NCBI RefSeq assembly: GCF_000255295.1
Contig: NC_017030.1
Coordinates: 7,786,328 to 7,850,327, forward strand
Source: Corallococcus coralloides DSM 2259
GTDB lineage: Bacteria; Myxococcota; Myxococcia; Myxococcales; Myxococcaceae
Length of the DNA: 64,000 nt
Reading direction: 5' to 3'
Made by a program: the position numbers and the translations under genes. Shown piece by piece: positions 1 to 64,000 of the stretch. The number at the start of each line of letters is the position of its first letter. The stretch's first letter is position 1. The notes under the pieces are model-generated. The model was not told the origin of the DNA. It searched no databases and worked only from the letters and a program-made list of their open reading frames with translations.

Positions 1-358
1 GGTAGCGCGCCTCCTGCCCGTTGAGGGTGCGGCTTCGCACCGGAAGGTCAGGCCCGGCGAACTCCGCCATCACCTGGCGGCACATGCCGCACGGGGGACA
101 GGGCTCCGGGGTGTCCACGACGACGGCCACGGCCACCGGCTTCTCGCGGCCCTGCGCCACGCCCGCGACGAACGCGTTGCGCTCCGCGCAGACGGTGAGG
201 CCATAGGTGGCGTTCTCCACGTTGCAGCCGGCCACGATGGAGCCGTCCGCGTAGAGCACGGCGGCCCCCACGGGGAACTTGGAGTACGGCACGTGCGCGC
301 GCTGACGCACCCGCAGGGCTTCCTCGAACAGCCGCTCCCAGGGAATCTCGTCCGCCAT
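1..358 (-). CDS. cdd: Cytidine deaminase, C-terminus cut by window edge
   Basis: Deaminates cytidine and deoxycytidine to uridine and deoxyuridine in the cytoplasm for pyrimidine salvage. The ATG start at 358 opens MADEIPWERLFEEAL; the reading then shows the zinc signature CAERNA and, about 30 residues later, PCPPCGMCRQ, the ligand and proton-shuttle set of homotetrameric cytidine deaminases. About 119 residues are visible before the left edge, so most of a normal 130-residue enzyme is present. It lies 56 bp after the PilZ gene on the same strand, and thymidine phosphorylase and a nucleoside ABC transporter are close by, which fits a nucleoside-salvage role. Identification is firm; only the extreme C-terminus is missing. 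Confidence 0.93.
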   Translation of the reverse strand, partial: MADEIPWERLFEEALRVRQRAHVPYSKFPVGAAVLYADGSIVAGCNVENATYGLTVCAERNAFVAGVAQGREKPVAVAVVVDTPEPCPPCGMCRQVMAEFAGPDLPVRSRTLNGQEARY

Positions 359-414
359 GCCGCCCTCCTTCGCGAAGGCGCCGTCCACCGGCGCCCGCGT
401 CCATCCGGGACGCC

Positions 415-786
415 CTAGCGGGCGCCCCGGGGTTCATCCTTGCTCTGGTCATCCAGGTGCCGGGCGATGGCCAGCTCCAGCTCCACCGGCAGCTCCAGGA
501 AGCGCACGCGCACCACCGGGCCCGACATGCCGGCCTTGGGGGGCAGCACCTCGCCGCGCACCTGCACCTCTTCCAGGGACGGGGGCAGCGCGAAGCGCAC
601 CTCCACGGTCTGGCCCGGGTCCAGCGCCTCACCCACCCATCCCACACCGCCCAGGGACAGGTCCCCCGCGCGGTCCAGGAAGGCATCCGCCCCCTCCCGC
701 CGGACCTTCAGGCGCATGGGGACGCGGGGCGAGTCGCGCCGGTCCTCTCCCGTCCTGGTGTCCTGGTTCTCGTTCTGCTCGGACAT
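415..786 (-). CDS. PilZ domain protein (123 aa)
   Basis: A single-domain protein with the PilZ c-di-GMP-binding signature: an N-terminal charged stretch with DRRDSPRVPM, giving RxxxR-like arginines, followed about 25 residues later by DLSLGGVG, which fills the D/NxSxxG position. No signal peptide or membrane segment is seen, so it is probably a cytoplasmic c-di-GMP receptor or adaptor. The ATG at 786 is preceded by GGGAGA. It sits between moeB (133 bp gap) and cdd (56 bp gap) on the same strand, with no obvious functional link to nucleoside salvage. Family assignment is from motifs only; ligand binding is inferred. Confidence 0.85.
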   Translation of the reverse strand: MSEQNENQDTRTGEDRRDSPRVPMRLKVRREGADAFLDRAGDLSLGGVGWVGEALDPGQTVEVRFALPPSLEEVQVRGEVLPPKAGMSGPVVRVRFLELPVELELAIARHLDDQSKDEPRGAR

Positions 787-919
787 CGCCGTCGTCTCCC
801 TGCCGCTGCCGCTCTCGTATCCGACCCGGGTCGCGTTCCACCACCGCCCCGGGTCCGGGCCGGCGCATCATACGCGGGCCCGTCCGCTCCGCTGCTCCTG
901 AAAATGCATCCCGGGGCGA

Positions 920-2080
920 TCAGCCTCCCGTGGAGCAGAACTGCTCGTAATCGATGAGCTCCACCTTCGCTCCCGGCGCGCACACGGGGCACTCCGGGTC
1001 CCGGCGCAGCTTGAGCTCCTGGAAGCGCGTGCCCAGCGCGTCGAAGGTGAGCAGCCGCCCCACGAGCGACTCCCCCACCCCGAGCAGCAGCTTCAGGGCC
1101 TCCGTGGCCTGGAGCATCCCGATGAGCCCGGGCAGCACGCCCAGCACGCCGGCTTCCGCGCACGACGGCGCCAGCTCCGGCGGGGGCGGCGCGGGGTAGA
1201 GGCAGCGGTAGCAGGGCCCCTGTCCGGGCAGGAAGGTGGTCACCTGCCCCTCGAAGCGGAACACGGAGCCGTGGATGTTGGGCTTGCCCATCAGCACGCA
1301 CGCGTCGTTGAGCAGGTAGCGCGTGGGGAAGTTGTCCCCGCCGTCCAGCACCAGGTCGAAGTCCGCGAGGATGCGCTCCACGTTGGCGGTGGTGAGCCGC
1401 TCCTGGAACGGCACCACCCTCACGTCCGGGTTGATGGCCTCCATGGCGGCCTTCGCGCTCTGGACCTTGGGCTGGCCCCGGCGCTCCAGGGTGTGCAGCA
1501 CCTGGCGCTGGAGGTTGCTCAGGTCCACCACGTCCGCGTCCACCACGCCCAGCGTGCCCACGCCCGCGGCGGCCAGGTACAGCGCCGCTGGGGAGCCCAG
1601 CCCGCCCGCGCCCAGGAGCAGCACCTTCGACTTCAGGAGCTTCGCCTGTCCCTCCTCCCCCACCTCCGGGAGGATGAGGTGGCGGCGGTAGCGCTCCTTC
1701 TGCTCGGCGGAGAGGACCACGGGCTTCTCCACCGGGAGGGCCGCGTCGCTCCAGCGGTTGTAGCCACCCGCGAGCGAGGACACGCGCGTGTAGCCCATCT
1801 CCCGCAGCGTGCGGGCCGCGAGCGCGCTCCGGGTGCCGCCCGCGCAGTAGAGGACGAGTTCTTCGTCGCGGTCCGCCTTCTCCTCGATGCGCAGCTCCAG
1901 GTAGCCCCGGGGGATGTGCACCGCGCCGGGGAGCCGGCCCCCCGCGTATTCGTCGGCCTCGCGCACGTCCACGAGCTTCACCTTCGAGCCCGAGCCCAGC
2001 AGCGCGTGGACGTGCTCATGGGAGACCTCGCGGATCTCCTTCTTCACTTCCGACAGCAGGTCGCGGAACGTGGGGGCCAT
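920..2080 (-). CDS. moeB: Rhodanese-MoeB/ThiF fusion, sulfur-carrier adenylyltransferase
   Basis: A 386-residue E1-like enzyme with a rhodanese domain at the N-terminus (about residues 18-115, candidate active-site Cys79 in YCAGGTRS) followed by a ThiF/MoeB adenylation domain (residues about 125-386). The latter has the nucleotide-binding LLLGAGGLGSP, paired zinc cysteines (CYRCLYP and CPVC) and a catalytic-cysteine segment CAEAGVLGVLPG. It should adenylate the C-terminal glycine of a MoaD/ThiS-type sulfur carrier and possibly load it with sulfur. Most known fusions put the rhodanese domain at the C-terminus; here it leads. The start lies 13 bp after the thymidine phosphorylase stop, so the two are probably co-transcribed. 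Confidence 0.88.
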   Translation of the reverse strand: MAPTFRDLLSEVKKEIREVSHEHVHALLGSGSKVKLVDVREADEYAGGRLPGAVHIPRGYLELRIEEKADRDEELVLYCAGGTRSALAARTLREMGYTRVSSLAGGYNRWSDAALPVEKPVVLSAEQKERYRRHLILPEVGEEGQAKLLKSKVLLLGAGGLGSPAALYLAAAGVGTLGVVDADVVDLSNLQRQVLHTLERRGQPKVQSAKAAMEAINPDVRVVPFQERLTTANVERILADFDLVLDGGDNFPTRYLLNDACVLMGKPNIHGSVFRFEGQVTTFLPGQGPCYRCLYPAPPPPELAPSCAEAGVLGVLPGLIGMLQATEALKLLLGVGESLVGRLLTFDALGTRFQELKLRRDPECPVCAPGAKVELIDYEQFCSTGG

Positions 2081-2093
2081 GGGGATTGCGTAA

Positions 2094-3398
2094 CTACTCC
2101 AGCCGCTCCAGCACCAGCGGGCGGGCCGCGGGCGCCCGGTCGCCGAACCGGTAGGCCGCGAGCAGGCGCGCCTTCACGTCCTCCACCGGACCGGCGTCGT
2201 TGTAGTGCACCTGCACCACGGGCTCGCCCTGCTTCACCGCGTCGCCCACCTTCTTGAGCAGCGTGAAGCCCACGGCCGGGTCGATCTTGCTGTCCACCCG
2301 CTGCCGCCCCGCGCCCAGCGCCACCGCCGCCAGCCCCACGCCCTCCGTGTGGATGCCGGTGACGAAGCCGTCGCGCGGCGCCACCACGTCCGTCGTGGCC
2401 TTCGCCGTGGGCAGGAGCGAGTAGTCGTCGATGGAGCGCGGGTCGCCGCCCTGCGACTGGACGATCTCCTTGAGCTTCTTGATGGCGCTGCCGTCCTCCA
2501 CGGAGCGGCGCAGCATCCCGCGCGCCTCCTCCACCGTGGCGGCCTTCTTGCCCAGCACCAGCATCTCCGCCGTCAGGGCGTAGGTGATCTCCGTGTAGTC
2601 GTCGGGCGCTTCGCCGCGGAGCATGTCCACGGCCTCGCGGACCTCCAGGGCGTTGCCCACCTGGCGGCCCAGGGGCTGATCCATGTCCGTGAGCAGGGCC
2701 ACGACCTTGCGGTTCATCTCCGCGCCCAGGCCAATCATGGTGCGGGCCAGCACGCGCGCGTCGTCCGCCGTCTTCATGAAGGCGCCGCTGCCCACCTTCA
2801 CGTCGAGCACCAGCGCGTCGATGCCCTCCGCCAGCTTCTTGCTCATGATGGACGACGCGATGAGCGGGATGCAGTCCACCGTCGCCGTCACGTCGCGCAG
2901 CGCGTAGAGCTTCTTGTCGGCCGGGGCCACCTGGGCCGTCTGGCCGATGAGGCAGCACCCCACCTCGCGCACCAGCCGGCGGTAGTCCGCGGTGGACAGG
3001 TTCACGTTGAAGCCGGGGATGGACTCCAGCTTGTCCAGGGTGCCGCCGGTGTGGCCCAGGCCGCGGCCCGAAATCATGGGCACGGGCACGCCGCAGGCCG
3101 CCGCCAGGGGCGCGAGGCTCAGGGACACCTTGTCGCCCACGCCGCCGGTGGAGTGCTTGTCCACCTTGATGGCCGGCGTGTCGGAGAGGTCCAGGACCTC
3201 ACCGGAGTGGAGCATGGCGCGGGCCCACGCCCCCAGCTCCCGGGAGTCCAGCCCCTTGAAGAAGATGGCCATGCACATGGCGGCCATCTGGTAGTCGGCC
3301 ACGGTGCCGGCGGTGTACGCCTGGATGAACGCCTGGATGTCGGACGGGTCCAGCCTTCCGCCGTCGCGCTTGGCCTTGATGAGCTCGTAGGGTTGCAC
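2094..3398 (-). CDS. deoA: Thymidine / pyrimidine-nucleoside phosphorylase
   Basis: Phosphorolyses thymidine and deoxyuridine to base plus 2-deoxyribose-1-phosphate. At 434 residues from the GTG at 3398 (reading MQPYELIKAKRDGG) it has normal family length. Diagnostic motifs are KHSTGGVGDK (phosphate loop) and SGRGLGHTGGTLDKLE (the family signature). The same frame stays open upstream across the antisense of the transporter lipoprotein gene, but that extension is a shadow; the GTG start matches the family N-terminus although no good Shine-Dalgarno is visible. It is divergent from the nucleoside ABC transporter with only 57 bp between starts, so control regions must overlap. The product would feed the phosphomutase and DeoC encoded at 10.6-13.7 kb. 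Confidence 0.92.
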   Translation of the reverse strand: MQPYELIKAKRDGGRLDPSDIQAFIQAYTAGTVADYQMAAMCMAIFFKGLDSRELGAWARAMLHSGEVLDLSDTPAIKVDKHSTGGVGDKVSLSLAPLAAACGVPVPMISGRGLGHTGGTLDKLESIPGFNVNLSTADYRRLVREVGCCLIGQTAQVAPADKKLYALRDVTATVDCIPLIASSIMSKKLAEGIDALVLDVKVGSGAFMKTADDARVLARTMIGLGAEMNRKVVALLTDMDQPLGRQVGNALEVREAVDMLRGEAPDDYTEITYALTAEMLVLGKKAATVEEARGMLRRSVEDGSAIKKLKEIVQSQGGDPRSIDDYSLLPTAKATTDVVAPRDGFVTGIHTEGVGLAAVALGAGRQRVDSKIDPAVGFTLLKKVGDAVKQGEPVVQVHYNDAGPVEDVKARLLAAYRFGDRAPAARPLVLERLE

Positions 3399-3455
3399 GG
3401 GGCAAGGCCATAGCAGAAGGAAAGCCCTGGCCGCATCTGGTAGATAGCCAGCCCC

Positions 3456-4652
3456 ATGATGCTCCGTCGACTCCACGTGTTTGCCCTGGCCGCGCTCCTG
3501 TGCGCCTGTTCCAAGAAGTCCGAGGACGCCCCCAAGGCCCCCTCCCAGACTTCCACCGCCACGAAGCCCCCCGAGGGAAGACCCGTGGTCGTGGGGCTCG
3601 TCATCGACGTGGGCGGCCGGGGTGACCACTCGTTCAACGACGCGTCCCTGCGCGGCCTGGAGCTGTGGGCCGCCGGCAAGAAGTACGAGGGCGGCAAGTA
3701 CGTGGAGGCCCCCGCTGGCGAAGTGCGTCAGTCCATCTCCTCCGACCTCGCGGCGCTCGCACCGGAAGTGAAGCCGCTGCCGATCCAGCCGCTGGTGCTC
3801 CAGAGCAAGGCGCAGGAGGACTACGCCCCCAACCTCCAGCTGCTCGTGGAACAGGGCGCGAAGCTGACCATCGGCAACGGGTACCTGCTGGCCAACGCGG
3901 TGCGCGACGTGGCCACGGAGAACCCGGACGCGAAGTTCCTGCTCATCGACAGCCAGCTCTTGGACCCGCAGGGCAAGCCCAAGTCGCTGCCCAACGTGCG
4001 CACGGTGCTCTTCAAGGAGCAGGAGGGCAGCTTCCTCGTGGGCGCGCTGGCGGGGCTCGTGACGAAGACGAACAAGGTGGGCTTCGTGGGCGGCATCGAG
4101 GTGCCCCTCATCAAGCGCTTCGACGTGGGCTACCGCGCGGGCGTGCGCACCACGAACGCGAAGGCGGCGGGCGCGCTGATGGCCGTGTACACGGGCAGCT
4201 TCAACAGCGTGTCCGCGGGCAAGGAAGTGGCGCAGGACCTCATCGCCAAGGGCGCGGACGTCATCTTCCACGCGGCGGGCACGGACGGCCTGGGCGTCAT
4301 CCAGGCGGTGAAGGAGGCGAGAGCGGCGGGCAAGACGGTGTTCGCCATCGGCGTGGACTCGGATCAGTCGCACCTGGCGCCGGACGCCATCCTCACGTCC
4401 ATGGTGAAGCACAGCGACCTGGCCGTGTACCAGGCGGCGAAGGACCTGGTGGACGGCAAGCTGACGGCGGGTGAGCAGGTGCTGGGCTTGAAGGAGAATG
4501 GCGTGGGCATGGCGGACGTGCGCGTGGAGTTCCCGGGCAAGGCGGAGGCGCTCCAGAAGGTGGAGGAGCTGCGGCAGCAGATCCTCGCCGGGAAGATTGC
4601 CGTGCCGGGCACGCAGGCGGAGCTGTCCTCCTTCCAGGTCGCGCAGCCCTGA
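3456..4652 (+). CDS. BMP/Med-family nucleoside-binding lipoprotein of ABC transporter
   Basis: A 398-residue lipoprotein of the Bmp/PnrA type, the periplasmic substrate-binding component of nucleoside ABC importers. It starts MMLRRLHVFALAALLCAC, a type II signal peptide with lipobox LCAC, then a Lys/Pro/Thr-rich linker to about residue 42. The binding domain opens VVVGLVIDVGGRGDHSFND, typical of the family (D-x-G-x-x-D-x-S-F-N-D). Its stop overlaps the likely start of the ATPase gene, and the two permeases follow in the same operon. Expected substrates are purine or pyrimidine nucleosides; divergence from thymidine phosphorylase supports this. Confidence 0.9.
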   Translation: MMLRRLHVFALAALLCACSKKSEDAPKAPSQTSTATKPPEGRPVVVGLVIDVGGRGDHSFNDASLRGLELWAAGKKYEGGKYVEAPAGEVRQSISSDLAALAPEVKPLPIQPLVLQSKAQEDYAPNLQLLVEQGAKLTIGNGYLLANAVRDVATENPDAKFLLIDSQLLDPQGKPKSLPNVRTVLFKEQEGSFLVGALAGLVTKTNKVGFVGGIEVPLIKRFDVGYRAGVRTTNAKAAGALMAVYTGSFNSVSAGKEVAQDLIAKGADVIFHAAGTDGLGVIQAVKEARAAGKTVFAIGVDSDQSHLAPDAILTSMVKHSDLAVYQAAKDLVDGKLTAGEQVLGLKENGVGMADVRVEFPGKAEALQKVEELRQQILAGKIAVPGTQAELSSFQVAQP

Positions 4653-6256
4653 TCTCCCTCCAGCACATCGCGAAGCGCTTCGGGTCGTGCGTGTCCCTGG
4701 AGGACGCGTCGCTGGACATCGTCCCGGGGGAGCTGCTCGCCGTGGTGGGCGAGAACGGCGCGGGCAAGTCCAGCCTGATGAACGTGCTCTACGGGCTCTA
4801 CCACCCGGACGCGGGCACGTTCCTGATGGACGGCAAGCCGGTGCGCTTCAAGAGCCCGCGCGACGCCATCGCGAAGGGCATTGGCATGGTGCACCAGCAC
4901 TTCATGCTCGTGCCCACGCTGACGGTGGCGGAGAACGTGGTGCTGGGCCGCGAGCCCACCAAGCGCGGCCTGCTGGACCTGGACCGCGCCTGTGACGAGG
5001 TGGCGGCCACCGCGAAGCGCTTCGGCTTCCAGTTGGATCCTCGGGCCCGCGTGGACACGCTCACGGTGGGCTCTCAGCAGAAGGTCGAAATCGTCAAGGC
5101 GCTGCACCGGGGCGCGCAGGTGCTCATCCTGGACGAGCCCACCGCCGTGCTCACGCCGCAGGAGTCCGACGAGCTGTCGCAGGTGATGCGCGGGCTGGTG
5201 GCGCAGGGCCGCACGGTGGTGCTGATCAGCCACAAGCTGAAGGAGGTGCTGGGCGTGGCGGACCGCGTGGCCGTGATGCGCCGGGGCCGCACCGTGGCGG
5301 AGGTGCGCGCCAGTGAGACCACCGTCTCCGCGCTGGCCGCGCTGATGGTGGGTGAAGGGTCCAGGGGCGCCGCGATGACCGGCGTGCCCGCGACGGCCGT
5401 CGCGACCACCGGCCTGTCGGGCACCGGCACCACCGGCGCGACGGAGGCACGGCCTCTCGCGCCCGTTGAACCGGACGCGCCCGCGACTCCGACGGGCCCG
5501 GTCGTGCTCGAAGCGAAGGACCTGCGGGCGACGGGTGACAACGGCCGTCCGGCGCTCCAGGGCGTGAGCCTCACCGTGCGCGCGGGCGAAATCGTCGGCA
5601 TCGCGGGTGTCGACGGCAACGGGCAGCGCGAGCTGGCGGAGGTGCTCACCGGCCTGCGCAAGCTGGACGGCGGCGAGGGCACGCTGCTCGGCGGTCCGCT
5701 CGCGGGGCTGACCCCTGCGATGGCGAAGGCGCGCGGCGTGGGCCACGTCCCCGAGGACCGCCTGGCCCGCGCTGTGGTGAAGGCGATGACGGTGGAGGAG
5801 AACGTGGCCCTGGGCCGCCACCGTCAGCCGCCGTTCGCTCGCGGGCCGTGGGTGGACTTCAAGGGCCGCCGCGAGCGCACGAACCAGCTGCTGACCGGCT
5901 ACGACGTGCGCCCGAACGACCCGACGGTGGCGCTCCAGGCGCTGTCCGGCGGCAACCAGCAGAAGGTCGTGGTGGCGCGCGAGCTGGACGCGGATCCGAA
6001 GCTGCTCGTCGTCGTTCAGCCCACGCGCGGGCTGGACATCGGCGCGGTGGCGCAGGTGCATGAACGCCTTCGTGATGCCAAGGCGCGGGGTGCGGGAGTG
6101 GTGATGGTGTCGCTGGACCTGGAGGAGGTGCTGGCCCTGTCCGACCGCGTCTATGTCCTCTACGAGGGCCGCGTGACGGGGCACTTCCCGCGCAAGGACC
6201 TGGACGAGCGAGAGCTGGGCCGCCGCATGCTGGGCGCGGAGGGAAGCCATGGGTGA
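4649..6256 (+). CDS. Nucleoside ABC transporter ATP-binding protein (tandem NBDs)
   Basis: A two-domain ATPase of the sugar/nucleoside importer class. The first NBD has Walker A GENGAGKSS and Walker B ILDEP; the second has a Walker-A-like GVDGNGQRE (degenerate, as usual in this family), signature LSGGNQQK and a Walker B region reading VVVQPTRGLD. A Pro/Ala/Thr-rich linker of about 50 residues separates them. The only ATG/GTG/TTG available is GTG at 4691, which would remove the first beta strand and the A-loop aromatic in AKRFG. Homology of the upstream codons suggests a CTG start at 4649 overlapping the lipoprotein stop (CTGA), with AGGT 10 nt upstream. The function is firm; the start is an inference. 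Confidence 0.9.
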   Translation: MISLQHIAKRFGSCVSLEDASLDIVPGELLAVVGENGAGKSSLMNVLYGLYHPDAGTFLMDGKPVRFKSPRDAIAKGIGMVHQHFMLVPTLTVAENVVLGREPTKRGLLDLDRACDEVAATAKRFGFQLDPRARVDTLTVGSQQKVEIVKALHRGAQVLILDEPTAVLTPQESDELSQVMRGLVAQGRTVVLISHKLKEVLGVADRVAVMRRGRTVAEVRASETTVSALAALMVGEGSRGAAMTGVPATAVATTGLSGTGTTGATEARPLAPVEPDAPATPTGPVVLEAKDLRATGDNGRPALQGVSLTVRAGEIVGIAGVDGNGQRELAEVLTGLRKLDGGEGTLLGGPLAGLTPAMAKARGVGHVPEDRLARAVVKAMTVEENVALGRHRQPPFARGPWVDFKGRRERTNQLLTGYDVRPNDPTVALQALSGGNQQKVVVARELDADPKLLVVVQPTRGLDIGAVAQVHERLRDAKARGAGVVMVSLDLEEVLALSDRVYVLYEGRVTGHFPRKDLDERELGRRMLGAEGSHG

Positions 6257-7388
6257 GCGGACGCGGCAGGTGCTGCCGTCGGTGCTCTCCGTGCTGCTGG
6301 CGCTCGCGGTGTGCTGGCTGCTCATCGCCATCACGCGCGACGCGGACACCGCCACGCGCGCCTATCTCCAGATGCTCTGGGGCGGCGTGGGCAACTGGCC
6401 CGCCTTCCTGGACGGCGGCAGCACCACCACCGTGGTGCGCCCCCTGGGCGAGGCCGCGATGAAGGCCGCGCTGCTCACCCTCACCGGCCTGTCCGTGGCG
6501 GTGGCCTTCAAGGTGGGCCTGTTCAACATTGGCGCGCAGGGGCAGATGATCTGGGGCGCGCTGGCCGCGGCGCTCGTGGGCGCGCATGTGTCGCTGCCCG
6601 GCGTGCTGCACGTCCCGCTGGCCCTCGCGGCGGCGGCGGTGGCGGGCGCGGCGTGGGCGAGCATCGCGGGCGTGCTGAAGCTCAAGCGCGGCGTGCACGA
6701 GGTCATCTCCACCATCATGCTCAACTGGGTGGCGGTGAGCCTGGTGGACAACTGGCTCGTCATCGGGCCGCTGCGCGCCGTGGCGGAGGGCGCGTCGTCC
6801 ATCACCGGCACCGCCGAAATCCTCCCTTCCGCGCAGCTGCCCCGGCTCCTGGGTGACAGCTCGCGCCTCAACCTGGGCTTCCCGCTGGCGCTCGCCGCGG
6901 CGTTCGGTGTCTGGGTGTGGCTGACCCGCACGCGCTCCGGCTACGAGACGCGCGCCGTGGGCCTCACCCCGGAAGCGGCCCGGGCCGCGGGCATCCCCAC
7001 GCTGTGGCGCGCGGGCGGGGCCATGGCGCTCGCGGGCGCGCTGGCGGGCCTCGCGGGCGCGGTGCTGGTGCTGGGCACGGAGGGCCGCTACCCGGGCTCG
7101 CTGGGCGCCCCGTACGGCTTCGACGGCATCGCCATCGCGCTCATCGGCAACAACCACCCGCTGGGCGCGGCGCTGTCCGCGATCGTCTTCGGCATCCTGC
7201 GCGCGGGCGGCACGCGCATGCAGCTGCTGGGCGTGCACAAGAGCTTCCCGGAGCTCATCCAGGGCTTCGCGCTGCTCTTCGTCGCGGGCCGCATGGTGTG
7301 GCTGGCCTTGCTCGCGCGGCGCCAGAAGCGGGCCCAGGCCCGGGCCCAGGGTCCAGCCCAGGCTGGAGTGGAGGTGCCCCGTGTTTGA
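6249..7388 (+). CDS. Nucleoside ABC transporter permease 1
   Basis: A 379-residue inner-membrane permease of the BPD_transp_2 (LivM/RbsC-like) family. After MGERTRQVLPSVLSVLLALAV-type sequence opening the first helix there are eight or more hydrophobic segments, and the cytoplasmic loop VGLTPEAARAAGIP is the family coupling motif facing the ATPase. A periplasmic stretch follows the first helix, as in the longer of the two permeases of BMP-type importers. The ATG overlaps the ATPase gene by 8 bp and the stop overlaps the next permease by 8 bp, so all four transporter genes are translationally coupled. Confidence 0.9.
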   Translation: MGERTRQVLPSVLSVLLALAVCWLLIAITRDADTATRAYLQMLWGGVGNWPAFLDGGSTTTVVRPLGEAAMKAALLTLTGLSVAVAFKVGLFNIGAQGQMIWGALAAALVGAHVSLPGVLHVPLALAAAAVAGAAWASIAGVLKLKRGVHEVISTIMLNWVAVSLVDNWLVIGPLRAVAEGASSITGTAEILPSAQLPRLLGDSSRLNLGFPLALAAAFGVWVWLTRTRSGYETRAVGLTPEAARAAGIPTLWRAGGAMALAGALAGLAGAVLVLGTEGRYPGSLGAPYGFDGIAIALIGNNHPLGAALSAIVFGILRAGGTRMQLLGVHKSFPELIQGFALLFVAGRMVWLALLARRQKRAQARAQGPAQAGVEVPRV

Positions 7389-8310
7389 GGTGCTCCACTC
7401 GCTCCTCTTCTCCACCCTGGACGCGGCCCCCGCCCTGGTGTTCGCCGCGCTGGGCGCCATGCTCTCCGAGCGCGCCGGCGTGGTGAGCGTGGGCGTGGAG
7501 GGCATGATGCGCACCGGCGCCTTCTGCGCGGCCGTGGCGGCGCTCGTGATGCCCACGCCGCTCGCGGTGGGGGTGGGCATGGCCGCGGGCGCGGGCATCG
7601 CCGCGGTGCATGGCTTCCTCAGCATCCGCTGGCGGTCGGATCAGGTCGTCTCCGGCATGGCCCTCAACCTGGTGGCCATGGCCGGCGGCACCTACCTGCT
7701 GGAGTCGTTCTTCGGCCCCAACGGCACGCCCTCCATCACCCAGCTGTCGCGCTGGAACATCCCGGGCCTGTCCCACGTCCCGCTGCTGGGCGCGCTGTCC
7801 GGCCACGCGGCGCCCACGTACCTGGCGCTCACCCTGCCCTTCGTCTTCCACCTGCTCCTGTCGCGCACGCCGCTGGGCCTGCGCCTGCGCGCCGTGGGCG
7901 ACAAGCCGCACGCGGTGGCCACGCTGGGCCTGTCCGTGCCCGCCCTGCGCTGGGGCGCGGTGCTGGGCGGCGGGATGATGGCGGGCCTGGGCGGCGCGGT
8001 GCTGTCCACCACCGTCCTGGACCGCTTCGAACAGCACACGCCCTCGGGACTGGGCTTCATGGCCCTGGCCGCCATGGTGTTCGGCCGCTGGACGCCCCTG
8101 GGCGCCTTCGCCGCCGCGCTCTTCTTCGCCGCCGGCAACGCGCTGAGGATCGGCCTGGCCTCCAGCGCTCCCTGGCTCCTCGACCTGGTTCCCCAGGGCT
8201 TCCTGCTCGCCCTGCCCTACCTGTTGACCCTCCTCGTCCTGGCGCTCCAGGGCCAGCGCGGCCACGCCCCCGCCGCGCTGGGAGTTCCGTTCGAGCAGGA
8301 ATCCCGCTGA
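7381..8310 (+). CDS. Nucleoside ABC transporter permease 2
   Basis: A 309-residue permease, partner of the preceding one, starting at GTG 7381 (MFEVLHSLLFSTLDAAP). The conserved GVVSVGVEGMMRTGAF near residues 35-50 and the cytoplasmic loop VGDKPHAVATLGL are typical of the shorter permease of BMP-family nucleoside importers. It overlaps the upstream permease by 8 bp and is the last transporter gene; a bulged inverted repeat lies about 50 bp beyond its stop. The set of lipoprotein, dual ATPase and two permeases is complete. Confidence 0.9.
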   Translation: MFEVLHSLLFSTLDAAPALVFAALGAMLSERAGVVSVGVEGMMRTGAFCAAVAALVMPTPLAVGVGMAAGAGIAAVHGFLSIRWRSDQVVSGMALNLVAMAGGTYLLESFFGPNGTPSITQLSRWNIPGLSHVPLLGALSGHAAPTYLALTLPFVFHLLLSRTPLGLRLRAVGDKPHAVATLGLSVPALRWGAVLGGGMMAGLGGAVLSTTVLDRFEQHTPSGLGFMALAAMVFGRWTPLGAFAAALFFAAGNALRIGLASSAPWLLDLVPQGFLLALPYLLTLLVLALQGQRGHAPAALGVPFEQESR

Positions 8311-8663
8311 CCATTTTGAGAGGGAACGGGTAATCCGGGACCCGGGTCTGAAATCACTTTTGGTCAGGTTCGACCTGCCAAATCTGAAGCGCTCACCTGT
8401 CCTGATGCGTCTGGTCATTGTCCGGCGGTCCGCCAACCCCCTGACCTTATTGGATCACGCTTTTCGGACTTTCCAGTGTGGGCTGATCTGCCGTTGGGTG
8501 GACGTCCGGCATGCCGCTGGCATGGGAGTGTGACCATGTCGGATTGCGTAGCGGATACCGAGCAGGCGCAGCATCCAGGCCTGAGCGATTCCGGGACGCG
8601 GTCCCCCGGGTTCGGGACAGCGCCTGCGGGCGTTGCCCCATCCGGTTTCCAGGCTGGGGTGGC
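8311..8663. other. 353-bp intergenic region without a convincing gene
   Basis: The stretch lies between the permease stop and the receiver/kinase start. It contains the inverted repeat described separately and otherwise short open frames without coding character. A continuous frame runs from 8511 into the downstream gene, but those 51 codons are Arg/Gly/Pro-rich and unlike a receiver domain, so I treat them as leader. The final ATG at 8664 follows a GGGGTGG run. I found no convincing sigma-70 or sigma-54 promoter by eye. Confidence 0.5.
8359..8382. repeat. Inverted repeat with one-base bulge
   Basis: TTTGGTCAGGT at 8359-8369 is followed by a 3-nt centre TCG and then ACCTGCCAAA at 8373-8382. 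The arms pair perfectly except for one extra T in the left arm. There is no U-tract, so it could be a factor-dependent terminator or attenuation hairpin for the transporter mRNA, or a dyad operator for the next gene. Confidence 0.55.
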
Positions 8664-9842
8664 ATGAACATGCAGACGACGGCAACAGGCTCGACGTCAC
8701 CCCAGCGCCCGCGGGTCATCGCGGTCGACGTGGAGTCCGGCGGCATCGAGCGGGTGCGCTCCATCCTGACGCCGGCGGGCTACGACGTGCTGCCCGCCAG
8801 CGGGACGACCGCCGCGCTGGAGGCGGTGTCGCGCCACTCCGCGGACCTGGTGCTGCTGGACGTGGAGCGGGCCCGCACGGTGGGTCTGGCCGCGTACCGG
8901 CGCCTTCGCGAGGAGCTCTCCCCGCCGCAGTTCCCCATCCTCATGCTCACGCCTTCCGCGGACCGCCAGACGCGCCGCGAGGTGTTGGAGGCAGGTGTGG
9001 ACGACTTGCTGACGACTGAACCGCTGGACCCGCTGGAGCTGAAGGTGCGCGTCCACACCCTGCTGGAGCTCAAGGCGCACCGCGAGCAGGGCGGCCTCCA
9101 GGAAGTGCTCCAGGACCCGCGCACGCGCTGGGTGCGCATGGAGCGGCTGGCCCGCGTGGGCACGCTGGCCGCGGACCTGGCCACGCAGATGGATCAGCTG
9201 GGCGTGGGCCTGCAGCGGGCGCTGGAGCACGTGCGCGCCCGCGCCGCCCAGGGGCTGCCGCCGGACTCGGAGGAGCTGCTCAAGCTGGGCGTGGCGGGCG
9301 AGCAGATGCGCCTGCACGGCCAGCACCTGCTGTCCCTGGGCCCCACGGGCCCCAAGGACATCCAGCGCTTCGATTTGCGGGAGGTGGTGCCGGAGGTGGT
9401 GTCGCGCCTGCGCGCCGCCGGGCGCCTGGGCCGCGCGGACGTGCGCGCGGTGCTGCCGGAGGACCCCATCGCCGTCGTGTTCAACCGCCGTCAGGTGGAG
9501 CAGGTGGTGGCGGAGCTGGTCTGCAACGCAGTGGACGCCGTGGAGGACGTGAAGGACCGTCCGCGCGTGGTGCAGGTGGGCGTGGAGCTGCCGGACATGT
9601 TCGGCGAGTTCGGCCCCCAGCTCTTCGTGAAGGACACCGGCATCGGCATCTTCGAGGACGAGCTGCAGGCCATCTTCTCGCCGTACTACACGACCAAGGC
9701 CCCGGAGAAGAGCGTGGGCCTGGGCCTCACGGTGGCGCGCACCCTGGTGGAGAGCATGGGCGGCAAGCTGACCGTGAAGAGCCGCGTCAACCTGGGCAGC
9801 ACCTTCACGGTGGAGCTGCCCGAGCAGACGTCGTCCTGGTAG
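8664..9842 (+). CDS. Receiver-histidine kinase hybrid with degenerate phosphorylation sites
   Basis: A 392-residue soluble protein with an N-terminal receiver-like domain (residues 17-138), a dimerisation helix pair (about 155-235) and a HATPase domain (about 250-390). The ATPase has an N box ELVCNAVDAVED, G1 DTGIGIFEDE, F box FSPYYTTK and G2 VGLGLTVART, so ATP binding looks intact. In the receiver Asp66 (LLLDVE) and Thr96 remain, but the conserved Lys is Glu119 (TTEPLD) and the acidic pair is reduced to Asp22 with Val23. In the dimerisation helix the usual A-H-E phosphoacceptor is A-T-Q (Thr174). It may act as a scaffold or ATP-dependent partner rather than an autokinase. ATG 8664 is preferred over the longer frame. 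Confidence 0.82.
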   Translation: MNMQTTATGSTSPQRPRVIAVDVESGGIERVRSILTPAGYDVLPASGTTAALEAVSRHSADLVLLDVERARTVGLAAYRRLREELSPPQFPILMLTPSADRQTRREVLEAGVDDLLTTEPLDPLELKVRVHTLLELKAHREQGGLQEVLQDPRTRWVRMERLARVGTLAADLATQMDQLGVGLQRALEHVRARAAQGLPPDSEELLKLGVAGEQMRLHGQHLLSLGPTGPKDIQRFDLREVVPEVVSRLRAAGRLGRADVRAVLPEDPIAVVFNRRQVEQVVAELVCNAVDAVEDVKDRPRVVQVGVELPDMFGEFGPQLFVKDTGIGIFEDELQAIFSPYYTTKAPEKSVGLGLTVARTLVESMGGKLTVKSRVNLGSTFTVELPEQTSSW

Positions 9843-9859
9843 CCGCGTTGAAGCCACCA

Positions 9860-9890
9860 CACGGGCGGGGAACGCATCCCCGCCCGCGTG
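9860..9890. terminator. GC-rich hairpin between convergent genes
   Basis: GGGCGGGG (9863-9870) and CCCCGCCC (9878-9885) form a perfect 8-bp stem with a 7-nt loop; flanking ACG/CGT can lengthen it. It lies between the stops of two convergent genes (9842 and 9898) and probably terminates both. No long T-run follows on either side. Confidence 0.65.
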
Positions 9891-9897
9891 ACGCCGG

Positions 9898-10536
9898 CTA
9901 GAAGCGGTAGGCCACGCCCGCCAGCGCTTCCATCGTGAAGTAGCTGTCGTCGAAGCGCGGGACGATGGAGGGCCCCAGCCGCAGGTTGAAGTTCACGTTG
10001 AGGTTGTTGTTCACGTAGTACTCCAGGCCGCCTCCGAAGAGGATGGGGATGACCGGCCCGATGCCCTCGCCGAAGTAGACGTTGAACGGCACGTCGAGGC
10101 CGGCGTTGATCATCAGCGCGCTGCCCACGGGGATGCCCACCACGAACGCCACTGGCAGCGCCATGCCGAACATCGTGTTCCCCCGGGGGAAGTAGACGAA
10201 CGGCCCCGGCTGGAAGGTGATGCCGAAGGCCACCTTGTCCGTCTTGGCGATCATCACGCGCAGCCAGCCCTGGAGCTTGAGGCCGGCGTCGGACGCGTCC
10301 ACCAGGCCCTCTCGGCCCCAGTTGAAGCTGAACTTGCCGCCGATATCCACGGTGTCCGAGCCGCCGTGGAGCAGGCCCAGCGACAGGCCCGGGAAGCCGA
10401 TCTGCGCGCTGAACACGTTGCGGCCCGAGCCGACGGTCTCCGCCGCCAGCAGGGACCAGCCCTGACCGCGAGCCATCGCGGTGCCGGGGATGGCCAGGAG
10501 CACGGCCAGGAGGAAACCAGGAATGAAGCGCTTCAC
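9898..10536 (-). CDS. Exported beta-barrel-like outer membrane protein (212 aa)
   Basis: Starts at GTG 10536, which follows AAAGGAAC at good spacing; a longer frame to 10566 lacks this. The protein opens with a type I signal peptide, MKRFIPGFLLAVLLAIPGTAMA, cleaved near residue 22. The rest is a series of alternating hydrophobic/aromatic strands (for example FAFGITFQPGPFVYFP-like segments) rich in Gly and Asn turns, ending in GVAYRF, and a terminal Phe is typical of BamA-inserted barrels. No enzyme motif is seen. It is probably a small outer-membrane barrel of unknown role. It is separated from the upstream phosphomutase gene by 82 bp on the same strand. Confidence 0.75.
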   Translation of the reverse strand: MKRFIPGFLLAVLLAIPGTAMARGQGWSLLAAETVGSGRNVFSAQIGFPGLSLGLLHGGSDTVDIGGKFSFNWGREGLVDASDAGLKLQGWLRVMIAKTDKVAFGITFQPGPFVYFPRGNTMFGMALPVAFVVGIPVGSALMINAGLDVPFNVYFGEGIGPVIPILFGGGLEYYVNNNLNVNFNLRLGPSIVPRFDDSYFTMEALAGVAYRF

Positions 10537-10618
10537 GAGGTTCCTTTCTGCGAAGGGCCACGGCACGGGGAGCCGCGGCCCGGGGGTTTGAGTTGAAGGG
10601 TGATTCAGGACTCAGGAC

Positions 10619-12346
10619 TCAGGCCGGCTGGCCTCGATCACGGGCCAGGGACAGGAACGCGTCGATGAGGGCGGCCAGCTTCGCCTCGGCGCGCTGCCGG
10701 GCCTGGGGGAGCGGCTCGCCGGGGGCGGGCGTCTCCTTGTGCTCGAAGTAGTATTTGATCTTCGGCTCGGTGCCGGAGGGGCGCAGGGTGACGCGGCCGC
10801 CGCCCTCCAGCGCGAACGCGACGACGTTGGACGGAGGCAGGCCGCCCTCGCCCTTCTGGTAGTCGCGCACGGCCGTCACCGGGAACCCGCCGATGTTCGC
10901 GGGCGGCGACGCACGGAAGGCCTGCATGATGGCGCGGATGGTCTGCGCGCCGGCGGCGCCCGGGAGCGTCACGTTGCGCTGGGCGCCCACGTGCAGGCCG
11001 AAGCGGCGCTGGATCTCCTCCAGGTAGCCCAGCACCGTCACGCCGCGCGCCTCGCACCACGCGGCCATGTCCGCGACCACCAGGGCCGCGCCCACGCCGT
11101 CCTTGTCGCGCGTGGCGGTGCCCACGGTGTAGCCGAGCGCCTCCTCATAGCCGAAGACGAACTGCGTGCCTTCCTTCGCCGTGCGCTCCAGGGCGCGGTT
11201 GGCGATCCACTTGAAGCCGGTGAGCACCTCGTCGTACGCGGCGTCCAGCCCGCGCGCGATTTCGCCCAACTGCGTGGAGGACACGATGGTGGTGACGACA
11301 TGCGGGCGTGCGCGCTTCGTCCCCTGCGTGAGGACGTAGTGGCCCAGCAGCACGCCGACTTCATTGCCGGTGAGCAGGCGCAGCTTCCCGGAGGCATCCC
11401 GCGCCATCACCGCCAGCCGGTCCGCGTCCGGGTCGTTGGCGAGCACCAGGTCCGCCTTCACGCGCTCCGCCGTGGCGAGCGACAGGTCCATGGCGCCCGG
11501 CTCTTCGGGGTTGGGGAAGCGCACGGTGGGGAAGCGTCCGTCGGGCTGCTGCTGCTCGGCCACCGGCGTCACGCGCGGGAAGCCCGCCTCCTTGAGCGCG
11601 AGCGCCGCCCACGCGCCGCCCACGCCGTGCATGGCGGTGTAGACGATGGACAGCGTGTCACTGCCCTTGCGGTACAGGCGCAGGTCCAGGATGGCGCGCA
11701 GGTACGCGTGGCCCACGTCCTCCGGCAGGTCGCGCCACAGCCCCTTCGCGCGGCCTTCCGCGGGCGTGAGCAGCGGCACTTCGTTGGCGGGCTCCACCTT
11801 CGCGATGGCGTCCGCGATGCCCACGTCCTGCGGCGGGACAATCTGGGCGCCGTTGCCCCAGTAGACCTTGTAGCCGTTGTACTCGGGCGGGTTGTGGCTG
11901 GCGGTCACCATCACCGCGGCGGCGGCGTTGAGGTGCAGCACGGCGAACGCGGTGACGGGCGTGGGCACCGGCTCCGGGAAGACGTGCGCGGGGATGCCCT
12001 CCGCGACGAACACGGCGGCGGTGTCCTCCGCCAGCTCGCGGCTCAGCCGGCGAGCGTCACGGCCCACCACCACGCCGCGCGTGGTGACGTCCGGCACGGT
12101 GGCCTTGAGGTAGCGCGCCAGGCCCGCGGTGGTGCGGCGCACGACGGCGCGGTTCATCCGGTTGGGGCCGGCGCCCAGCACGCCGCGCAGGCCGGCGGTG
12201 CCGAACTCCAGGTCCTGCGCGAAGCGGTCCGCCAGTTCCGCCCAGTCCGACTTCGCGAGCACATTGGCCAGCTCCGCCTGGGTCTCCGGATCCGGATCCG
12301 CCTTGCGCCAGGCCTCCGCCCGCTCCCTGAGTCCGGTCGTGTCCAT
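10619..12346 (-). CDS. PGM2-like phosphosugar mutase (possible phosphopentomutase)
   Basis: A 575-residue alpha-D-phosphohexomutase superfamily enzyme. Visible are the phosphoserine loop TASHNPPEYNGYK (Ser150), the metal loop NDPDADR (Asp305, 307, 309), the sugar-binding loop GYEEALGYTVG and a C-terminal phosphate loop RPSGTEPKIKYY. The length and EEALG loop place it in the PGM2/PGM2L1 branch, whose members act on hexose-1-phosphates and, in several organisms, on pentose phosphates. With thymidine phosphorylase nearby and deoC two genes upstream in the same direction, deoxyribose-1-phosphate to deoxyribose-5-phosphate is a likely physiological reaction; no separate DeoB is present. The substrate is inferred. 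Confidence 0.88.
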   Translation of the reverse strand: MDTTGLRERAEAWRKADPDPETQAELANVLAKSDWAELADRFAQDLEFGTAGLRGVLGAGPNRMNRAVVRRTTAGLARYLKATVPDVTTRGVVVGRDARRLSRELAEDTAAVFVAEGIPAHVFPEPVPTPVTAFAVLHLNAAAAVMVTASHNPPEYNGYKVYWGNGAQIVPPQDVGIADAIAKVEPANEVPLLTPAEGRAKGLWRDLPEDVGHAYLRAILDLRLYRKGSDTLSIVYTAMHGVGGAWAALALKEAGFPRVTPVAEQQQPDGRFPTVRFPNPEEPGAMDLSLATAERVKADLVLANDPDADRLAVMARDASGKLRLLTGNEVGVLLGHYVLTQGTKRARPHVVTTIVSSTQLGEIARGLDAAYDEVLTGFKWIANRALERTAKEGTQFVFGYEEALGYTVGTATRDKDGVGAALVVADMAAWCEARGVTVLGYLEEIQRRFGLHVGAQRNVTLPGAAGAQTIRAIMQAFRASPPANIGGFPVTAVRDYQKGEGGLPPSNVVAFALEGGGRVTLRPSGTEPKIKYYFEHKETPAPGEPLPQARQRAEAKLAALIDAFLSLARDRGQPA

Positions 12347-12379
12347 CGCGCGTTTCCTCGTGGTTGAAGAAGGGGCCTC

Positions 12380-12775
12380 TCAGCCCTTGTAGTCGGTGAG
12401 GTGCTTGCGGCGCACCGGCCCCTTGGGGCCGTCCTTGTTGTTCTGGCACGCGACGCAGAACTCCGCGTAGGGCATGGCCTTGAGGCGGCCCATGGGAATC
12501 TCGTCGCCGCACTCCTCGCACTCGCCGAAGGAGTCCGGGTCCTCGCGCAGCTTGCCCAGCGCCTTCACCACGCGCGCCAGCGTGCCGTCCGTGTTGCGGT
12601 TCCGGCTGGAGGCGATGGTCTGCATCATCTCGTTGAGGGGCTGCTCGTCCTCGTCACCGCCCACGCGCGCCTCGTCGGTGCGGTTGGGCTCGATGCGCAT
12701 GGGCGCCTTGCCGGTCAGCTCCGCGTGGAGCGCGAGCAACTGCTGCAGGAAGTCCTCTCGCTGCTTCGGGGTCAC
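12380..12775 (-). CDS. DksA/TraR-type zinc finger protein (131 aa)
   Basis: From GTG 12775 (MTPKQREDFLQQLLAL), preceded by CCGGAG, this protein has an N-terminal coiled-coil region, an acidic loop GGDEDEQPLNE and a four-cysteine zinc finger CEECGDEIP ... FCVACQ. It therefore belongs to the DksA/TraR family that inserts into the RNA polymerase secondary channel. It is slightly shorter than E. coli DksA, and the coiled-coil tip carries DEDE-like acidic residues. It lies between deoC and the phosphomutase, about 20 bp downstream of the deoC stop, so it is likely co-transcribed with them. Confidence 0.85.
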   Translation of the reverse strand: MTPKQREDFLQQLLALHAELTGKAPMRIEPNRTDEARVGGDEDEQPLNEMMQTIASSRNRNTDGTLARVVKALGKLREDPDSFGECEECGDEIPMGRLKAMPYAEFCVACQNNKDGPKGPVRRKHLTDYKG

Positions 12776-12795
12776 GGTGCTCGGCTCCGGAAGGG

Positions 12796-13656
12796 TCAGT
12801 ACTGCGCGGTGGAGATCTGCCCGGTGACGATGGCCACGGACGCGGAAGCGCCCAGGCGGTTGGCGCCCGCGCGGATGAGCTTCACGGCGTCCTCGGCGGA
12901 CCGCACGCCGCCGGAGGCCTTCACGCCCACGTCGTCGCCCACCACCGCGCGCATCAGCTCGATGTCCTTCACCGTGGCGCCGCCGGGCCCGAACCCGGTG
13001 GACGTCTTCACGAACGCGGCGCCCGCGGCCTTGGACAGCGCGCACGCGACGACCTTCTCCTCGTCCGTGAGGTGGCCCGTCTCCAGGATGACCTTCACGG
13101 GGATGGGGTGGCTCGCCTCCACCACCGCGGCGATGTCCTGGTGCACGCGCTGGTAGTCGTGCGCCTTGAGCGCGCCCAGGTTGAGCACCATGTCGATTTC
13201 ACGCGCGCCCGCGCGGATGGCCTCGCGCGCCTCGAATGCCTTCGCGGACGACAGCGCGGCGCCCAGGGGGAAGCCCACCACGGCGATGGGCACGGCGGTC
13301 GAGCCGGCCAGCACGCGCGCGGCGGTGGCCACATGGCAGCTGTTCACGCACACGGTGGCGAAGCCGTACTGACGGGCCTCCTCGGCCACGCGCACGATGT
13401 CCTCGGTGCGCGCTTCTGGCTTGAGCAGCGTGTGGTCGATGTACGGGGCCAGGTCCGAGGCCTTCACGAGGGTGGCCGGGTCCACGCGCGCGGTGGCGGT
13501 CTTCACGCCGGGCGGGCGAGGGGCTTCCGGGTTCAGGACGGCGGCGGGCGCGGGCGGCACCGCCTCCTGCTGGAGCTTCCAGGCATGCAGACGATGACGG
13601 GCCTGGTCGACCAGCTCTTCCAGGACGGTGAAGAAGGCTTCGGCGTCGGACGGCAT
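12796..13656 (-). CDS. deoC: Deoxyribose-phosphate aldolase
   Basis: Cleaves 2-deoxyribose-5-phosphate to acetaldehyde and glyceraldehyde-3-phosphate, the last step of deoxynucleoside catabolism. The TIM-barrel core (residues about 68-286) has PYIDHTLLKPEA at its start, the proton-relay Asp155 (AREIDMV), Lys188 and the Schiff-base Lys217 in AAFVKTSTGFGPGG. An extra N-terminal segment of about 65 residues, helical then Pro/Ala-rich, is longer than in typical 215-250-residue enzymes. It is divergent from the MBL gene pair across 113 bp and heads a deoC-dksA-phosphomutase run. Confidence 0.93.
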   Translation of the reverse strand: MPSDAEAFFTVLEELVDQARHRLHAWKLQQEAVPPAPAAVLNPEAPRPPGVKTATARVDPATLVKASDLAPYIDHTLLKPEARTEDIVRVAEEARQYGFATVCVNSCHVATAARVLAGSTAVPIAVVGFPLGAALSSAKAFEAREAIRAGAREIDMVLNLGALKAHDYQRVHQDIAAVVEASHPIPVKVILETGHLTDEEKVVACALSKAAGAAFVKTSTGFGPGGATVKDIELMRAVVGDDVGVKASGGVRSAEDAVKLIRAGANRLGASASVAIVTGQISTAQY

Positions 13657-13769
13657 GCCGCGCCCCTTAGCCCACTAACGGCCCTCGGGGAAGCGCTCGC
13701 GGGGGGAGAGGCCACCCGGTCAACGCACGGGGTGCCGCGAATGGGAGCGGGGCTGTAGAGTTCCAACCC

Positions 13770-14978
13770 GTGAAGGTCTTCGCGCGGCTGCTCGCACTCC
13801 TTGTCCTCTTCCTCGCAGCGGTGCCGGTCCATGCCGCGGCACCTGCTCCCGCGGCCCTCCCCTCCCCCGCCCCGGGCCGGCTCTCGGTCTACTTCCTCGA
13901 CGTGGGCCAGGGGGACGCGGCGCTCATCGTGTCGCCCACGGGCAAGACGGTGCTCATCGACGGCGGGCCTCCGGAGGCCGGCACGCGGCTGGCGGCGCGG
14001 CTGCGCGAGCTGGTGAAGGGCCCGCTGGACCTGGTCATCCTCACCCACCCGCACCTGGACCACCTGGGCGGGCTGCGCGCGGCGGTGAAGGCGGTGGGCG
14101 CCAGGCGCTTCATGGACCCCGGCTTCGACCACTCGAGCGAGGCGTACCGCGACCTGCTGGACTTCGTGGGCCGCGAGGTGGGCCAGGTGATGAGCCCGGA
14201 GCCCAACCCCAACGCGCCCCAGACGCTGCTCACCGTGGGCCTGGGCGAAGGCGTGGCGCTCACCGTGCTCTGGCCGCGCGTGCCCCAGGAGGCGTTCCTC
14301 GCGAACACACGCTCGGACGCGAACGCGAACTCCATCGTCACCAAGCTCACCTACGGGAAGACGGCGTTCCTCTTCACGGGGGACTCGGAGCCGCCCACGG
14401 AGGAGTTGCTGGTGCGCAAGCCCGTGGACCTCACCGCCACGGTGCTGAAGGTGGCGCACCACGGAGGCAAGCACTCCTCCACCGCGGCCTTCCTGGAGCG
14501 CGTGAAGCCGCAGGCGGCGGTCATCTCCTGCGGCGTGGGCAACGACTACGGCCACCCCAGCCCGGAGGTCCTGGGCCGCCTGGGCGACGTGAGCGCCCGC
14601 ACCTTCCGCACCGACCAGGACGGCGAGGTGATGGCGGTGAGCGACGGCACGACCGTGACGCTGCGTTCGACGAAGGGCACCGCCAGCGCCACCAGCCTGT
14701 CCGGCACGCAGCAGGCGGGAGGCCCGGTGGCGCTCGGCCCCATCGAACCCACGCCGCACGGCCGCGCGGGCCGCTCCACGGAGAAGGAACCGGCGCCCAC
14801 GGCGCCCACGAGCGCGTCCGAAGACACGGGCGTGCGCTACGTGTCGCTCAAGGGCAGCAAGGTGTTCCACCGCGAGAACTGCAAGACCCTGAAGCGCTCG
14901 AAGAACGAGCGCACCGTCTACACAAGCCGCGCCGACGCCCTGCGTGAGCGCCGCCCCGCCGAGGATTGTCATCCATGA
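13770..14978 (+). CDS. Exported ComEC-like MBL-fold hydrolase with Cys/His C-terminal module
   Basis: A 402-residue exported protein starting at GTG 13770 with a signal peptide ending near HAAAPAPAA. Residues about 35-300 form a metallo-beta-lactamase fold related to the ComEC/Rec2 C-terminal domain: FLDVGQGDAAL, the metal motif THPHLDH (His93, His95, Asp97, His98), TGDSE with Asp205 and the AHHGGKHSS motif (His230-His231). All expected ligands are present, so it should be an active periplasmic or secreted phosphodiesterase/nuclease-type enzyme. After a Pro/Thr-rich linker the last 45 residues (VFHRENCKTLKR ... EDCHP) resemble an Ada-like Cys/His metal module. The stop overlaps the next gene by ATGA. 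Confidence 0.85.
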   Translation: MKVFARLLALLVLFLAAVPVHAAAPAPAALPSPAPGRLSVYFLDVGQGDAALIVSPTGKTVLIDGGPPEAGTRLAARLRELVKGPLDLVILTHPHLDHLGGLRAAVKAVGARRFMDPGFDHSSEAYRDLLDFVGREVGQVMSPEPNPNAPQTLLTVGLGEGVALTVLWPRVPQEAFLANTRSDANANSIVTKLTYGKTAFLFTGDSEPPTEELLVRKPVDLTATVLKVAHHGGKHSSTAAFLERVKPQAAVISCGVGNDYGHPSPEVLGRLGDVSARTFRTDQDGEVMAVSDGTTVTLRSTKGTASATSLSGTQQAGGPVALGPIEPTPHGRAGRSTEKEPAPTAPTSASEDTGVRYVSLKGSKVFHRENCKTLKRSKNERTVYTSRADALRERRPAEDCHP

Positions 14979-16351
14979 AGGCCCGCATCGCGTTGGGAGT
15001 GGGGCTGCTGCTCGCCTCCCTGGCCTGTCAGCAGCAGCCATCCGCGCCGCCCGCGCAGAAGCCCCCGGAGAAGTCGCGCTACTTCGGTGGCGCGCCGGAC
15101 GGGAAGCTCCACGTGTACTTCTTCGACGTGGGCGCGGGGGATGCCGCGCTCATCGTCACGCCGAAGGGCAACACGGTGCTGGTGGACTCCGGGCCCGCGT
15201 CCGCCGAGTCGCACCTGGTGAACCGGCTGCCGGAGCTGCTGCGCCGGGAGCTGGACCTGGTGGTCCTCACCCAGCCGGATCCGAAGCACCACGGCGCGCT
15301 GGAGGCGGTGCTCAAGCGCGTGGGCGCGCGGCGGTTGATGGAGCCGCAGCTGCCCGACACGTCCAAGGCCTACGACGCGCTGCTGACGGCGGTGGGCTCG
15401 CGAGGGGTGCAGATCCTCTCGCCCGCGCCGCCGTCGTCCGCGCCCAAGGAGCTGGTCCGGCTGACGCTGGAGGATGGGGTGAACCTCACGGTGCTCTGGC
15501 CCCGGGCGCCCGCGGAGCCGCTCTTGAACGAGGCCCCGGACGCGGAGGGGCGCAACGCGGCGAACTCCATCGTGCTGCGCCTGACGTACGCCGACACGTC
15601 GGTCGTCTTCGCGGGCGGCGCGCGCGGGGAGACGGAGGCGCGGCTGCTGGAGCGCGGGCTGCTGTCGTCCGCCACGCTGCTGAAGGTCGCCTCGCCCGGC
15701 GTGGAGGGGGCGAACTCGCAGGCGTACCTGGAGGAGCTGCGGCCCCAGGCGGCGGTGATCAGCGGGGATGACAGCCTGGGCAAGAGCCCGAAGGTGAAGG
15801 AACTCCTCGCGCGGCTGCGCGGCGTGGATGCGCGGGCCTTCCGCACGGACGTGAACGGAGAGGTGCACGCGGTGAGCGACGGCAAGCAGTTCGAGCTGTC
15901 GCTCCAGCGTCCGACACCGGGGGAGCCCGGCGGCACGCGGCGCGTCTTCCCGGGGTTGGATCCGCGTCCGGCGCTGGTGCGGACGGCGAAGCCCGCGCCC
16001 GTGGTGAAGCCGGCGCCCACCGAACCGCCGCCCGCCATCCGGACGGAGCCCGCGCGGGTCGCTGAGGCACCGCGCGACAGCAAGGCCCGGGTCAGCAACG
16101 TGACGGACGTGGATGACCTGCCGGTCGCGCGCAAGGGCACGCGGACGGTGGAGGCCCCTCCGAAGGCGGTGCGCTCGTCCTCCAGCGCGTCCATGACGGG
16201 CAGCTACATGGCGAGCAAGAACAAGCGCATCTTCCACAAGTCCACCTGCCGGAGCGTGAGGCTCATCAAGGATGAGAACCTGCTCACGTGGAGCACGCGT
16301 GACGCAGCGCTGAAGTCGGGCCGCGAGCCCGCGGGAGACTGCCACCCGTGA
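14975..16351 (+). CDS. MBL-fold pseudoenzyme lipoprotein, paralogue of upstream gene
   Basis: A 458-residue lipoprotein (lipobox SLAC, Cys18) that aligns along its length with the preceding protein: FFDVGAGDAALIV, TVLVDSG, PQAAVISGDD, FRTDVNGEVHAVSDG and the C-terminal module IFHKSTCRSVR ... GDCHP. The metal motif THPHLDH has become TQPDPKH (Gln100, Asp102, Lys104), the TGD acid is AGG and the AHHGG histidines are ASPGV, so it cannot bind the usual di-metal centre. The C-terminal Cys/His residues are kept. It probably binds rather than cleaves something, perhaps regulating or anchoring its active partner. The start ATG overlaps the upstream stop (ATGA). Confidence 0.85.
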   Translation: MKARIALGVGLLLASLACQQQPSAPPAQKPPEKSRYFGGAPDGKLHVYFFDVGAGDAALIVTPKGNTVLVDSGPASAESHLVNRLPELLRRELDLVVLTQPDPKHHGALEAVLKRVGARRLMEPQLPDTSKAYDALLTAVGSRGVQILSPAPPSSAPKELVRLTLEDGVNLTVLWPRAPAEPLLNEAPDAEGRNAANSIVLRLTYADTSVVFAGGARGETEARLLERGLLSSATLLKVASPGVEGANSQAYLEELRPQAAVISGDDSLGKSPKVKELLARLRGVDARAFRTDVNGEVHAVSDGKQFELSLQRPTPGEPGGTRRVFPGLDPRPALVRTAKPAPVVKPAPTEPPPAIRTEPARVAEAPRDSKARVSNVTDVDDLPVARKGTRTVEAPPKAVRSSSSASMTGSYMASKNKRIFHKSTCRSVRLIKDENLLTWSTRDAALKSGREPAGDCHP

Positions 16352-16611
16352 CGAAGAAGAAGACGAAGGCCCGGTCCAGGGCGACGGTGGACCGCATCGA
16401 GGACGACGTCGCCGTGCTGGTGGTGGATGGCCAACAGGTGACCCGCGCGCTGGACACCCTGCCCCCCGGCGTGCGCGAAGGGGACGTCGTGGACCTGGAG
16501 ACGGGGACGGTGGACGCCGAAGCCACCGAGTCCCTGCGCGCCGAAGTCCGCGCCGCGAGGGAACAGGCGATGCGCGGCAAGAAGCCGCCCGCGGGCGACT
16601 TCGACCTCTGA
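16348..16611 (+). CDS. DUF3006 family protein (87 aa)
   Basis: A small protein starting at GTG 16348 that overlaps the upstream stop as GTGA. The core RATVDRIEDDVAVLVVDGQQ followed by LPPGVREGDVVDLE is the recognisable DUF3006 barrel-like domain; the N-terminus is Lys/Arg-rich and there is no signal sequence. DUF3006 genes often neighbour ComEC-like MBL genes in other bacteria, and the same arrangement holds here, so a shared pathway is likely. The biochemical role is unknown. Confidence 0.8.
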   Translation: MTKKKTKARSRATVDRIEDDVAVLVVDGQQVTRALDTLPPGVREGDVVDLETGTVDAEATESLRAEVRAAREQAMRGKKPPAGDFDL

Positions 16612-16668
16612 GCCGGAGCGTCCTGCTCGACGTGCCGGAGCATCCGGCCGGAGCAGGGCGTGGCGGGA

Positions 16669-16703
16669 GGGCCTGCCCACCGCGTCGCGCGGAAAGCAGG
16701 CCC
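16669..16703. terminator. Two-part hairpin between convergent genes
   Basis: GGGCCTGC (16669-16676) pairs with GCAGGCCC (16696-16703), and an inner CCGCG-TCG-CGCGG hairpin stacks within the loop. It lies between the stops at 16611 and 16718 of convergent genes, so it is probably a bidirectional terminator. Confidence 0.6.
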
Positions 16704-16717
16704 ACCTCACACGTGGG

Positions 16718-18004
16718 CTACGGCGTGGAACCTTCCGCCGGAGCCGTGGCCTCACCACCCGCGGCGCCCTGCGGAGGCGTCGCGGGCTCGGCGGCCGGAG
16801 GAGGCGCCACCGGTTCGGTGGCGCCCGTAGGAGCGGGAGCGGCCTGACGCGGGGCCGGGGCCCGGGCCGGAGCCTTGCCGGTCACCTGGTTGACCATGTC
16901 CGCGAGGGCGGGCGGCAGCATGCCCGCCGCGGACAGGCCGAACAGCGCCACCACCGGCAGGACGATGAGCAGCAACAGCACCAGCGCCACCACCTTCAGC
17001 GGGCTGCCTCGGCGGGCCGGCACCACCGGACGCTTGCGCGCGGCCTTCGAGTCCTGGCGCGCGTCCTCTTCCTCCTCGTCGTTGCGAGGGTCTTCGCGCG
17101 TCTCGTCCTGGCCGGGATCCTCTTCGTCCGAGCCTTCGCCCCGGTTGCCGGGCAGGTCCAGGTCGGAGAACAGCTCGTTGAGGGGCGCGCCGCTCGCCGC
17201 GGGCGCCTCGTCCACGGGCGGAGCCACCGCGCGCCGCGGGGCGGGCGTGGGCACCGGGGCGGGCGCCGCGCGGTTGTTGCCGTAGAGCGTGCCGTCGTCC
17301 TCGTCGCCATCGCGCTCGAAGTCGCCGTTGTTGTCGTCCTCGGACGGGGCGGGCTCGTTCTCCGCGTAGAAGGGCTGCTGGGGCTCCGGCTCGCGGCGGG
17401 CGGGGGCTGCGCGCGGAGGCGGCGCGGCGACCGCGGGCGGCGGCTCCGGAGGCGGAGGCGGAGGCTCTGGCGCCGCGGCGGGCGCGAGCAGCGCGGCCAG
17501 CTCCGGGATGTCCGAGCCGCGCTTCCAGTCCGGCATGCCCTGACGCCAGAAGAAGCTGCGCGCGCTGATGGTGCCCGCGGCCATCCACTCGGCCACGGCC
17601 GTCTCGTCCAGCGGGCCCTCCTGCTTGTTGCGCACCATCACGAACCACGGTGCCCCGGCCGTCTGGCGGGGAGGCGCGGTGCGCGTGGGCTCATCGTCCC
17701 AGGGCGTCTGGGGGGCCGACGCAGGAGGTTTGGCCAGGGGAGCAGGAGCTGCCACGGCGGCCACCGGTGCCGGAGCGGGCGCAGGCGCGGGCGCGGCGGC
17801 GCCACCTCCCGCCAGCGAACGCTCCTGGGCCCGGATGCGCTCCACGTCGGCGAGCGACACCACGCGGGTGCTCTCCTCCTCGGCGGGCCCTTCCACGGTG
17901 ATGACGTTCTGGCAGTTCTTGCAGCGGACCTTGACCGTCTTGCCGCGGACCTTCTCGTCCGCAATGGAGTACCGCTTCTGGCAATTGTCGCAGGTGAAGT
18001 TCAA
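16718..18004 (-). CDS. Zinc-ribbon + GYF + TM protein, GltJ/AgmX-like
   Basis: A 428-residue membrane protein. From the TTG start at 18004 it opens with a zinc ribbon of the MJ0042 type ([11 protein letters not shown] ... [10 protein letters not shown]), then an Ala/Pro linker, a GYF_2 domain (about residues 120-175, [16 protein letters not shown] ... [10 protein letters not shown]), a long Pro-rich then Asp/Glu-rich linker, one transmembrane helix (about 345-370, [19 protein letters not shown]) and a short Pro/Ala-rich periplasmic tail. The ZnR-GYF-TM order resembles AgmX/GltJ of the Myxococcus gliding machinery, whose ZnR and GYF domains contact MglA, but the TonB-like periplasmic part is absent. 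A longer frame to 18097 exists; TTG is preferred because family members begin at the ribbon. Confidence 0.78.
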
Positions 18005-18144
18005 AGGGGGCGTCCGGCTCTCGGGGGAAACCGGCGGGGATGCTACCGCCAGAAATCTCCCGCGCAAACACACGGTTGACTCTGTTCTTCGGCCCAACTA
18101 TTCAGCCGCCCTCTGTTTCACTCCAGGCTCTACGAGGGTGGCGC

Positions 18145-18438
18145 ATGCCGGCGAAGGATCTCGGGACCAAGCACACGTGCTTCAAGTGCGGGACGAAGTT
18201 CTACGACATGAAGAAGCCGGACCCCATCTGCCCCAAGTGCGGGGCGGATCAGCGGGAGAACGTGGTCGCCAAGCCCGCCGAGGGCCGGCGTGGCCGCCTG
18301 GCCGCCGCTCCGAAGGTCATCGAGCCCGAGCCCGAGGAGACGCCCGCGGCCGAGGAGGACGAGGAGAACCTCGACTCCTTCAGCGATGACGAGGACGCCG
18401 AGCCCGGCGCCGAGTCTTCCGACGACGACGACCTGTAG
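18145..18438 (+). CDS. FYDLN-type acidic zinc-ribbon protein (97 aa)
   Basis: Matches the small TIGR02300/FYDLN_acid family: [20 protein letters not shown] with a second pair ICPKCGAD, followed by a basic patch and a strongly acidic C-terminus of Glu/Asp runs ending SSDDDDL. The four cysteines should hold a zinc; the family function is not known. ATG 18145 follows GAGGG. It is divergent from the ZnR-GYF gene with 140 bp between starts. Confidence 0.85.
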
Positions 18439-18524
18439 GGTCGCACTCGCGGTCGCATCATCCGGGGTCCCCCGAGCGGTTCGGGCGGGCCCCGTTGCCG
18501 TTTGCGTGGCCTGAGCCCGCTACC

Positions 18525-18572
18525 GGGCCCCAAACGGCGCACCCGGAGCCGGGGCCCCTCCCCAGGGGCCCC
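18525..18572. terminator. GGGGCCCC hairpins downstream of the FYDLN gene
   Basis: GGGCCCC at 18525-18531, GGGGCCCC at 18551-18558 and another GGGGCCCC at 18565-18572 can form alternative stem-loops. The last two give an 8-bp stem with a 6-nt loop. The site lies between convergent genes ending at 18438 and 18596. Confidence 0.5.
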
Positions 18573-18595
18573 CACACCGCTCCGGGCGTCACTTC

Positions 18596-18781
18596 TCAGG
18601 TGCCGCTCAGACGCTCGTGGGACGACGCCAGCGACAGCTCGGTGAGCGCGCTCTGGATCTTCTCGTAGAGGTTGGGCCCCATCTCCTGCATGCCCGCCGG
18701 CCGGGTGTCCTTGCGGCGCGCCCCCATGGGCAGGCGCTCCGCCTCCGAGGACACCGTGGGTTGCTTCCTGGTCTGATGCAT
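18596..18781 (-). CDS. Small hypothetical protein (61 aa)
   Basis: No family is recognised. The ATG at 18781 is preceded by GGGGGAG five bases upstream, one of the best ribosome-binding sites in the window, which is the main reason to accept it. The N-terminal half is basic (MHQTRKQPTVSSEAERLP) and the C-terminal half predicts an amphipathic helix (NLYEKIQSALTELSLA). It has no signal peptide or cysteines. It is isolated, convergent to the FYDLN gene. Confidence 0.6.
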   Translation of the reverse strand: MHQTRKQPTVSSEAERLPMGARRKDTRPAGMQEMGPNLYEKIQSALTELSLASSHERLSGT

Positions 18782-18942
18782 CGCGACTCCCCCTCAGGCG
18801 GAAGTGTTGGCTTCCGGGAAAGCAATTTTGCCACCAAGACAGAAGTCTGAACAAGGGGCGTGCTTCCCAGCACTTAGACGGAACCCCTGGCCGATCCTTG
18901 AGTTGTACCGGGGCCGGACGCGACAACCGTGTCAGGGGCGCC

Positions 18943-19746
18943 CTATTTCCCAGAGCCAGCCTGACGCAGTGCTTCCACGCCCCAGGTCTGATCGACCTGG
19001 ACGGTCTCCCCCGCCCGGACGGTGACGGTCCGGGACGCTTCGGGCAGCCGGTCGTGCCAGAAGACGAGCGTGTGGGCCCCTTCCGGCACGCGCATCCGGA
19101 AGCGGCCGTCCGGGGCGGTGGTGGTGAAGTACGGGTGGTTGAAGGTGCGGACCACCGCGCGCATCCAGGGGTGTACGTCGCAGCGGACCTGGACCGTGCC
19201 GGGTTCAGCGGGCAGAGGGCGACGCAGCGTCATGCCCTCCAGGGGCATGGCGACGTTGAACACGGAACGATTCGTCCCGGACTGGGCGCGCACGTTGTGC
19301 ACCAGCGGGTCGGAGTTGCGCAGCAAGAGCTCGCCGCCGGCCTTCGCCGCGAGCGCGGGCGGCTCGTAGTGGCACTGCTTCTGGTCCAGCACGGGCTGCG
19401 GCGCGGGCGTCTCCGGCTCCGCGAGCCCGGCGCCGTCCTGGAGCGAGACGACGGCATGGGCCAGGGCGCCCTCGCCTCCCACCACGAGCGAGCGATCCTC
19501 CGCCTGGTCGCCGCACACGCTGGCGACGGTGGCGGTGGTCGGCGCGCTGGGGGCCTGGGGAGGCGTCCCGGTCAGCAGCACCCGCCCCTCGATTTCGCCC
19601 CACTTCACCGGCCCGGTGGGGCGCGGCGCGGCGGCGGCGGGAGGGGGCGTGGCCGGGGGAGCCGGCGGGGGCGGCGTTTCGCGGCAGGCCGTGGCGGCGA
19701 GGAGGATCGCGGGGGCCAGGAGGGGTCGGAGGCGAAGGCTGGACAC
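18943..19746 (-). CDS. Cupredoxin-like lipoprotein (267 aa)
   Basis: Starts at GTG 19746 with a type II signal peptide ending in the lipobox ATAC, then a Pro/Ala linker. The body has IEGRVLLTG near residue 55, a His in PLVHNVRA and a CDVHPWM motif about 45 residues later, giving the His-Cys-His-Met set of a type I copper site. The C-terminal 60 residues (TAPDGRFRMRVPEGAHTLVFW-like) form a carboxypeptidase-regulatory-type beta sandwich. It may be a periplasmic copper electron carrier or copper-binding protein, although the fusion and the partner are unknown. It is divergent from the coiled-coil zinc-ribbon gene. Confidence 0.72.
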   Translation of the reverse strand: MSSLRLRPLLAPAILLAATACRETPPPPAPPATPPPAAAAPRPTGPVKWGEIEGRVLLTGTPPQAPSAPTTATVASVCGDQAEDRSLVVGGEGALAHAVVSLQDGAGLAEPETPAPQPVLDQKQCHYEPPALAAKAGGELLLRNSDPLVHNVRAQSGTNRSVFNVAMPLEGMTLRRPLPAEPGTVQVRCDVHPWMRAVVRTFNHPYFTTTAPDGRFRMRVPEGAHTLVFWHDRLPEASRTVTVRAGETVQVDQTWGVEALRQAGSGK

Positions 19747-19906
19747 GTGCCCCGTCTAACGGGTGCGTGAAGCGGATTCAAACGCTCAAGGGGCAGGCGG
19801 AGAACACGGGGATGGAGGCTTCCCCATTTACGCGTTGGAACCCCAGCACCCTTGTTGGTACAAGAGCCGAGCCGCGCGTCGGTGCGGCCGTGTGGGAGGC
19901 AGCAAC

Positions 19907-20641
19907 TTGCGGGAGAAACTGAAGGCCTTGGCGGAGCTGCAGAAGGTGGACCTCGAGGTCGCCTCGCTCCGAAAGGCGGCGGATGTGCATCCCCGCCAGA
20001 TTTCCGAGCTGGAGCGGGAGCTGGGGGTCGCGCGCAATGGCATCGAGGCCGAGCGGACACGCGTCGCCGACCTCGAGAAGCAGAAGGCCCTGCTCGAGCA
20101 GAACATCACGGACGAGAAGGACAAGGTGAAGAAGTGGGAAGCGCGCCTGTCCGACCAGCGCTCCACGCGTGAGTACTCGGCGCTCGCTCGCGAAATCGAC
20201 ATCGCGAAGAAGGGCATCCTCACCCAGTCCGAGGCGCTCACGGAGAAGGTGAAGGAGCTGGGCGGCGCTCGCGAGGCCATCAAGGGCAAGGAGGCGGACT
20301 ACGCCACCAGGCAGCAGGGCCTGTCGGGCCGGATGACGGAGCTGCGCGGGAAGCTGGGCGAGTCCGAGTCCCAGGTGAAGGAGCTGGAGGGGCGCCGCGC
20401 GGAAGTCGCCGCGAACGTGGATGCCACCCTGCTTCGCCGCTACGAGGTCATCCGCAAGAAGAAGCTGCCCGCGATGGTGGGCGTGGTGGCGGGCACCTGC
20501 CAGGGCTGCAACATGAACCTGCCCCCGCAGATGTACAACATGCTGCGCACCACGCTGGGCACGGATGTGTGCCCCTCGTGCAACCGCATCATCTTCGCCG
20601 TCGAAGCGCTGCAGGAGCCGAAGGACACCGCCGAGAAGTAG
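19907..20641 (+). CDS. Coiled-coil C4 zinc-ribbon protein (244 aa)
   Basis: A member of the zf-RING_7 / C4 zinc-ribbon family: a long antiparallel coiled coil (residues about 1-175, REKLKALAELQKVDLEV onward, with heptads and many Glu/Lys) and a C-terminal ribbon with CQGCN and CPSCN pairs. The family is widespread in bacteria and proposed to bind nucleic acid; its role is not settled. TTG 19907 is chosen because it follows GGGAGG and matches the family N-terminus; the frame extends upstream to 19763 without coding character. The RNase HI gene follows after 30 bp, so the pair is probably an operon. Confidence 0.85.
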   Translation: MREKLKALAELQKVDLEVASLRKAADVHPRQISELERELGVARNGIEAERTRVADLEKQKALLEQNITDEKDKVKKWEARLSDQRSTREYSALAREIDIAKKGILTQSEALTEKVKELGGAREAIKGKEADYATRQQGLSGRMTELRGKLGESESQVKELEGRRAEVAANVDATLLRRYEVIRKKKLPAMVGVVAGTCQGCNMNLPPQMYNMLRTTLGTDVCPSCNRIIFAVEALQEPKDTAEK

Positions 20642-20671
20642 CGGCGGCGCCTCACTTCGGTCCCCTTCTCC

Positions 20672-21322
20672 ATGCCGACCCCTTCGCTCGTCGACGTCCT
20701 CCGTCACATCGCCCGTGAGGAGCCGCTGACGGCGACGGTGCGCGCCTTTCGCGGGCTCACCCGCGAACACCTGGGCCAGCTGCTGGACGAAGCCGCCGAG
20801 CAGCTGGGCGGCGGTCCGCGCGAGGCCGAGGCGCCCGCGGCAGAGCCCGCCTCGCGGGCGGCGCTCGACTCCACCACGCCAGGCATCGAGGTCGTGACGC
20901 CCGCGGCGGGTGGAGCACTGAACCGCGTGCGCGTCTATTCGGACGGAGCGGCGCGAGGCAACCCGGGCCCTGCCGGCGCGGGAGCGGTGCTGATGAACGC
21001 CGAGGGCGCGGTGGTGGCGCGCCTGGGCAAGTTCCTGGGGCACCAGACGAACAACTACGCCGAGTACATGGGCCTGCTCATCGGCCTGCAGCACGCGAAG
21101 AGCCTGGGAGCCCGCGAGGTGGAGGTGTTCGCGGACAGCGAGCTGCTCATCCGTCAGCTGGGTGGGAAATACCAGGTGAAGAGCCCCACGCTGAAGCCCC
21201 TGTTCCAGGAAGCACAGAAGCTGCTGGCCACCTTCGGCAAGGTGAAGCTCGCCCACGTCCCCCGCGCGCAGAACGCGGAGGCGGACGAGATGAGCAACCG
21301 CGCCATCGACGAGCGGATGTAG
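20672..21322 (+). CDS. RNase HI family protein with N-terminal extension (216 aa)
   Basis: The C-terminal 130 residues are an RNase H fold with the full DEDD set: Asp91 (YSDGAARGNPG), Glu131 (NNYAEYMGL), Asp155 (FADSELLI) and Asp205 (NAEADEMSN). It belongs to the short type without the basic protrusion. The first 80 residues (MPTPSLVDVLRHIAREEP ...) are a helical extension plus an Ala/Glu linker, not a recognised hybrid-binding domain. It should cleave the RNA strand of RNA-DNA hybrids. The segment from codon 84 to beyond the stop is duplicated at 22794-23195 with about a dozen differences in 402 bases. Confidence 0.87.
   Translation: MPTPSLVDVLRHIAREEPLTATVRAFRGLTREHLGQLLDEAAEQLGGGPREAEAPAAEPASRAALDSTTPGIEVVTPAAGGALNRVRVYSDGAARGNPGPAGAGAVLMNAEGAVVARLGKFLGHQTNNYAEYMGLLIGLQHAKSLGAREVEVFADSELLIRQLGGKYQVKSPTLKPLFQEAQKLLATFGKVKLAHVPRAQNAEADEMSNRAIDERM
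20921..21322 (+). repeat. Segmental duplication, copy 1 (RNase H core)
   Basis: Bases 20921-21322 match 22794-23195 almost exactly, with about 12 substitutions counted by eye and none over roughly 170 bases in the middle. Homology continues more weakly through the downstream spacer to near 21465, matching the region to near 23385. Confidence 0.9.
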
Positions 21323-21410
21323 CCCGCCTCAAGACGTCGTGCTCCCCGCCACTGCTGTGTAGCGCCCAAGCGGACATGGAGCCCTGACGGCAGTCCAAGC
21401 GCGGTCCCCT

Positions 21411-21465
21411 CGCTGTAACGCCGTGTAATCGCCCCGGCGGGGGCAACTCTCTAGTTTGGCTTCTG
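21411..21465 (+). promoter_or_regulatory. Duplicated upstream element, copy 1
   Basis: The sequence CGCTGTAACGCCGTGTAATC followed by GCCCCGGCGGGGGCAACTCT and CTAGTTTGGC recurs at 23317-23370 and, in shorter form, near 22190-22232. It ends about 57 bp before the start of the crystallin-like lipoprotein gene. The GCCCC-GGC-GGGGC part can form a small hairpin. It could be the RNase H terminator, the promoter of the next gene, or both. Confidence 0.45.
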
Positions 21466-21521
21466 CTTGTGGCCAAGGCGCCGCAGGCGGATTCATCAAG
21501 CCCATACACGAGAGAACCGCC

Positions 21522-22118
21522 ATGACTCACTCCAGTTTCAAGCGCTGCGCCCAGGCGCTCGTCATCACCTCGTTGCTGGCTGGCTGCGGAGGGACTGACA
21601 CCGGGGAGCCGACCGCGCCCGAGCCCATCACCCATGCCGCACAGCATTGTGTCATGAACGTCCTGCCCTTCACGCCCGGTGAGCCGCTGCCGGCAGCCGA
21701 CACCGTCCCCGCGCCGAAGTGCTTTACCTCATTCCCCGAAGCCATCTCATTCGCCACCGGGGGCACCGTGCGGCTGCCCGCGACGGCGAATCCGAGGGAT
21801 CTCAAGGAGTCCGACCTGAAGTCAGTCCACCAGGCCGCACCCAATGAGACCGTGATTGGTATCGAGTACAAGGACGGCTATTCGGGTAGCTCGCTTGTCT
21901 TTACATCCCTCTACGGTGGGTGCGGCAGCTACCTCGTCAACCTGCCCAGTGATTGGAACAACGTCATCTCGTATTCGAAGTCTTTCGCCGGGTGCAATCA
22001 CTCGTACCACTACGACGGACTGAATGGGAGCGGGGCCAATGTCGACTGCGGCGGCGGGTGCGAATACATTGGGGACACGATGAACGACAAGACCTCGTCC
22101 ATCTTCTGGACGCAGTGA
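21522..22118 (+). CDS. Secreted lipoprotein with beta/gamma-crystallin-like domain
   Basis: A 198-residue lipoprotein starting at ATG 21522 (MTHSSFKRCAQALVITSLLAGC, lipobox LAGC). The C-terminal 80 residues show two Greek-key-like halves: YKDGYSGSSLVFTS ... DWNNVISYSKS and a second ending NDKTSSIFW, close to the F/Y-x-x-x-x-Y-x-G and N-D-K-x-S-S pattern of microbial beta/gamma-crystallins. Six cysteines in the domain suggest disulfides. Such domains often bind calcium and are common in myxobacterial surface and spore-coat proteins. Base composition is lower in GC than neighbouring genes, and the gene sits between the duplicated segments, so it may be acquired cargo. Confidence 0.68.
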   Translation: MTHSSFKRCAQALVITSLLAGCGGTDTGEPTAPEPITHAAQHCVMNVLPFTPGEPLPAADTVPAPKCFTSFPEAISFATGGTVRLPATANPRDLKESDLKSVHQAAPNETVIGIEYKDGYSGSSLVFTSLYGGCGSYLVNLPSDWNNVISYSKSFAGCNHSYHYDGLNGSGANVDCGGGCEYIGDTMNDKTSSIFWTQ

Positions 22119-22187
22119 CCCATCCCCCGCTGCACCCGGCAAATGTAAACGTGGATTCTCCACGTGCAGGATCGTGTTTGCCCCCAC

Positions 22188-22232
22188 CGCAACGCCGTGT
22201 AAGCGCTCCAGCAGTGGCAACTCCCTGGCAGG
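22188..22232 (+). repeat. Third, partial copy of the duplicated upstream element
   Basis: AACGCCGTGTAA at 22191-22202 followed by CGCTCCAGCAGTGGCAACTC reproduces the core of the element at 21416-21450 and 23323-23356, with several substitutions. No gene follows directly on this strand; the IS66 remnant lies beyond it on the other strand. Confidence 0.45.
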
Positions 22233-22374
22233 TTGCTGGAAAAGTCCTCTGACTCCTCAACAGCCGTAACCGTCCGGCCAATGACGTGCCGGGGCGCTTG
22301 AAGACAGGCCCCGGCCGTGCTCGGCGGACGCCGCGAATCGTTGCTGGGATTCGAGGGGGCGAAGTGAGGGAGCG

Positions 22375-22795
22375 TCAGGAGGAGTCGGGGGCGCGAAGCC
22401 GATTCCATTCGTGCGGCATCAGCTCGCCGACGCGCGCCTGCGAGTGCGTCTGGGCGCGCAGTAGCACGTCCGTCCGCACGACTCCCGCGTCGCGGGCCAG
22501 GGCCTCCACTCGGTAGAGGGCCAGAATGTAGTCCAGGGCCTCGCGGGGCGTGTCTTCTTCACGTCCAGCACGCGCACGGGCGTGTCGTCAGCCCACACCA
22601 TGTCGCGGACGCAATGCATTGCAAGAGGTGCTGGCGGAGAGGCAGCGGGACGGACGCGGCCTGGTGAACGAGGTGCGTCAGGGTGCTGCGACTCATGGGC
22701 ACGCCGCTTCGTACCAGCCGGTGCAGGGGCATGGCTTCCGCGCACTTGGAAACCACCACGAGAAGTGGTCCTGGGGAAGCTCGCAGGGCACTCAA
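22375..22795 (-). pseudogene. IS66-family transposase remnant with frameshifts
   Basis: Reading the minus strand from 22795 gives SKCAEAMPLHRLVRSGVPMS and RSTLTHLVHQAA, which match the core of IS66 transposases (SKYADHLPLYRQ ... LDRSTL). The next conserved block, MVWADDTPVRVLDVKKTR (compare VHADETPVPVLDPG in IS66), is in another frame, and a third block, EDTPREALDYILALYRVEAL followed by an Arg-rich tail, is in a third frame ending at a TGA at 22375-22377. So at least two frameshifts and both ends are missing. Its right end touches the left edge of duplicated copy 2. Confidence 0.7.
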
Positions 22796-23234
22796 CCGCG
22801 TGCGCGTCTATTCGGACGGAGCGGCGCGGGGCAACCGGGGCCCCGCAGGCGCGGAAGCAGTGCTGATGAACGCCGAGGGCGCGGTGGTGGCGCGCCTGGG
22901 CAAGTTCCTGGGGCACCAGACGAACAACTACGCCGAGTACATGGGCCTGCTCATCGGCCTGCAGCACGCGAAGAGCCTGGGAGCCCGCGAGGTGGAGGTG
23001 TTCGCGGACAGCGAGCTGCTCATCCGTCAGCTGGGTGGGAAGTACCAGGTGAAGAGCCCCACGCTGAAGCCCCTGTTCCAGGAAGCGCAGAAGCTGCTGG
23101 CCACGTTCGGCAAGGTGAAGCTCGCCCACGTCCCCCGCGCGCAGAACGCGGAAGCGGATGAGATGAGCAACCGCGCCATCGACGAGCGGATGCAGCCCGC
23201 CTCAGGTCGCCGTGCTCCCCGCCCTCCTGCGTAG
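22683..23234 (+). CDS. Second RNase H core, truncated duplicate
   Basis: From 22794 onward the frame encodes the RNase H domain almost identically to the gene at 20672, with all four catalytic acids kept (YSDGAARG, NYAEYMG, FADSELL, NAEADEM). Differences include NPG to NRG and AGAGAV to AGAEAV. The native N-terminal 83 residues are missing and replaced by sequence antisense to the IS66 remnant, and the stop is mutated TAG to CAG, adding about 12 residues. Possible starts are ATG 22683 in the fused part or GTG 22800 just before the domain. It could be an active minimal RNase H or an unexpressed fragment. Confidence 0.55.
   Translation: MLRLMGTPLRTSRCRGMASAHLETTTRSGPGEARRALNRVRVYSDGAARGNRGPAGAEAVLMNAEGAVVARLGKFLGHQTNNYAEYMGLLIGLQHAKSLGAREVEVFADSELLIRQLGGKYQVKSPTLKPLFQEAQKLLATFGKVKLAHVPRAQNAEADEMSNRAIDERMQPASGRRAPRPPA
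22794..23195 (+). repeat. Segmental duplication, copy 2 (RNase H core)
   Basis: Partner of 20921-21322, offset 1873 bp in direct orientation. Homologous recombination between the two would delete the crystallin-like lipoprotein gene and the IS66 remnant and restore a single RNase H gene. Confidence 0.9.
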
Positions 23235-23316
23235 CGCGTAGGAGGCCCCGGAGTCCTGACGGCAGATGAAAGGCTTTCACCAGCCTTCCCTGACAGCAGT
23301 CCAAGCGCGGCCCCCT

Positions 23317-23370
23317 CGCTGTAACGCCGTGTAATCGCCCCGGCAGGGACAACGCTCTAGCTTAGCTCCT
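23317..23370 (+). promoter_or_regulatory. Duplicated upstream element, copy 2
   Basis: Same element as at 21411-21465, with CGCTGTAACGCCGTGTAATC kept exactly and then GCCCCGGCAGGGACAACGCT and CTAGCTTAGC. The hairpin arm is weakened by the G-to-A changes. It ends about 53 bp before the ATG of the following small gene, nearly the same spacing as in copy 1, which favours a promoter role. Confidence 0.45.
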
Positions 23371-23423
23371 GCTTGCGACAAGATGCCGCAAGTGACTCAA
23401 CACACCCACAAGGGGCATTGACC

Positions 23424-23813
23424 ATGCAAACGATTGGCTGTTTCAATCTGACAAACGAGGGCGGCTTCGTCTGCGCCGGGGAAATTTCGTATATCGACAG
23501 CAACGGCAACTCAGGAAAGACCGATCGGTATGGCTATATCAACCTCGGACAAAGCGAGTTGATGTTACCAAGCGACAAGGGTGTCCAAGCGGATTGGATT
23601 ATCCAGCTGTATATCGACATCAACGGGGGGAATGACCGCACAGGGGGGACGCATTTCCTCTACGACCCGAATTCGACGGCATGCGCCCACTACAGAATCA
23701 CTGGGACAACGCTCAATAGCGAAGTCCATTTCGACGGCATCACTCCCACCGCGGACGTGAAGATTCTCGTCACTCCGGTCGAAAGGTCTCCTCGAAAGAC
23801 TGCTACAGGGTAA
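23424..23813 (+). CDS. Hypothetical protein (129 aa), low-GC orphan
   Basis: No family is recognised. ATG 23424 follows AAGGGG. The protein starts MQTIGCFNLTNEGGFVCAGE and is rich in Gly, Asn, Asp and aromatic residues with alternating hydrophobic stretches (IIQLYIDING, VKILVTPV), suggesting an all-beta fold such as a small lectin-like or secreted-toxin-like domain. There is no signal peptide. Codon use is much less GC-biased than in flanking genes, and the gene sits directly behind duplicated sequence, so horizontal acquisition is likely. Its last 11 bp overlap the 3' end of the convergent FHA gene. Confidence 0.6.
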   Translation: MQTIGCFNLTNEGGFVCAGEISYIDSNGNSGKTDRYGYINLGQSELMLPSDKGVQADWIIQLYIDINGGNDRTGGTHFLYDPNSTACAHYRITGTTLNSEVHFDGITPTADVKILVTPVERSPRKTATG

Positions 23814-24711
23814 AGACTTCCACGCTGCTCATCCCCAGCCTCACCTGTCCCGTGCCCGGGCGCCGCTCCACGACGCCCGCCGCATCCTGGATGCCCAGCG
23901 CGCCGAATTGCTTGCGCACCCGGTGGATGTCCACGTTCAGCTTGTTGGTGTCCGTGGCCAGCATCCGGCAGAGCCGCTCGCGGTCCACCCAGCCCTGCTC
24001 GGACGGCGCCAGGGCGCGCTCGGCGAGCCTCAGCCGTGCCAGCGTCGCCAACAGGTACTGCGAGGAGCGGGGAGGCAACATCCGCTCCCCCTCCCGCAGG
24101 TGCACCGCCACCTCCACGTGCTCCTCGTCGCGGCTGACGCCGATGCGCAGCCGGACCTCCGCCAACGTGGGCGCATCCGCTTCCTCGAGTGTCTCCGTCG
24201 CCGCGAGGGGCAGCTCCACCACCCACTCCGAGCCGTCCAGCCACACCCGCTCCTGGTCCTTCAGCCGACGCCGCTCTTCGCCCAACTCCAACACCCACTG
24301 CCCGCCGTCCAGCGGGAAGAGGCTGGCCTGGGGCTCGTCGTCATCCGGCAGCACCAGCAACGCGCCGGTCGCCACCCGCACCTGCCCCGTGGCCAGGTGC
24401 CGGGCCCGCGCTGCGGGAGGGGACGCGTCCAGCAGCCGGAAACCGATGCCACTCTTTCCCAGCAGGAAGTCCTGCCCCTGCCCCAGTTCCACCCGCTCGC
24501 CCGAGGCCAGCCGCCGCCCCTCGACGAACGTGCCGTTGCGGCTGCCCAGGTCCCTCAGCTCCCAGTGAGCGCCCGCCCAGTGCAGGCTCGCGTGTTCGCC
24601 GGAGACCCGGCCGTCCGGTATGTGAACATCACACGCGGGGTGACGTCCCAGCAGACAGCGCGTTCCCAAGGTGAACCGGCGTCCATCTTCCAACTGCAGC
24701 AAGAGCCCCAT
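23803..24711 (-). CDS. FHA-domain regulator with winged-helix-like C-terminus
   Basis: A 302-residue cytoplasmic protein from ATG 24711. Residues about 1-90 are an FHA phosphothreonine-binding domain: LLGRHPACDVHIPDGRVSGEH and RDLGSRNGTFVEG carry the G-R, S-x-x-H and N-G residues. The middle is acidic and strand-rich. The C-terminal 90 residues (RLCRMLATDTNKLNVDIHRV ... GVVERRPGTGQVRLG) look like the winged-helix DNA-binding domain of OmpR-type regulators. It may read a Ser/Thr kinase signal and act on DNA, possibly the adjacent divergent isoprenoid genes; that target is inference. Confidence 0.75.
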   Translation of the reverse strand: MGLLLQLEDGRRFTLGTRCLLGRHPACDVHIPDGRVSGEHASLHWAGAHWELRDLGSRNGTFVEGRRLASGERVELGQGQDFLLGKSGIGFRLLDASPPAARARHLATGQVRVATGALLVLPDDDEPQASLFPLDGGQWVLELGEERRRLKDQERVWLDGSEWVVELPLAATETLEEADAPTLAEVRLRIGVSRDEEHVEVAVHLREGERMLPPRSSQYLLATLARLRLAERALAPSEQGWVDRERLCRMLATDTNKLNVDIHRVRKQFGALGIQDAAGVVERRPGTGQVRLGMSSVEVFTL

Positions 24712-24746
24712 CTGCTTCTCTGACCTCGCGAAACACTCACCGTCGC

Positions 24747-25940
24747 ATGCTAGCTTCGCGCGCGGTGCAGGATCCATCCGGGACCAGGGAGCTGCTCGCG
24801 GGCTATCTTGAGGAGTGCCGCTCGCTCGTGCTCGAGGAGCTCCGCCGGATCATCCCCGCAGAGCGCCACCACGCGCCGTTCCTCTACCAGCTCATGCTGG
24901 ACTACCCGCTGCGAGAGGCCAAAGGGCTGCGGCCGGCACTCTGCATCGCCACGTGCCGTGCGCTGGGAGGCACGCTGGAGGCGGCGCTGCGCCCGGCGAC
25001 CGTGCTCGAGCTGTATCACAATGCCTTCCTCATCCACGACGACATCGAGGACGAGTCACTGCTGCGTCGAGGCAGCCCCACGCTGCACCGGGCGCACGGC
25101 ATCCCCGTTGCCATCAACGTGGGGGACGCCATGTTCGCCCTGTCGCTGCGGCCTCTGCTGGACAACATCGGCGCCGTGGGCCTGGGCCCCGCGCTGCGCA
25201 TCCTCCAGGCCGTGGCGCGCATGACGCAGGAGTCGGTGGAGGGCCAGGCCCTCGAGCTCGATTGGATCCGCCGGGGCGCGTGGACGCTCAGCGACGAGGA
25301 CTACGTGCGGATGGTGGAGCAGAAGACGTGCTGGTACAGCTTCATCACCCCCATGGTGGTGGGCGCCATCGCGGCCCGGCAGGACGGGGAACGCATCGAG
25401 CAGCTGGCCTCCTTCGCCCGCAGCCTCGGCATCGCCTTTCAAATCCAGGACGACGTGCTCAACCTGCGCGGCGAGGTGGGCACATATGGCAAGGAGATCG
25501 GCGGCGATCTCTGGGAGGGCAAGCGCACCCTGATGCTGCTGCACATGATGCGCCACGTGTCCTCCGAGGACCGGGCGGAAGCCGAGCGAATCCTCATCCT
25601 CCCCCGCCCCTCCTCGGAGACAGCCCCGGAGCCCGCGGCGCTCGATGCGCAGCTGGACCGGCTCGTCGAGGAAGGCGAGCTGACGGTCGTGGGGCGGCAG
25701 CGGCTGCGCGAGGCACGGAACGCGGCACCTCGCCGTGCGGAGAAGACTCCCGAGCAGGTGCGCTTTCTCCTTTCGCTCATGGAGCGCCACGACAGCATTG
25801 GCCATTCTGAGCGGGTGGCTCGGGATTGGCTGCAAGATGCCCAGCGGCGCTTCGACGTGTGCCGCGGCTGGCTCCCCCCCTCCATCCATCGGGACCTGCT
25901 GGAGGGCCTGACCTCCTACGTCCTCCTGCGAGCGAAGTGA
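24747..25940 (+). CDS. Polyprenyl (isoprenyl) diphosphate synthase
   Basis: A 397-residue trans-isoprenyl diphosphate synthase. The first aspartate-rich motif is DDIED (98-102) followed by SLLRRGSPTLHR; the second is QDDVLNLRG (Asp235-Asp236, of DDxxN form rather than the commoner DDxxD). These bind magnesium and the diphosphates. The length exceeds the usual 300-350 residues because of an extra C-terminal helical region of about 80 residues (from about 310). Chain length cannot be deduced with confidence. It is the first gene of a six-gene run; the next gene overlaps its stop as GTGA, or starts at ATG 25949. Confidence 0.9.
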   Translation: MLASRAVQDPSGTRELLAGYLEECRSLVLEELRRIIPAERHHAPFLYQLMLDYPLREAKGLRPALCIATCRALGGTLEAALRPATVLELYHNAFLIHDDIEDESLLRRGSPTLHRAHGIPVAINVGDAMFALSLRPLLDNIGAVGLGPALRILQAVARMTQESVEGQALELDWIRRGAWTLSDEDYVRMVEQKTCWYSFITPMVVGAIAARQDGERIEQLASFARSLGIAFQIQDDVLNLRGEVGTYGKEIGGDLWEGKRTLMLLHMMRHVSSEDRAEAERILILPRPSSETAPEPAALDAQLDRLVEEGELTVVGRQRLREARNAAPRRAEKTPEQVRFLLSLMERHDSIGHSERVARDWLQDAQRRFDVCRGWLPPSIHRDLLEGLTSYVLLRAK

Positions 25941-26458
25941 CGCCCTCCATGGTGCCTCCCCCCTCCCCCCAGTCCTCCCTCTTCGACTTCATCCGCACCC
26001 AGGCGCTCCTGCATGAGGAGGCGCATCGCATCCGGGAGTTGCTCTTCGAGCAGCTGCTCGCATCCGCGGCGCCCGGGGCCAGCGAGCAGTTCCCGGCGGG
26101 CTCGCAGGAGGAGGTGCTCCTGGGGCCCCTGCGCCGGCTCCAGATGCTCATGCTCAAGCACCCCATCGTCGTGCAGGCGGCCTTCTGCGCGCTCGTCGCA
26201 GAGGGGCGGCGCTTCGCCGCGACTCCCGAGGGTGCCGCCTGGAAGTCCGCGCTTGCCTCCTCTCCGTTGCTCCAGCAGGGCCGCCGCCTCTGGGATGCCC
26301 TCTCCCTCAACATCCCCGAGGAGGATCCGGCCACCGTGCTGCCCTCCGCGTACATCGAGGCGCTCTTCCAGGCCATGGGCTCCGCTCAGTTGGAGGAGCT
26401 GCTGCGTCAGCTTCAAGACCTGCCGCGCCAGGGAGAGGCCCATGCCGCTGCTCGATGA
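25937..26458 (+). CDS. Hypothetical protein in isoprenoid-type cluster (173 aa)
   Basis: No family is recognised. GTG 25937 overlaps the synthase stop (GTGA); ATG 25949 is the alternative. The protein is predicted mostly alpha-helical (SLFDFIRTQALLHEEAHRIR, LRRLQMLMLKHPIVVQAAF, AYIEALFQAMGSAQLEELLR) with no signal peptide, membrane helix or cysteine. It may be a small accessory or scaffold protein for the pathway. The downstream 98-residue gene starts inside its 3' end. Confidence 0.7.
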   Translation: MTPSMVPPPSPQSSLFDFIRTQALLHEEAHRIRELLFEQLLASAAPGASEQFPAGSQEEVLLGPLRRLQMLMLKHPIVVQAAFCALVAEGRRFAATPEGAAWKSALASSPLLQQGRRLWDALSLNIPEEDPATVLPSAYIEALFQAMGSAQLEELLRQLQDLPRQGEAHAAAR

Positions 26459-26738
26459 GCCCTGGAGCGACTTCGCTGACCGCAACCCGGTCCTGCCGCT
26501 GCTGCTTGGCATGCTGTCATTGTCCCAGCGACTCAATCACCTGCTGCCCGAGCCCGCCGCGCCGCCGTCCCCCCTTCCCGAGACAGAGGAGGATCGGCTC
26601 CTGCTGATGGTCCTCGGCCTCGTCTCCGCGCGCCGGACGTTCCTGGGCGCGATGGAGGCGAGCCGCTCATCCGGAGAGGTCGCGACACCGGCCCCTGACG
26701 CGTCCGCGGCGCCCTCTCTCAGGGAGCTGCTGCGGTAG
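26442..26738 (+). CDS. Hypothetical protein in isoprenoid-type cluster (98 aa)
   Basis: ATG 26442 follows GGGAGAGG and overlaps the previous gene by 17 bp. The product (MPLLDEPWSDFADRNPVLPL ...) is short, helical, with a Pro-rich loop in the middle (PEPAAPPSPLPETEED) and no recognised domain. Overlap and order suggest a functional pair with the 173-residue protein. The frame is open far upstream, but codon content and the ribosome-binding site favour this start. Confidence 0.65.
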   Translation: MPLLDEPWSDFADRNPVLPLLLGMLSLSQRLNHLLPEPAAPPSPLPETEEDRLLLMVLGLVSARRTFLGAMEASRSSGEVATPAPDASAAPSLRELLR

Positions 26739-26752
26739 CAGCAGCGTCGGCC

Positions 26753-27811
26753 ATGTCCCCTTCCTCTCCTCCGCCAGAGCGCCTCGCGCGGCTGCTGACT
26801 GGCAACGACTACTTCCGGCGCTCGCCCTCACGCATGGGCGGGCGGGGCGCGCACAAGGAATGGCAGCACTTCCTCGTGCACACCGAGGCGGCACACCTGC
26901 TGATCAACTTCAGCCTCATTGACGATGTGCGGGCCACGCAGGGCCGGCAGCCCGAGGTGGCGCGCCTCATCGTCCTGGCTCGCGGCGAGGGCTGGGAAGG
27001 AGATGTGGAGCACTTCGAGGAGGCCGACGTGGAGGTGACCGCCGGCCGCATCGACGCGCGCTTCGGCCACAACACCCTGCGCTTCATCGACGGCACCTAC
27101 CGCCTGTCCATCGCGTTGCGCGACCAACCTCTGGCCGCCGAGCTGGAGCTTGTCCCCGTGACGCTGCCGGCTCTCTCCGTCAATCAGCCGCTCACCCTGG
27201 ACCGGCGCCTGTCCTGGCTCTTCGTGCCCCGGCTGCTGGCGCGCGGCACGCTCCGGCTCGCGGGCCGCACCGTGCAGGTGAACGACGCTCCCGCCTACCA
27301 TGACCATAACTGGGGCCACTTCCTCTGGGGCAATGACTTCTCATGGGAGTGGGGCTCGGTGCTGCCCTGGGACATGGCCAATCCCTGGAGCCTGGTGCAC
27401 GTGCGCATGGCGGACCGCGGCCGCTCGGTGGCCCGCTATCAGGGCCTCTTCCTCTGGCACGGCGGCGAGCCCTTGCGCGTGTTCCGGGACGAGGAGCTCC
27501 GCGTCCTCACCCGGGGCAGCTTCCGCAAGGCGCGCCCCTTCTCCGTGCCTCGCGTCATGGCGCTGCTGGCCCCGGGCGCCGCGGCGGACCTGCCCGAGAC
27601 CCTGGAGATTGCCGCCCACGGAGGGGCGGACACGCTCGAGCTGTCCTTCCACCCGCAGGACTCCGCCCGCATCGTCACCCCCTCCGAGGAGCACCCCGAG
27701 CAGGTGACCATCATCCACGAGGTGCTGGGCCGGGTGACGGCGCAGGGGCGCGTGCGGGGCCACTCCGTGGCCATGGAGGGGACCGGTGTCTTCGAGTTCA
27801 TCCGTGACTGA
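26753..27811 (+). CDS. CrtC/AttH-like lipocalin-fold protein (352 aa)
   Basis: Resembles the hydroxyneurosporene synthase (CrtC) / AttH superfamily, whose members hydrate or cyclise isoprenoids (carotenoid 1,2-hydratase, tocopherol cyclase relatives). The hallmark YHDHNWGHF is at 182-190, in the position of the D-H-N/Q-W-G motif that bears catalytic acids; the N-terminal half opens FRRSPSRMGGRGAHKEWQHF and both halves are strand-rich. There is no signal peptide in this reading. Adjacent to an isoprenyl diphosphate synthase and a large flavoprotein, it is likely to act on the prenyl product. The precise reaction is not inferable. Confidence 0.75.
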   Translation: MSPSSPPPERLARLLTGNDYFRRSPSRMGGRGAHKEWQHFLVHTEAAHLLINFSLIDDVRATQGRQPEVARLIVLARGEGWEGDVEHFEEADVEVTAGRIDARFGHNTLRFIDGTYRLSIALRDQPLAAELELVPVTLPALSVNQPLTLDRRLSWLFVPRLLARGTLRLAGRTVQVNDAPAYHDHNWGHFLWGNDFSWEWGSVLPWDMANPWSLVHVRMADRGRSVARYQGLFLWHGGEPLRVFRDEELRVLTRGSFRKARPFSVPRVMALLAPGAAADLPETLEIAAHGGADTLELSFHPQDSARIVTPSEEHPEQVTIIHEVLGRVTAQGRVRGHSVAMEGTGVFEFIRD

Positions 27812-28244
27812 GCTCAGCGTGCAGGCGCTGCTGGCCCGCTCCTTCGCGCTGCTGACCCGCGAGCAGCCCCAGGCCCACGAACGCATCCTGATGCCTTTGG
27901 CCGGCCTCGCCGTCGCGCTGAAGATCGACGCCGAGCACTTCACCGCTGCCTTCACCTCCACGCAGGCCCACCTGCGCGCCGTGGATGGCCAGGAGTCCAT
28001 CACCGTGGGCACCTCGCGGCGGACCATCCTCGAGGTGCTCGATGACCGGCGCATGCTCACGGAGGCGGTGCTCTCCAACGCCGTCGAGGTGGTCGGCCCC
28101 CTGGAGGTCCTCCTTCGCGCGCATGAGGGGCTGATCCGCTACGTGCATGGGGCGGTCCGCTGCGCGGGCTTTCCGTCCCTGATCCACCAACTTCGCCTGA
28201 CGTGCGCGGACACCCCGGAAAGAAAGGCAGAGGCCCATGGCTGA
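27804..28244 (+). CDS. Hypothetical protein in isoprenoid-type cluster (146 aa)
   Basis: No family is recognised. GTG 27804 (MTELSVQALLARSFALLTRE) lies 5 bp before the previous stop; GTG 27786 in the same frame is the alternative. The protein is helical in the first half, has a few strands in the middle (ESITVGTSRRTILEVLDDRR) and a single Cys pair near the end. There is no export signal. It overlaps the flavoprotein start by 8 bp, so translation is coupled. Confidence 0.65.
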   Translation: MTELSVQALLARSFALLTREQPQAHERILMPLAGLAVALKIDAEHFTAAFTSTQAHLRAVDGQESITVGTSRRTILEVLDDRRMLTEAVLSNAVEVVGPLEVLLRAHEGLIRYVHGAVRCAGFPSLIHQLRLTCADTPERKAEAHG

Positions 28245-31023
28245 CACGGTTCCCCCCTGTATCTCTGGCCCGAAGCCCAAGAAGCGCCGGGTCTACGTCT
28301 TTGGAGCTGGCATCGCGGGGATGACCGCGGCCCACGAGCTGGCCCTGCGTGGCTTCGAGGTCCACGTCTACGAGCGCGACAAGGCCCTGGATGCACGCGG
28401 CAACCATTCCCTGGCCATCGGAGGGCTGGCCCGCACCCAGTATTTCCAACCCCCCACGCAGGGGACGATCTCTTTCAACTTCATAAAGGGGCAGTCACAA
28501 GAGGCCTCCGAATCCGCCGGGGCCCGCATTCACCCCAACACCGCGACCTCGGTGAGCCTTGGGCTCGACCAGGCCAGACCTTTTTCCTCACTCTGGCTGG
28601 AGTTCCAGGACGAGCCCGCGGAGGAGTACGAGCCAAAGCTCACCCAGCGCGCGTGCAATGACTTGAACTCAGCGCTTGAGAAGCTGACGAGCCAGAGCAT
28701 CAAGGAGCTCGGTCGCTTCAGGATCCTCATCCAGCCTTTCTACGACCAGAGCCTGAATGAGATTGAAGATGTGTCGGTCACCCGGACGGCCGACGCCTCC
28801 AGCGCTTGTCGTAATGAGCTGGCTCGCGCAAAGAAACGGGCCCAGATCATCAAGGAGAGGGTGAAGGCTCAACCGCTGCTCAAGTCCATCAAGGTGAAAC
28901 GTCAGGAGCCCTTGCCAGCGAACACGGAGTTGGGTCAGCCGCCCACTGCCAGGAATTGGGTGCGAGTCCTCCTGGAGCGCGTCATCCTCCCGGGCGAGCA
29001 TGGGTACCGGTACTTCCCGTCGTATTACCGCCATGTCTTCGACACGATGCGGCGCATCCCCATCTACGACGACAACGGCCTGCCGACCTCCCGCACCACC
29101 TACGACAACCTCGTCGCGTTGCCGACCATCGGTATCGCCAGCGAGAAGCACCCGCCCTTCATCACGAACTGGGGACCCTACAGCTTCCCGACCTCCTTCT
29201 CCCGAGAGGCGCGCGACCTGCGCAACCTGATGGATCTGGGGATCACCTCGCAGGATCTCCTCCAATTCTCGCTCCGGATCCTGCGCTACATGCTCACCAG
29301 CCCCCAGCGCAGGGCCGCCGACCTCGAAAACCTCTCCTGGTGGCAGTACATCGAGGGCCACGACCCGAAGACAGGCAGGAATCTGTACTGCTACAGCAAG
29401 GCCTTCACCGACCTGGTCAAGTCCTCCGGGCGGGTGCTGGTGGCGCTGGACGGGAAGTCGGCGGATGCACGGACCATGGGCAACACCTATGTCCAGCTCC
29501 TGACCGATGTCATCGTTCCCACCCAAGAGACCCACGCCACCTTGAATGGGCCCACCAGCGCGGCCTGGTTCAGCCACTGGCACACGCACCTGCGCCAACT
29601 GGGAGTTCAATTCCGCCAGGGGCAGCTCACGGGTTTCGAGCAGGCGGCCCCATCGCCCACGGGAAACACGCACTACAAGCCCACCGTGCAGCTCCCTTCG
29701 GGTGAGTCCATCCCGGTAGGTGACCCGGATGCCTATTACGTCGTGGCGGTGGACGTCCTCGCGGCGGAAGAGATCACCCGGAGCCTGCAGCCCATGGGCG
29801 TCGCGTTCGAGCTCCAGGGCTACACCACGCTGGCGTCCGCCAAGGCGGGAGAGCCCGGCACCATCCAGCGAGACCCGACGCGGAAGCCTGGCATGTTCCA
29901 CTGGGATCGGCTCCAGACGCTCTCCGGCATCCAGTACTTCTTCACCACGGAGTTCAACCTCATCGATGGCTACCTCTATCTCGTCGATGCGCCGTGGGGG
30001 ATTTCGGCGATATGCAGCCCCATCGCCTGGCAGCACCAGCCCATCCAAGGGTTGAGCCATTACCAATCGCTGCTCAGCGTCGACATCGGCGATTGGAACA
30101 AATCCTCTCCAAACATCGGGATGAAGGCGTGGGAGTGCACGCCAGCGGAGCTGGCAGAAGAGGTCTTCAGGCAAATCCGCAAAGCCCTCCAGCGGAAGGA
30201 GCACCTACGTCCCTCCCTGGACTTCAACCCTCCCGAGCCTGCCTTCGTCCACATCGATGAAGGGATTGTCTTTGACGTGGACGATCCACACAAGGCTCAC
30301 ATTCGTTACAACAAAACGCCCTTCCTGTTACCTACCGTAGCGGACTGGATCCACCGGCCGGGGGTGGAGGCCCTCCCGTGGGACCCAACGCCGGGGGCTC
30401 CAAGGTATGCCTGGACGGTCCCAAAGCTCGATCCCTCGCGCATTCTCTGGGGAGCCGAGCACGGAGGCTATTATGTGCACTGGAATCAGATCGTCTTCGC
30501 GGGCACCTACACCCCGACGTTCACCCGGCTCACCACCATGGAGTCCGCCAACGAGTCGGCTCGGCACGCCGTCAACGCCATCCTCGATCACTGCAGCATG
30601 AGGGAGAGCGAGTCCCCGCCCGAGCCTCTTCCTCCCCAGCCCCAGGTCTACGAGCCGCTCTTCCCCACCACGCCAATGGGTGACTACTGTCGCATCTGGA
30701 ATCCCGAGGCGAATGAGCTGCCGGATCTGATGGCCCTGCGTGACAAGGACGCGGACAACTTCAAGATGGGACTGCCCCATTCCTGGGACCTTCTGGGCAT
30801 CGAGGTGCTCCCCTCCATGCTCTCTCATCTCTCGGCGGCATCACCGGCCTCCGCTACGTCCACGGATGCCTTCTCCCAGGTGGAGTCACTGCTGCGCGGG
30901 CTGGGGATGCATTCGGGCCACGGAGGCGGTGAGGGCCTCGTCGGGCTGCTGCGGCGCATCCGCACCCAACTGGAGGAGAGCCTGCGGCACGGCGCAGCCG
31001 GCTACCGGCCTCCCACGTCTTGA
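28237..31023 (+). CDS. Large FAD-dependent desaturase/dehydroxylase-like oxidoreductase (928 aa)
   Basis: The N-terminus carries a Rossmann dinucleotide motif VYVFGAGIAGMTAAHELALR (Gly23, 25, 28) ending in the ribose-binding acid VYERD, and the C-terminal FAD segment reads FAGTYTPTFTRLTTMESANE followed by SARHAVNAIL. This is the layout of amine-oxidase/phytoene-desaturase/hydroxysqualene-dehydroxylase flavoproteins, but at 928 residues it is nearly twice their length, with long insertions between the two FAD segments. The last 110 residues are a separate Ala/Ser-rich tail. It should oxidise or desaturate a hydrophobic, probably prenylated, substrate. The 3' end overlaps the convergent kinase gene by 22 bp. 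Confidence 0.8.
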   Translation: MADTVPPCISGPKPKKRRVYVFGAGIAGMTAAHELALRGFEVHVYERDKALDARGNHSLAIGGLARTQYFQPPTQGTISFNFIKGQSQEASESAGARIHPNTATSVSLGLDQARPFSSLWLEFQDEPAEEYEPKLTQRACNDLNSALEKLTSQSIKELGRFRILIQPFYDQSLNEIEDVSVTRTADASSACRNELARAKKRAQIIKERVKAQPLLKSIKVKRQEPLPANTELGQPPTARNWVRVLLERVILPGEHGYRYFPSYYRHVFDTMRRIPIYDDNGLPTSRTTYDNLVALPTIGIASEKHPPFITNWGPYSFPTSFSREARDLRNLMDLGITSQDLLQFSLRILRYMLTSPQRRAADLENLSWWQYIEGHDPKTGRNLYCYSKAFTDLVKSSGRVLVALDGKSADARTMGNTYVQLLTDVIVPTQETHATLNGPTSAAWFSHWHTHLRQLGVQFRQGQLTGFEQAAPSPTGNTHYKPTVQLPSGESIPVGDPDAYYVVAVDVLAAEEITRSLQPMGVAFELQGYTTLASAKAGEPGTIQRDPTRKPGMFHWDRLQTLSGIQYFFTTEFNLIDGYLYLVDAPWGISAICSPIAWQHQPIQGLSHYQSLLSVDIGDWNKSSPNIGMKAWECTPAELAEEVFRQIRKALQRKEHLRPSLDFNPPEPAFVHIDEGIVFDVDDPHKAHIRYNKTPFLLPTVADWIHRPGVEALPWDPTPGAPRYAWTVPKLDPSRILWGAEHGGYYVHWNQIVFAGTYTPTFTRLTTMESANESARHAVNAILDHCSMRESESPPEPLPPQPQVYEPLFPTTPMGDYCRIWNPEANELPDLMALRDKDADNFKMGLPHSWDLLGIEVLPSMLSHLSAASPASATSTDAFSQVESLLRGLGMHSGHGGGEGLVGLLRRIRTQLEESLRHGAAGYRPPTS

Positions 31024-34000
31024 GGGGTCCGGGGCCCGGGCGGCAGTCCCAGCCCTGGCACCATCGCCGCTGCCAGCGCGCCGGGCCGCACCACCTGACG
31101 CGCCGCCATCCACTCCGAGGCCTGATGCCGCAGCGCCTCGCCCTCACTGCCTCCCTGGAGTGTCCCCAGCGCGTAGCGCGCTGCTTCCCGGTACAGCGCC
31201 ACGCCTTCGCGCTCGAGGCCCGCCACCGCCTGCTCCAGTTCACGGACCGCCGTGGCGGTGTCCCCGCTCAGCCGGGCCAGCCCTGCGCGCAGCAGGTGGC
31301 CCAGGGGGCGCGCACTGCCAATGGGGTCGCCCTCCATCACCCGGAGCTGCGCGCGGACATCGGCCAGCAGCGCCCGCCGGTTCCAGCGCGGATCCACGCG
31401 GTCAGGTGGAGACGTCCGCTCGTCCGGGAGGGACTCCGCCGCCGCCAGCGCCGCCCTGGCGCGCATGTGCCGCAGCCCCAGGCCGGTGGCCCTCAGTGAG
31501 AGCATGAAGGAGGACTTCAGCGGCGCCCAGTGCTCCAGCACGGCCTTCCACGCGGGCCAGGGATCGCCCCGGTAGTGGGAGGCGTAGACGCAGGCGATCA
31601 GCTCCGCGTACTGCTGGCGCCGGTACGCGTTCTCCGGCCAGGTGGACGCCACCGGGGACTGCGCGGCCAGCGCATCGGCGGCGCGGGCCTGGGCCTCCTC
31701 GGCGCGATCCTTCGCCAGCCACGCCAACACGGGCTCGCCAATCCAGGCCTCGCAGCGCGCGTGCACGTCGCCTCGCAGCGTCGCATCCCGGTCGAGCGCC
31801 TCCAGCCGCGCCGCCAGCGCGGGCAGCTCCCCCAGCATCGCCAGGGCGTGGTGGTGGAAGATGGCCACGCTCACCCGCTCCCAGGCCGTGCCCGGGCACT
31901 GTTCGCGGAAGAGCACGTCGGCGCGGTCGCAGGCCTCCGCCGCCTCGCGCCACCGGCCCAGGGTGTACGCCTGGTTCGCCACGGACATGAAGTACCAGGC
32001 CTGATCATACGGGTCGCCCGTGCGCTCCATGAGGACCCGCACCTTCTCCAGCAGCTTGCGGGCGTTGTTCTCCAGGAAGCGGCCGCCCACGTGCGACTCC
32101 ATGGCGGCCTCGAAGCCCAGGGCCCGGCAGAGCGTGGAGGTGTCTCCGGCCTCCAGCGCGCGCAGCAGGTGCATCATGCGGAAGGCATCCGCCAGCGTGG
32201 GGTTCACCATGGACCAGCTGGTCGACGTGGCCCACAGCACCTCCAGCCGGTGCCGCTCCTCGGGCGCGAGCGCGGGCCGGGCGGCGTCCACATCCACCCG
32301 CCGCGCCAGGAAGACGACCCGGCGCCACATGGCCGAGCCCATCGCCCCCAGGAAGGAGCCCGGCACGGGGATGCCGAGCGTCTCCAGCACCGAGCGCATC
32401 TCCCGCCAGCCCAGGTTGAAGCGCCCGCTCTTCAGGTACTGCTCCGCGGCGCGCTGCTTCAGCCCGCTCACGCGCGTGCCCTGAAGCCCCGTGCCCAGCG
32501 CCTCCGCGGACTCCAGGTAGCGTTGGGCCGCCTCGGGCGCGCGGCCCTGATTGGCCAGCGCCTGGGCCAGCTTCTCCAGCAGCGAGGGGCGATCCGCGGA
32601 CTCGCCCAGCAGCTCCAGCCCGCGTTGATAGAGTTCGGCGGAGCGGCCGAACGCGAGCGTCTGGGAGGCGCGCTCGGCGGAGCGCACCGCGTACTCGCCC
32701 GCGCGCATCGGCTCGCCCGCGCCCTCCCAGTGCACGAGCAGCGCCTCGAAGTCCTCGGAGCCGCGCGCCGAGAGGGCCTCGGCGATGCCTCGGTGCCGGC
32801 CCACGCGCACGTGGGCCGGGAGTGCTTCGAGCAGCGCCTCGCGGATGCGGTCGTGGTAGGCCGCGATGTCCACCTCGCCCTCCGCCGGCACCTCTCGCAG
32901 CAGGCTGGAGTCTCGCAGCCAGGCCGAGACGGCCCGCCCTCCCTCGTCCAGCCCGGCGGCCCGCAGCGCCACGCTCCGCCCCAGCGGCCGGCCCGCGACG
33001 GCGGCCACCTCCAGGAGCGCGCGCTGCTCCGGCGAGAGCGAGCGGATCCGCTCCATCAGCAGCTGGGCCACATCCACCTGGGCCGGCAGCGGCAGTCCCT
33101 GTCCCGCGTGCGCTCCTACATGGCGGGCCAGCTCGCAGGCGATGAAGGGGTTGCCCTCGGCGTGGGAGATGACGGCCTCCACTTGAGAATCACTCCCGGA
33201 GGTCCGCGCGCCGAGCATGGACGCGACCAGCGCCGCCACCTCCTGCTCGCCCATTGCGCCCAGCGGCAGCTCGCGCGCGGCGCCAGAGAGCGCTTCGGGA
33301 GGAGCCAGCTCCAGCAGCCGGCGCAGCAGTGGGCTGCGGCTCCGGTCCTCGGTCCGCCACGAGAGCACCAGCAACATGCGCGGCGCGGGAGACCGCAGCA
33401 GCTCCTGGAAGAGCGGCGCCGAGTCGGCGTCTCCCCACTGCACGTCATCGACCCAGAGCACCAGCGGGCGCGCGCGGCCGAGCCGCTCCAGCAGCTCGCG
33501 CAGGGCCTGGAAGCCCTGGTGCCGCAGCTCGGCGGGCTCCGGAAGCACCGCGGGGACGGTTGCATGCTGAAACACAGCCAGCCGCCCCAGCACGGGGAAG
33601 AGGCGCGTCAGCGCGTAGGCCTGGGCAGGAACGAGCGCCGCTGCCTCATCCACGGCGAGCGCGCCAAGCTGGCGGGCCAGCGAGTCGATCGCCGCATCCA
33701 TGGCTTTGTAGGGCACGCTCTCCTGTGGATGGCACCGTCCCTGGAGCACCATGGGCGCGGGGGCGGGAGCGCGCTGGGCGAGGAACTCACGCACCAGCGT
33801 GGACTTTCCCATCCCCGAGGGCCCGTGGACATGCACCGTGATCTGACGCTGCTGCTGGGAGACCTCCGCCAATGCCGCATCCAATACATCGAGTTCCCGG
33901 GCCCGGCCCACGAACGGGGCGTGGCTCGCGGAGGCCATGACGAGCCGCTGCGGCGCCGCACCCGCGAGCACCGGAGACAGACGCGCGATGCACTCCTCCG

Positions 34001-34934
34001 CGGACGGACGCTGTTTCGGATCCAGCGCAAGCAGCTCTTGAGCCAGCGCGGCCAGATCCCCGGGAGCGTCCGGAGCCTGCGCGTGGACCGGAGGCGGCTC
34101 CTGGCTCACCTTCAACTCCAGCAAGCGCTCGGGCTCGACCGCGAATGGGAACGCACCGGTGAGCACCTGATACAGCATGGCCCCCACCGCATAGAGGTCC
34201 GCAGCCGGGGTGACGGACTCGCCCGTCACCTGCTCTGGCGCCATATAGGCTGGAGTCCCGGCGCGCCGCTGAGCCGGAGCGCCCCCCCGCGAGGGCTGCT
34301 GCCGCTCCGTCATGAGGCCGAAGTCTAGGAGCAGCACGCGCTCCTCCCCGGTGACGAGCACGTTCGAGGGCTTCACGTCCCGGTGCACGAGCCCCGCCGC
34401 GTGGAGCGCTCCCAGCCCTCGCAGCAGTTGCATCAATCCCTCTCGCAGCCGCGGCCAGGACTCTTCCCGGGATGCCACCGCCGGCCAGGCACCGCTCCGC
34501 GCAGGCGTGGCGGATGCAGGCTCCTCCACCGGGATGCGCCCTTCCCCGCCTTCGGAGGCTTGCAGCGTCGACGCCCCACTGGCGAGCGAAGACTCCCATG
34601 TCTGGGGAATCCCGCCGCCGAGCGCCAGCTCCCTCCGCGCCCAGCTCAGGAAGTCCACGCCCTCCACCATCTCCATGGTGAAGAAGGGGATCCCGTCATC
34701 CACGAACAGCTCATGGAGCTGGAGCAGGTTGGGGTGGACGATCCCCGCGCGGGTACGGAACTCGCGCTTCAATCGGTAGAGCGCCTCCGCTCCAGGCAGC
34801 CGCAACGTCTTGAGCGCCACCTCGCGGCCCACCTCCCGGTCCCGGACCCGATACACCATGCCCGTGGCGCCCTGCCCCAACTGTCCACACACCTCGAAGC
34901 GGCTCGTCCCAGCGAAATTCGAACGGATTGTCAT
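31002..34934 (-). CDS. Ser/Thr kinase fused to AAA/STAND ATPase and TPR-like region (1310 aa)
   Basis: Residues about 12-320 are a Hanks-type kinase: Gly loop GQGATGMVYRV, VALK with Lys42, HRDVKPSN with Asp186, DFG at 204-206 and APEQ. An insert of about 55 Gly/Ser/Glu/Pro-rich residues (105-160) splits the hinge from the catalytic loop. Residues about 340-620 form a STAND-type ATPase with Walker A GPSGMGKST (371-379) and WVDDVQWGD; the remainder is long helical repeat, as in PknK/MalT-like signal proteins. It is soluble. It is convergent with the flavoprotein gene and divergent from the methyltransferase gene, so it may control either. Confidence 0.9.
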   Translation of the reverse strand: MTIRSNFAGTSRFEVCGQLGQGATGMVYRVRDREVGREVALKTLRLPGAEALYRLKREFRTRAGIVHPNLLQLHELFVDDGIPFFTMEMVEGVDFLSWARRELALGGGIPQTWESSLASGASTLQASEGGEGRIPVEEPASATPARSGAWPAVASREESWPRLREGLMQLLRGLGALHAAGLVHRDVKPSNVLVTGEERVLLLDFGLMTERQQPSRGGAPAQRRAGTPAYMAPEQVTGESVTPAADLYAVGAMLYQVLTGAFPFAVEPERLLELKVSQEPPPVHAQAPDAPGDLAALAQELLALDPKQRPSAEECIARLSPVLAGAAPQRLVMASASHAPFVGRARELDVLDAALAEVSQQQRQITVHVHGPSGMGKSTLVREFLAQRAPAPAPMVLQGRCHPQESVPYKAMDAAIDSLARQLGALAVDEAAALVPAQAYALTRLFPVLGRLAVFQHATVPAVLPEPAELRHQGFQALRELLERLGRARPLVLWVDDVQWGDADSAPLFQELLRSPAPRMLLVLSWRTEDRSRSPLLRRLLELAPPEALSGAARELPLGAMGEQEVAALVASMLGARTSGSDSQVEAVISHAEGNPFIACELARHVGAHAGQGLPLPAQVDVAQLLMERIRSLSPEQRALLEVAAVAGRPLGRSVALRAAGLDEGGRAVSAWLRDSSLLREVPAEGEVDIAAYHDRIREALLEALPAHVRVGRHRGIAEALSARGSEDFEALLVHWEGAGEPMRAGEYAVRSAERASQTLAFGRSAELYQRGLELLGESADRPSLLEKLAQALANQGRAPEAAQRYLESAEALGTGLQGTRVSGLKQRAAEQYLKSGRFNLGWREMRSVLETLGIPVPGSFLGAMGSAMWRRVVFLARRVDVDAARPALAPEERHRLEVLWATSTSWSMVNPTLADAFRMMHLLRALEAGDTSTLCRALGFEAAMESHVGGRFLENNARKLLEKVRVLMERTGDPYDQAWYFMSVANQAYTLGRWREAAEACDRADVLFREQCPGTAWERVSVAIFHHHALAMLGELPALAARLEALDRDATLRGDVHARCEAWIGEPVLAWLAKDRAEEAQARAADALAAQSPVASTWPENAYRRQQYAELIACVYASHYRGDPWPAWKAVLEHWAPLKSSFMLSLRATGLGLRHMRARAALAAAESLPDERTSPPDRVDPRWNRRALLADVRAQLRVMEGDPIGSARPLGHLLRAGLARLSGDTATAVRELEQAVAGLEREGVALYREAARYALGTLQGGSEGEALRHQASEWMAARQVVRPGALAAAMVPGLGLPPGPRTPQDVGGR

Positions 34935-35034
34935 GTCTGGCGCCGGAGGGCAGCTCCCCCCTGGCGCGGCTATGCTACAGCGTCATCTCTCCGCTCATTC
35001 TTGGGTCAGAACCCACCCGGCCATCGCATCCGCC

Positions 35035-35871
35035 ATGCAGGAACACACCGTCAATCGTCACGTGTTGGATCAAGCGCTGGCCCTCACGCTGCTGTCCTGG
35101 CGGATGTATGTCTTTGAGCCGGCCCGAGCGCTGAGGCGCCTGGGCCTCTACCGGGCCTCCACGCTGGGGCCTCCCGTGCAGCGCGGTGTCCTTCGGGGTG
35201 GGGGGCCCCATCTCAGCACGCGGCATGCGCAGCCCGTGCTGCTGGCGAACGAGCCCGCGGGCTACGAGGACGTCCGTGAGTTCGACCGCGTGGCGTCTGT
35301 CTATGACACCGTGGTCCGGCCCTTCTCGGATCCCATCGTCGACGAGGTGCTGGAGCTGATGCAGCCCCTGCCGCCGAACGCCCGGATCCTGGATCCCTCC
35401 GCCGGGCCTGGGGGTTCGGCCCTGCGCCTGTCCAGACTGGTCCCCGAGGGAGAGGTGGTGGCCGCGGATCTGTCGCGGGGCATGGTGGAGGCCGCGCACC
35501 GCGCCGCGAGCGCCGCCGGTTGTCGGAACATGGCCTTCTTCCAGGCGGACGTCGCGCAGCCACCCGAGGCGTTCACGGGCGCCTTCGATGCCGTCTTCTG
35601 CTGTCTGTCATTCCACCACTACCCGGATGGCCTGGCCGCGGCACGCGCCTTCCGCCAGGTGCTGGCGCCGCACGGGAAGGTCTTCGTGGCGGACGGAGGC
35701 CCCGAGTGGTTCGTCAAGCTGGCCCGGCCCATCTCGGAGCTGGCGGATCCCGGGTTCGTGCGGCACCGCACAGGGGAGGAGTTCCTCCAGCTCTTCACGG
35801 AGGCGGGCTTCTCCTCCGTGTCGTGGGTCGAGGCGCTGCCTGGGATTGGCTTCACCGTCGCCACGGTGTGA
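35035..35871 (+). CDS. Class I SAM-dependent methyltransferase (278 aa)
   Basis: A Rossmann-fold methyltransferase with SAM-binding motif I ILDPSAGPGGSALRLS, motif II acid in VVAADLSRGMVE and post-motif AVFCCLSFHHYPDG. The first 85 residues form an extra helical N-terminal part, and FDRVASVYDTVVRP before motif I resembles the UbiE/MenG entry region. The substrate is unknown, but a UbiE-like enzyme near an isoprenoid-type cluster could methylate a prenylated product. ATG 35035 is chosen because the upstream frame (to 34810) is antisense to the kinase. The 100-bp divergent spacer shows no clear promoter. Confidence 0.82.
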   Translation: MQEHTVNRHVLDQALALTLLSWRMYVFEPARALRRLGLYRASTLGPPVQRGVLRGGGPHLSTRHAQPVLLANEPAGYEDVREFDRVASVYDTVVRPFSDPIVDEVLELMQPLPPNARILDPSAGPGGSALRLSRLVPEGEVVAADLSRGMVEAAHRAASAAGCRNMAFFQADVAQPPEAFTGAFDAVFCCLSFHHYPDGLAAARAFRQVLAPHGKVFVADGGPEWFVKLARPISELADPGFVRHRTGEEFLQLFTEAGFSSVSWVEALPGIGFTVATV

Positions 35872-35879
35872 AGCCCGCC

Positions 35880-37661
35880 TCAGGGCACCGTGTCCCCCGC
35901 CACGGCGTTGGACGGCTTGGGGCGGTCCCAGTTCTGGAGCGCGATGCTGACCGCGCCGGGCAGCAGCACTTCCTTCTTCACGAGCGCATAGGCCGCCTTG
36001 GAGTCCTGGCCCCGGGCGTCCAGCTGGCGCGCGAGCACCAGGTGCAGCGCGGCCCGCTCGCCCCAGTCCAGCGTCGTGAGGGACTCAATCGGCAGCTTGC
36101 CGCTCAGCACGTCCTGCAGCTCGCCGTAGCCCAGATCCGCGTTGGAGACGTCCAGCATCTTCACCGCGAGCGCGGCGTCCCCGAGCCTCTCGAACTCCGC
36201 TGCCAGCAAGAGGCCCGTTTCCGTGTCGAGCTGACGGAAGCCGAGGAAGTCCACGCTGGCGGCTGCCCTCGCGGCGAACTCGGGCTCCTCGGCGAGCGCC
36301 ATCAACACCCGCGCCGCGCCCGCGAGACCATAATCCGCAGGCACCGCGCGCAGCTTCTCCGCGTCCACTCGCTGCCCGAGCGAGGCCGCGAGCCACACCG
36401 CCACGATTCCCTCCGGCCGGTCCTTCTGGGCGCTCTCGATGAGCTGCCGCATCACCTCGTTCGCTGAACCTTCCTGCGAAGCGTGCCCCACCACCTTCGC
36501 GTAGAGCCGCACGTCGTCCAAGTCCAGCCGGTCCTCCTCGTCCTTGGGTTGCAGCAGGTGCTCCGACAGCTTGCGCGCCGCCTCCTTGCGGCGGCCCAGG
36601 GCCACCAGCGTCTCCACATGCGTGCTCAGGTAGCGCGCGTAGTCGGGGTCCCCCTGCTCCATCGCCTCCAGCAACGGGAGCGCCTCCGCCCAACGTTGCT
36701 GACGCGTGTGGCGCACCGCCAATGCCCGACGGGGGAGCAGCTCCCCGGCATGGTCGCGCATCAGCGCCTTCAGCCGCTGCGTCCCCGCGGGCTCCGGCTC
36801 CAGGCGCGCGAGCAGGATGCCCAGGAGCAACGAGCCGGGCTCGCGCTCCACCGCGGCCTGGTAATGGGCCCGGACGTCGTCAATGCGTCCGGCGCGGCGC
36901 ATGTCGTGCATCCACATCCGCTGCACGTCCATGTCCTCGGGATTCGCGTCGCGATGGGCTCGCGCGGCGGCGAGCGACGCGAGGAGTCCCTCCTCTCGCG
37001 CGGCCACGAGCTTCGCGGCGTTGGCCGCGTACTCCACCTCCGGGGTCTCCGGCAGGGCCTTCCAGATGCTCTCCGCGAGGCGGGCCGCATCGGCCGTGCG
37101 GTGGAGGGACATCAGCCAGCCGTAGCTCGACTTCCATCCCCCCTTCGCCCGCCCCAGATGGGTGCGCATGGTGGACCTGCCGTCCTCCTTGCGCATGGAG
37201 ATGCGCGCTGGCGGCTCGGTGAGCATGTAGTCGATACGCCCCACGTGCCGGAAGGACGAGCCCGCCAGCACCACGGGCGTGGCGTCCGACTGTGAGGAGG
37301 ACTGGCTCACCGTGTAGGTGACCGTCGTCTTGTAGAGCGGCGCGGCGCCCAGCACGTTGTAGACGAAGAGACCCTCCTCGCCCGTCAGGAACACCGTCTC
37401 TTGCGCCAGCCGGCCCTGCTTCCCCTGGACGTCCACCTCCAACGGGCCAATGGGCAGCTGCCACCTGTGGTGAGAGTTCGCCCCGATCGTGAAGTGCGCG
37501 GAGCCCGCGGTGACGGTGACGGGCACGTCCAACCCGTTGACGAAGACCACCTTCGCATCGGTGTTGAGGGTCCGGGTCGCGGCCCCGATGCCGAGCGCGC
37601 AGACACCGATGCCGCCCAGCAGCAACCAGCCCCGGAGGGGAGAAATCGAAGGTGCACTCAC
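35880..37661 (-). CDS. Membrane-anchored TPR-like protein of the Hsp70 module (593 aa)
   Basis: GTG 37661 follows AGGAGG at 7 nt and overlaps the upstream stop as GTGA. One transmembrane helix lies at about residues 10-30 (GWLLLGGIGVCALGIGAA), then a beta-rich domain (VVFVNGLDVPVTVTAGSAHF) of about 150 residues, then helical TPR-like repeats to the end. Topology suggests the repeats are extracytoplasmic if the N-terminus is inside, but the opposite cannot be excluded. It closes the operon that contains Hsp70, Lon-like and J-like proteins, and likely takes part in the same process. No catalytic motif is seen. Confidence 0.75.
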   Translation of the reverse strand: MSAPSISPLRGWLLLGGIGVCALGIGAATRTLNTDAKVVFVNGLDVPVTVTAGSAHFTIGANSHHRWQLPIGPLEVDVQGKQGRLAQETVFLTGEEGLFVYNVLGAAPLYKTTVTYTVSQSSSQSDATPVVLAGSSFRHVGRIDYMLTEPPARISMRKEDGRSTMRTHLGRAKGGWKSSYGWLMSLHRTADAARLAESIWKALPETPEVEYAANAAKLVAAREEGLLASLAAARAHRDANPEDMDVQRMWMHDMRRAGRIDDVRAHYQAAVEREPGSLLLGILLARLEPEPAGTQRLKALMRDHAGELLPRRALAVRHTRQQRWAEALPLLEAMEQGDPDYARYLSTHVETLVALGRRKEAARKLSEHLLQPKDEEDRLDLDDVRLYAKVVGHASQEGSANEVMRQLIESAQKDRPEGIVAVWLAASLGQRVDAEKLRAVPADYGLAGAARVLMALAEEPEFAARAAASVDFLGFRQLDTETGLLLAAEFERLGDAALAVKMLDVSNADLGYGELQDVLSGKLPIESLTTLDWGERAALHLVLARQLDARGQDSKAAYALVKKEVLLPGAVSIALQNWDRPKPSNAVAGDTVP

Positions 37662-39928
37662 GGCCGGGCCTCCTGCACGAGCGTCGAAGCGGTCAGCAAC
37701 AGCGGGCGGCGATTGCCAGCACCGGGCAGGTGCCAGCGGTCCACCCACCCACGAAAGAGGACCTCGGAGGCGCGCGGATCCGCCGCGTCGGCCACGAGCT
37801 CCAAAGGCGGCACCGGCACGTCCAGGCCTTCGTGCTTCACCGACCAGACGCGCTGGGACGGCGAGCCCCCCGGCCCCCCCTCCTTCACGTGCAGGGAGAG
37901 CAAGGGCGGGCCGTCCACAGGCAGCCCCCGCCCTCCGTCCACCACGAGCACGCCGCGTCCCAGCGCTTCATCCACCGTCCGTTGCCATGCGCCCACGAGC
38001 AGCTCCGAAGGATCCTCCCGGGACGACGTCCGCTTCCCGGCAGGTGCCTCCCACTGCACGGTGACGCGGCGGCTGTGGTTGCGCGAGACGGCATCGAGCA
38101 GGTGCGCGAAGAACGCGCGGGACGGCGCCGCGGCGCTGCCCGGATCCAACCGCGCCTCGAGCTGTGCACGCGCCTTGTCCAGCTCCGCGTCCACCCGCGC
38201 CTGGAGCTTCGGGGCGAAGCGGGGGTCGGGGCGCTCGCGGAGGTACTCGAGCATGGAGGCCAGGTCCCCTTGGGATGCGACTCGCGTCCAGGCATGTGCC
38301 GCCGCGGTCTGCCGCTGCGGCCACACGGCCCCGGCCACCAGCAGCACGCCCACGCCCGCGGCGGCGAACACGCCGGGCCAGGGTGAGCGTGCGCGCTCTG
38401 CTCGCACGCGGCCCTTCTTGTCCGCGCGCGCCAGCAGCTCCGGAGGCAGGTGCTCCACCCCACTCTCCGCGTCCAGCATGCCCCGGCCCAGCAACTCCAA
38501 GACGCGGCGCCGCCGGGCAATCAGCTCCTGCGCCAGCGCCTCCGCCTTCTCCTTGCCATGCACCGGCAGGGTCATGCGCTTGTCATTGAAGCGCATCTCG
38601 ATGGCCGTGAACTGGTAGGCGCCGTTGACGTGGCGATTCACCAGCTGCAGGTCCTGCAGGTGCACGAGCGGCCACACGGTGATGCGGTCGATGGCCACCT
38701 GGATGAGGTGCAGGGGATGGATGGTGTTGAAGCGTCCATACGGGCTCGCCATCACCCGCAGGAGCCTGCGCGCCAGGGCCCAGGTGACGCCGCAGAAGAC
38801 GGCCGCGAAGACCGCGCACCAGACCCAATCCGAGACATCGCGCTCGGAGATGCCGAAGTAGATGAAGCCCAGGAGGAAGGCCGTGCCGGCGGCGGCTGCC
38901 AACGTGAGGATGGCCGGCATCACCCAGGTCATCACGGCGCGCCAGCCGTCGGTCCGCTCGGCCTCCGCGTGCAGCCATTCGCGGGTGACCGGCGGCAGCA
39001 CGTCCACGTCCAGGATGACGCGCGTGGGATACGCGACCTCGGTGGCGCTCTCCGGGTTGAAACGCCGGCCGAACGCGAGCAACTGGTTCGCCCCCTTGGA
39101 CTTCTGCTGGGAGAAGAGATGCGCGGCGGCCGAGGAGAGCTGGCCTCCGGTCCAGCGGCGCAGCTCGGGGTCGGCGTTCTCCGGCAGCTCGGCGTCCAGC
39201 CGCTCCAGCTCCTTCTCGGCGTTGGCGTCCTGGCCGAACTCCAGCATCGTCGCGATGCGCCGCACCTTGAGGGCGAGCACGTCCATCCGCGAGATGCCGG
39301 GCAGCGACTGCGCCTCTTCGAGCACCTTGAGCGAGTCCGCCACCTGCCCCATCGCCTCCAGGCAGTCCGCCAGCGCCACGCGCGGGCCCACTTCCGACGG
39401 GCCATGCTTGCCCGCGCGCCAGAAGGCATCCGCGGCTTCCTTCATCTGCTCCAGCCGGAGCAACGCCCAGCCCCGTTGCAGGTGCCCCTGCCAGTGGTCC
39501 GGTGCCCGCGCGAGCAGGGCGTCGAACTCCGCCAACGCCTCCTTGGCGTCGCCCTCGTAGAGGAAGTGACGGCCCAGCAGGATCCGCGCGTCGTGGAGGT
39601 CCGGCTGTTCGTTGAGCAGCTCGGTGAGGAGCCTGCGGCCCCCCACCTTGTCACCTGCCTCGAACAGGTTGATGGCTTCCTGGAGGGTGGCGTTCTTCGC
39701 CGCCTCCGGGCCGTCCGCCTGTTGCGCGGCGCTGGCGTCGAAGGCCTGGCGGGCCTCGGGGTCGGAGAGCAGCTCGTACGCTTCGCGCAGGCGCCGGAAC
39801 TCCTCCGGATGCGTCTCCGGCGGGTTCTGCCGGACGCGCTCGAAGTACGCCTTCTTGATGGCGCGGGCTTCCGCGTCCTTCTCGACGCCCAGCACCTCGT
39901 AGGGGTTCTGGCGGGGCTCGTTGTTCAC
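37658..39928 (-). CDS. Membrane J-domain-like protein with TPRs, HPD motif absent (756 aa)
   Basis: From GTG 39928 the protein begins with a J-like domain, NPYEVLGVEKDAEARAIKKA ... LREAYELLSDPEARQAFD (residues about 8-65). In place of the HPD tripeptide that activates Hsp70 the loop reads VRQNPPETHPEEF (32-44). TPR repeats follow (about 80-290), then two transmembrane helices (about 350-400), a cytoplasmic PH-like or unknown region and another membrane segment near 535. The degenerate J-domain suggests docking without classical ATPase stimulation. Both ends overlap their neighbours by GTGA. Confidence 0.8.
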   Translation of the reverse strand: MNNEPRQNPYEVLGVEKDAEARAIKKAYFERVRQNPPETHPEEFRRLREAYELLSDPEARQAFDASAAQQADGPEAAKNATLQEAINLFEAGDKVGGRRLLTELLNEQPDLHDARILLGRHFLYEGDAKEALAEFDALLARAPDHWQGHLQRGWALLRLEQMKEAADAFWRAGKHGPSEVGPRVALADCLEAMGQVADSLKVLEEAQSLPGISRMDVLALKVRRIATMLEFGQDANAEKELERLDAELPENADPELRRWTGGQLSSAAAHLFSQQKSKGANQLLAFGRRFNPESATEVAYPTRVILDVDVLPPVTREWLHAEAERTDGWRAVMTWVMPAILTLAAAAGTAFLLGFIYFGISERDVSDWVWCAVFAAVFCGVTWALARRLLRVMASPYGRFNTIHPLHLIQVAIDRITVWPLVHLQDLQLVNRHVNGAYQFTAIEMRFNDKRMTLPVHGKEKAEALAQELIARRRRVLELLGRGMLDAESGVEHLPPELLARADKKGRVRAERARSPWPGVFAAAGVGVLLVAGAVWPQRQTAAAHAWTRVASQGDLASMLEYLRERPDPRFAPKLQARVDAELDKARAQLEARLDPGSAAAPSRAFFAHLLDAVSRNHSRRVTVQWEAPAGKRTSSREDPSELLVGAWQRTVDEALGRGVLVVDGGRGLPVDGPPLLSLHVKEGGPGGSPSQRVWSVKHEGLDVPVPPLELVADAADPRASEVLFRGWVDRWHLPGAGNRRPLLLTASTLVQEARP

Positions 39929-41445
39929 CGTCGCTCCAGTCCTGGCGTGTTCACGGCCGCGTTCACGAGCCGCCACGCCTCATCCAAGCTGTCCACCGCG
40001 ATCAATCGCAGGCGTCCGGACACTTCGGGCGGCAGCGCCGCCACGTCGTCCAGGTTGCGGCGCGGATGCAGCACCACGCGCATGCCTTCGAGGTACGCGG
40101 CCACCAACTTCTCGTGCACGCCGCCCACCCGCCGCACTTCACCGTTCAGCGTCAGTTCGCCCGTCACGGCCAGCCGCGCGGGCAACGGGCGCTGCGTGTA
40201 CGCGGAGAGGCCCGCCAGCGAGAGCGCGAGCCCGGACGACAGGCCGTCCTTGCCGACCTCCGTGTCGGTGTAGTGCAGGTGCAGGTCGTAACGGGTCGTG
40301 AGCGTTCCCAGGCTCAGCGCGGGAGCGCGGGCACGCACCACGCTGAAGGCCACGTCCGCGGCCTCCTGCCCTTCAGGCCCCACGCGGCCACTGCACCGCA
40401 GCACGCCGCGCCCGGGCACCGCGATCGCCTCCAGCGGCGAGACATGCCCGCCTCCCGGATGCCAACCGAGCACGCCCACGCGTCCGACTGCGGGCAGATC
40501 ACGCGCCAGCTGACGGCGACGATGGGCGACTTCAGCCTCGCGGCCCGTCGCGGCCAGAGTCTCTCCGTTGGCTGCCGCGCGGACATAGAACTCTCGCGCC
40601 TCGTCCAGCGCTCCGGCTTCGAGCCGCAGGTCGCCCATTCGCAGCGCCGCGGCCCCCGGTGCCCCCGCCATGTCGAGCACGGCGCGGCGGGCCTCTTCGA
40701 CCTGGGCGGCGGGACGTCCCTCCAGCCACAGCAACTCCGCGCGAAGCAGGGCCGCGGCGGCGCTGGTCCGGGCCGCCGCGGGCGCGATGACGAGCTGCCG
40801 CTTCACCTCCGCGAGCGAGCCCCGGCAGAGCGCTTCGACGGCGGCGTCGAGCTTCGCCTCGGAGAGCGCGGCACGCGCTGTGGGCAACTTGAGGGCCTGC
40901 GCGGCCTGCTCCAGGGGAGGCGCGTCCAGCATGGCGGTGCTGGCCGGAAGTCCAAGCGCCGTGCGAGCCCCGAGCACCGATTCCGCGAGGCGAGGGTCTT
41001 CCGGTGCAAGGAGACGGGCGCGCCTGAGCGCGGGCATGGCTTCGGTAGGCCGATTCGTGCGCTCGCACAGACGGATGATGGCGCGCCACGCCTCCAGTTC
41101 ACCGGGCGCGGCTTCGGTGGCCTCGAACGCATGCACGAGCGCGTCGTCCGGCCGCTCCTCTTCCAGGAAGGAGATCAACTCCGCGCGCAGGGACGCATCG
41201 CGAGGCGCTTCGCGAACGGCCGTCTCCAACATCTTCAGCGCTTCCGACCGCTTGCCGTCGCGCGCCAGGGCTCCACACAAGAAGCGGCGCGCGGGCCCAC
41301 CTCCGCCCAGGTCCAATGCCTTGCGTGCGTGCTCCGCGGCTCCGCGGAAGTCGCGCTCCTGGAAGAGCGCTTCGGCCAATGCCAGCCGCGCGGAGGGCTC
41401 GGACGGACGCAGCACCACCGCTCGCTTGAGCTCGCTCAGGAGCAT
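39925..41445 (-). CDS. TPR protein with C-terminal Lon-type protease domain (506 aa)
   Basis: The C-terminal 160 residues are a Lon S16 proteolytic domain: KDGLSSGLALSLAGL with Ser403 and VGGVHEKLVAAY with Lys446, 43 residues apart exactly as in E. coli Lon, plus LAVTGELTLNGEVRRVGG. There is no AAA domain; instead residues 1-300 are TPR-like helical repeats starting LLSELKRAVVLRPSEPS. Thus it is an ATP-independent, or partner-driven, Ser-Lys protease; the neighbouring Hsp70 is the obvious energy source. ATG 41445 is preferred; the frame extends to ATG 41586 with unconserved-looking sequence. It overlaps the J-like gene by GTGA. Confidence 0.82.
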   Translation of the reverse strand: MLLSELKRAVVLRPSEPSARLALAEALFQERDFRGAAEHARKALDLGGGGPARRFLCGALARDGKRSEALKMLETAVREAPRDASLRAELISFLEEERPDDALVHAFEATEAAPGELEAWRAIIRLCERTNRPTEAMPALRRARLLAPEDPRLAESVLGARTALGLPASTAMLDAPPLEQAAQALKLPTARAALSEAKLDAAVEALCRGSLAEVKRQLVIAPAAARTSAAAALLRAELLWLEGRPAAQVEEARRAVLDMAGAPGAAALRMGDLRLEAGALDEAREFYVRAAANGETLAATGREAEVAHRRRQLARDLPAVGRVGVLGWHPGGGHVSPLEAIAVPGRGVLRCSGRVGPEGQEAADVAFSVVRARAPALSLGTLTTRYDLHLHYTDTEVGKDGLSSGLALSLAGLSAYTQRPLPARLAVTGELTLNGEVRRVGGVHEKLVAAYLEGMRVVLHPRRNLDDVAALPPEVSGRLRLIAVDSLDEAWRLVNAAVNTPGLERR

Positions 41446-41701
41446 GCGTGCCCCCGCGGTGGCATCGCGGTCAGCCCCCACGGCCTTGTGCGGCAGCACA
41501 TCACCCGGCACCCGATGCGCGCCTGGAGCTGCGTCGTGGGCCTGCTCAGCCCGAGATGCGCATGGCGTCGCTTCGCGTACCGGCATCGGGGCCGCGCCGT
41601 GTGCTCGTGGGATGGCAGGTGAGCCTCGGCCACGAACTCGCGCGCGCCGTTGGAGCGTTGCACCACCCGGCGCTGAAGTTCGGTCCGCCGCATGCGCGCT
41701 C

Positions 41702-43459
41702 TCAACCCAGGTCGAACAACAGGTCGGTCAGCTCGGCGTCCAGACGGGCCGCGGCACCCCGGTCGCCCTTCGCGCGGGCCTCGCGCAAGGCATTGCACAG
41801 GGATTCCAGCCGGGGACGCACATGTGCCGGCGCGGTCGCGATCCGTTCGGTCGCCGCGTTCAACAAGGCGTCCGCGTCGGCTTCCGGAGACGCGGGGGCG
41901 GGCACCGGCGTCGCTGGTACAGGGGCCGCGCCCCATTCGCGCGCCAGCCGCTCCTTCGCCTCCAGCCGCTGCTCCGGCCCCAGGCGCTGCGAGCGCTTGT
42001 CCACCACCAGCGTGGCCTCCTTGCCCGTGGAGACCACCCGTGTCGTCACGTCGAGGATGCCGTTGATGTCGTACGTGAACGTGACCGCGACCTTCTCCGT
42101 CCCCGCGCGTCCGGGCGGCACGCCCTCCACCGTGTACGCGTCCAGCAGCAGGTTGTCCTTCACCAGCCGCGCCTCGCCCTGGAACACGCGGATCTCCACC
42201 GCGCGCTGCCCGTCCGCCGTGGTGGCGAAGGTCTCCGTGCGCGACACCGGCACCGTCGTGTTGCGCGGAATGAGCGGCGAGAAGACCCCGCCCACCCGCT
42301 CGCGCCCCACTGACGCCTGCACCTCCACGCCCAGCGTGAAGGGACACACGTCGGTGATCATGATGCCGTGCGCGGCGCTCACCGCGCCCGTCTTCAGCCC
42401 CGCCTGCAACGCGGCGCCCAGCGCCACCGCCTCGTCCGGGTGCACGCCGTCGCGGGGCTCTCGCCCGAAGTATTCAGCGACCAGCCGGCGCACCAGCGGC
42501 ACGCGCGAGCTGCCACCCACCAGCACCACCTCCGCGATGGACTTCTTCGACAGCTTCGCGTCCTTCAGCGCGCTCTCCATCGGGTCGAGCGTCGAGCGCA
42601 CCAGGTCCGTGATCAGCGCGTCGAACCTCGCGCGCGTCACCTCCACCTCCAGCGACGCGGGCGTGCCACCCCGGCCCGGCGCGAGGAACGGCACGATGAC
42701 CGGCGTGGCCTCCACGGAGGTGAGCGCGATCTTCGCGGCCTCCGCCGCGGCCTTGAGCCGCACCTGCGCCGCCAGGTTCCCGGCCAGCGACACACCGTGG
42801 GCGCGCTCGAACTCCGCGCCCAGCCACGCGGCCAGCGCCTGGTCGAAGTCGCTGCCTCCCAGCTGGTTGTTGCCCGCGGAGGCCTTCACGTCCAGCACGC
42901 CCTGGAACATCTCCAGCACCGACACGTCGAACGTGCCGCCGCCCAGGTCGTACACCAGCACGTACTGCTCGGCGTCCAGGTGGTTCACGCCGTACGCGAG
43001 CGCCGCGGCGGTGGGCTCGTTGAGCAGCCGCTCCACCTTGAGCCCCGCCAGTTCCCCCGCGTCCTTGGTCGCCTGGCGCTGCGCATCGCTGAAGTAGGCG
43101 GGCACCGTGACCACGGCTTCCGACACCGTGCCGCCCAGCGCCCGCTCCGCGTCCTCGCGCAGCGCACGCAGGATGAGCGCGGAGATCTCCGTGGGGCTGT
43201 AGCGCCGGTCACCCAGCGTCACCGGCAGGTCGCGGCCCATGCGCCGCTTCACCTCCGCGATGGTGCGCTCCGGATGCACGAGCAGCTGCGCTCGCGCGGA
43301 CTCGCCCACGTGGAGACGGCCCTCCGCGTCCAGCCCCACCACCGACGGCGTGAGGCGCTGCCCCAACCGGTTGGTCAGGAGGTTGGGACGGCCCGCGCCG
43401 TCGAGCGCGGCCACCAGGGAGTGCGTGGTGCCTAGATCGATGCCAACGACGTGACTCAT
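41702..43459 (-). CDS. Hsp70/DnaK-family chaperone, short form (585 aa)
   Basis: An Hsp70 with complete ATPase signature motifs: VVGIDLGTTHSLVAA, VYDLGGGTFDVSVLE and VVLVGGSSRVPLVRRLV. The substrate-binding domain (about 370-500) reads ITDVCPFTLGVEVQ and RNTTVPVSR. The lid is shortened, and the C-terminus ends in a Pro/Ala linker and a helical tail without the EEVD-like or DnaK-type acidic end. At 585 residues it is shorter than DnaK (about 638), so it is a specialised Hsp70 rather than the housekeeping copy. Start ATG 43459 has no Shine-Dalgarno (CTCCTC precedes it), which hints at coupling from the upstream gene 44 bp away. Confidence 0.9.
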   Translation of the reverse strand: MSHVVGIDLGTTHSLVAALDGAGRPNLLTNRLGQRLTPSVVGLDAEGRLHVGESARAQLLVHPERTIAEVKRRMGRDLPVTLGDRRYSPTEISALILRALREDAERALGGTVSEAVVTVPAYFSDAQRQATKDAGELAGLKVERLLNEPTAAALAYGVNHLDAEQYVLVYDLGGGTFDVSVLEMFQGVLDVKASAGNNQLGGSDFDQALAAWLGAEFERAHGVSLAGNLAAQVRLKAAAEAAKIALTSVEATPVIVPFLAPGRGGTPASLEVEVTRARFDALITDLVRSTLDPMESALKDAKLSKKSIAEVVLVGGSSRVPLVRRLVAEYFGREPRDGVHPDEAVALGAALQAGLKTGAVSAAHGIMITDVCPFTLGVEVQASVGRERVGGVFSPLIPRNTTVPVSRTETFATTADGQRAVEIRVFQGEARLVKDNLLLDAYTVEGVPPGRAGTEKVAVTFTYDINGILDVTTRVVSTGKEATLVVDKRSQRLGPEQRLEAKERLAREWGAAPVPATPVPAPASPEADADALLNAATERIATAPAHVRPRLESLCNALREARAKGDRGAAARLDAELTDLLFDLG

Positions 43460-43503
43460 GCGAGGAGAACCCAAGGCCTTTCGGAAGGACCGCGAACGGC
43501 GGG

Positions 43504-44001
43504 CTAGGACTCCGGCGGCGTCCACGGCTGCGCGGGCGCGGCGGCGGTGGCGGGTTCCGGGGCGGCGTACAGGCGGCGCAGCTGCGCGATTCCCTCCAGG
43601 CTGATCCCCGCCTCCTGGGCGATCTCCAGCGCGCGCTCCGGCGACGCGTGGGTCACCCACTTCCACTTGTACGAAGCGATGAGGCCGCCAATGCAGGCCA
43701 GTCCGAGCAGGCCCAGGAGGATGGCATTCGCTGACTCGAGATTCGTGAAGGCCAGGAAACCGAAGAGCAGCGAGCCAAGCCCCGCGACGATGAACAGGAA
43801 GCGCGCCCACGCCACGAGCACGGACTTGCCGCTCATGGAGATGGCCTGCCCACGCCAGCCATTGCCCTCCTCGGCCACGACGAGCCAGCCCTCCAGCGGG
43901 ATGAGCGGCACGAAGTTGATGTGACCGAACTTCGTCGCCACGTAGCCCAGGCCAGGTATCTCATCGACCTTGCCGTAGAGCCTCGAACCAAACATGACCA
44001 T
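43504..44001 (-). CDS. Two-helix membrane protein heading the Hsp70 run (165 aa)
   Basis: ATG 44001 follows GAGGGGG with 6-nt spacing. The N-terminal part (MVMFGSRLYGKVDEIPGLGY, VATKFGHINFVPLIPLEGWL) is a short soluble domain, then two transmembrane helices (about 80-97 and 105-125), then a cytoplasmic helix-rich tail ending Pro/Ala-rich. No family name is certain. It is 44 bp upstream of the Hsp70 gene and probably its co-transcribed membrane partner. Confidence 0.72.
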   Translation of the reverse strand: MVMFGSRLYGKVDEIPGLGYVATKFGHINFVPLIPLEGWLVVAEEGNGWRGQAISMSGKSVLVAWARFLFIVAGLGSLLFGFLAFTNLESANAILLGLLGLACIGGLIASYKWKWVTHASPERALEIAQEAGISLEGIAQLRRLYAAPEPATAAAPAQPWTPPES

Positions 44002-44218
44002 GTGCGTCCCCCTCGAAACCGTCGCGCCGTGCCGCGAAGGCACCCGGGCGCGTGAGCGCGAATCCTGCGGCACCCGGGCGAACACGCGCAATCCCCCGCC
44101 CCGGGTAGGACAGTGGCTCATGACCCCGTGGGCCAGCGCCCTCCAGAACATACGGACCCGGAGGGAAGGACTGGCTCCATGACACCCCGAGTGCCGCTTC
44201 CCTCCGACGCCGCGTCCC

Positions 44219-45067
44219 TCAGGGCCGGTGCACGCAGCGGAACCCCACTCCCGTCAGTCCATTCTTTGGATAGGCGAGGCCCCGGTGGGCGGACCGGAAC
44301 AAGGATGGGATGTGGTTGAGCCAGGAGCCTCCCCGGTGGACGGGCTTCTCCGGCACGCCAGAGGCTTCAGAAGGCGCGTCCTCGCCCAGCCGCTCCTGAT
44401 AGCCGGTGGCGGTCCACTGCCACACGTTCCCGGCCATGTCGCAAAGCCCCCAGCCGTTGCATCGAGGCCCGGCGTGAACCACCGGGGCAGTGCCACCCAG
44501 GCAGCCTCGCGACCCGCACGACACCGAGCCGACCACCTGCTCCGCTTCGAACGACTCACCCCACCAGAAGGCGGAGGTCGTCGAGGCACGCACGGCGTAT
44601 TCCCACTCCGCCTCCGTGGGCAGTTCACCTCCGATGACCTCGCAATAGGCCCGCGCGGCGCGCCAGTCCACGCAGTTCACGGGATGATCCGTGCGCTCGG
44701 AGTCCAGGTTGCAGCGACCGAGCCATTCCGCCGGCGTCTCCGCGTCGGTCCACCAGCGCGCCTGCGGCTCCTTCGCGCGCACCTGCTCACGCCGCGCCGC
44801 GAAGGCCCGCGCCGTCACGGGCGTGACGTCCATCTGGAAGCGCTCGAACGCGAGTTCCGTCCGGGGCCCTTCATCCACATCCCGTCCCAGCTCTCCCGCC
44901 GGTGAGCCCATCTCGAAGCGCCCGGCCGGCAGCCACACCGACTCAGGCGGAGGCACGGGCTCCACTCGGGCAACGCGCGGAGCCGTCCCCTCCTTCGCGG
45001 TGCCACAGCCCGCCATGAACACGAGGAGGGCGACGCCCGAACGAACCCGGAAGGAAGCCGAAATCAT
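44219..45067 (-). CDS. SUMF1/FGE-fold lipoprotein lacking catalytic cysteines (282 aa)
   Basis: A lipoprotein (lipobox MAGC, Cys21) whose body is a formylglycine-generating-enzyme sulfatase-modifying fold: FEMGSPAGELGRDVDEGP, HPVNCVDWRAARAYCE, LPTEAEWEYAVR, DMAGNVWQWTA, RGGSWLNHIPSLFRSAHRG and the terminal GFRCVHRP. The Cys pair that binds copper in true FGE lies in the RGGSW block; here those positions are Asn and Leu, so oxidase activity is unlikely. Four other cysteines may form disulfides. The ATG overlaps the upstream stop (ATGA), making it the last gene of the Thg1 operon, an odd place for an exported protein. Confidence 0.82.
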   Translation of the reverse strand: MISASFRVRSGVALLVFMAGCGTAKEGTAPRVARVEPVPPPESVWLPAGRFEMGSPAGELGRDVDEGPRTELAFERFQMDVTPVTARAFAARREQVRAKEPQARWWTDAETPAEWLGRCNLDSERTDHPVNCVDWRAARAYCEVIGGELPTEAEWEYAVRASTTSAFWWGESFEAEQVVGSVSCGSRGCLGGTAPVVHAGPRCNGWGLCDMAGNVWQWTATGYQERLGEDAPSEASGVPEKPVHRGGSWLNHIPSLFRSAHRGLAYPKNGLTGVGFRCVHRP

Positions 45068-45540
45068 CGGCGGGCATCTTCGAACGTCACGGCCGGGAAC
45101 TCCAACAGGACGTCACACCCTTCCAGCTCAGGCTGCTCCGTGGCGAAGACCCGCGCCCGGACGAAGCGGTAGTCCTGCGGGTCGTCCTGGTTCGCCCAGT
45201 CGAAGAAGCCCAGGAAACGGAGGTCCAACGCACCCGGGCTCAAGCGCCCCTGCTGCCACTGCACCTCCCGGACCTTCGGCGTGGGCGTCTTCGCGTGGAA
45301 CACCTCCAGGTGTCCCACGGGCGGAAAGCAGGGACGGACCCGGATGGCCTCCATGAGCGCGAAGGACTCCGTCGCGGAGAGGTTCATCCCGGCCTGGACC
45401 AGCACGAGCCCCTGGAACAACGCGTGCTCCACGTCGATGAACTCGTGCCAGCCCTCCGGCAGCGGCTGGAAGTACGTGTTCCAGACGTGCCGGGCGCATT
45501 CCCGGTACTGACGCATCAGGCGGTCCAGGTCCACGCTCAT
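45064..45540 (-). CDS. Hypothetical protein of the Thg1 operon (158 aa)
   Basis: No family is recognised. The protein (MSVDLDRLMRQYRECARHVW ...) has an N-terminal helix, a Trp/Phe-rich core (FQPLPEGWHEFIDVEHALFQ, LGFFDWANQDDPQDY) and a C-terminal strand pair ending LLEFPAVTFEDARR. It looks soluble. Both ends overlap their neighbours by four bases (ATGA at 45537-45540 and 45064-45067), so it is translated together with the Thg1-like protein and the SUMF1-fold lipoprotein. Confidence 0.75.
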   Translation of the reverse strand: MSVDLDRLMRQYRECARHVWNTYFQPLPEGWHEFIDVEHALFQGLVLVQAGMNLSATESFALMEAIRVRPCFPPVGHLEVFHAKTPTPKVREVQWQQGRLSPGALDLRFLGFFDWANQDDPQDYRFVRARVFATEQPELEGCDVLLEFPAVTFEDARR

Positions 45541-46304
45541 CGCGCCACGCCCTCCAGCAACGACAGGATGAAGGCGTCGTACGCATCCTTCATCGGCAGC
45601 TCGTAGTCCACCTTGAGGCGGCGGCGCTCCGCGAGGACCGTCTCCCCCGTCCTCGGGTCGCGGGCCTCCTTCGCGTACGTCTCCCGGTAGAGCCCCGTCC
45701 CGCGCTTCTGCCAGTTCGGCACGTCGTTGAAGTTCACGCCCCGCTGGAAGAGCAGCTCGTTCTTCTCCGCCACCGACAGGCGCGTGAGCATGGCCGTGGC
45801 CTCCGCCACGTTCTTCCCTTCGCGGCGCAGGCTCCAGTAGCAGTGCGCGTTCAGCGCGTTCCGGACCGCGTCCTCGCTGCGCCAGCGGAAGTAGTCGCGC
45901 ACGAGCCCCGCGTTCGGCAGCTCGCAGATGCGGCAGTCGAACGTGCCCAGGTCCCCCAGGAGCAGCGAGAACTTCGCGCTCGCCTCCCCCGCGAGGACGG
46001 AGTTGAGCTTGCGCGTCTTGCGCCCGAAGGTGTCCTCGTCCGGGTGGAAGAGCAGCGAGATTTCGTCGCTCTGCGTGTAGCCGTAGACGACCCGGAAGCC
46101 GCTCTCCATCAGGTGCCCGGTCGTCGCGACCATCAGGTCCCGGAAGCGCACGTCGAAGGGGCTCTCGAAGGCGTGCACCTCCTTCGTGAGCCGCGTGAAG
46201 CCGCGCCCATCGATGCGCGCCACCATGAACACGCCGGGCAGCACGCACAGGTCGTGCGCGGTCTCGAACACACGCATCTTCTCGTCCAGCTCATCGAACT
46301 TCAC
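45537..46304 (-). CDS. Thg1-like 3'-5' nucleotidyltransferase (tRNA 5'-end repair)
   Basis: A 255-residue Thg1/TLP family protein starting at GTG 46304. The palm-like catalytic core has ARIDGRGFTRLT (Asp32) and YTQSDEISLL (Asp80-Glu81), the metal-binding acids, and later FGRKTRKLNSVLAGEASAKF, typical of the family. Bacterial Thg1-like proteins add nucleotides in the 3'-5' direction to truncated tRNA 5' ends in a template-dependent way; a Myxococcus homologue has been studied biochemically. The start overlaps the upstream P-loop kinase by 14 bp. The kinase could supply or activate 5' ends for this polymerase. Confidence 0.92.
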   Translation of the reverse strand: MKFDELDEKMRVFETAHDLCVLPGVFMVARIDGRGFTRLTKEVHAFESPFDVRFRDLMVATTGHLMESGFRVVYGYTQSDEISLLFHPDEDTFGRKTRKLNSVLAGEASAKFSLLLGDLGTFDCRICELPNAGLVRDYFRWRSEDAVRNALNAHCYWSLRREGKNVAEATAMLTRLSVAEKNELLFQRGVNFNDVPNWQKRGTGLYRETYAKEARDPRTGETVLAERRRLKVDYELPMKDAYDAFILSLLEGVAR

Positions 46305-46740
46305 GTTGCCACTCCTCCACGGTGAAACCGTCCGGCCCCAGCCGGACGAAGAAGAGCGCGTCGAAGCCCTCCTCGGGACCGGGGACCTGCAATCGCTTGT
46401 ACGTTCCGAGCACGCCCACCAGCGGCACGCGCTGCTCCGCCGGGCGCTGATCATTCCGCAGCAGCGCGTCCGCGACCTTCGACTGGAAGTAGAGCCCCAC
46501 CACGCGGAAGCCGAACTGCTTCGCGGCCGCGATGTAGCGGGAGCGCTCCGCCACCGTGGGGTTGGTGTTGTCCACCACGAAGGGCTGCTTCGCTTCCAGG
46601 CACGCGCGCAGCAGCACCTTCTCCCGGTGCCGCGTCTTGAGCATGTCCAGGCTCAGGCGGACGTGCGTGGTGAAGAAGCGCTCCCGGTAGAAGCTGCTCT
46701 TCCCCGCTCCCTGGATGCCCGTGAAGATGACCGCTTCCAT
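46291..46740 (-). CDS. P-loop polynucleotide-kinase-like protein (149 aa)
   Basis: A small P-loop protein with Walker A TGIQGAGKSSFYRERF (residues 7-22) and the middle segment FVVDNTNPTVAERSRYI, the pattern of the kinase domain of T4 Pnkp-like and related AAA/zeta-like kinases. At 149 residues there is room for one kinase domain only. A 5'-OH RNA kinase fits the context, since the next gene is a 3'-5' tRNA polymerase that needs a 5'-phosphate or triphosphate. It is the first gene of the operon, divergent from rnpB with 172 bp between. Confidence 0.82.
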   Translation of the reverse strand: MEAVIFTGIQGAGKSSFYRERFFTTHVRLSLDMLKTRHREKVLLRACLEAKQPFVVDNTNPTVAERSRYIAAAKQFGFRVVGLYFQSKVADALLRNDQRPAEQRVPLVGVLGTYKRLQVPGPEEGFDALFFVRLGPDGFTVEEWQREVR

Positions 46741-46874
46741 GCCGCCCCTCCCTTCCGCGAAGGCCGCTCGCGGGACTTCGGGACGCTCAGGCGCGGGGAA
46801 ACCCGACAGGCCCCCGGACGCCTACCCGCCGGGGTGCACCAAGGCGGACGCACGACAGCGCCCCATCCAGAAGG

Positions 46875-46901
46875 TGGACCCGCCCGGGCTGGCTGTTGTA
46901 T
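46875..46901 (+). promoter_or_regulatory. Weak sigma-70-like promoter of rnpB
   Basis: TGGACC at 46875-46880 and TTGTAT at 46896-46901 are 15 bp apart. Spacing and both hexamers are poor, but the -10-like box is placed 7-12 bp before the expected 5' end of the RNase P RNA. Tentative. Confidence 0.3.
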
Positions 46902-46912
46902 CCCCCGGAGTG

Positions 46913-47306
<394 letters not shown>

Positions 47307-47312
47307 TTTTTT
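47307..47312 (+). terminator. T6 run after rnpB P1 stem
   Basis: Six T residues directly follow the 3' strand of helix P1. The convergent lipoprotein gene stops at 47318, so termination here keeps the two transcripts apart. Confidence 0.6.
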
Positions 47313-47317
47313 CCCTG

Positions 47318-47881
47318 TTATTTGGCCACGGGGACCTGCGCCAGCAGCAGGCGCCCCCGGCCGTCGTTGCGCACCGCCTCCGGGTTGGTGATGGGCAGAC
47401 GGCTGTCGTTGCGCGGCTCCCAGAGCCCCATCCACACGTTGACCGCGCGCGGCGACGCGCCCTGCGGCAGGGCGATGACGAACTCGTCCTTCACCGTCTC
47501 CCCCACCTTCCACTGCGTCGTGGGGTACAGGCCGCCCGCGGGCTTGTGGTCCACGTTGATGCGCTCCATGCGCCCGTCCGCGTCCTCCACGTGCACGAAG
47601 ATGAGGTAGTCCTCTTCAATCGGCTGGAGCACCTTGAAGAAGACGGTGACGCGCGCCTGGTCCCCCGCGGGGATGCGGCCCGGCTGCACGGACGCGCCCA
47701 CCACCTCCACCTTGCCGCCCAGGTTGGCGCTGCTGCGGATGGACAGCGGGGGCACCTGGGTGACGGTGGCCGCGCGGCGCTCCTGGTCGCTGGCCCCGCC
47801 GGGGGCCTCCACGATGCAGGCGCTGGAAGTCCCCAAGAGGACGGAGGCGGACAACAGGACGTTCAGGGGCGGAAGGCGCAT
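47318..47881 (-). CDS. Lipoprotein of unknown function (187 aa)
   Basis: ATG 47881 opens MRLPPLNVLLSASVLLGTSSAC, a type II signal peptide with lipobox SSAC. The mature part has LSIRSSANLGGKVEVVGASV, DQARVTVFFKVLQPIEEDYL and NVDHKPAGGLYPTTQWKVGE, an Ig-like beta-sandwich pattern seen in many envelope proteins with a glycosyl/DUF4832-like tail; no specific family is asserted. It is divergent from ftsY with 68 bp between, convergent with rnpB. Confidence 0.7.
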   Translation of the reverse strand: MRLPPLNVLLSASVLLGTSSACIVEAPGGASDQERRAATVTQVPPLSIRSSANLGGKVEVVGASVQPGRIPAGDQARVTVFFKVLQPIEEDYLIFVHVEDADGRMERINVDHKPAGGLYPTTQWKVGETVKDEFVIALPQGASPRAVNVWMGLWEPRNDSRLPITNPEAVRNDGRGRLLLAQVPVAK

Positions 47882-47949
47882 GACGGAGGGCCGTTCTACC
47901 CGGCCACGGGCGCTGCATCCAACTGCGTGTTGGTGTATGCGGAGCGGCG

Positions 47950-49506
47950 ATGAAGACCCCGAACCCCCTCGACGCACTCCTGGCGCAGGTGCCCCCCGCC
48001 CCCTCCCCCGCCCCTACCCCCGGCGGCGGGACGACGCAGCCGGGCACGGGCACCCCGCCGGACACCGGACTCACCGGCGGCGAAGTGGTGGGCATTGGCG
48101 GCGCGGCCCTCTTCGTCGTCCTGGCGCTCGTCGCGGCGCGCAAGCTCTTCGGCAAGAAGCGCGTGCCGGAAGCCCCCAAGAAGCCGGAGGCGGAGGCGCC
48201 CCAGCTGCCCGCGGAGCGCCCCGAACTGCGCGTGGAGCTGCCGCCCAACGAGGCGGAGCTCGCCCGGCGACGGGACCTGGATGACGCCCACGCGCGCATG
48301 GACGAGCTGCGCCGTGAGCGCGAGACGGCCTCGTTCGCCGCCCACGCCGCGAAGGACCCGGCGGAGAAGGCCCGGCTGGAGGAGCAGGTCCGCGCCCTCA
48401 AGGAGCGCGAGGAGGAGGCCAAGCGCGTCGAGTACCGCGCCAAGAAGGCGCTCGACGACGAGACGCGCGAGCGCCGCAAGCGGGAGCAGGTGGAAGCGGT
48501 GCGCCTGCGCGAGGAGGCCATCGCCCAGGAGGCCGCCCAGGCGGAGGCCGCCCGTCAGGCCGAGGCCGCCGCGGCGCGCGCCAAGGTGGAGGCGGAGGGC
48601 GGCCGCACGCTGGCGCAGGGGCTGGACCGCACGAAGAACCAGGGCTTCATGGCGCGGCTCAACGGCCTGTTCGGCGGCCAGCGCACCATGGACGAGTCCG
48701 TCCTGTCGGAGCTGGAGGAGATCCTCTTCACCGCCGACATCGGCGTGCGCACCGCGGACCACCTGGTGGAGGTGGCGCGCGACAAGCTCAAGCGCGCGGA
48801 GCTGAAGGACCCGGAGCGCATCAAGGGCGCCATCCGCGACGAGGTGGCGCGCATGGTGGACCTGCCCGTGCCGCGTTCGCTGGAGGGCGGTGGCCCGCCG
48901 CACGTGGTGATGGTGGTGGGCGTCAACGGCGCCGGGAAGACGACGACCATCGGCAAGCTGGCCGCGCAGCTCACCGGCCAGGGCAAGAAGGTGGTGCTCG
49001 CCGCGGGTGACACCTTCCGCGCCGCCGCCACGGAGCAGCTGGACGTGTGGGCCAGCCGCGCCGGCGCCCAGCTGGTGACGGGTCCGGAGAACGGCGACCC
49101 GAGCGCCGTCATCTTCGAGGCGGTGAAGAAGGCGAAGGACGAAGGCGCGGACGTCATCATCGCGGACACCGCGGGCCGGCTGCACACCAAGGCCCCGCTC
49201 ATGGAGGAGCTCAAGAAGGTCAAGCGCGTGATGGACAAGGCGCTGCCCGGCGCGCCCCATGAGGTGCTGCTCGTGCTGGACTCCACCAACGGGCAGAACG
49301 CCATCCAGCAGGCCAAGCAGTTCCACGAGGCCGTGGGCGTCAGCGCCATCGCGCTCACCAAGCTGGACGGCACCGCCAAGGGCGGCGTCATCATCGGCAT
49401 CTGCGACGAGTTGAAGCTGCCCGTGGTCTGGGTGGGCGTGGGCGAGAAGATCGCCGACCTGCGCCGCTTCGAGCCGCGCGAGTTCGTGCAGGCGCTGTTC
49501 GACTGA
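47950..49506 (+). CDS. ftsY: Signal recognition particle receptor FtsY
   Basis: The 518-residue SRP receptor GTPase. The NG domain (about residues 225-518) has G1 GVNGAGKTTTIGKLAAQ, DTFRAAATEQL, DTAGRLH, the TKLDGTAKGG G4 block and the closing GVGEKIADLRRFEP. Unlike E. coli FtsY, the N-terminal A region contains a genuine transmembrane helix (44-64, VVGIGGAALFVVLALVAA) behind a Pro/Gly/Thr-rich segment, followed by a long charged coiled coil (about 85-215). It therefore should be an integral inner-membrane protein. It is transcribed alone, with a hairpin just past the stop. Confidence 0.95.
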   Translation: MKTPNPLDALLAQVPPAPSPAPTPGGGTTQPGTGTPPDTGLTGGEVVGIGGAALFVVLALVAARKLFGKKRVPEAPKKPEAEAPQLPAERPELRVELPPNEAELARRRDLDDAHARMDELRRERETASFAAHAAKDPAEKARLEEQVRALKEREEEAKRVEYRAKKALDDETRERRKREQVEAVRLREEAIAQEAAQAEAARQAEAAAARAKVEAEGGRTLAQGLDRTKNQGFMARLNGLFGGQRTMDESVLSELEEILFTADIGVRTADHLVEVARDKLKRAELKDPERIKGAIRDEVARMVDLPVPRSLEGGGPPHVVMVVGVNGAGKTTTIGKLAAQLTGQGKKVVLAAGDTFRAAATEQLDVWASRAGAQLVTGPENGDPSAVIFEAVKKAKDEGADVIIADTAGRLHTKAPLMEELKKVKRVMDKALPGAPHEVLLVLDSTNGQNAIQQAKQFHEAVGVSAIALTKLDGTAKGGVIIGICDELKLPVVWVGVGEKIADLRRFEPREFVQALFD

Positions 49507-49524
49507 AGCGGCCCTGCCCCGGCC

Positions 49525-51369
49525 CTACTGCCCCATCAACTGGGGCAGGAGCTGTTCCAGGAGCTGCTGCGTCTGGGCGTCCAGCTTCACGCCGCCCATG
49601 CCCATGTCGCCGCCCATGGCCTCCATCAGCCCCTGGAGGTCCGCCGCGCCCAGGTCCTCGTCGCCGTGGGCCTCCTCCCACCAGCGCGTGCGCAGCTGCG
49701 TCAGCGCCTTCGCGTTCGCGGGGCTCGCCTTCGCCAGCTCCTGCGTGAAGCACGCCTTGCACGCCCACTTGAAGCGGTACGTGTCCACGTACGCGCGCAG
49801 GGCCTTGAAGAAGGCGCTGTCCCCCACGAGCTTGCGCGACGCGTGGTGCAAGAGCGGCGCCTTGCCGTACACGAGCGCGCCGTACTCCAGCTCGCCGCCG
49901 TCGAAGTCGCCCGTGGGCCGGTCCGCGCGGCCGTCGCTGCCGCCCGTCATGCGGAAGAACTGGTAGGGCATCACCAGCGCCTCGTTGCGCAGGGACTCGG
50001 CGGCCTCCGGGCCGTGGGCCCACTCCATGTAGAGGAGCGCCGCGTACTGCGCCAGGGACTCGTCCACCACCGGGTCGCGGATGGGGTCCGAGCCCACGAG
50101 CCCCGCGAAGTACTGGTGCGCCACCTCGTGCGCCACGGTGAACTCCAGCGTGCGCTCCAGGGACGCGCCCACCTGCGAGCTCACCTGCGCCAGCATCCCC
50201 GCGCCGCCCTGCGCGTCCAGCAGCTCCTGGAAGGCCTCCATGCCGGGCATGCCCACCAGCATGGACAGCGGGTCCTGCTTCGCGCGGTAGAGGGACGTGC
50301 CCACCGTCACCAGCCCCGGGAACTCCATGCCGCCCGCGCCGCCGCTCAAGGGCGCCTGCACCACGCGGAAGTGGGTGTAGGGCAGCGGGCCCAGCCGCTT
50401 CTCGAACTCCGTCAGGGCCTGCGACGCGTACTTGAGCACGCGCTTGCCCACCGCCGCGTCCCGCGCCGCGAAGTGGCTCTCCACCGTGACGCCGTTCACC
50501 GTGGCGGTGGCGGACTGGTAGCCGCGCGTCACCAGCACCGGGAAGTCGCGCACCGCCGCCGCCGCGAAGCTGTAGCGCACCCGGCCGTCGCGCTCGGGCA
50601 CCGCGCCCATGGGCGTCCCGGTGGCGTGCGCCGCCCAGCCCGACGGCACCGTGAGCGTGGCCAGCACGTGCGCGGGCTCGTACAGCGCCAGGTCCCCCGT
50701 GCCCTGCGGGCCGGCCCACGGCTGGCCCTGGTCATCCACCGGCGGCACCTGCGGCACCACGCCCACCAGGCTCATCACGTCCGCCGTGGCGGAGAAGGCG
50801 CCGTGGTCATCCGCCCCGCCCTTCGCGCCGCCGCCCAGGAGCCCGCCCGAGCCCAGGAGCGACTCCGCGCCCGGCGCCGCCTTCGGCACCGTGCCCTTCA
50901 GCGCGACCTCCAGCGACACCGTGCCGCCCGGGGGCACCGGCGGCTCGACAGCGATGCGCTGCAACGTGGGCTCCGGCCCCAGCTCCAGCGCCACGGCCTT
51001 CCCGTTGAGCTTCGCTCCAGAGAGCGTCACCTGGCGGGAGCGGGTGTTGGGCGTGAGCCGCAGGAACAGCTCCGTCACCGGCTTGGGGCCCCTGGCCACC
51101 AGCTCCACCTGCACCTTGCCCCAGACGCGCCGCTCCTTCGGCTCCACCTCCAGCTGAACCCGGTAGAGCGGCACGGACTCCAGCGGTCCCAGCGCCCGCG
51201 CGGCCCGGTCCCGCTCCTCTGGCTTCAGGTGCTGGAGGCACAGCTGCACCTCCGGCGCCACGCTGCCCGCGCCCGGGATGGCGGGAGCGGCGGGGGCGGG
51301 AGGTGTCGCCGCGGCCACGGGGCCCGCGACCAACGCGCACAGCAGCCACCATCCGGGGAGGGTCCGCAT
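49525..51369 (-). CDS. Exported M1-family metallopeptidase (614 aa)
   Basis: A zinc aminopeptidase-like protein with signal peptide (MRTLPGWWLLCALVAGPVAA). The catalytic site is AHEVAHQYFAG (His414, Glu415, His418) followed 18 residues later by Glu437 in VVDESLAQY, the M1 HEXXH-X18-E pattern, with GGAGGMEFPG in place of GAMEN. An N-terminal beta domain (about 80-350) precedes it. The GMEF variant indicates substrate choice unlike that of classical aminopeptidase N. Starts at ATG 51369 or 51378. It is convergent with ftsY and divergent from a lipoprotein gene. Confidence 0.88.
   Translation of the reverse strand: MRTLPGWWLLCALVAGPVAAATPPAPAAPAIPGAGSVAPEVQLCLQHLKPEERDRAARALGPLESVPLYRVQLEVEPKERRVWGKVQVELVARGPKPVTELFLRLTPNTRSRQVTLSGAKLNGKAVALELGPEPTLQRIAVEPPVPPGGTVSLEVALKGTVPKAAPGAESLLGSGGLLGGGAKGGADDHGAFSATADVMSLVGVVPQVPPVDDQGQPWAGPQGTGDLALYEPAHVLATLTVPSGWAAHATGTPMGAVPERDGRVRYSFAAAAVRDFPVLVTRGYQSATATVNGVTVESHFAARDAAVGKRVLKYASQALTEFEKRLGPLPYTHFRVVQAPLSGGAGGMEFPGLVTVGTSLYRAKQDPLSMLVGMPGMEAFQELLDAQGGAGMLAQVSSQVGASLERTLEFTVAHEVAHQYFAGLVGSDPIRDPVVDESLAQYAALLYMEWAHGPEAAESLRNEALVMPYQFFRMTGGSDGRADRPTGDFDGGELEYGALVYGKAPLLHHASRKLVGDSAFFKALRAYVDTYRFKWACKACFTQELAKASPANAKALTQLRTRWWEEAHGDEDLGAADLQGLMEAMGGDMGMGGVKLDAQTQQLLEQLLPQLMGQ
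49528..49548. terminator. Hairpin after ftsY inside the peptidase gene end
   Basis: CTGCCCC (49528-49534) and GGGGCAG (49542-49548) form a perfect 7-bp stem with a 7-nt loop, 21 bp after the ftsY stop. It lies inside the last codons of the convergent peptidase gene. Confidence 0.5.
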
Positions 51370-51420
51370 GGGGGGCATGCTAATTGACCCCGTCCAGGGC
51401 CGCTCGCTACAAGCCTCCGG

Positions 51421-52017
51421 GTGCGCCACTCGCGAACGTTGACCCTCTCCGCCGCCGCGCTGAGCCTCCTGGCCTGCGCGAAGCAGGTTCCCCCGTCCAC
51501 CGCCGCCGCGCCGCCCGAACCGCGCTCGGTCCAGCTGCTGACCGCCACGCCGGAGCGTGAGACGGCACGCCTGGAGCAGCGGCGAGAGGACGTGGAGGTG
51601 GACACCCGCGAGGGCGAGCGCACGCCGCGCGTCGTCGCGACGGGCGAGACGCCGCAGCTGCTGCTGGACGGCGCCAAGGCGAGCCTCTGCGGGGACGCGG
51701 CCTGCACGCAGGGCTTCGCCGTGGACAACTTCCTGCTGCTGGAGGTGCTGGACACGAAGGGGAAGGTGTCGCGCCGCGCCGCCGTGGGCTTCGCGGACAG
51801 CGTCTTCATCGGCAACGAGCAGGTGGACAACGTGGGCCGGCGCGCCTTCAGCTTCGAGCCCAACGAGGTGGACCTCAGCGCCCTGCTGCCGGAGTCCGAG
51901 CCCTTCCGCCTCCGCGTCACCGCGCTGGACTACTGGGGCGTGGGCCGCGTGACGAACGTCTTCCTGCGGCTGGTGCCCGGCGCGGGCCGCGCCGAGGACG
52001 ACCTGCGGGGCCACTGA
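51421..52017 (+). CDS. Lipoprotein of unknown function (198 aa)
   Basis: GTG 51421 opens MRHSRTLTLSAAALSLLAC, a lipoprotein signal with lipobox LLAC. The mature part has an Arg/Glu-rich stretch and then a beta-rich domain with one Cys pair (LCGDAACTQGFAV) and a C-terminal FEPNEVDLSALLPESEPFR segment. No family is recognised. It is divergent from the M1 peptidase gene (51 bp between starts) and may be its partner. Confidence 0.72.
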   Translation: MRHSRTLTLSAAALSLLACAKQVPPSTAAAPPEPRSVQLLTATPERETARLEQRREDVEVDTREGERTPRVVATGETPQLLLDGAKASLCGDAACTQGFAVDNFLLLEVLDTKGKVSRRAAVGFADSVFIGNEQVDNVGRRAFSFEPNEVDLSALLPESEPFRLRVTALDYWGVGRVTNVFLRLVPGAGRAEDDLRGH

Positions 52018-52040
52018 GCGGCCCCGAAGCCTTCGCGACC

Positions 52041-52064
52041 GGAGCGGACGTGGACGTCCGCTCC
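52041..52064. terminator. 9-bp hairpin between convergent genes
   Basis: GGAGCGGAC (52041-52049) pairs perfectly with GTCCGCTCC (52056-52064) across a 6-nt loop. It lies between stops at 52017 and 52073. Confidence 0.65.
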
Positions 52065-52072
52065 GCGCGGGG

Positions 52073-53095
52073 TCAGAAGCGCACGCCGTTCGCGGGCATC
52101 GCCGGGCGCAGGCCCGAGAACCCGATGTCGCCGTCGCACGTCCCGCCGCACACTTCGTTCGGGGTGAGCTCCGCGGGGCCCCGGGTCATCGCGTAGGCGC
52201 CAGCGCCCGCGGCGGCGGCCACCACGCCCACGCCCACCCAGACGTACCACTTCTGGTACCAGGACTTGCTGGTGCTCTCCTTCACCTCCGGCGGCTGCTC
52301 GGTGCCCAGCGCCAGCCCCGGCTGGTCCACCGGCTCCGGGGACTTCGAGGGCTCCAGCACCGTCGAGCGCGGCGTGTCCACCGGCTGAGCCGCCACCGCC
52401 GTCGGGGTGTCCGAGGAGGGACGCATCTGCCCCTCCACGACATAGAGCTGTCCGGCGCGCACGGTGATCTTCTTCACGTCCTTGAGCCCCGGCGCGCGGA
52501 ACTCGATTTCGTGCGGTCCCTGGGACAGGGGGTAGTTGTCGATGGGGGCGGGCCCCACGCGGTTGCCGTCCACGAACACCACCACCCCCCCGCGGGGCCC
52601 GTCCGCGCGCAGGGTGGCGAAGCCCGTGGCCGCGTCCAGCGCGATGATCAGCTCCGTCGTCAGGCCCGGCGCCAGCGTCACCTGCTGGATGAAGTCCGAA
52701 TAGTTCTGACGGCGGGCGACGACGGTGTACTCACCCGGCGCCAGCTCCAGCGGCGTCTGCGGGTTCACCTCCTGCCCGTCCACCGTCACCTTCGCGCCGC
52801 GCGCGTTGCTGCCCAGCTTGAGCGCGAGCGTGGCCTTCGCGGGGGCCGTGTCCTCGGCGGTGGCCGTGGCGGCGTTCTTGCCCGTCTTGCCCTTGCGCTT
52901 CGCCGTCGGCTTCGGCGGCGTCTTGCGCTTCACCGTCGGCTTCGGCGGCTTCGCGGGTTTGGTCTTGGTGCCCTTGGGCTTCGTGGGCTTCGTCTCCGAG
53001 GGGCCCAGGAGATCATCAATGTCCTGGGCGAACGCCGCGGACGGCAGCGCCAGGGTGGCGACGAGCGACAGGATGGCGAAGCGGCGAAGACTCAT
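52073..53095 (-). CDS. PEGA-domain exported protein with C-terminal TM helix (340 aa)
   Basis: Signal peptide MSLRRFAILSLVATLALPSA, then a Lys/Pro/Thr-rich low-complexity region (about 35-80, repeats of TKPKGTKTKPAKPPKP type). Two PEGA-like beta domains follow: KVTVDGQEVNPQTPLELAPG and VVVFVDGNRVGPAPIDNYPL. A single helix at about 290-310 (YVWVGVGVVAAAAGAGAYAM) is near the C-terminus. PEGA proteins are common in myxobacterial envelopes, probably binding cell-wall or surface structures. Not catalytic. Confidence 0.82.
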   Translation of the reverse strand: MSLRRFAILSLVATLALPSAAFAQDIDDLLGPSETKPTKPKGTKTKPAKPPKPTVKRKTPPKPTAKRKGKTGKNAATATAEDTAPAKATLALKLGSNARGAKVTVDGQEVNPQTPLELAPGEYTVVARRQNYSDFIQQVTLAPGLTTELIIALDAATGFATLRADGPRGGVVVFVDGNRVGPAPIDNYPLSQGPHEIEFRAPGLKDVKKITVRAGQLYVVEGQMRPSSDTPTAVAAQPVDTPRSTVLEPSKSPEPVDQPGLALGTEQPPEVKESTSKSWYQKWYVWVGVGVVAAAAGAGAYAMTRGPAELTPNEVCGGTCDGDIGFSGLRPAMPANGVRF

Positions 53096-53177
53096 GTCGC
53101 CCGAAGGTTAGAGAGTCATCCCAGGGGAAGCAAACACCGTCCCACCGGGCCGTCCGTTGGGAGAATATCCGCGCCCC

Positions 53178-53705
53178 ATGCACCGCGCCCTCGTCACCCT
53201 CCCCCTTGGCCTCTGTGTCCTCTCGCTCGCGGCCTGTCCGGGCAAGGCCCCACCCCGGGTGGAGACCTCCACGGCCTCCGTGCCGCCGCCCATCCACGTG
53301 CCGCCCGGCTGTGAGAAGAACCTGGCCGGCGACTACCACCACGCGCAAAACCCGGCCTTCCGCTACCTGGGCCAGGACGACGGTCGCACCCTCTCACTCG
53401 CGGTGGTGCGAGCGTGGGCGGACGGCGGCATGGAGTCCCCGGACGCGGGCTCCGTGGGCATCGTCCTCACCCGCACGCCGGAGGGCTTCGTGGGCGAGAC
53501 GCGCGCCACCGGCTTCAGCGCCTCCGGGACGCCCTGCCCCGTCGCCTTCCCCACGGAGGCCGTGGCCTGCACCGACGCCGGCCTCACGCTGAGGGCCGCG
53601 TCCAGCACCGCCATCGACGAGGGCTGCCGTCCCGCGACCTCCGGCCCCGCGCCGGTGCGCCAGGAGCAGGTGCTGCTGCGCGGCGTGCCCGACGCGGGCC
53701 TGTAG
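53178..53705 (+). CDS. Small lipoprotein of unknown function (175 aa)
   Basis: ATG 53178 (MHRALVTLPLGLCVLSLAAC) gives a type II signal with lipobox LAAC. The mature protein contains GCEKNLAGDYHHAQNPAFRY, a lipocalin-like or calycin-like opening, and a cysteine set (GTPCPVAF, AVACTD, DEGCRP) likely to be disulfide-bonded. No family is recognised. Divergent from the PEGA gene with 82 bp between. Confidence 0.72.
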   Translation: MHRALVTLPLGLCVLSLAACPGKAPPRVETSTASVPPPIHVPPGCEKNLAGDYHHAQNPAFRYLGQDDGRTLSLAVVRAWADGGMESPDAGSVGIVLTRTPEGFVGETRATGFSASGTPCPVAFPTEAVACTDAGLTLRAASSTAIDEGCRPATSGPAPVRQEQVLLRGVPDAGL

Positions 53706-53728
53706 GCCGGAAGCCCTGGGAAAAGCAC

Positions 53729-53777
53729 CGCGCCGCCCTCCCCGCCCTGTGAAGTCCAGGAGGGAAGCGGCGGCGCG
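53729..53777. terminator. Long hairpin between convergent genes
   Basis: CGCGCCGCC (53729-53737) pairs with GGCGGCGCG (53769-53777) over a 31-nt interior. It lies between stops at 53705 and 53807. Confidence 0.5.
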
Positions 53778-53806
53778 AGGTGGACAGCGGAAGCGGTGCG
53801 AACGGC

Positions 53807-55330
53807 TCAGGCCGCCTGACGCGGCTGCTCCTCGGAGGGCGTCACGGCGGGGGCGGCGTCCGGCACCTTCGCCCGGCCCGCCAGCCCCTGCAGCAGGCTG
53901 GACGCGCCCACGTAGAGGAAGCCCGCCAGGAACAGGATGATGAAGGGCACCGACGTGTAGATGCGCGAGTCGATGGCGAACCACAGCGCCCCGGTGAAGT
54001 ACGCGGCGAAGAGCAGCTCCACCACCGGCATCAGCGTCTTGCTGCCCCGGTAGCTCTTCTTCACGGCCTTGACGCTCTTGCCCTCCGCGCCCGTCTTCGG
54101 CGTGCGCGCGAAACCCGACTGCTGGTTGAGCAGCGCCTCGCCCACGGCCTTCGCGTTGTTGATGGCCAGGCCAATGCCCAGGCTCATCAGGAAGGGCAGG
54201 TACTTGAAGCGCTCCCAGCCCTTCACGCCGCGCTCGCGCTGGGCGGCCACATAGAAGACGCAGACGCTGGCCGTCGCGGTGATGAAGAACGGCAGGTCCA
54301 GGAACAGCGTGCCGTACAGGCCGTGCTGGAAGCGCACCACCATGCTGATGGGCATCAGCACGGACAGGAGCACCATCAACAGGTAGGCCATGTTGTTGGT
54401 GAGGTGGAAGAAGGCCTCGCGCTTCACCAGGAGCGGCAGGTCGCTCTTGAGGATGGTGGGGAGCAGCTTCTTCGCCGTCTGGATGGAGCCCTTGGCCCAG
54501 CGGTGCTGCTGGCTCTTGAAGGCGTTCATGTCCACCGGCACCTCCGCGGGGGAGATGACCTCCGGGAGGAAGATGAACTGCCAGCCCTTGAGCTGCGCGC
54601 GGTAGGACAGGTCCAGGTCCTCCGTGAGCGTGTCGTGCTGCCAGCCGCCCGCGTCGGAGATGGTGCTGCGGCGCCAGATGCCCGCGGTGCCGTTGAAGTT
54701 GAAGAAGCAGCCGGCGCGGTTGCGCGCGGTGTGCTCGATGATGAAGTGCCCGTCCAGGAAGATGCTCTGCGCCTGCGTGAGGATGCTGAACTCACGGTTC
54801 AGGTGGCCCCAGCGCACCTGCACCATGCCCACCTTCGCGTCCGCGAAGAACGGCACCGTGCGCATCAGGAAGTCGGGGCTGGGGACGAAGTCCGCGTCGA
54901 ACACCGCCACGTACTCGCCCGAGGCCAGCTTGAGGCCGTTCTCCAGCGCGCCCGCCTTGAAGCCCGAGCGGTTGACGCGGTGGATGTAGACGATGTCGTG
55001 GCCCTTCTGCCGGTGGCGCTCCACGCACGCGCGCGCGATGCCGCACGTCTCGTCCGTGGAGTCGTCCAGCACCTGGATCTCCAGCAGCTCGCGCGGGTAG
55101 TCGATGCGGCACACCGACTCCACCAGGCGCTCCACCACGTACATCTCGTTGAAGATGGGCAGCTGGATGGTGACCTTGGGCAGCGCCTTCAGCGTGCCGT
55201 TGGGCGTCGGCAGCTTGAACTTGTGGCGGTAATACAAAAACGCCATGCGGTAGCGGTGGGAGCCGTAGACTCCCAGCACGCTCAGCAAGCTGAAGTAGAC
55301 TGCCAGGAAGATGATCTCGACGGTGGTCAT
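53807..55330 (-). CDS. GT2 membrane glycosyltransferase, cellulose-synthase-like (507 aa)
   Basis: A processive family-2 glycosyltransferase. One N-terminal helix (about 5-25), then the GT-A domain with Asp89-Asp90 (LDDSTDE), FDADF (Asp145, Asp147), TEDLD (Glu237-Asp238) and QQHRW (274-278), followed by four or five more helices. The combination of QxxRW and TED indicates a polymerising beta-glucan or beta-mannan type enzyme that extrudes its product. It has no c-di-GMP PilZ tail of its own. A sigma-70 promoter lies upstream with a leader of about 160 nt. Confidence 0.9.
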   Translation of the reverse strand: MTTVEIIFLAVYFSLLSVLGVYGSHRYRMAFLYYRHKFKLPTPNGTLKALPKVTIQLPIFNEMYVVERLVESVCRIDYPRELLEIQVLDDSTDETCGIARACVERHRQKGHDIVYIHRVNRSGFKAGALENGLKLASGEYVAVFDADFVPSPDFLMRTVPFFADAKVGMVQVRWGHLNREFSILTQAQSIFLDGHFIIEHTARNRAGCFFNFNGTAGIWRRSTISDAGGWQHDTLTEDLDLSYRAQLKGWQFIFLPEVISPAEVPVDMNAFKSQQHRWAKGSIQTAKKLLPTILKSDLPLLVKREAFFHLTNNMAYLLMVLLSVLMPISMVVRFQHGLYGTLFLDLPFFITATASVCVFYVAAQRERGVKGWERFKYLPFLMSLGIGLAINNAKAVGEALLNQQSGFARTPKTGAEGKSVKAVKKSYRGSKTLMPVVELLFAAYFTGALWFAIDSRIYTSVPFIILFLAGFLYVGASSLLQGLAGRAKVPDAAPAVTPSEEQPRQAA

Positions 55331-55350
55331 CGGTGACGCTCAGCCCCTCC

Positions 55351-55370
55351 CGCTGGCACTGGCGCCAGCG
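55351..55370 (-). promoter_or_regulatory. Leader hairpin before GT2 start
   Basis: A perfect 7-bp stem, CGCTGGC with GCCAGCG, across a 6-nt loop. It ends 20 nt before the start codon, close enough to affect ribosome access. A regulatory role is inferred. Confidence 0.35.
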
Positions 55371-55499
55371 GTCCTACCAGACGTGGCGGCATGCCGACCG
55401 ACCGCTCACGCTGACCGCCGCCTGTGGGTCTGCTGAGCCCCGCCCCGTATGTGCCCGAAAAGACAGGGCTTTGACCTTCCGGCTACTGATCGCCGGCGG

Positions 55500-55528
55500 A
55501 CAATAGGGAGCCACCCGGGTCGTGTCAA
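55500..55528 (-). promoter_or_regulatory. Sigma-70 promoter for the GT2 gene
   Basis: On the minus strand TTGACA (perfect -35, 55528-55523) is followed by exactly 17 bp and TATTGT (-10, 55505-55500, four of six matches). Transcription would start near 55493, giving a leader of about 160 nt before the glycosyltransferase ATG. The best core promoter seen in the window. Confidence 0.7.
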
Positions 55529-55647
55529 ACTATTCCCCGGATTCGAGAGGCTTTGAACGGCGGTTTTGACGCAGGTTGTCACCCCCTCCTTCCCTGCGTC
55601 GGGGCGATGCCGGGACGACGTCCCAGGTGCTCCGAGCGGCGGAGGAC

Positions 55648-56625
55648 CTAGCGCGCGACGCGCAGGGGCACGGGAGCCGCGGGCGCGAGGGCGGGGCCTT
55701 CCGCGACATGGGACTCGTCACGGGTGGCGCGGTCCAGCACGCCCTGCACCAGCGCGGGGAAGTCCAGGCCCGCGCGGGCGGCGATCTTCGGCAGGAGGCT
55801 GGTGGGGGTGAAGCCCGGCAGGGTGTTCACCTCCAGCACCACGTCGTTCTCCGTGTCGGAGCACATCAGGTCCACCCGGCCGTAGCCCCGGCAGCCCAGG
55901 GCCCGGTAGGCCGCGAGCGCGAGCGACTCCACGTTGACGCGGCGGACGTCGGACAGGCGGGGCGGGAGGAAGTACTGGGCGCCGCCGCCCTTGTACTTGG
56001 CCTCGTAGTCGAAGCCCTCGCGCGGGTAGGACACCTCGCAGCTGCCCAGCACGCTGTCGCCGAGGATGCCCACCGTCACCTCCTGGCCCTGGACGAAGCG
56101 CTCCACCAGGGCCTCGCCGCCGAAGCGGCACGCCTGGACCACCACGGGCACCAGCGCCCCGGCGTCGTGCACCACGGACAGGCCCACGGACGAGCCGCCC
56201 TTCGCGGGCTTCACCACGCAGGGGAAGCCGCTGTCGCCGTGCAGCTCCAGCGCGCGCTCCGCGTCCTCGCGGGCCACCCGGTAACCCCGGGGCGAGGCCA
56301 GGTTGTGCAGTTGGAAGAGCTTCTTCGCCATGGGCTTGTCCATGGCCAGCGCGGAGGCCAGCACGCCGGAGCCGGTGTACGGAATCTCCAGCAGCTCCAG
56401 CAGGCCCTGCACGCGGCCGTCCTCGCCCATGCGGCCGTGCAGCGCGAGGAAGGCCACGTCGATGTCCGCCGCGCGCAGCGCCCGGTCCAGGCCCGGGCCC
56501 GCGAAGACGCGGGTGACGGTGTGCCCCAGGGTCTCCAGGGCCGCCACCACGGCCTCCCCCGTCTTGAGCGAAATCTCCCGCTCTTCGCCCCACCCGCCCA
56601 TCAGCACTCCCACGCGCTTGCCCAT
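55648..56625 (-). CDS. ddl: D-alanine--D-alanine ligase
   Basis: ATG 56625 (MGKRVGVLMGGWGEEREISL), after GGAGG at 10 nt. An ATP-grasp ligase of 325 residues with FLALHGRMGEDGRVQG, the G-S-S loop VVKPAKGGSSVGLSVV, and the C-terminal EVNTLPGFTPTSLLP metal/substrate motif. It makes the D-Ala-D-Ala dipeptide for peptidoglycan. GFTPTSLLP differs a little from the more usual G-M-T/S-x-x-S-L-x-P but keeps the Thr, Ser and Pro. A tail of about 25 Ala/Pro/Arg residues is extra. Its frame upstream to 56676 is not used. Confidence 0.93.
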   Translation of the reverse strand: MGKRVGVLMGGWGEEREISLKTGEAVVAALETLGHTVTRVFAGPGLDRALRAADIDVAFLALHGRMGEDGRVQGLLELLEIPYTGSGVLASALAMDKPMAKKLFQLHNLASPRGYRVAREDAERALELHGDSGFPCVVKPAKGGSSVGLSVVHDAGALVPVVVQACRFGGEALVERFVQGQEVTVGILGDSVLGSCEVSYPREGFDYEAKYKGGGAQYFLPPRLSDVRRVNVESLALAAYRALGCRGYGRVDLMCSDTENDVVLEVNTLPGFTPTSLLPKIAARAGLDFPALVQGVLDRATRDESHVAEGPALAPAAPVPLRVAR

Positions 56626-56930
56626 GTCGATGATGCCTCCTTGGGCCCGCCTCAGAGCACGGATGATGCCACGCACCGGAAGTGCTCCCCGGCGCGGACA
56701 TCGCGTTCAAGTGATTGGAATGACAGGGGTTTCGCGGTGGCGCCTGGCGGCAGGCAGCCGTGTCCGGCGGGACACGGCGCGGCCCGGTGGCCACGTGCGG
56801 GAGTGTTTACAGGGCGCCGCGCCCTGGGGCCCCTGGAGCCAGGGACGCAAGGCGCGGCGGCAACGGCATCCGGGCCCCGTCACCGGCGCCGTGACTGGCG
56901 ACCGGTGACGTCAGGCCCGGGGTGGGACTT
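56626..56930. other. 305-bp intergenic region
   Basis: Upstream of ddl on the minus strand and downstream of the small repeat lipoprotein gene. Besides the hairpin at 56757-56778 it has a GTCAC-CGGCGCC-GTGAC dyad near 56880. No ORF with coding character was found. Confidence 0.5.
56757..56778. terminator. Perfect 9-bp hairpin
   Basis: GCCGTGTCC (56757-56765), tetraloop GGCG, and GGACACGGC (56770-56778). It lies about 150 bp after the stop of the repeat lipoprotein and 130 bp before ddl. It may be the terminator of the upstream operon, or a dyad operator for ddl. Confidence 0.45.
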
Positions 56931-57239
56931 TCAGCCCCCGTCGCGGACGCCGCCGTCGGGCAGCAGGCCGCCATCCGTGAGGCCGCCATCCGTGTCGTCA
57001 CCGGCGTCGGTGGTGCCGGCGTCGGTGGTGCCAGCGTCGGTGGTGCCTGCGTCGGACGTGCCGGCGTCGGTGGGGGTGCCGTCCTCGGAGGTGCAGACCT
57101 CGTCGCGGCAGACGTAGCCCTCCAGGCACTGGCCGCGGTCGCAGGGCTGCCCTTCGGGGTCGAAGCTGACGAGCAGGCTGCAGGCGGACAGGCCCAGGAC
57201 GAGGGCCGAGGGAACGATGAGCGATGAAAGGCGGCGCAT
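56931..57239 (-). CDS. Small lipoprotein with in-frame TDAG repeats (102 aa)
   Basis: Opens MRRLSSLIVPSALVLGLSAC, lipobox LSAC. The N-terminal mature part has six cysteines (CSLL, CDRGQCLEGYVCRDEVCTSE), a knot-like Cys-rich motif common in myxobacterial surface lipoproteins. The rest is a low-complexity Thr/Asp/Ala/Gly tail including AGTSDAGTTDAGTTDAGTTD. No function can be assigned. It starts two bases after the PEGA/coiled-coil gene stop, so the two form an operon. Confidence 0.75.
   Translation of the reverse strand: MRRLSSLIVPSALVLGLSACSLLVSFDPEGQPCDRGQCLEGYVCRDEVCTSEDGTPTDAGTSDAGTTDAGTTDAGTTDAGDDTDGGLTDGGLLPDGGVRDGG
57001..57075 (-). repeat. Five 15-bp tandem repeats inside lipoprotein gene
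   Basis: Plus-strand unit CCGGCGTCGGTGGTG repeats five times with few changes (57001, 57016, 57031, 57046, 57061). Each unit encodes T-T-D-A-G, so copy-number change keeps the frame. Confidence 0.85.
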
Positions 57240-57241
57240 GG

Positions 57242-59122
57242 CTAGTAGTTCCGGAGATCGTCTTCGTCGAGCTTGGGGCGCTTCTTCTCTTCCTCGCGCT
57301 TGCGCCGGGCCTCTTCCTCCGCCTTGCGCTTCGCCTCTTCGTCCGCCTTGCGCTTCGCCTCTTCGTCCGCCTTGCGCTGGGCCTCCTCGTCCTTCTTGCG
57401 CTGCTCCTCCTCGCGCTTGAGGCGGGCCGCCTCCTCACGCTGGCGCCGGGCCTCGGCCTCGCGCTCCTTGCGCGTCAGCTTCTTCGCGGGCGGCGCGGGC
57501 GGCGGCGTCGGGGGCGGCTCGAAGACAGGGGGCGGCGGGTTGTTCGCCGGGGCCGGCTCGGTGGCGGGCGTCGGCGTGGTGTTCGCCTTGGGGGCCGGCT
57601 CCGTCTTCGCGGCGGGCGGAGGCGGCGGCATGGGCAGCGCCTCCTTCATGGGCTTTTCCTCACGGGCCGGCGCGGCCTTCTCCGCCGGAGGGCTCGCGGG
57701 GGCGCTGGACGACGAGCCCCCACCCTTCTTGTAGAACGCCAGGTAGCTGCCGGCGCCCGCGGACACCAGGCCCGCCAGCACGCCGATGTCCGCCACCAGC
57801 GCGTACGTCTTGCCGGTGCTCTTCAGGTCCTCCGCGCGCGTGCTGCCCTGCGGCGCGGTCTTGAACGCGTCCGCCTTGGAGGAGGACTCCAGGCCGAAGT
57901 AGATGCCGCCCGCCAGCAGCGCCACGCCCGTGGCCAGCAGCACGTAGCCCGCGGTCTTGCGGCTCACGCCTCCGCCGCTGGCGAAGTGCTTCGCCGGCTT
58001 GCCGTCCACGCGCGCCGCGTCCTGGGCGACCAGGCCCGTCAAGAGCGCCTCGGAGCCCGTGGCCATCGCGTCGCCGCGCGGCACCTGGCCCTGCGCGTAC
58101 GCCAGGTTGTGGCCGTCCGCCACGTCCATGCGCAGGCCGGTGACGGTCAGCGGCGCGTTGCCCGGGCCGCCGCGCACCAGCAGCGCCAGCACCTGCGGCA
58201 CGCCCGCGAGCGCGCCCAGCTCCTGCAGCGCCTGGTCCCGCTCCTCGTCATCCGCGTTCTTCGCGATGCGCTCCACGAGCGCCGCGTAGCGCTGCTGCAC
58301 CAGCAGCTTCGCGAGCGTGAAGGAGGCCTCGCCCTCGCGAGCCCGCCCTTCCGTCACGGCGTAGCCCGGCGCCACCAGCGTCACGTAGTGGTCCGCGCGC
58401 GTCAGGCCGGTGAGCGCCAGCGGGGACACGCCCTTGTAGGTGCCATCCACGAACACCTGCGCGGCGGCGGGCTGCGTGCTCACGTTCAGCGTGGCCTGCG
58501 CGCCCTCCAGCTGCGCCTTGCGCTCCTTCTCCACGAACGCCATGGACTCGGGCGGGAAGAAGTTGGCGTTGAAGGTGGCGCGCGGATCCACCGCGAGCAC
58601 GCCGCGCATCTCCAGCTCCGCGGCCTTGTTCTCGCCGTTGACCCCCTGCGTCGCGGCCTTCATCACCCGCGCGCGGCTGAGCAACGGGAACGCGCGCGAC
58701 AGGTCCGCCTGCTCGTAGGCCTTCACCGCCTTGTCGAAGCTCTGGAGCGCCTTCACGGTGTCCAGCTCGTCGTAGGCCTTCGCGCCTTCCTTGAACGCGG
58801 CGTTGCCTTCCACCGCCTTCGCCTGGCGCGCGGCCGCGCCCTGGGCGTCCAGCGCGTCCGTCAGCCGCACCAGCTCCATCCGGCCGGAGCGGGCCACGGC
58901 CTGCTCCGCCCAGTGCGTCAGCGCCAGCGCCTCACCCTCGAGCGAGGCATCCACGGGAATGGCCACCACCGCCACGCGGGGGCCCGCCGCCGTCGGCAGC
59001 GTTCGCGGCATCAGCCGCAGCGGTACGTGTTGCTGCTGCGCGGCGGCGGGGCCCACGGCCAGCATTCCCACCAGCCAGCCACTGAGCGTCGCGTGCAGCG
59101 CGCGATTGAAAGGACGTCGCAT
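57242..59122 (-). CDS. Exported PEGA protein with long charged coiled-coil tail (626 aa)
   Basis: ATG 59122 follows GAGGGAG. A signal peptide (MRRPFNRALHATLSGWLVGM) is followed by an Ala-rich helical region, a PEGA domain (STQPAAAQVFVDGTYKGVSP, about 215-270), two membrane-like segments (about 385-405 and 435-455), a Pro/Ala linker and a C-terminal tail of about 110 residues composed of Lys/Arg/Glu repeats such as RKADEEAKRKADEEAK. The tail resembles TolA-type spanning helices. Its position at the end of the protein is unusual for a PEGA protein. It is possibly an envelope-spanning or surface structural protein. Confidence 0.8.
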   Translation of the reverse strand: MRRPFNRALHATLSGWLVGMLAVGPAAAQQQHVPLRLMPRTLPTAAGPRVAVVAIPVDASLEGEALALTHWAEQAVARSGRMELVRLTDALDAQGAAARQAKAVEGNAAFKEGAKAYDELDTVKALQSFDKAVKAYEQADLSRAFPLLSRARVMKAATQGVNGENKAAELEMRGVLAVDPRATFNANFFPPESMAFVEKERKAQLEGAQATLNVSTQPAAAQVFVDGTYKGVSPLALTGLTRADHYVTLVAPGYAVTEGRAREGEASFTLAKLLVQQRYAALVERIAKNADDEERDQALQELGALAGVPQVLALLVRGGPGNAPLTVTGLRMDVADGHNLAYAQGQVPRGDAMATGSEALLTGLVAQDAARVDGKPAKHFASGGGVSRKTAGYVLLATGVALLAGGIYFGLESSSKADAFKTAPQGSTRAEDLKSTGKTYALVADIGVLAGLVSAGAGSYLAFYKKGGGSSSSAPASPPAEKAAPAREEKPMKEALPMPPPPPAAKTEPAPKANTTPTPATEPAPANNPPPPVFEPPPTPPPAPPAKKLTRKEREAEARRQREEAARLKREEEQRKKDEEAQRKADEEAKRKADEEAKRKAEEEARRKREEEKKRPKLDEDDLRNY

Positions 59123-59189
59123 CCGGTCTCCCTCGTTGCTGTGCGCATTACACGCACTGCGAGGCGGAACGCCACCTCGAAAGGGGGTT

Positions 59190-60536
59190 TCAGCGACCCG
59201 CGGTGCTCCCGGAGGCCCGGGGCGCGGGCCCTGGCGCCAACCCATGGAGGTAGTTGAGCGCAATCCTCAGCTGTGGATCCGCGAGCTTCGCCGTCACCGC
59301 CCAGTCCTTCAGGTTCGCGGGAAGGGTCCGGGGCTGGGCCGCGACCTCCGACGTCGTCTGGGACGGCTCCGCCTTGAAGTGGCGCCGCAGGTCCTTCTCC
59401 CGTGGCGCGTCACTGCCCGCCTTCCCGGAGGCGTCCTCCGGCACCAGGAAGTCCGGGGTGATGCCCTTCTCCTGGATGCTGCGGCCCTTGGGCGTGTAGT
59501 AGCGCGCGATGGTGAGCTTCAGGCCGGAGCCGTCCTCCAGCTCGATGATGGTCTGCACGCTGCCCTTGCCGAAGGTCTGCGTGCCCATGATGACCGCGCG
59601 GCCGTGGTCCTGGAGCGCGCCCGCGACGATCTCCGACGCGGAGGCGCTGCCCGCGTTGACCAGCACCACCAGCGGGTAGTCCTTCTCCGTGTCGCGGTCG
59701 CGGCTCTTCTCCTCGGAGGCGTTGCGGCCGTCGCGCCCTCGCGTGGACACGATGGGCAGGTTGCCCGGCAGGAAGCGGTCGCTCATGGCCACGGCCTGAT
59801 CCAACAGGCCGCCGGGGTTGTTGCGCAGGTCCAGCACCAGGCCGTCCAGCTCCCTGCCGCCGTTGAGCGCGCGCAGCCGGTCCAGCTCCTTCTTCAGCGA
59901 CTGGTCCGTGCGGTCCTGGAAGTTCTTCACCTTCACGTGACCGATGCCGTCGTAGAGCGCGCTCTCCACGGACACGATGCGGATGTGGTCGCGCAGGATG
60001 GCCAGCTCCCGGGGCGCGTTGAAGCCCGCGCGCATGAGCGTGAGCAGCACGCGGCCCCCCGCAGGCCCGCGCATCTTCTGGAGCGCGCGGCCCAGGTCCA
60101 TGCCCTGGGTGCTCTCCCCGTCGATGGCGAGCAGCTCGTCCCCGGCCTTGATGCCCGCGCGAGCGGCGGGCGTGTCGTCGATGGGCGCCACCACCACCAG
60201 CCGGTCGCCCTTGCGCGCGATTTCGATGCCCAGGCCGCCGAACTCACCGGACGTGTCGATCTTCATCTCCCGGAAGACTTCCGGGGGCATGAAGAGGGTG
60301 TGCGGATCCAACGTGTCGAGCATCCCCTGGATGGCGCCCTGGATGAGCGTCTTCCTGTCCACGCTCTCCACGTAGTTGTTCTCCACGTAGGAGAGCACGC
60401 GCGCGAACAGCTCCAGCTGGCGGTACGCGGATTCCTCCCGGCCCGCCGCGTCCCCTGGCTTCTGCGCGAGCGCGGGTGCGCCCCACAGCAGGAGCGCGGC
60501 GAATCCCATGCGCCACGGCTTCGGGAAACGGGTCAC
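59190..60536 (-). CDS. S41-family C-terminal processing protease
   Basis: A 448-residue CtpA/Prc-type serine protease. A signal peptide (MTRFPKPWRMGFAALLLWGA, ending PALA) exports it. A PDZ domain (about 95-180, GGLGIEIARKGDRLVVVAPI) precedes the catalytic core with SASASEIVA (Ser299) and TFGKGSVQ (Lys324), 25 residues apart as in E. coli Prc. It cleaves C-termini of periplasmic proteins. GTG 60536 is preferred over ATG 60509. It lies between the PEGA/coiled-coil gene and the alpha/beta hydrolase, same strand. Confidence 0.92.
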   Translation of the reverse strand: MTRFPKPWRMGFAALLLWGAPALAQKPGDAAGREESAYRQLELFARVLSYVENNYVESVDRKTLIQGAIQGMLDTLDPHTLFMPPEVFREMKIDTSGEFGGLGIEIARKGDRLVVVAPIDDTPAARAGIKAGDELLAIDGESTQGMDLGRALQKMRGPAGGRVLLTLMRAGFNAPRELAILRDHIRIVSVESALYDGIGHVKVKNFQDRTDQSLKKELDRLRALNGGRELDGLVLDLRNNPGGLLDQAVAMSDRFLPGNLPIVSTRGRDGRNASEEKSRDRDTEKDYPLVVLVNAGSASASEIVAGALQDHGRAVIMGTQTFGKGSVQTIIELEDGSGLKLTIARYYTPKGRSIQEKGITPDFLVPEDASGKAGSDAPREKDLRRHFKAEPSQTTSEVAAQPRTLPANLKDWAVTAKLADPQLRIALNYLHGLAPGPAPRASGSTAGR

Positions 60537-60620
60537 GGGAGCGCGTCCTCGGGGGTCGGGTGGAAGGGGCCGTCGCAAGGCTCCTGAGTCTACACCCGGC
60601 CCGCCGGACGATTCCCGCCC

Positions 60621-61481
60621 TTAGAGGCGGGCCCGGTCCGCGAAGCCCACCAGGTGGGACACGAACGCGTCCGGCCGCTCCATCTGCGGCACGTGGCCGA
60701 AGCCCTCCACCACGTGCACCTCCGCCTGGGCGGGCAGGTGCTGCCGGTACCAGGCGAGGATTTCCGGGGGCAGGAGCCGCTCGCTGCCGCCCCAGAGGAA
60801 GAGCACCGGCATCTTCAAATCCCGCACCGCCTGGGGCGCGATGCTCGCCTGCGTCGCGAGCGCATCCGCCGCCAGCGCCTGCACCGTGGGCGTCGTGTAG
60901 AGCCTGCGCAGCGCCGGTGCGAGCAGCAGCGCGCCCAGGGGCGGCTGGTGGAAGAGCTTGCGCGTGAGGGCGCGGACGTCCGCGCTCGACTTCACCGCGA
61001 AGTGCCCCAGGAGCGCCGCCAGCGCCTGCGGCGTCAGCTCCGCGCCCGCGGGGGCCACCAGCGCCAGCGCCTTCACCCAGGCGGAATGCTCGGAGGCCAG
61101 GTTGACGGCCATGGCCCCGCCCAGCGAGTTGCCCACCACGAGGGCAGGCGTCTTCACCACCTCTTCGAAGTAGGCGCGCAGCACGTCGAACTGGCTCTGC
61201 ACGCAGGTGGGACCGCCACAGAACTCACCGGAGAAGCCGTGGCCCGGCAGGTCCGGCGCGAGCACGCGGGAGAAGCGCTTCGCCAGCCCGAAGAACGTGC
61301 GCCCGAAGCCGTTGGCGGACCCGCCCAGCCCATGCACCAGCACCACCGGAGGCCCCTTGCCCTGCCCCTCCAGCGCGTAGTGGTGCACCGCCTGCCCACC
61401 CACGTTCACCGTCTCCGACTCCACACCCCGCGCCACCAGCACGCGGCGCATCGCTTCCTGCATCCCACCCATCAGGTCCAC
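60621..61481 (-). CDS. Alpha/beta hydrolase (286 aa)
   Basis: GTG 61481 is preceded by AAGGAGG at 7 nt, the best Shine-Dalgarno in the window, so the longer frame to 61502 is set aside. Motifs are VVLVHGLGGSANGF (oxyanion loop), VVGNSLGGAM (nucleophile Ser), FLWGGSERLLPP (acid region) and VEGFGHVPQME (His). It is a cytoplasmic hydrolase of the BphD/MhpC-like type. The substrate is unknown; 2-hydroxy-6-oxo acids or esters are the usual family substrates. Confidence 0.85.
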   Translation of the reverse strand: MDLMGGMQEAMRRVLVARGVESETVNVGGQAVHHYALEGQGKGPPVVLVHGLGGSANGFGRTFFGLAKRFSRVLAPDLPGHGFSGEFCGGPTCVQSQFDVLRAYFEEVVKTPALVVGNSLGGAMAVNLASEHSAWVKALALVAPAGAELTPQALAALLGHFAVKSSADVRALTRKLFHQPPLGALLLAPALRRLYTTPTVQALAADALATQASIAPQAVRDLKMPVLFLWGGSERLLPPEILAWYRQHLPAQAEVHVVEGFGHVPQMERPDAFVSHLVGFADRARL

Positions 61482-61563
61482 GCGAGGGCCTCCTTCGTCC
61501 ACCGACGACCACCTGCTTCTAACGCCGCTGCATCTTGGACGCAGCGCATCAAAACAGACAGTG

Positions 61564-62700
61564 TCACGGCGTCCCGGCAGCCGCGGTGGCGGGGGCCAGC
61601 CAGGGGGCGGGGTCGACTGCCTGCCCGGCGCGGCGGACCTCGAAGTACAGGTAGGCGCCCTTGAGGGAGCCGGTGTCTCCCACCTCCCCCACCACGTCCC
61701 CCGGGGCCACGCGCGTGCCCACGGCGACGGAGATGGTGGAGAGGTGGGCGACCAGGGTGTGGAAGTCGTCGCCGTGGTCGACGATGAGCAGGTTGCCGTA
61801 GCCGCGCAGCCAGCCCGCGTAGACGACGGTGCCCTCGGCCACCGCGTGCACGGGGGTGCCCGCCGCGGCGCGGATGTCCACGCCCTTCTGCACGGTGACG
61901 GTGTTGAAGCGCGGGTTCACCACGCGGCCGAAGCCCACCTCCACGATGCCCGCCACGGGCCGGGGCAGCTTGCCCTTCAGGGCGCCGAAGCCGCTCGTCG
62001 CGGGGGCCTCGTGCAGGTCCACCAGCATGCGGGTGAGCTCCGCGTCCGCGCCCTCCAGCTCGCGCACGGCGCGCTTCGCCAGCTCCGCTTCACCGGCCAG
62101 CTTCCCCACCACCTCCTCCAGCGCCTCCTGCTGCGCCTGGGCCTGCTTCGACTGCTGCTGGAGGAAGGCCACGCGCTGAGACAGCGAGGTGTGCAGACGC
62201 TTCAGCTCCAGCGTCGCCTGCCGCTGGAGCGTCGCCACGTGCTGCACGGTGCGCAAGAGCTCCAGGTCGCCCGCCATGCTGGCCTCCAGCGCGCGGGCGC
62301 GCCACATGAGCGCGGCGAAGTCGTCCGCGGACAGGAGCACCTCCAGCGGGCGGCGGCGCTGGAGCCGGTACAGGGTGCGCAGGCGTGGAGACAGCCGGCG
62401 CAGCTGGGCGCGCAGGGCCTCGCGCAGCACGGCCTCTTCACGCTCGGCGAGCGCGACGCGGCGGCGGAAGAGGTTCAGGTCGCCCTCCAGCGCGCGCACG
62501 CGGCGGCGGGAGAAGGCGGCCATGTCCTCCATCAGCTCCATGCCCTCCAGCACGGAGAGCTTCTTCGCCTCCACCAGGGCCAGCGTCGCGCGCTGCGCGG
62601 CCAGCTTCTCGCGGATGGCCGCGCGCTCCGCCTCCTCGTCATGCTGGGCGAACGCGGCGCTCGCGCCCAACAGCGCCATGAGCCAGACGAGCCGTCTCAT
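61564..62700 (-). CDS. EnvC-like amidase activator, degenerate LytM domain (378 aa)
   Basis: Signal peptide MRRLVWLMALLGASAAFAQ, then a long coiled coil (about 25-230) rich in Glu/Arg/Gln, then a LytM domain. All metal-binding positions are lost: the first His of H-x-G-x-D is Gln in VQKGVDI, and the HxH motif is YLYF in KGAYLYFEVRR, the same YF pattern as in E. coli EnvC. It therefore is not a peptidase but an activator of cell-wall amidases, recruited by FtsEX. The start ATG overlaps the ftsX stop (ATGA), consistent with an ftsE-ftsX-envC operon. Confidence 0.9.
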   Translation of the reverse strand: MRRLVWLMALLGASAAFAQHDEEAERAAIREKLAAQRATLALVEAKKLSVLEGMELMEDMAAFSRRRVRALEGDLNLFRRRVALAEREEAVLREALRAQLRRLSPRLRTLYRLQRRRPLEVLLSADDFAALMWRARALEASMAGDLELLRTVQHVATLQRQATLELKRLHTSLSQRVAFLQQQSKQAQAQQEALEEVVGKLAGEAELAKRAVRELEGADAELTRMLVDLHEAPATSGFGALKGKLPRPVAGIVEVGFGRVVNPRFNTVTVQKGVDIRAAAGTPVHAVAEGTVVYAGWLRGYGNLLIVDHGDDFHTLVAHLSTISVAVGTRVAPGDVVGEVGDTGSLKGAYLYFEVRRAGQAVDPAPWLAPATAAAGTP

Positions 62701-63599
62701 ACGCGCAGGAAGCGCCCCACCGCGACGAAGCTGCCGCCCAGGCCCAGCGCGCAGCCGGCCGCGAGCAGCTCCAGCGCGGTGCGCGTCTCCACCCACGGCG
62801 CGGCCACGCCCGGCCCCAGGAGGAACGCGAAGAGCGAGCCCAGCGTGGGCCCCAGGAGCCGGCCGAAGAGCCACAGCCCGCCCACCGCCACCAGCGCGCC
62901 CAACAGCCCCTGGAGCAGCCCCTCCAGGAGGAACGGCGCCTTCACGAAGCGGTCCGTGGCGCCCACCAGCTTCTGGATTTCAATCTCCTCGCGCCGCGAA
63001 TAGATGGCCAGCTGGAGCGTGGCCGCGACGATGACGATGGTCGTCCCCAGCACCACCACCAGCGCCACCAGCGCGCCGAAGCTCAGCGCGCGGGCGATGG
63101 CGGACAGCCGCTCCACCGCGGCCTCGCCGTAGTCCACGCCGGTGACGCCGGGCAGCGCGCGCAGCTCCTTCGCCAGGGCCGCCAGCGCCGCGGGGGAACG
63201 CCGCGCCTCCGGCACGCGCAGCTCCAGCGTCGCGGGCAGCGGGTTCTCCGGCAGCTCCGACAGCGCCTCGCCCAAATCGCCCAGCTCCTGCTTGAGCCGC
63301 TTCAGCGCCGCTTCTGGCGGCACCACCGTCACCTCGCCGTGACTCAGCTCCACCACGCGCGTGTGGACGCCGTGCACCTCGTCCTCGCCCAGCTGCGGCG
63401 CCAGGTAGAGCGTCACCTCCACCTCGCCGCCCAGCGACGCGAGCAGGTTGTCCACCACGTGCGACGCGCCCCGCGCCAGCCCCGCCGCGAACAGCGCGAT
63501 GGCGATGGTGGACACGGCGATGAAGTGCACGAAGGGCGCGTGCTTCAGCCCCCCGGCCGCCGAGCGCCAGAAGTAGGCCGCCTTCGACAGCACGCTCAT
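62697..63599 (-). CDS. ftsX: Cell division ABC-like transporter permease FtsX
   Basis: A 300-residue membrane protein with four helices: one near residues 25-45 (HFIAVSTIAIALFAAGLA), then a periplasmic domain (about 50-165, with VEVTLYLAPQLGEDEVHGV), then three C-terminal helices from about 175. It forms a complex with FtsE and controls periplasmic EnvC. The ATG overlaps the ftsE stop (ATGA at 63596-63599). Confidence 0.93.
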   Translation of the reverse strand: MSVLSKAAYFWRSAAGGLKHAPFVHFIAVSTIAIALFAAGLARGASHVVDNLLASLGGEVEVTLYLAPQLGEDEVHGVHTRVVELSHGEVTVVPPEAALKRLKQELGDLGEALSELPENPLPATLELRVPEARRSPAALAALAKELRALPGVTGVDYGEAAVERLSAIARALSFGALVALVVVLGTTIVIVAATLQLAIYSRREEIEIQKLVGATDRFVKAPFLLEGLLQGLLGALVAVGGLWLFGRLLGPTLGSLFAFLLGPGVAAPWVETRTALELLAAGCALGLGGSFVAVGRFLRV

Positions 63600-64000
63600 A
63601 CCAGCATCCGCCGCGCCGCCTTGACGCCGTCCTCGTCGGAGACGATGAGCCCGCGCTCCAGGCGCACCGTGCGCTTCTGGTAGCGCGACAGGAGCGTGGC
63701 GTCGTGCGTGGCCACCATCACCGTGGTGCCCCGGATGTTGATGTCCGTGAGCAGGTCCATGATTTCGACGGTGAGCGCCGGGTCCAGGTTGCCCGTGGGC
63801 TCGTCCGCCAGGAGGATGGTGGGGTCATTCACCAGCGCGCGCGCGATCACCACGCGCTGCTGCTCTCCACCCGACAGCCGCAGGGGCAGCGAGTTCGCCT
63901 TGTGCTCCAGCCCCACCAGCTTGAGCATCCGGAGCACCTTCTCGCGCGCCTCCGGGCGGGGCACGCCCAGCACGTCCAGCGTGAAGCCCACGTTGTCCGC
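63596..64000 (-). CDS. ftsE: Cell division ATPase FtsE, N-terminus cut by window edge
   Basis: The C-terminal 135 residues of an ABC ATPase: LSGGEQQRVVIARALVND is the signature, ILLADEPTGNLDP the Walker B, and TTVMVATHDATLL the H-loop. PTGNLD is characteristic of the FtsE/LolD/MacB group, and the adjacent ftsX assigns it. Walker A lies beyond the window. The stop overlaps ftsX by ATGA. Confidence 0.92.
   Translation of the reverse strand, partial: ADNVGFTLDVLGVPRPEAREKVLRMLKLVGLEHKANSLPLRLSGGEQQRVVIARALVNDPTILLADEPTGNLDPALTVEIMDLLTDINIRGTTVMVATHDATLLSRYQKRTVRLERGLIVSDEDGVKAARRMLV

Follow-up and report, generated by a model that had tools for sequence, protein, structure and literature searches.

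A compact group of genes at positions 24,747 to 31,023 of a 64,000-nucleotide stretch of the Corallococcus coralloides DSM 2259 chromosome (the window) combines a prenyl diphosphate synthase with a putative flavoenzyme and several small proteins. Is this grouping more than chance? Which reactions might the proteins carry out? Do they belong to a known pathway, or to something other than biosynthesis? An earlier note, made from the sequence of the window, had proposed an isoprenoid-type cluster of six genes.

The six open reading frames, g1 to g6, lie where that note had placed them, on the same strand, and are tightly packed (Table 1). Reading frames g1 and g2 overlap by 4 bp, g2 and g3 by 17 bp, g4 and g5 by 8 or 26 bp and g5 and g6 by 8 bp, and the gap between g3 and g4 is 14 bp. 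The flanking gene g7 is convergent with g6, their 3′ ends overlapping by 22 bp, and g0 is divergent from g1. Promoter and terminator scans of the locus gave nothing above chance. The GTG codon at 27786 is the likelier start of g5 since several relatives begin with a run of serines.

Table 1. Genes and features of the locus, in window coordinates.
Feature	Position	Strand	Remarks
g0, FHA-domain protein	23803..24777	-	Pfam FHA 66.9 bits; alternative start 24711
g1, trans-isoprenyl diphosphate synthase, 397 aa	24747..25940	+	PF00348; alternative start 24765
g2, small helical protein (predicted), 173 aa	25937..26458	+	GTG start; no known family
g3, small protein, 98 aa	26442..26738	+	No family match
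g4, AttH-fold protein (predicted), 352 aa	26753..27811	+	Predicted structure and fold search
g5, SCP2-like family member, 152 aa	27786..28244	+	GTG start; start in the earlier note GTG 27804, 146 aa
g6, FAD-dependent oxidoreductase, 928 aa	28237..31023	+	NAD_binding_8/DAO; inserted module
Inserted module of g6, approximate	28432..28986	+	Insert at about residues 66-250; no family assigned in window copy
g7, serine/threonine kinase + AAA ATPase + long C-terminal part, 1310 aa	31002..34934	-	Pfam

Are the genes inherited together? Mapping with g4 as the only bait gave 36 loci, in myxobacteria and in bacteria less closely related to them. Within these g1 is present in 33, g2 and g3 in 35 each, g5 in 30 and g6 in 31, as judged with search models for g1 to g7 that were built from the loci then counted and with score thresholds set by the analyst. 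The order g1 to g6 is complete in 22 of the 36. The kinase-ATPase gene g7 is present in 21, so the gene set of the earlier note is real but was drawn too small, with at least seven genes belonging to it. Gene g5 is missing from L119 to L122, no g1 lies within reach in L038 and L039, and g6 is lacking from five loci (L036, L040, L050, L112 and L123), of which L040 ends at that point. The position of g1 can also shift; in L050 it is inverted and follows g5 whilst in L123 it is found downstream. Left out before counting were seven of the 24 loci from one of the g4 searches (L052 to L058), which gave weak partial matches, 11 weak g4 matches (L078 to L088), and L067, L068, L108 and L109 as repeats of L041, L037, L043 and L045. 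A fusion locus (L060, met again as L078) was kept apart, and two genomes contribute two loci each, G203 (L044, L124) and G425 (L116, L117).

In four loci of distant g6 homologues, g1 to g5 and g7 were not found beside the g6 relative. Since the set recurs in distant genomes, and these four loci lack the other genes, the grouping exceeds chance. The distances of six of the proteins are also correlated across loci (r 0.74 to 0.91 for all 15 pairs; none of 499 permutations as high) in a test without control for host relatedness, and shared host descent contributes to r. Occurrence is scattered, a pattern that the earlier note had raised as an objection if co-conservation were lacking: the set is found in two of 16 genomes of the genus and a strong g6 in eight of 145 genomes of the order, the order and phylum searches having scored few candidates per genome and the phylum having been sampled. 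Yet the genes are co-conserved, and the same set in other genomes supports the claim of a strongly co-conserved cluster of isoprenoid type.

Which activities would the set provide? The match of g1 to PF00348 (200.5 bits, cut-off 27) and the DDxED and DDxLN motifs, kept in all 34 aligned rows including the window, identify it as a trans-isoprenyl diphosphate synthase with intact motifs. The nearest PDB chains, 1wmw and 1wy0, are annotated as GGPP synthases, the only hint at the length of the product chain. Comparison with the prenyl synthase cargo of family 2 encapsulins (NF041169) gave 168.8 bits against a curated cut-off of 450, and this assignment was rejected. Among the six proteins Pfam found no phytoene or squalene synthase, and no prenyltransferase domain besides g1; the phytoene synthase expected of a carotenoid (crt) cluster is thus missing from them. 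The earlier note was right to see no further recognisable prenyltransferase or cyclase, the tocopherol-cyclase match of g4 being weak and below cut-off.

The relationships of g4 were seen by fold search, a PDB sequence search with a g4 profile having given no match. In Pfam the window protein falls below cut-off for both Tocopherol cyclase (PF14249, 13.3 bits against 26.6) and DUF2804 (PF10974, 12.4 against 26.9), families matched at E ≤ 0.1 by eight and six, respectively, of 17 members. The AF2 model (pLDDT 91.3, pTM 0.91) confidently predicts that the whole chain adopts the AttH fold with its two barrels. Foldseek retrieved 2ich (E 2.4e-11) and 7a0t (E 3.9e-11), and VIA-align placed the model on 2ich (Z 27.9, rmsd 3.2, 288 aligned) and 7a0q (Z 25.9, rmsd 3.3, 287 aligned). 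The segment YHDHNWGH is invariant in an alignment of 17 rows. The earlier suggestion of an AttH-like protein is strengthened, as the model matches AttH, kievitone hydratase, a 25-phosphosteroid lyase and fungal Diels-Alderases, and g4 is probably an enzyme. Some AttH-fold enzymes of these kinds act on isoprenoid side chains. For the steroid pathway a published abstract states this as well. In the genome G010 one protein of 921 residues consists of the flavoprotein and a C-terminal stretch matching the g4 search model (141 bits), a Pfam scan of it giving no AttH-type family at E ≤ 0.001; this fusion adjoins a convergent kinase-ATPase of g7 type (560 bits).

The earlier note had counted g2, g3 and g5 as small proteins without assignment. 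This holds for g2 and g3, which have no Pfam or NCBIfam match, but g5 appears to belong to an SCP2-like family. The likeness to the SCP2 sterol-carrier family (PF02036) is seen in 20 of 31 family members at E ≤ 0.1 (best 2.5e-5), with one of five relatives scanned passing the gathering score (24.0 against 21.3), whilst the window copy itself has no match. In the loci that lack g5 the flavoprotein has an N-terminal extension; fusion to an SCP2 domain was suspected, and a Pfam scan of one copy gave no match. The model of g2 is all-helical (36 aligned rows; AF2 pLDDT 77.5, pTM 0.50), and with no confident fold and no PDB match (best Foldseek E 5.1) nothing favours the prenyl-transfer role once considered for it. 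Two similar leucine-rich segments occur in g3, which ends in LR in 27 of 33 aligned rows. The g7 protein carries Pkinase (138.6 bits) and AAA_16 (90.4 bits) domains, and its best other match in its own genome scores 130.6 bits. Orthologues of g0 lie beside g1 in L035 and L069; an FHA gene is seen in part of the family only, and g0 is a possible regulator.

The GxGxxG FAD-binding start and conserved C-terminal part of g6 (conserved columns, 35 members), with Pfam scores of 28.0 bits for NAD_binding_8 (cut-off 21.9) and 19.3 for Amino_oxidase (just under the cut-off of 19.8), identify an FAD oxidoreductase of the NAD_binding_8/Amino_oxidase group. It appears weakly nearest to flavoproteins of HpnE type. 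Matches to HpnE at E ≤ 1e-5 are found in 11 of 16 members, the window included (best 2.4e-18), and the window protein scores 25.8 bits with TIGR03467, far below the curated cut-off of 283.05. Models for CrtD, zeta-carotene desaturase and phytoene desaturase each match one or two members. When 16 g6 sequences were searched against the PDB, amine and amino-acid oxidases made up most of the best 60 of 69 matches, which covered just the FAD-binding start and included no isoprenoid enzyme. This does not help an isoprenoid reading. We infer an isoprenoid substrate by analogy, and it is in doubt because the HpnE score is far below cut-off and the PDB matches are mainly such oxidases.

The giant desaturase-like protein first described stands as a flavoprotein. 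The earlier note had missed its inserted module, as it had g7 and the caspase-fold genes downstream of g5 in two loci. The module follows the FAD-binding start and is OmpA-like in some relatives and WD40 in others. Nine inserts and one N-terminal extension were scanned and OmpA was found in five, each of them one of six inserts that had been chosen by eye for their likeness to OmpA; only that of L116 passes the gathering score (28.1 bits against 27.2). WD40 was found in two of five flavoproteins scanned. An OmpA-like nature of the window insert was not supported, as it had no Pfam match and a probability of 0.8% in a profile comparison with OmpA-type inserts. Between complete tandem copies of g6 (those of L037 and L064 that are split or incomplete were excluded) the cores are 70 to 76% identical, the inserts 26 to 43%. 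The dN/dS of g6, 0.59, is the highest of the locus, compared with 0.09 to 0.38 for the seven other genes, values from one genome pair (window and L035) and one method.

Our preferred reading, to which we give a probability of about one half, is that g1 to g7 form one co-inherited, kinase-controlled module with a predicted function in isoprenoid tailoring. The synthase g1 would make a short (C15-C20) prenyl diphosphate and g4 might act on its chain or diphosphate end in a hydratase, lyase or cyclase reaction. The lipophilic intermediate would be carried by g5, and g6 may then oxidise, desaturate or dehydroxylate it in the manner of CrtC and CrtD in carotenoid pathways. At a guess g2 and g3 would be helical adaptors, whilst g7, together with the FHA protein g0 where present, would switch the system on. 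The insert of g6 could be a docking or targeting part with a fast-changing partner; as that partner would change quickly, conserved chemistry might be directed at targets or places that vary.

A module that evolves fast and nearby genes of caspase fold are out of the ordinary for a purely biosynthetic pathway and count against one. The main rival, which we hold to be rather unlikely, is that social bacteria use the genes in conflict or in the response to stress. The isoprenoid genes would then provide a lipid that acts as a signal or as an anchor in the membrane, g7 would be an ATP-dependent sensor-kinase, and the last gene would encode the effector, in most genomes a flavoprotein that evolves fast and in others a protease of caspase type. 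In L036 a CHAT-STAND-WD40 protein directly follows g5 in the same direction, and in L112 a Peptidase_C14 protein, also in the same direction, lies one gene later. However, these are only two of the five g6-less loci, a DUF3187 gene intervenes in L112, and L050 and L123 have the displaced g1 after g5. The divergence of tandem copies mostly in the insert, the high dN/dS and the WD40 and OmpA-like inserts are consistent with a conflict system. So are the PDB matches of g6, for the most part amine and amino-acid oxidases, enzymes that form peroxide. Patchy occurrence points the same way, as does the chromosomal site, which is variable and in the sister genome G057 holds Mrr-, HsdM- and HsdR-type genes, although a variable site is weak evidence. 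PADLOC argues against it: g0 to g5 had no match at E ≤ 0.01, the g6 match covers only the FAD-binding start, those of g7 mainly the kinase part (25 of the 32 matches listed), and the g6 and g7 matches look generic; specific components of known anti-phage systems were not found. The NTP-dependent conflict systems of multicellular prokaryotes, in the parts of PMC7159879 covered, share caspase-fold, STAND, WD40 and OmpA-type domains with some loci, in or beside them; in those parts prenyl, isopren, lipocalin and SCP2 were not found at word starts, a search that polyprenyl would escape, and this speaks against the rival. We also think it unlikely that the set is a new kind of recognition or conflict system based on lipids, in which a constant, kinase-controlled lipid-making core serves an exchangeable last component, either a flavoenzyme whose recognition domain (OmpA-like, WD40 or other) is rapidly swapped or a protease of caspase type.

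An assembly that stores the prenyl lipid in lipid bodies or displays it at the surface seems improbable. Here the helical g2 and g3, and in other genera a protein X, would form a coat or scaffold, the SCP2-like protein would load the lipid and the flavoprotein modify it. In 20 loci the gene for protein X lies upstream of g2, and L123 has one more match; X has an LxDLxRLQ-like stretch that resembles, by eye only, the g2 N-terminus of myxobacteria, but none of the four copies scanned has a Pfam match, phasin included. It seems less likely still that the genes assist a known pathway to carotenoids, hopanoids or quinones and rely in trans on the other SQS_PSY enzymes of the genome. No curated model is matched by g6 more often than HpnE, and in the C. 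coralloides genome, the one scanned, three SQS_PSY genes over cut-off occur elsewhere, but only two of the 16 genomes of the genus have the set and a separate prenyl-synthase gene, at 919.0 kb, lies about 1.8 kb from the SQS_PSY gene at 921.5 kb. This pair sits apart from the locus, and the alternative named in the earlier note, a known carotenoid made with genes elsewhere, does not apply in its plain form.

Returning to the proposed isoprenoid-tailoring module, the analysis delineates a recurring group of genes that links a prenyl synthase with a protein of AttH fold, one of an SCP2-like family and an FAD oxidoreductase, and g2, g3 and X represent protein families without match in the libraries tried. 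A flavoprotein with a fairly constant core and a hypervariable insert is unexpected in an operon of biosynthetic type and is directly testable. Identifying the product could reveal a new class of isoprenoids in bacteria; should the system turn out to serve defence or kin recognition, that would be the larger surprise. The locus keeps its place as a candidate for an undescribed pathway, as no description of the gene set was found in the portions of open-licence literature searched, preprints being outside its scope.

How does the locus compare with known systems? Over its whole length g4 is like the AttH-fold proteins NE1406 (2ich), kievitone hydratase (7a0t), 25-phosphosteroid lyase (9fzn) and CghA, Fsa2 and Phm7 (Z 23 to 28), but sequence identity is just 10 to 16%. 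Compared with flavoproteins of the type of HpnE, a hydroxysqualene dehydroxylase, or of phytoene desaturase, g6 is longer and has the inserted module and a conserved C-terminal CRIWDPE stretch. In CrtC-CrtD carotenoid tailoring a hydratase of the CrtC/AttH superfamily works with a flavin desaturase. The locus shares with that system the pairing of an AttH-fold protein with a flavoprotein of the amine-oxidase/desaturase group, the two being apparently fused in G010. It differs in that g4 has no CrtC Pfam match at E ≤ 1 and the six genes include no phytoene synthase, and it adds the SCP2-like, g2, g3 and kinase genes together with the flavoprotein insert.

The six genes (g1-g6) that an earlier note grouped as an isoprenoid-type cluster lie where it placed them in a single-contig genome of 10.08 Mb, and their packing is operon-like. 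The place of g5 also stands, but its start is probably the GTG at 27786, since several relatives have serine-rich starts. The gene for the kinase-ATPase, g7, runs towards g6 and overlaps it by 22 bp, and an FHA gene (g0) diverges from g1. Six of the eight g0-g7 proteins share 91-97% identity with those of Corallococcus exercitus AB043A (L035); g3 (81%) and g6 (72%) are less similar.

Coordinates of the gene set, its chromosomal site and features in other genomes
Feature	Stretch	Positions	Strand
g1 trans-isoprenyl diphosphate synthase, g2 and g3 small proteins, g4 AttH-fold protein, g5 SCP2-like family member, g6 FAD oxidoreductase	window	24747-31023	+
g5 start, GTG (probable)	window	27786	+
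g7 kinase-AAA ATPase	window	31002-34934	-
RNase H-like gene, two copies	window	20915-21349; 22785-23231	
Methyltransferase gene, between g7 and flank	window	34810-35871	
Flanking gene	window	35880-37748	
Variable site	window	23234-35880	
Same site, restriction genes	L130 (G057)	10279-17514	
Second CHAT-type-looking gene	L036 (Sorangium)	14036-16123	
Split tandem flavoprotein copy	L037 (Pyxidicoccus)	15761-18585	
Flavoprotein with g4-like C-terminal stretch, 921 aa	L060 (G010)	4497-7262	
Kinase-ATPase, 1756 aa	L142 (G010)	3651-8921	

A search of genome contigs with g4 returned 24 loci, of which 17 match strongly. The myxobacterial hosts are Corallococcus, Myxococcus, Pyxidicoccus, Sorangium, Nannocystis, Polyangia and other myxobacterial MAGs; further hosts are a Binatia MAG, an Acidimicrobiales MAG, Sphingomonas and MAGs labelled only proteobacteria or bacterium. 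In the phylum of Nannocystis, 18 of the 377 genomes sampled match a g4 profile of 17 rows (E<=1e-20); among 195 genomes of the window's own phylum, 19 match at E<=1e-6, eight of them strongly (E below 1e-130). Across 36 distinct loci, collected with g4 as bait and hence all containing it, g1 occurs in 33, g2 and g3 in 35 each, g5 in 30, g6 in 31 and g7 in 21, counts that rest on score thresholds we set and include several loci that stop at contig ends. The six genes are complete and in order in 22 loci, and 17 loci have g7 next to g6 in convergent orientation. No g1 is seen in L038 (which has 9 kb of room), L039 or L114; g1 is inverted in L046 and L050, L116 holds the same set rearranged, and L119-L122 have no g5. 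Correlations between proteins across loci were computed without control for host relatedness.

Distribution of the set is patchy: it occurs in 2 of 16 genomes of the genus, and a strong g6 match (E<=4e-141) in 8 of 145 genomes of the order; 57 of the 145 have matches at E<=0.001, most of the weaker ones covering just the FAD-binding start or a portion of the core. In a sister genome, G068, the two genes that border the insertion in the window, one RNase H-like and the other at 35880-37748, are adjacent, and an empty site is recorded for sister stretch L127. Four other sisters carry 0.9 to 7.3 kb of different DNA in the gap, which in one of them, G057, holds Mrr-, HsdM- and HsdR-type restriction genes. 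The gene set is therefore cargo of a variable site in the genus. The window's two RNase H-like copies are 97% identical over 145 aa, each followed by an 88-nt repeat, a layout suggestive of a duplication of about 1.9 kb; the gene is single in the stretches compared from five sister genomes. The methyltransferase gene (Methyltransf_25, 60.6 bits) has a relative in L035 but no match in the stretches of five sisters that lack the set, and so may accompany it.

Comparison of scores suggests that g7 is specific to the set. Elsewhere in the genome of the window the highest match to g7 reaches 130.6 bits (E 6e-38), against E 1e-110 to 0 for the g7 neighbours in L038, L043, L046, L049 and L051, although these scores come from different programs and are only roughly comparable. 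Weaker values are seen for the neighbours in L045 (7e-61) and L044 (1e-30, cut by a contig end).

The trans-prenyl synthase motifs of g1 are intact in all 34 aligned rows, and the closest solved structures carry the annotation GGPP synthase. The AlphaFold2 model of g4 (pLDDT 91.3, pTM 0.91) is nearest in fold to AttH NE1406, kievitone hydratase, the Diels-Alderases CghA, Fsa2 and Phm7, and 25-phosphosteroid lyase; a YHDHNWGH segment is invariant in 17 rows. The NE1406 paper (PMC2954199) reports a distant resemblance to families linked to isoprenoid metabolism and proposes a role involving lipids. An SCP2 match is found in 20 of 31 members of the g5 family, the window copy giving none. The g2 model, of modest confidence, is all-helical and has no match in the PDB; g3 has two similar short segments, and 27 of 33 rows have LR at the C-terminus. 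An extra gene, X, absent from the window, lies upstream of g2 in 20 loci, and L123 has a further match. What we take as established, to the extent given here, is the gene set, the fold of g4 and the families.

An insert separates the FAD-binding start of g6 (about residue 66) from its catalytic core (about residue 250). WD40 repeats occur in the inserts of L043 and L049, two of five flavoproteins scanned, and OmpA matches, one over the gathering score, in those of L116, L111, L113, L047 and L041; a family search found none in the inserts of the window copy, L069, L042 and L037. In complete tandem copies (six pairs, four genomes) the cores are 70-76% and the inserts 26-43% identical. Between the window and L035 the core is 74% and the insert 53% identical, so the divergence of g6 is not limited to the insert; dN/dS is 0.59 for g6 (0.09-0.38 for g0-g5 and g7) and dN 0.18 (0.013-0.105). 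One tandem copy in L037, split into two overlapping open frames, may be decaying or a sequencing error. In G010 the fusion flavoprotein, whose Amino_oxidase match runs uninterrupted over the whole profile and whose C-terminal stretch matches the g4 model, converges with a kinase-ATPase; the pair may represent the system reduced to two genes.

A biosynthetic-type flavoprotein with a hypervariable insert would surprise a specialist, as would a possible swap of g6 for caspase-fold proteins. The main rival reading, a conflict system with its effector in the last slot, we consider less likely than the one we favour. Five loci lack g6. In L036 g5 is followed by a gene for a protein with CHAT, nSTAND1 and WD40 domains, and in L112 a DUF3187 and then a Peptidase_C14 gene follow g5 in the same direction; these are two cases only and may be chance neighbours. 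Of the others, L040 ends at the contig end, L050 has its inverted g1 after g5, and L123 lacks g2 and g3, only g4 and g1 passing the thresholds. By eye, a second CHAT-type-looking gene overlaps the end of the first in L036.

We favour, at a probability of about one half, a co-inherited isoprenoid-tailoring module comprising g1-g7; we infer its substrate, the order of its reactions, the chain length, the role of the carrier and the regulation. The g1 synthase would supply the AttH-type enzyme g4, the SCP2-type g5 would act as carrier, g6 would perform a finishing step and the kinase g7 would control the module. HpnE is the commonest curated match of the g6 family (11 of 16 members), while models of CrtD and of zeta-carotene and phytoene desaturases match one or two members each; in the PDB, amine and amino-acid oxidases make up most of the best 60 of 69 matches, which cover the FAD-binding start. 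Neither this PDB result nor the missing g1 in L038 and L039 alters the probabilities we give. By membership test g6 is not a known HpnE, nor is the set a crt cluster. The CrtC-CrtD pair is the closest working analogy for the module.
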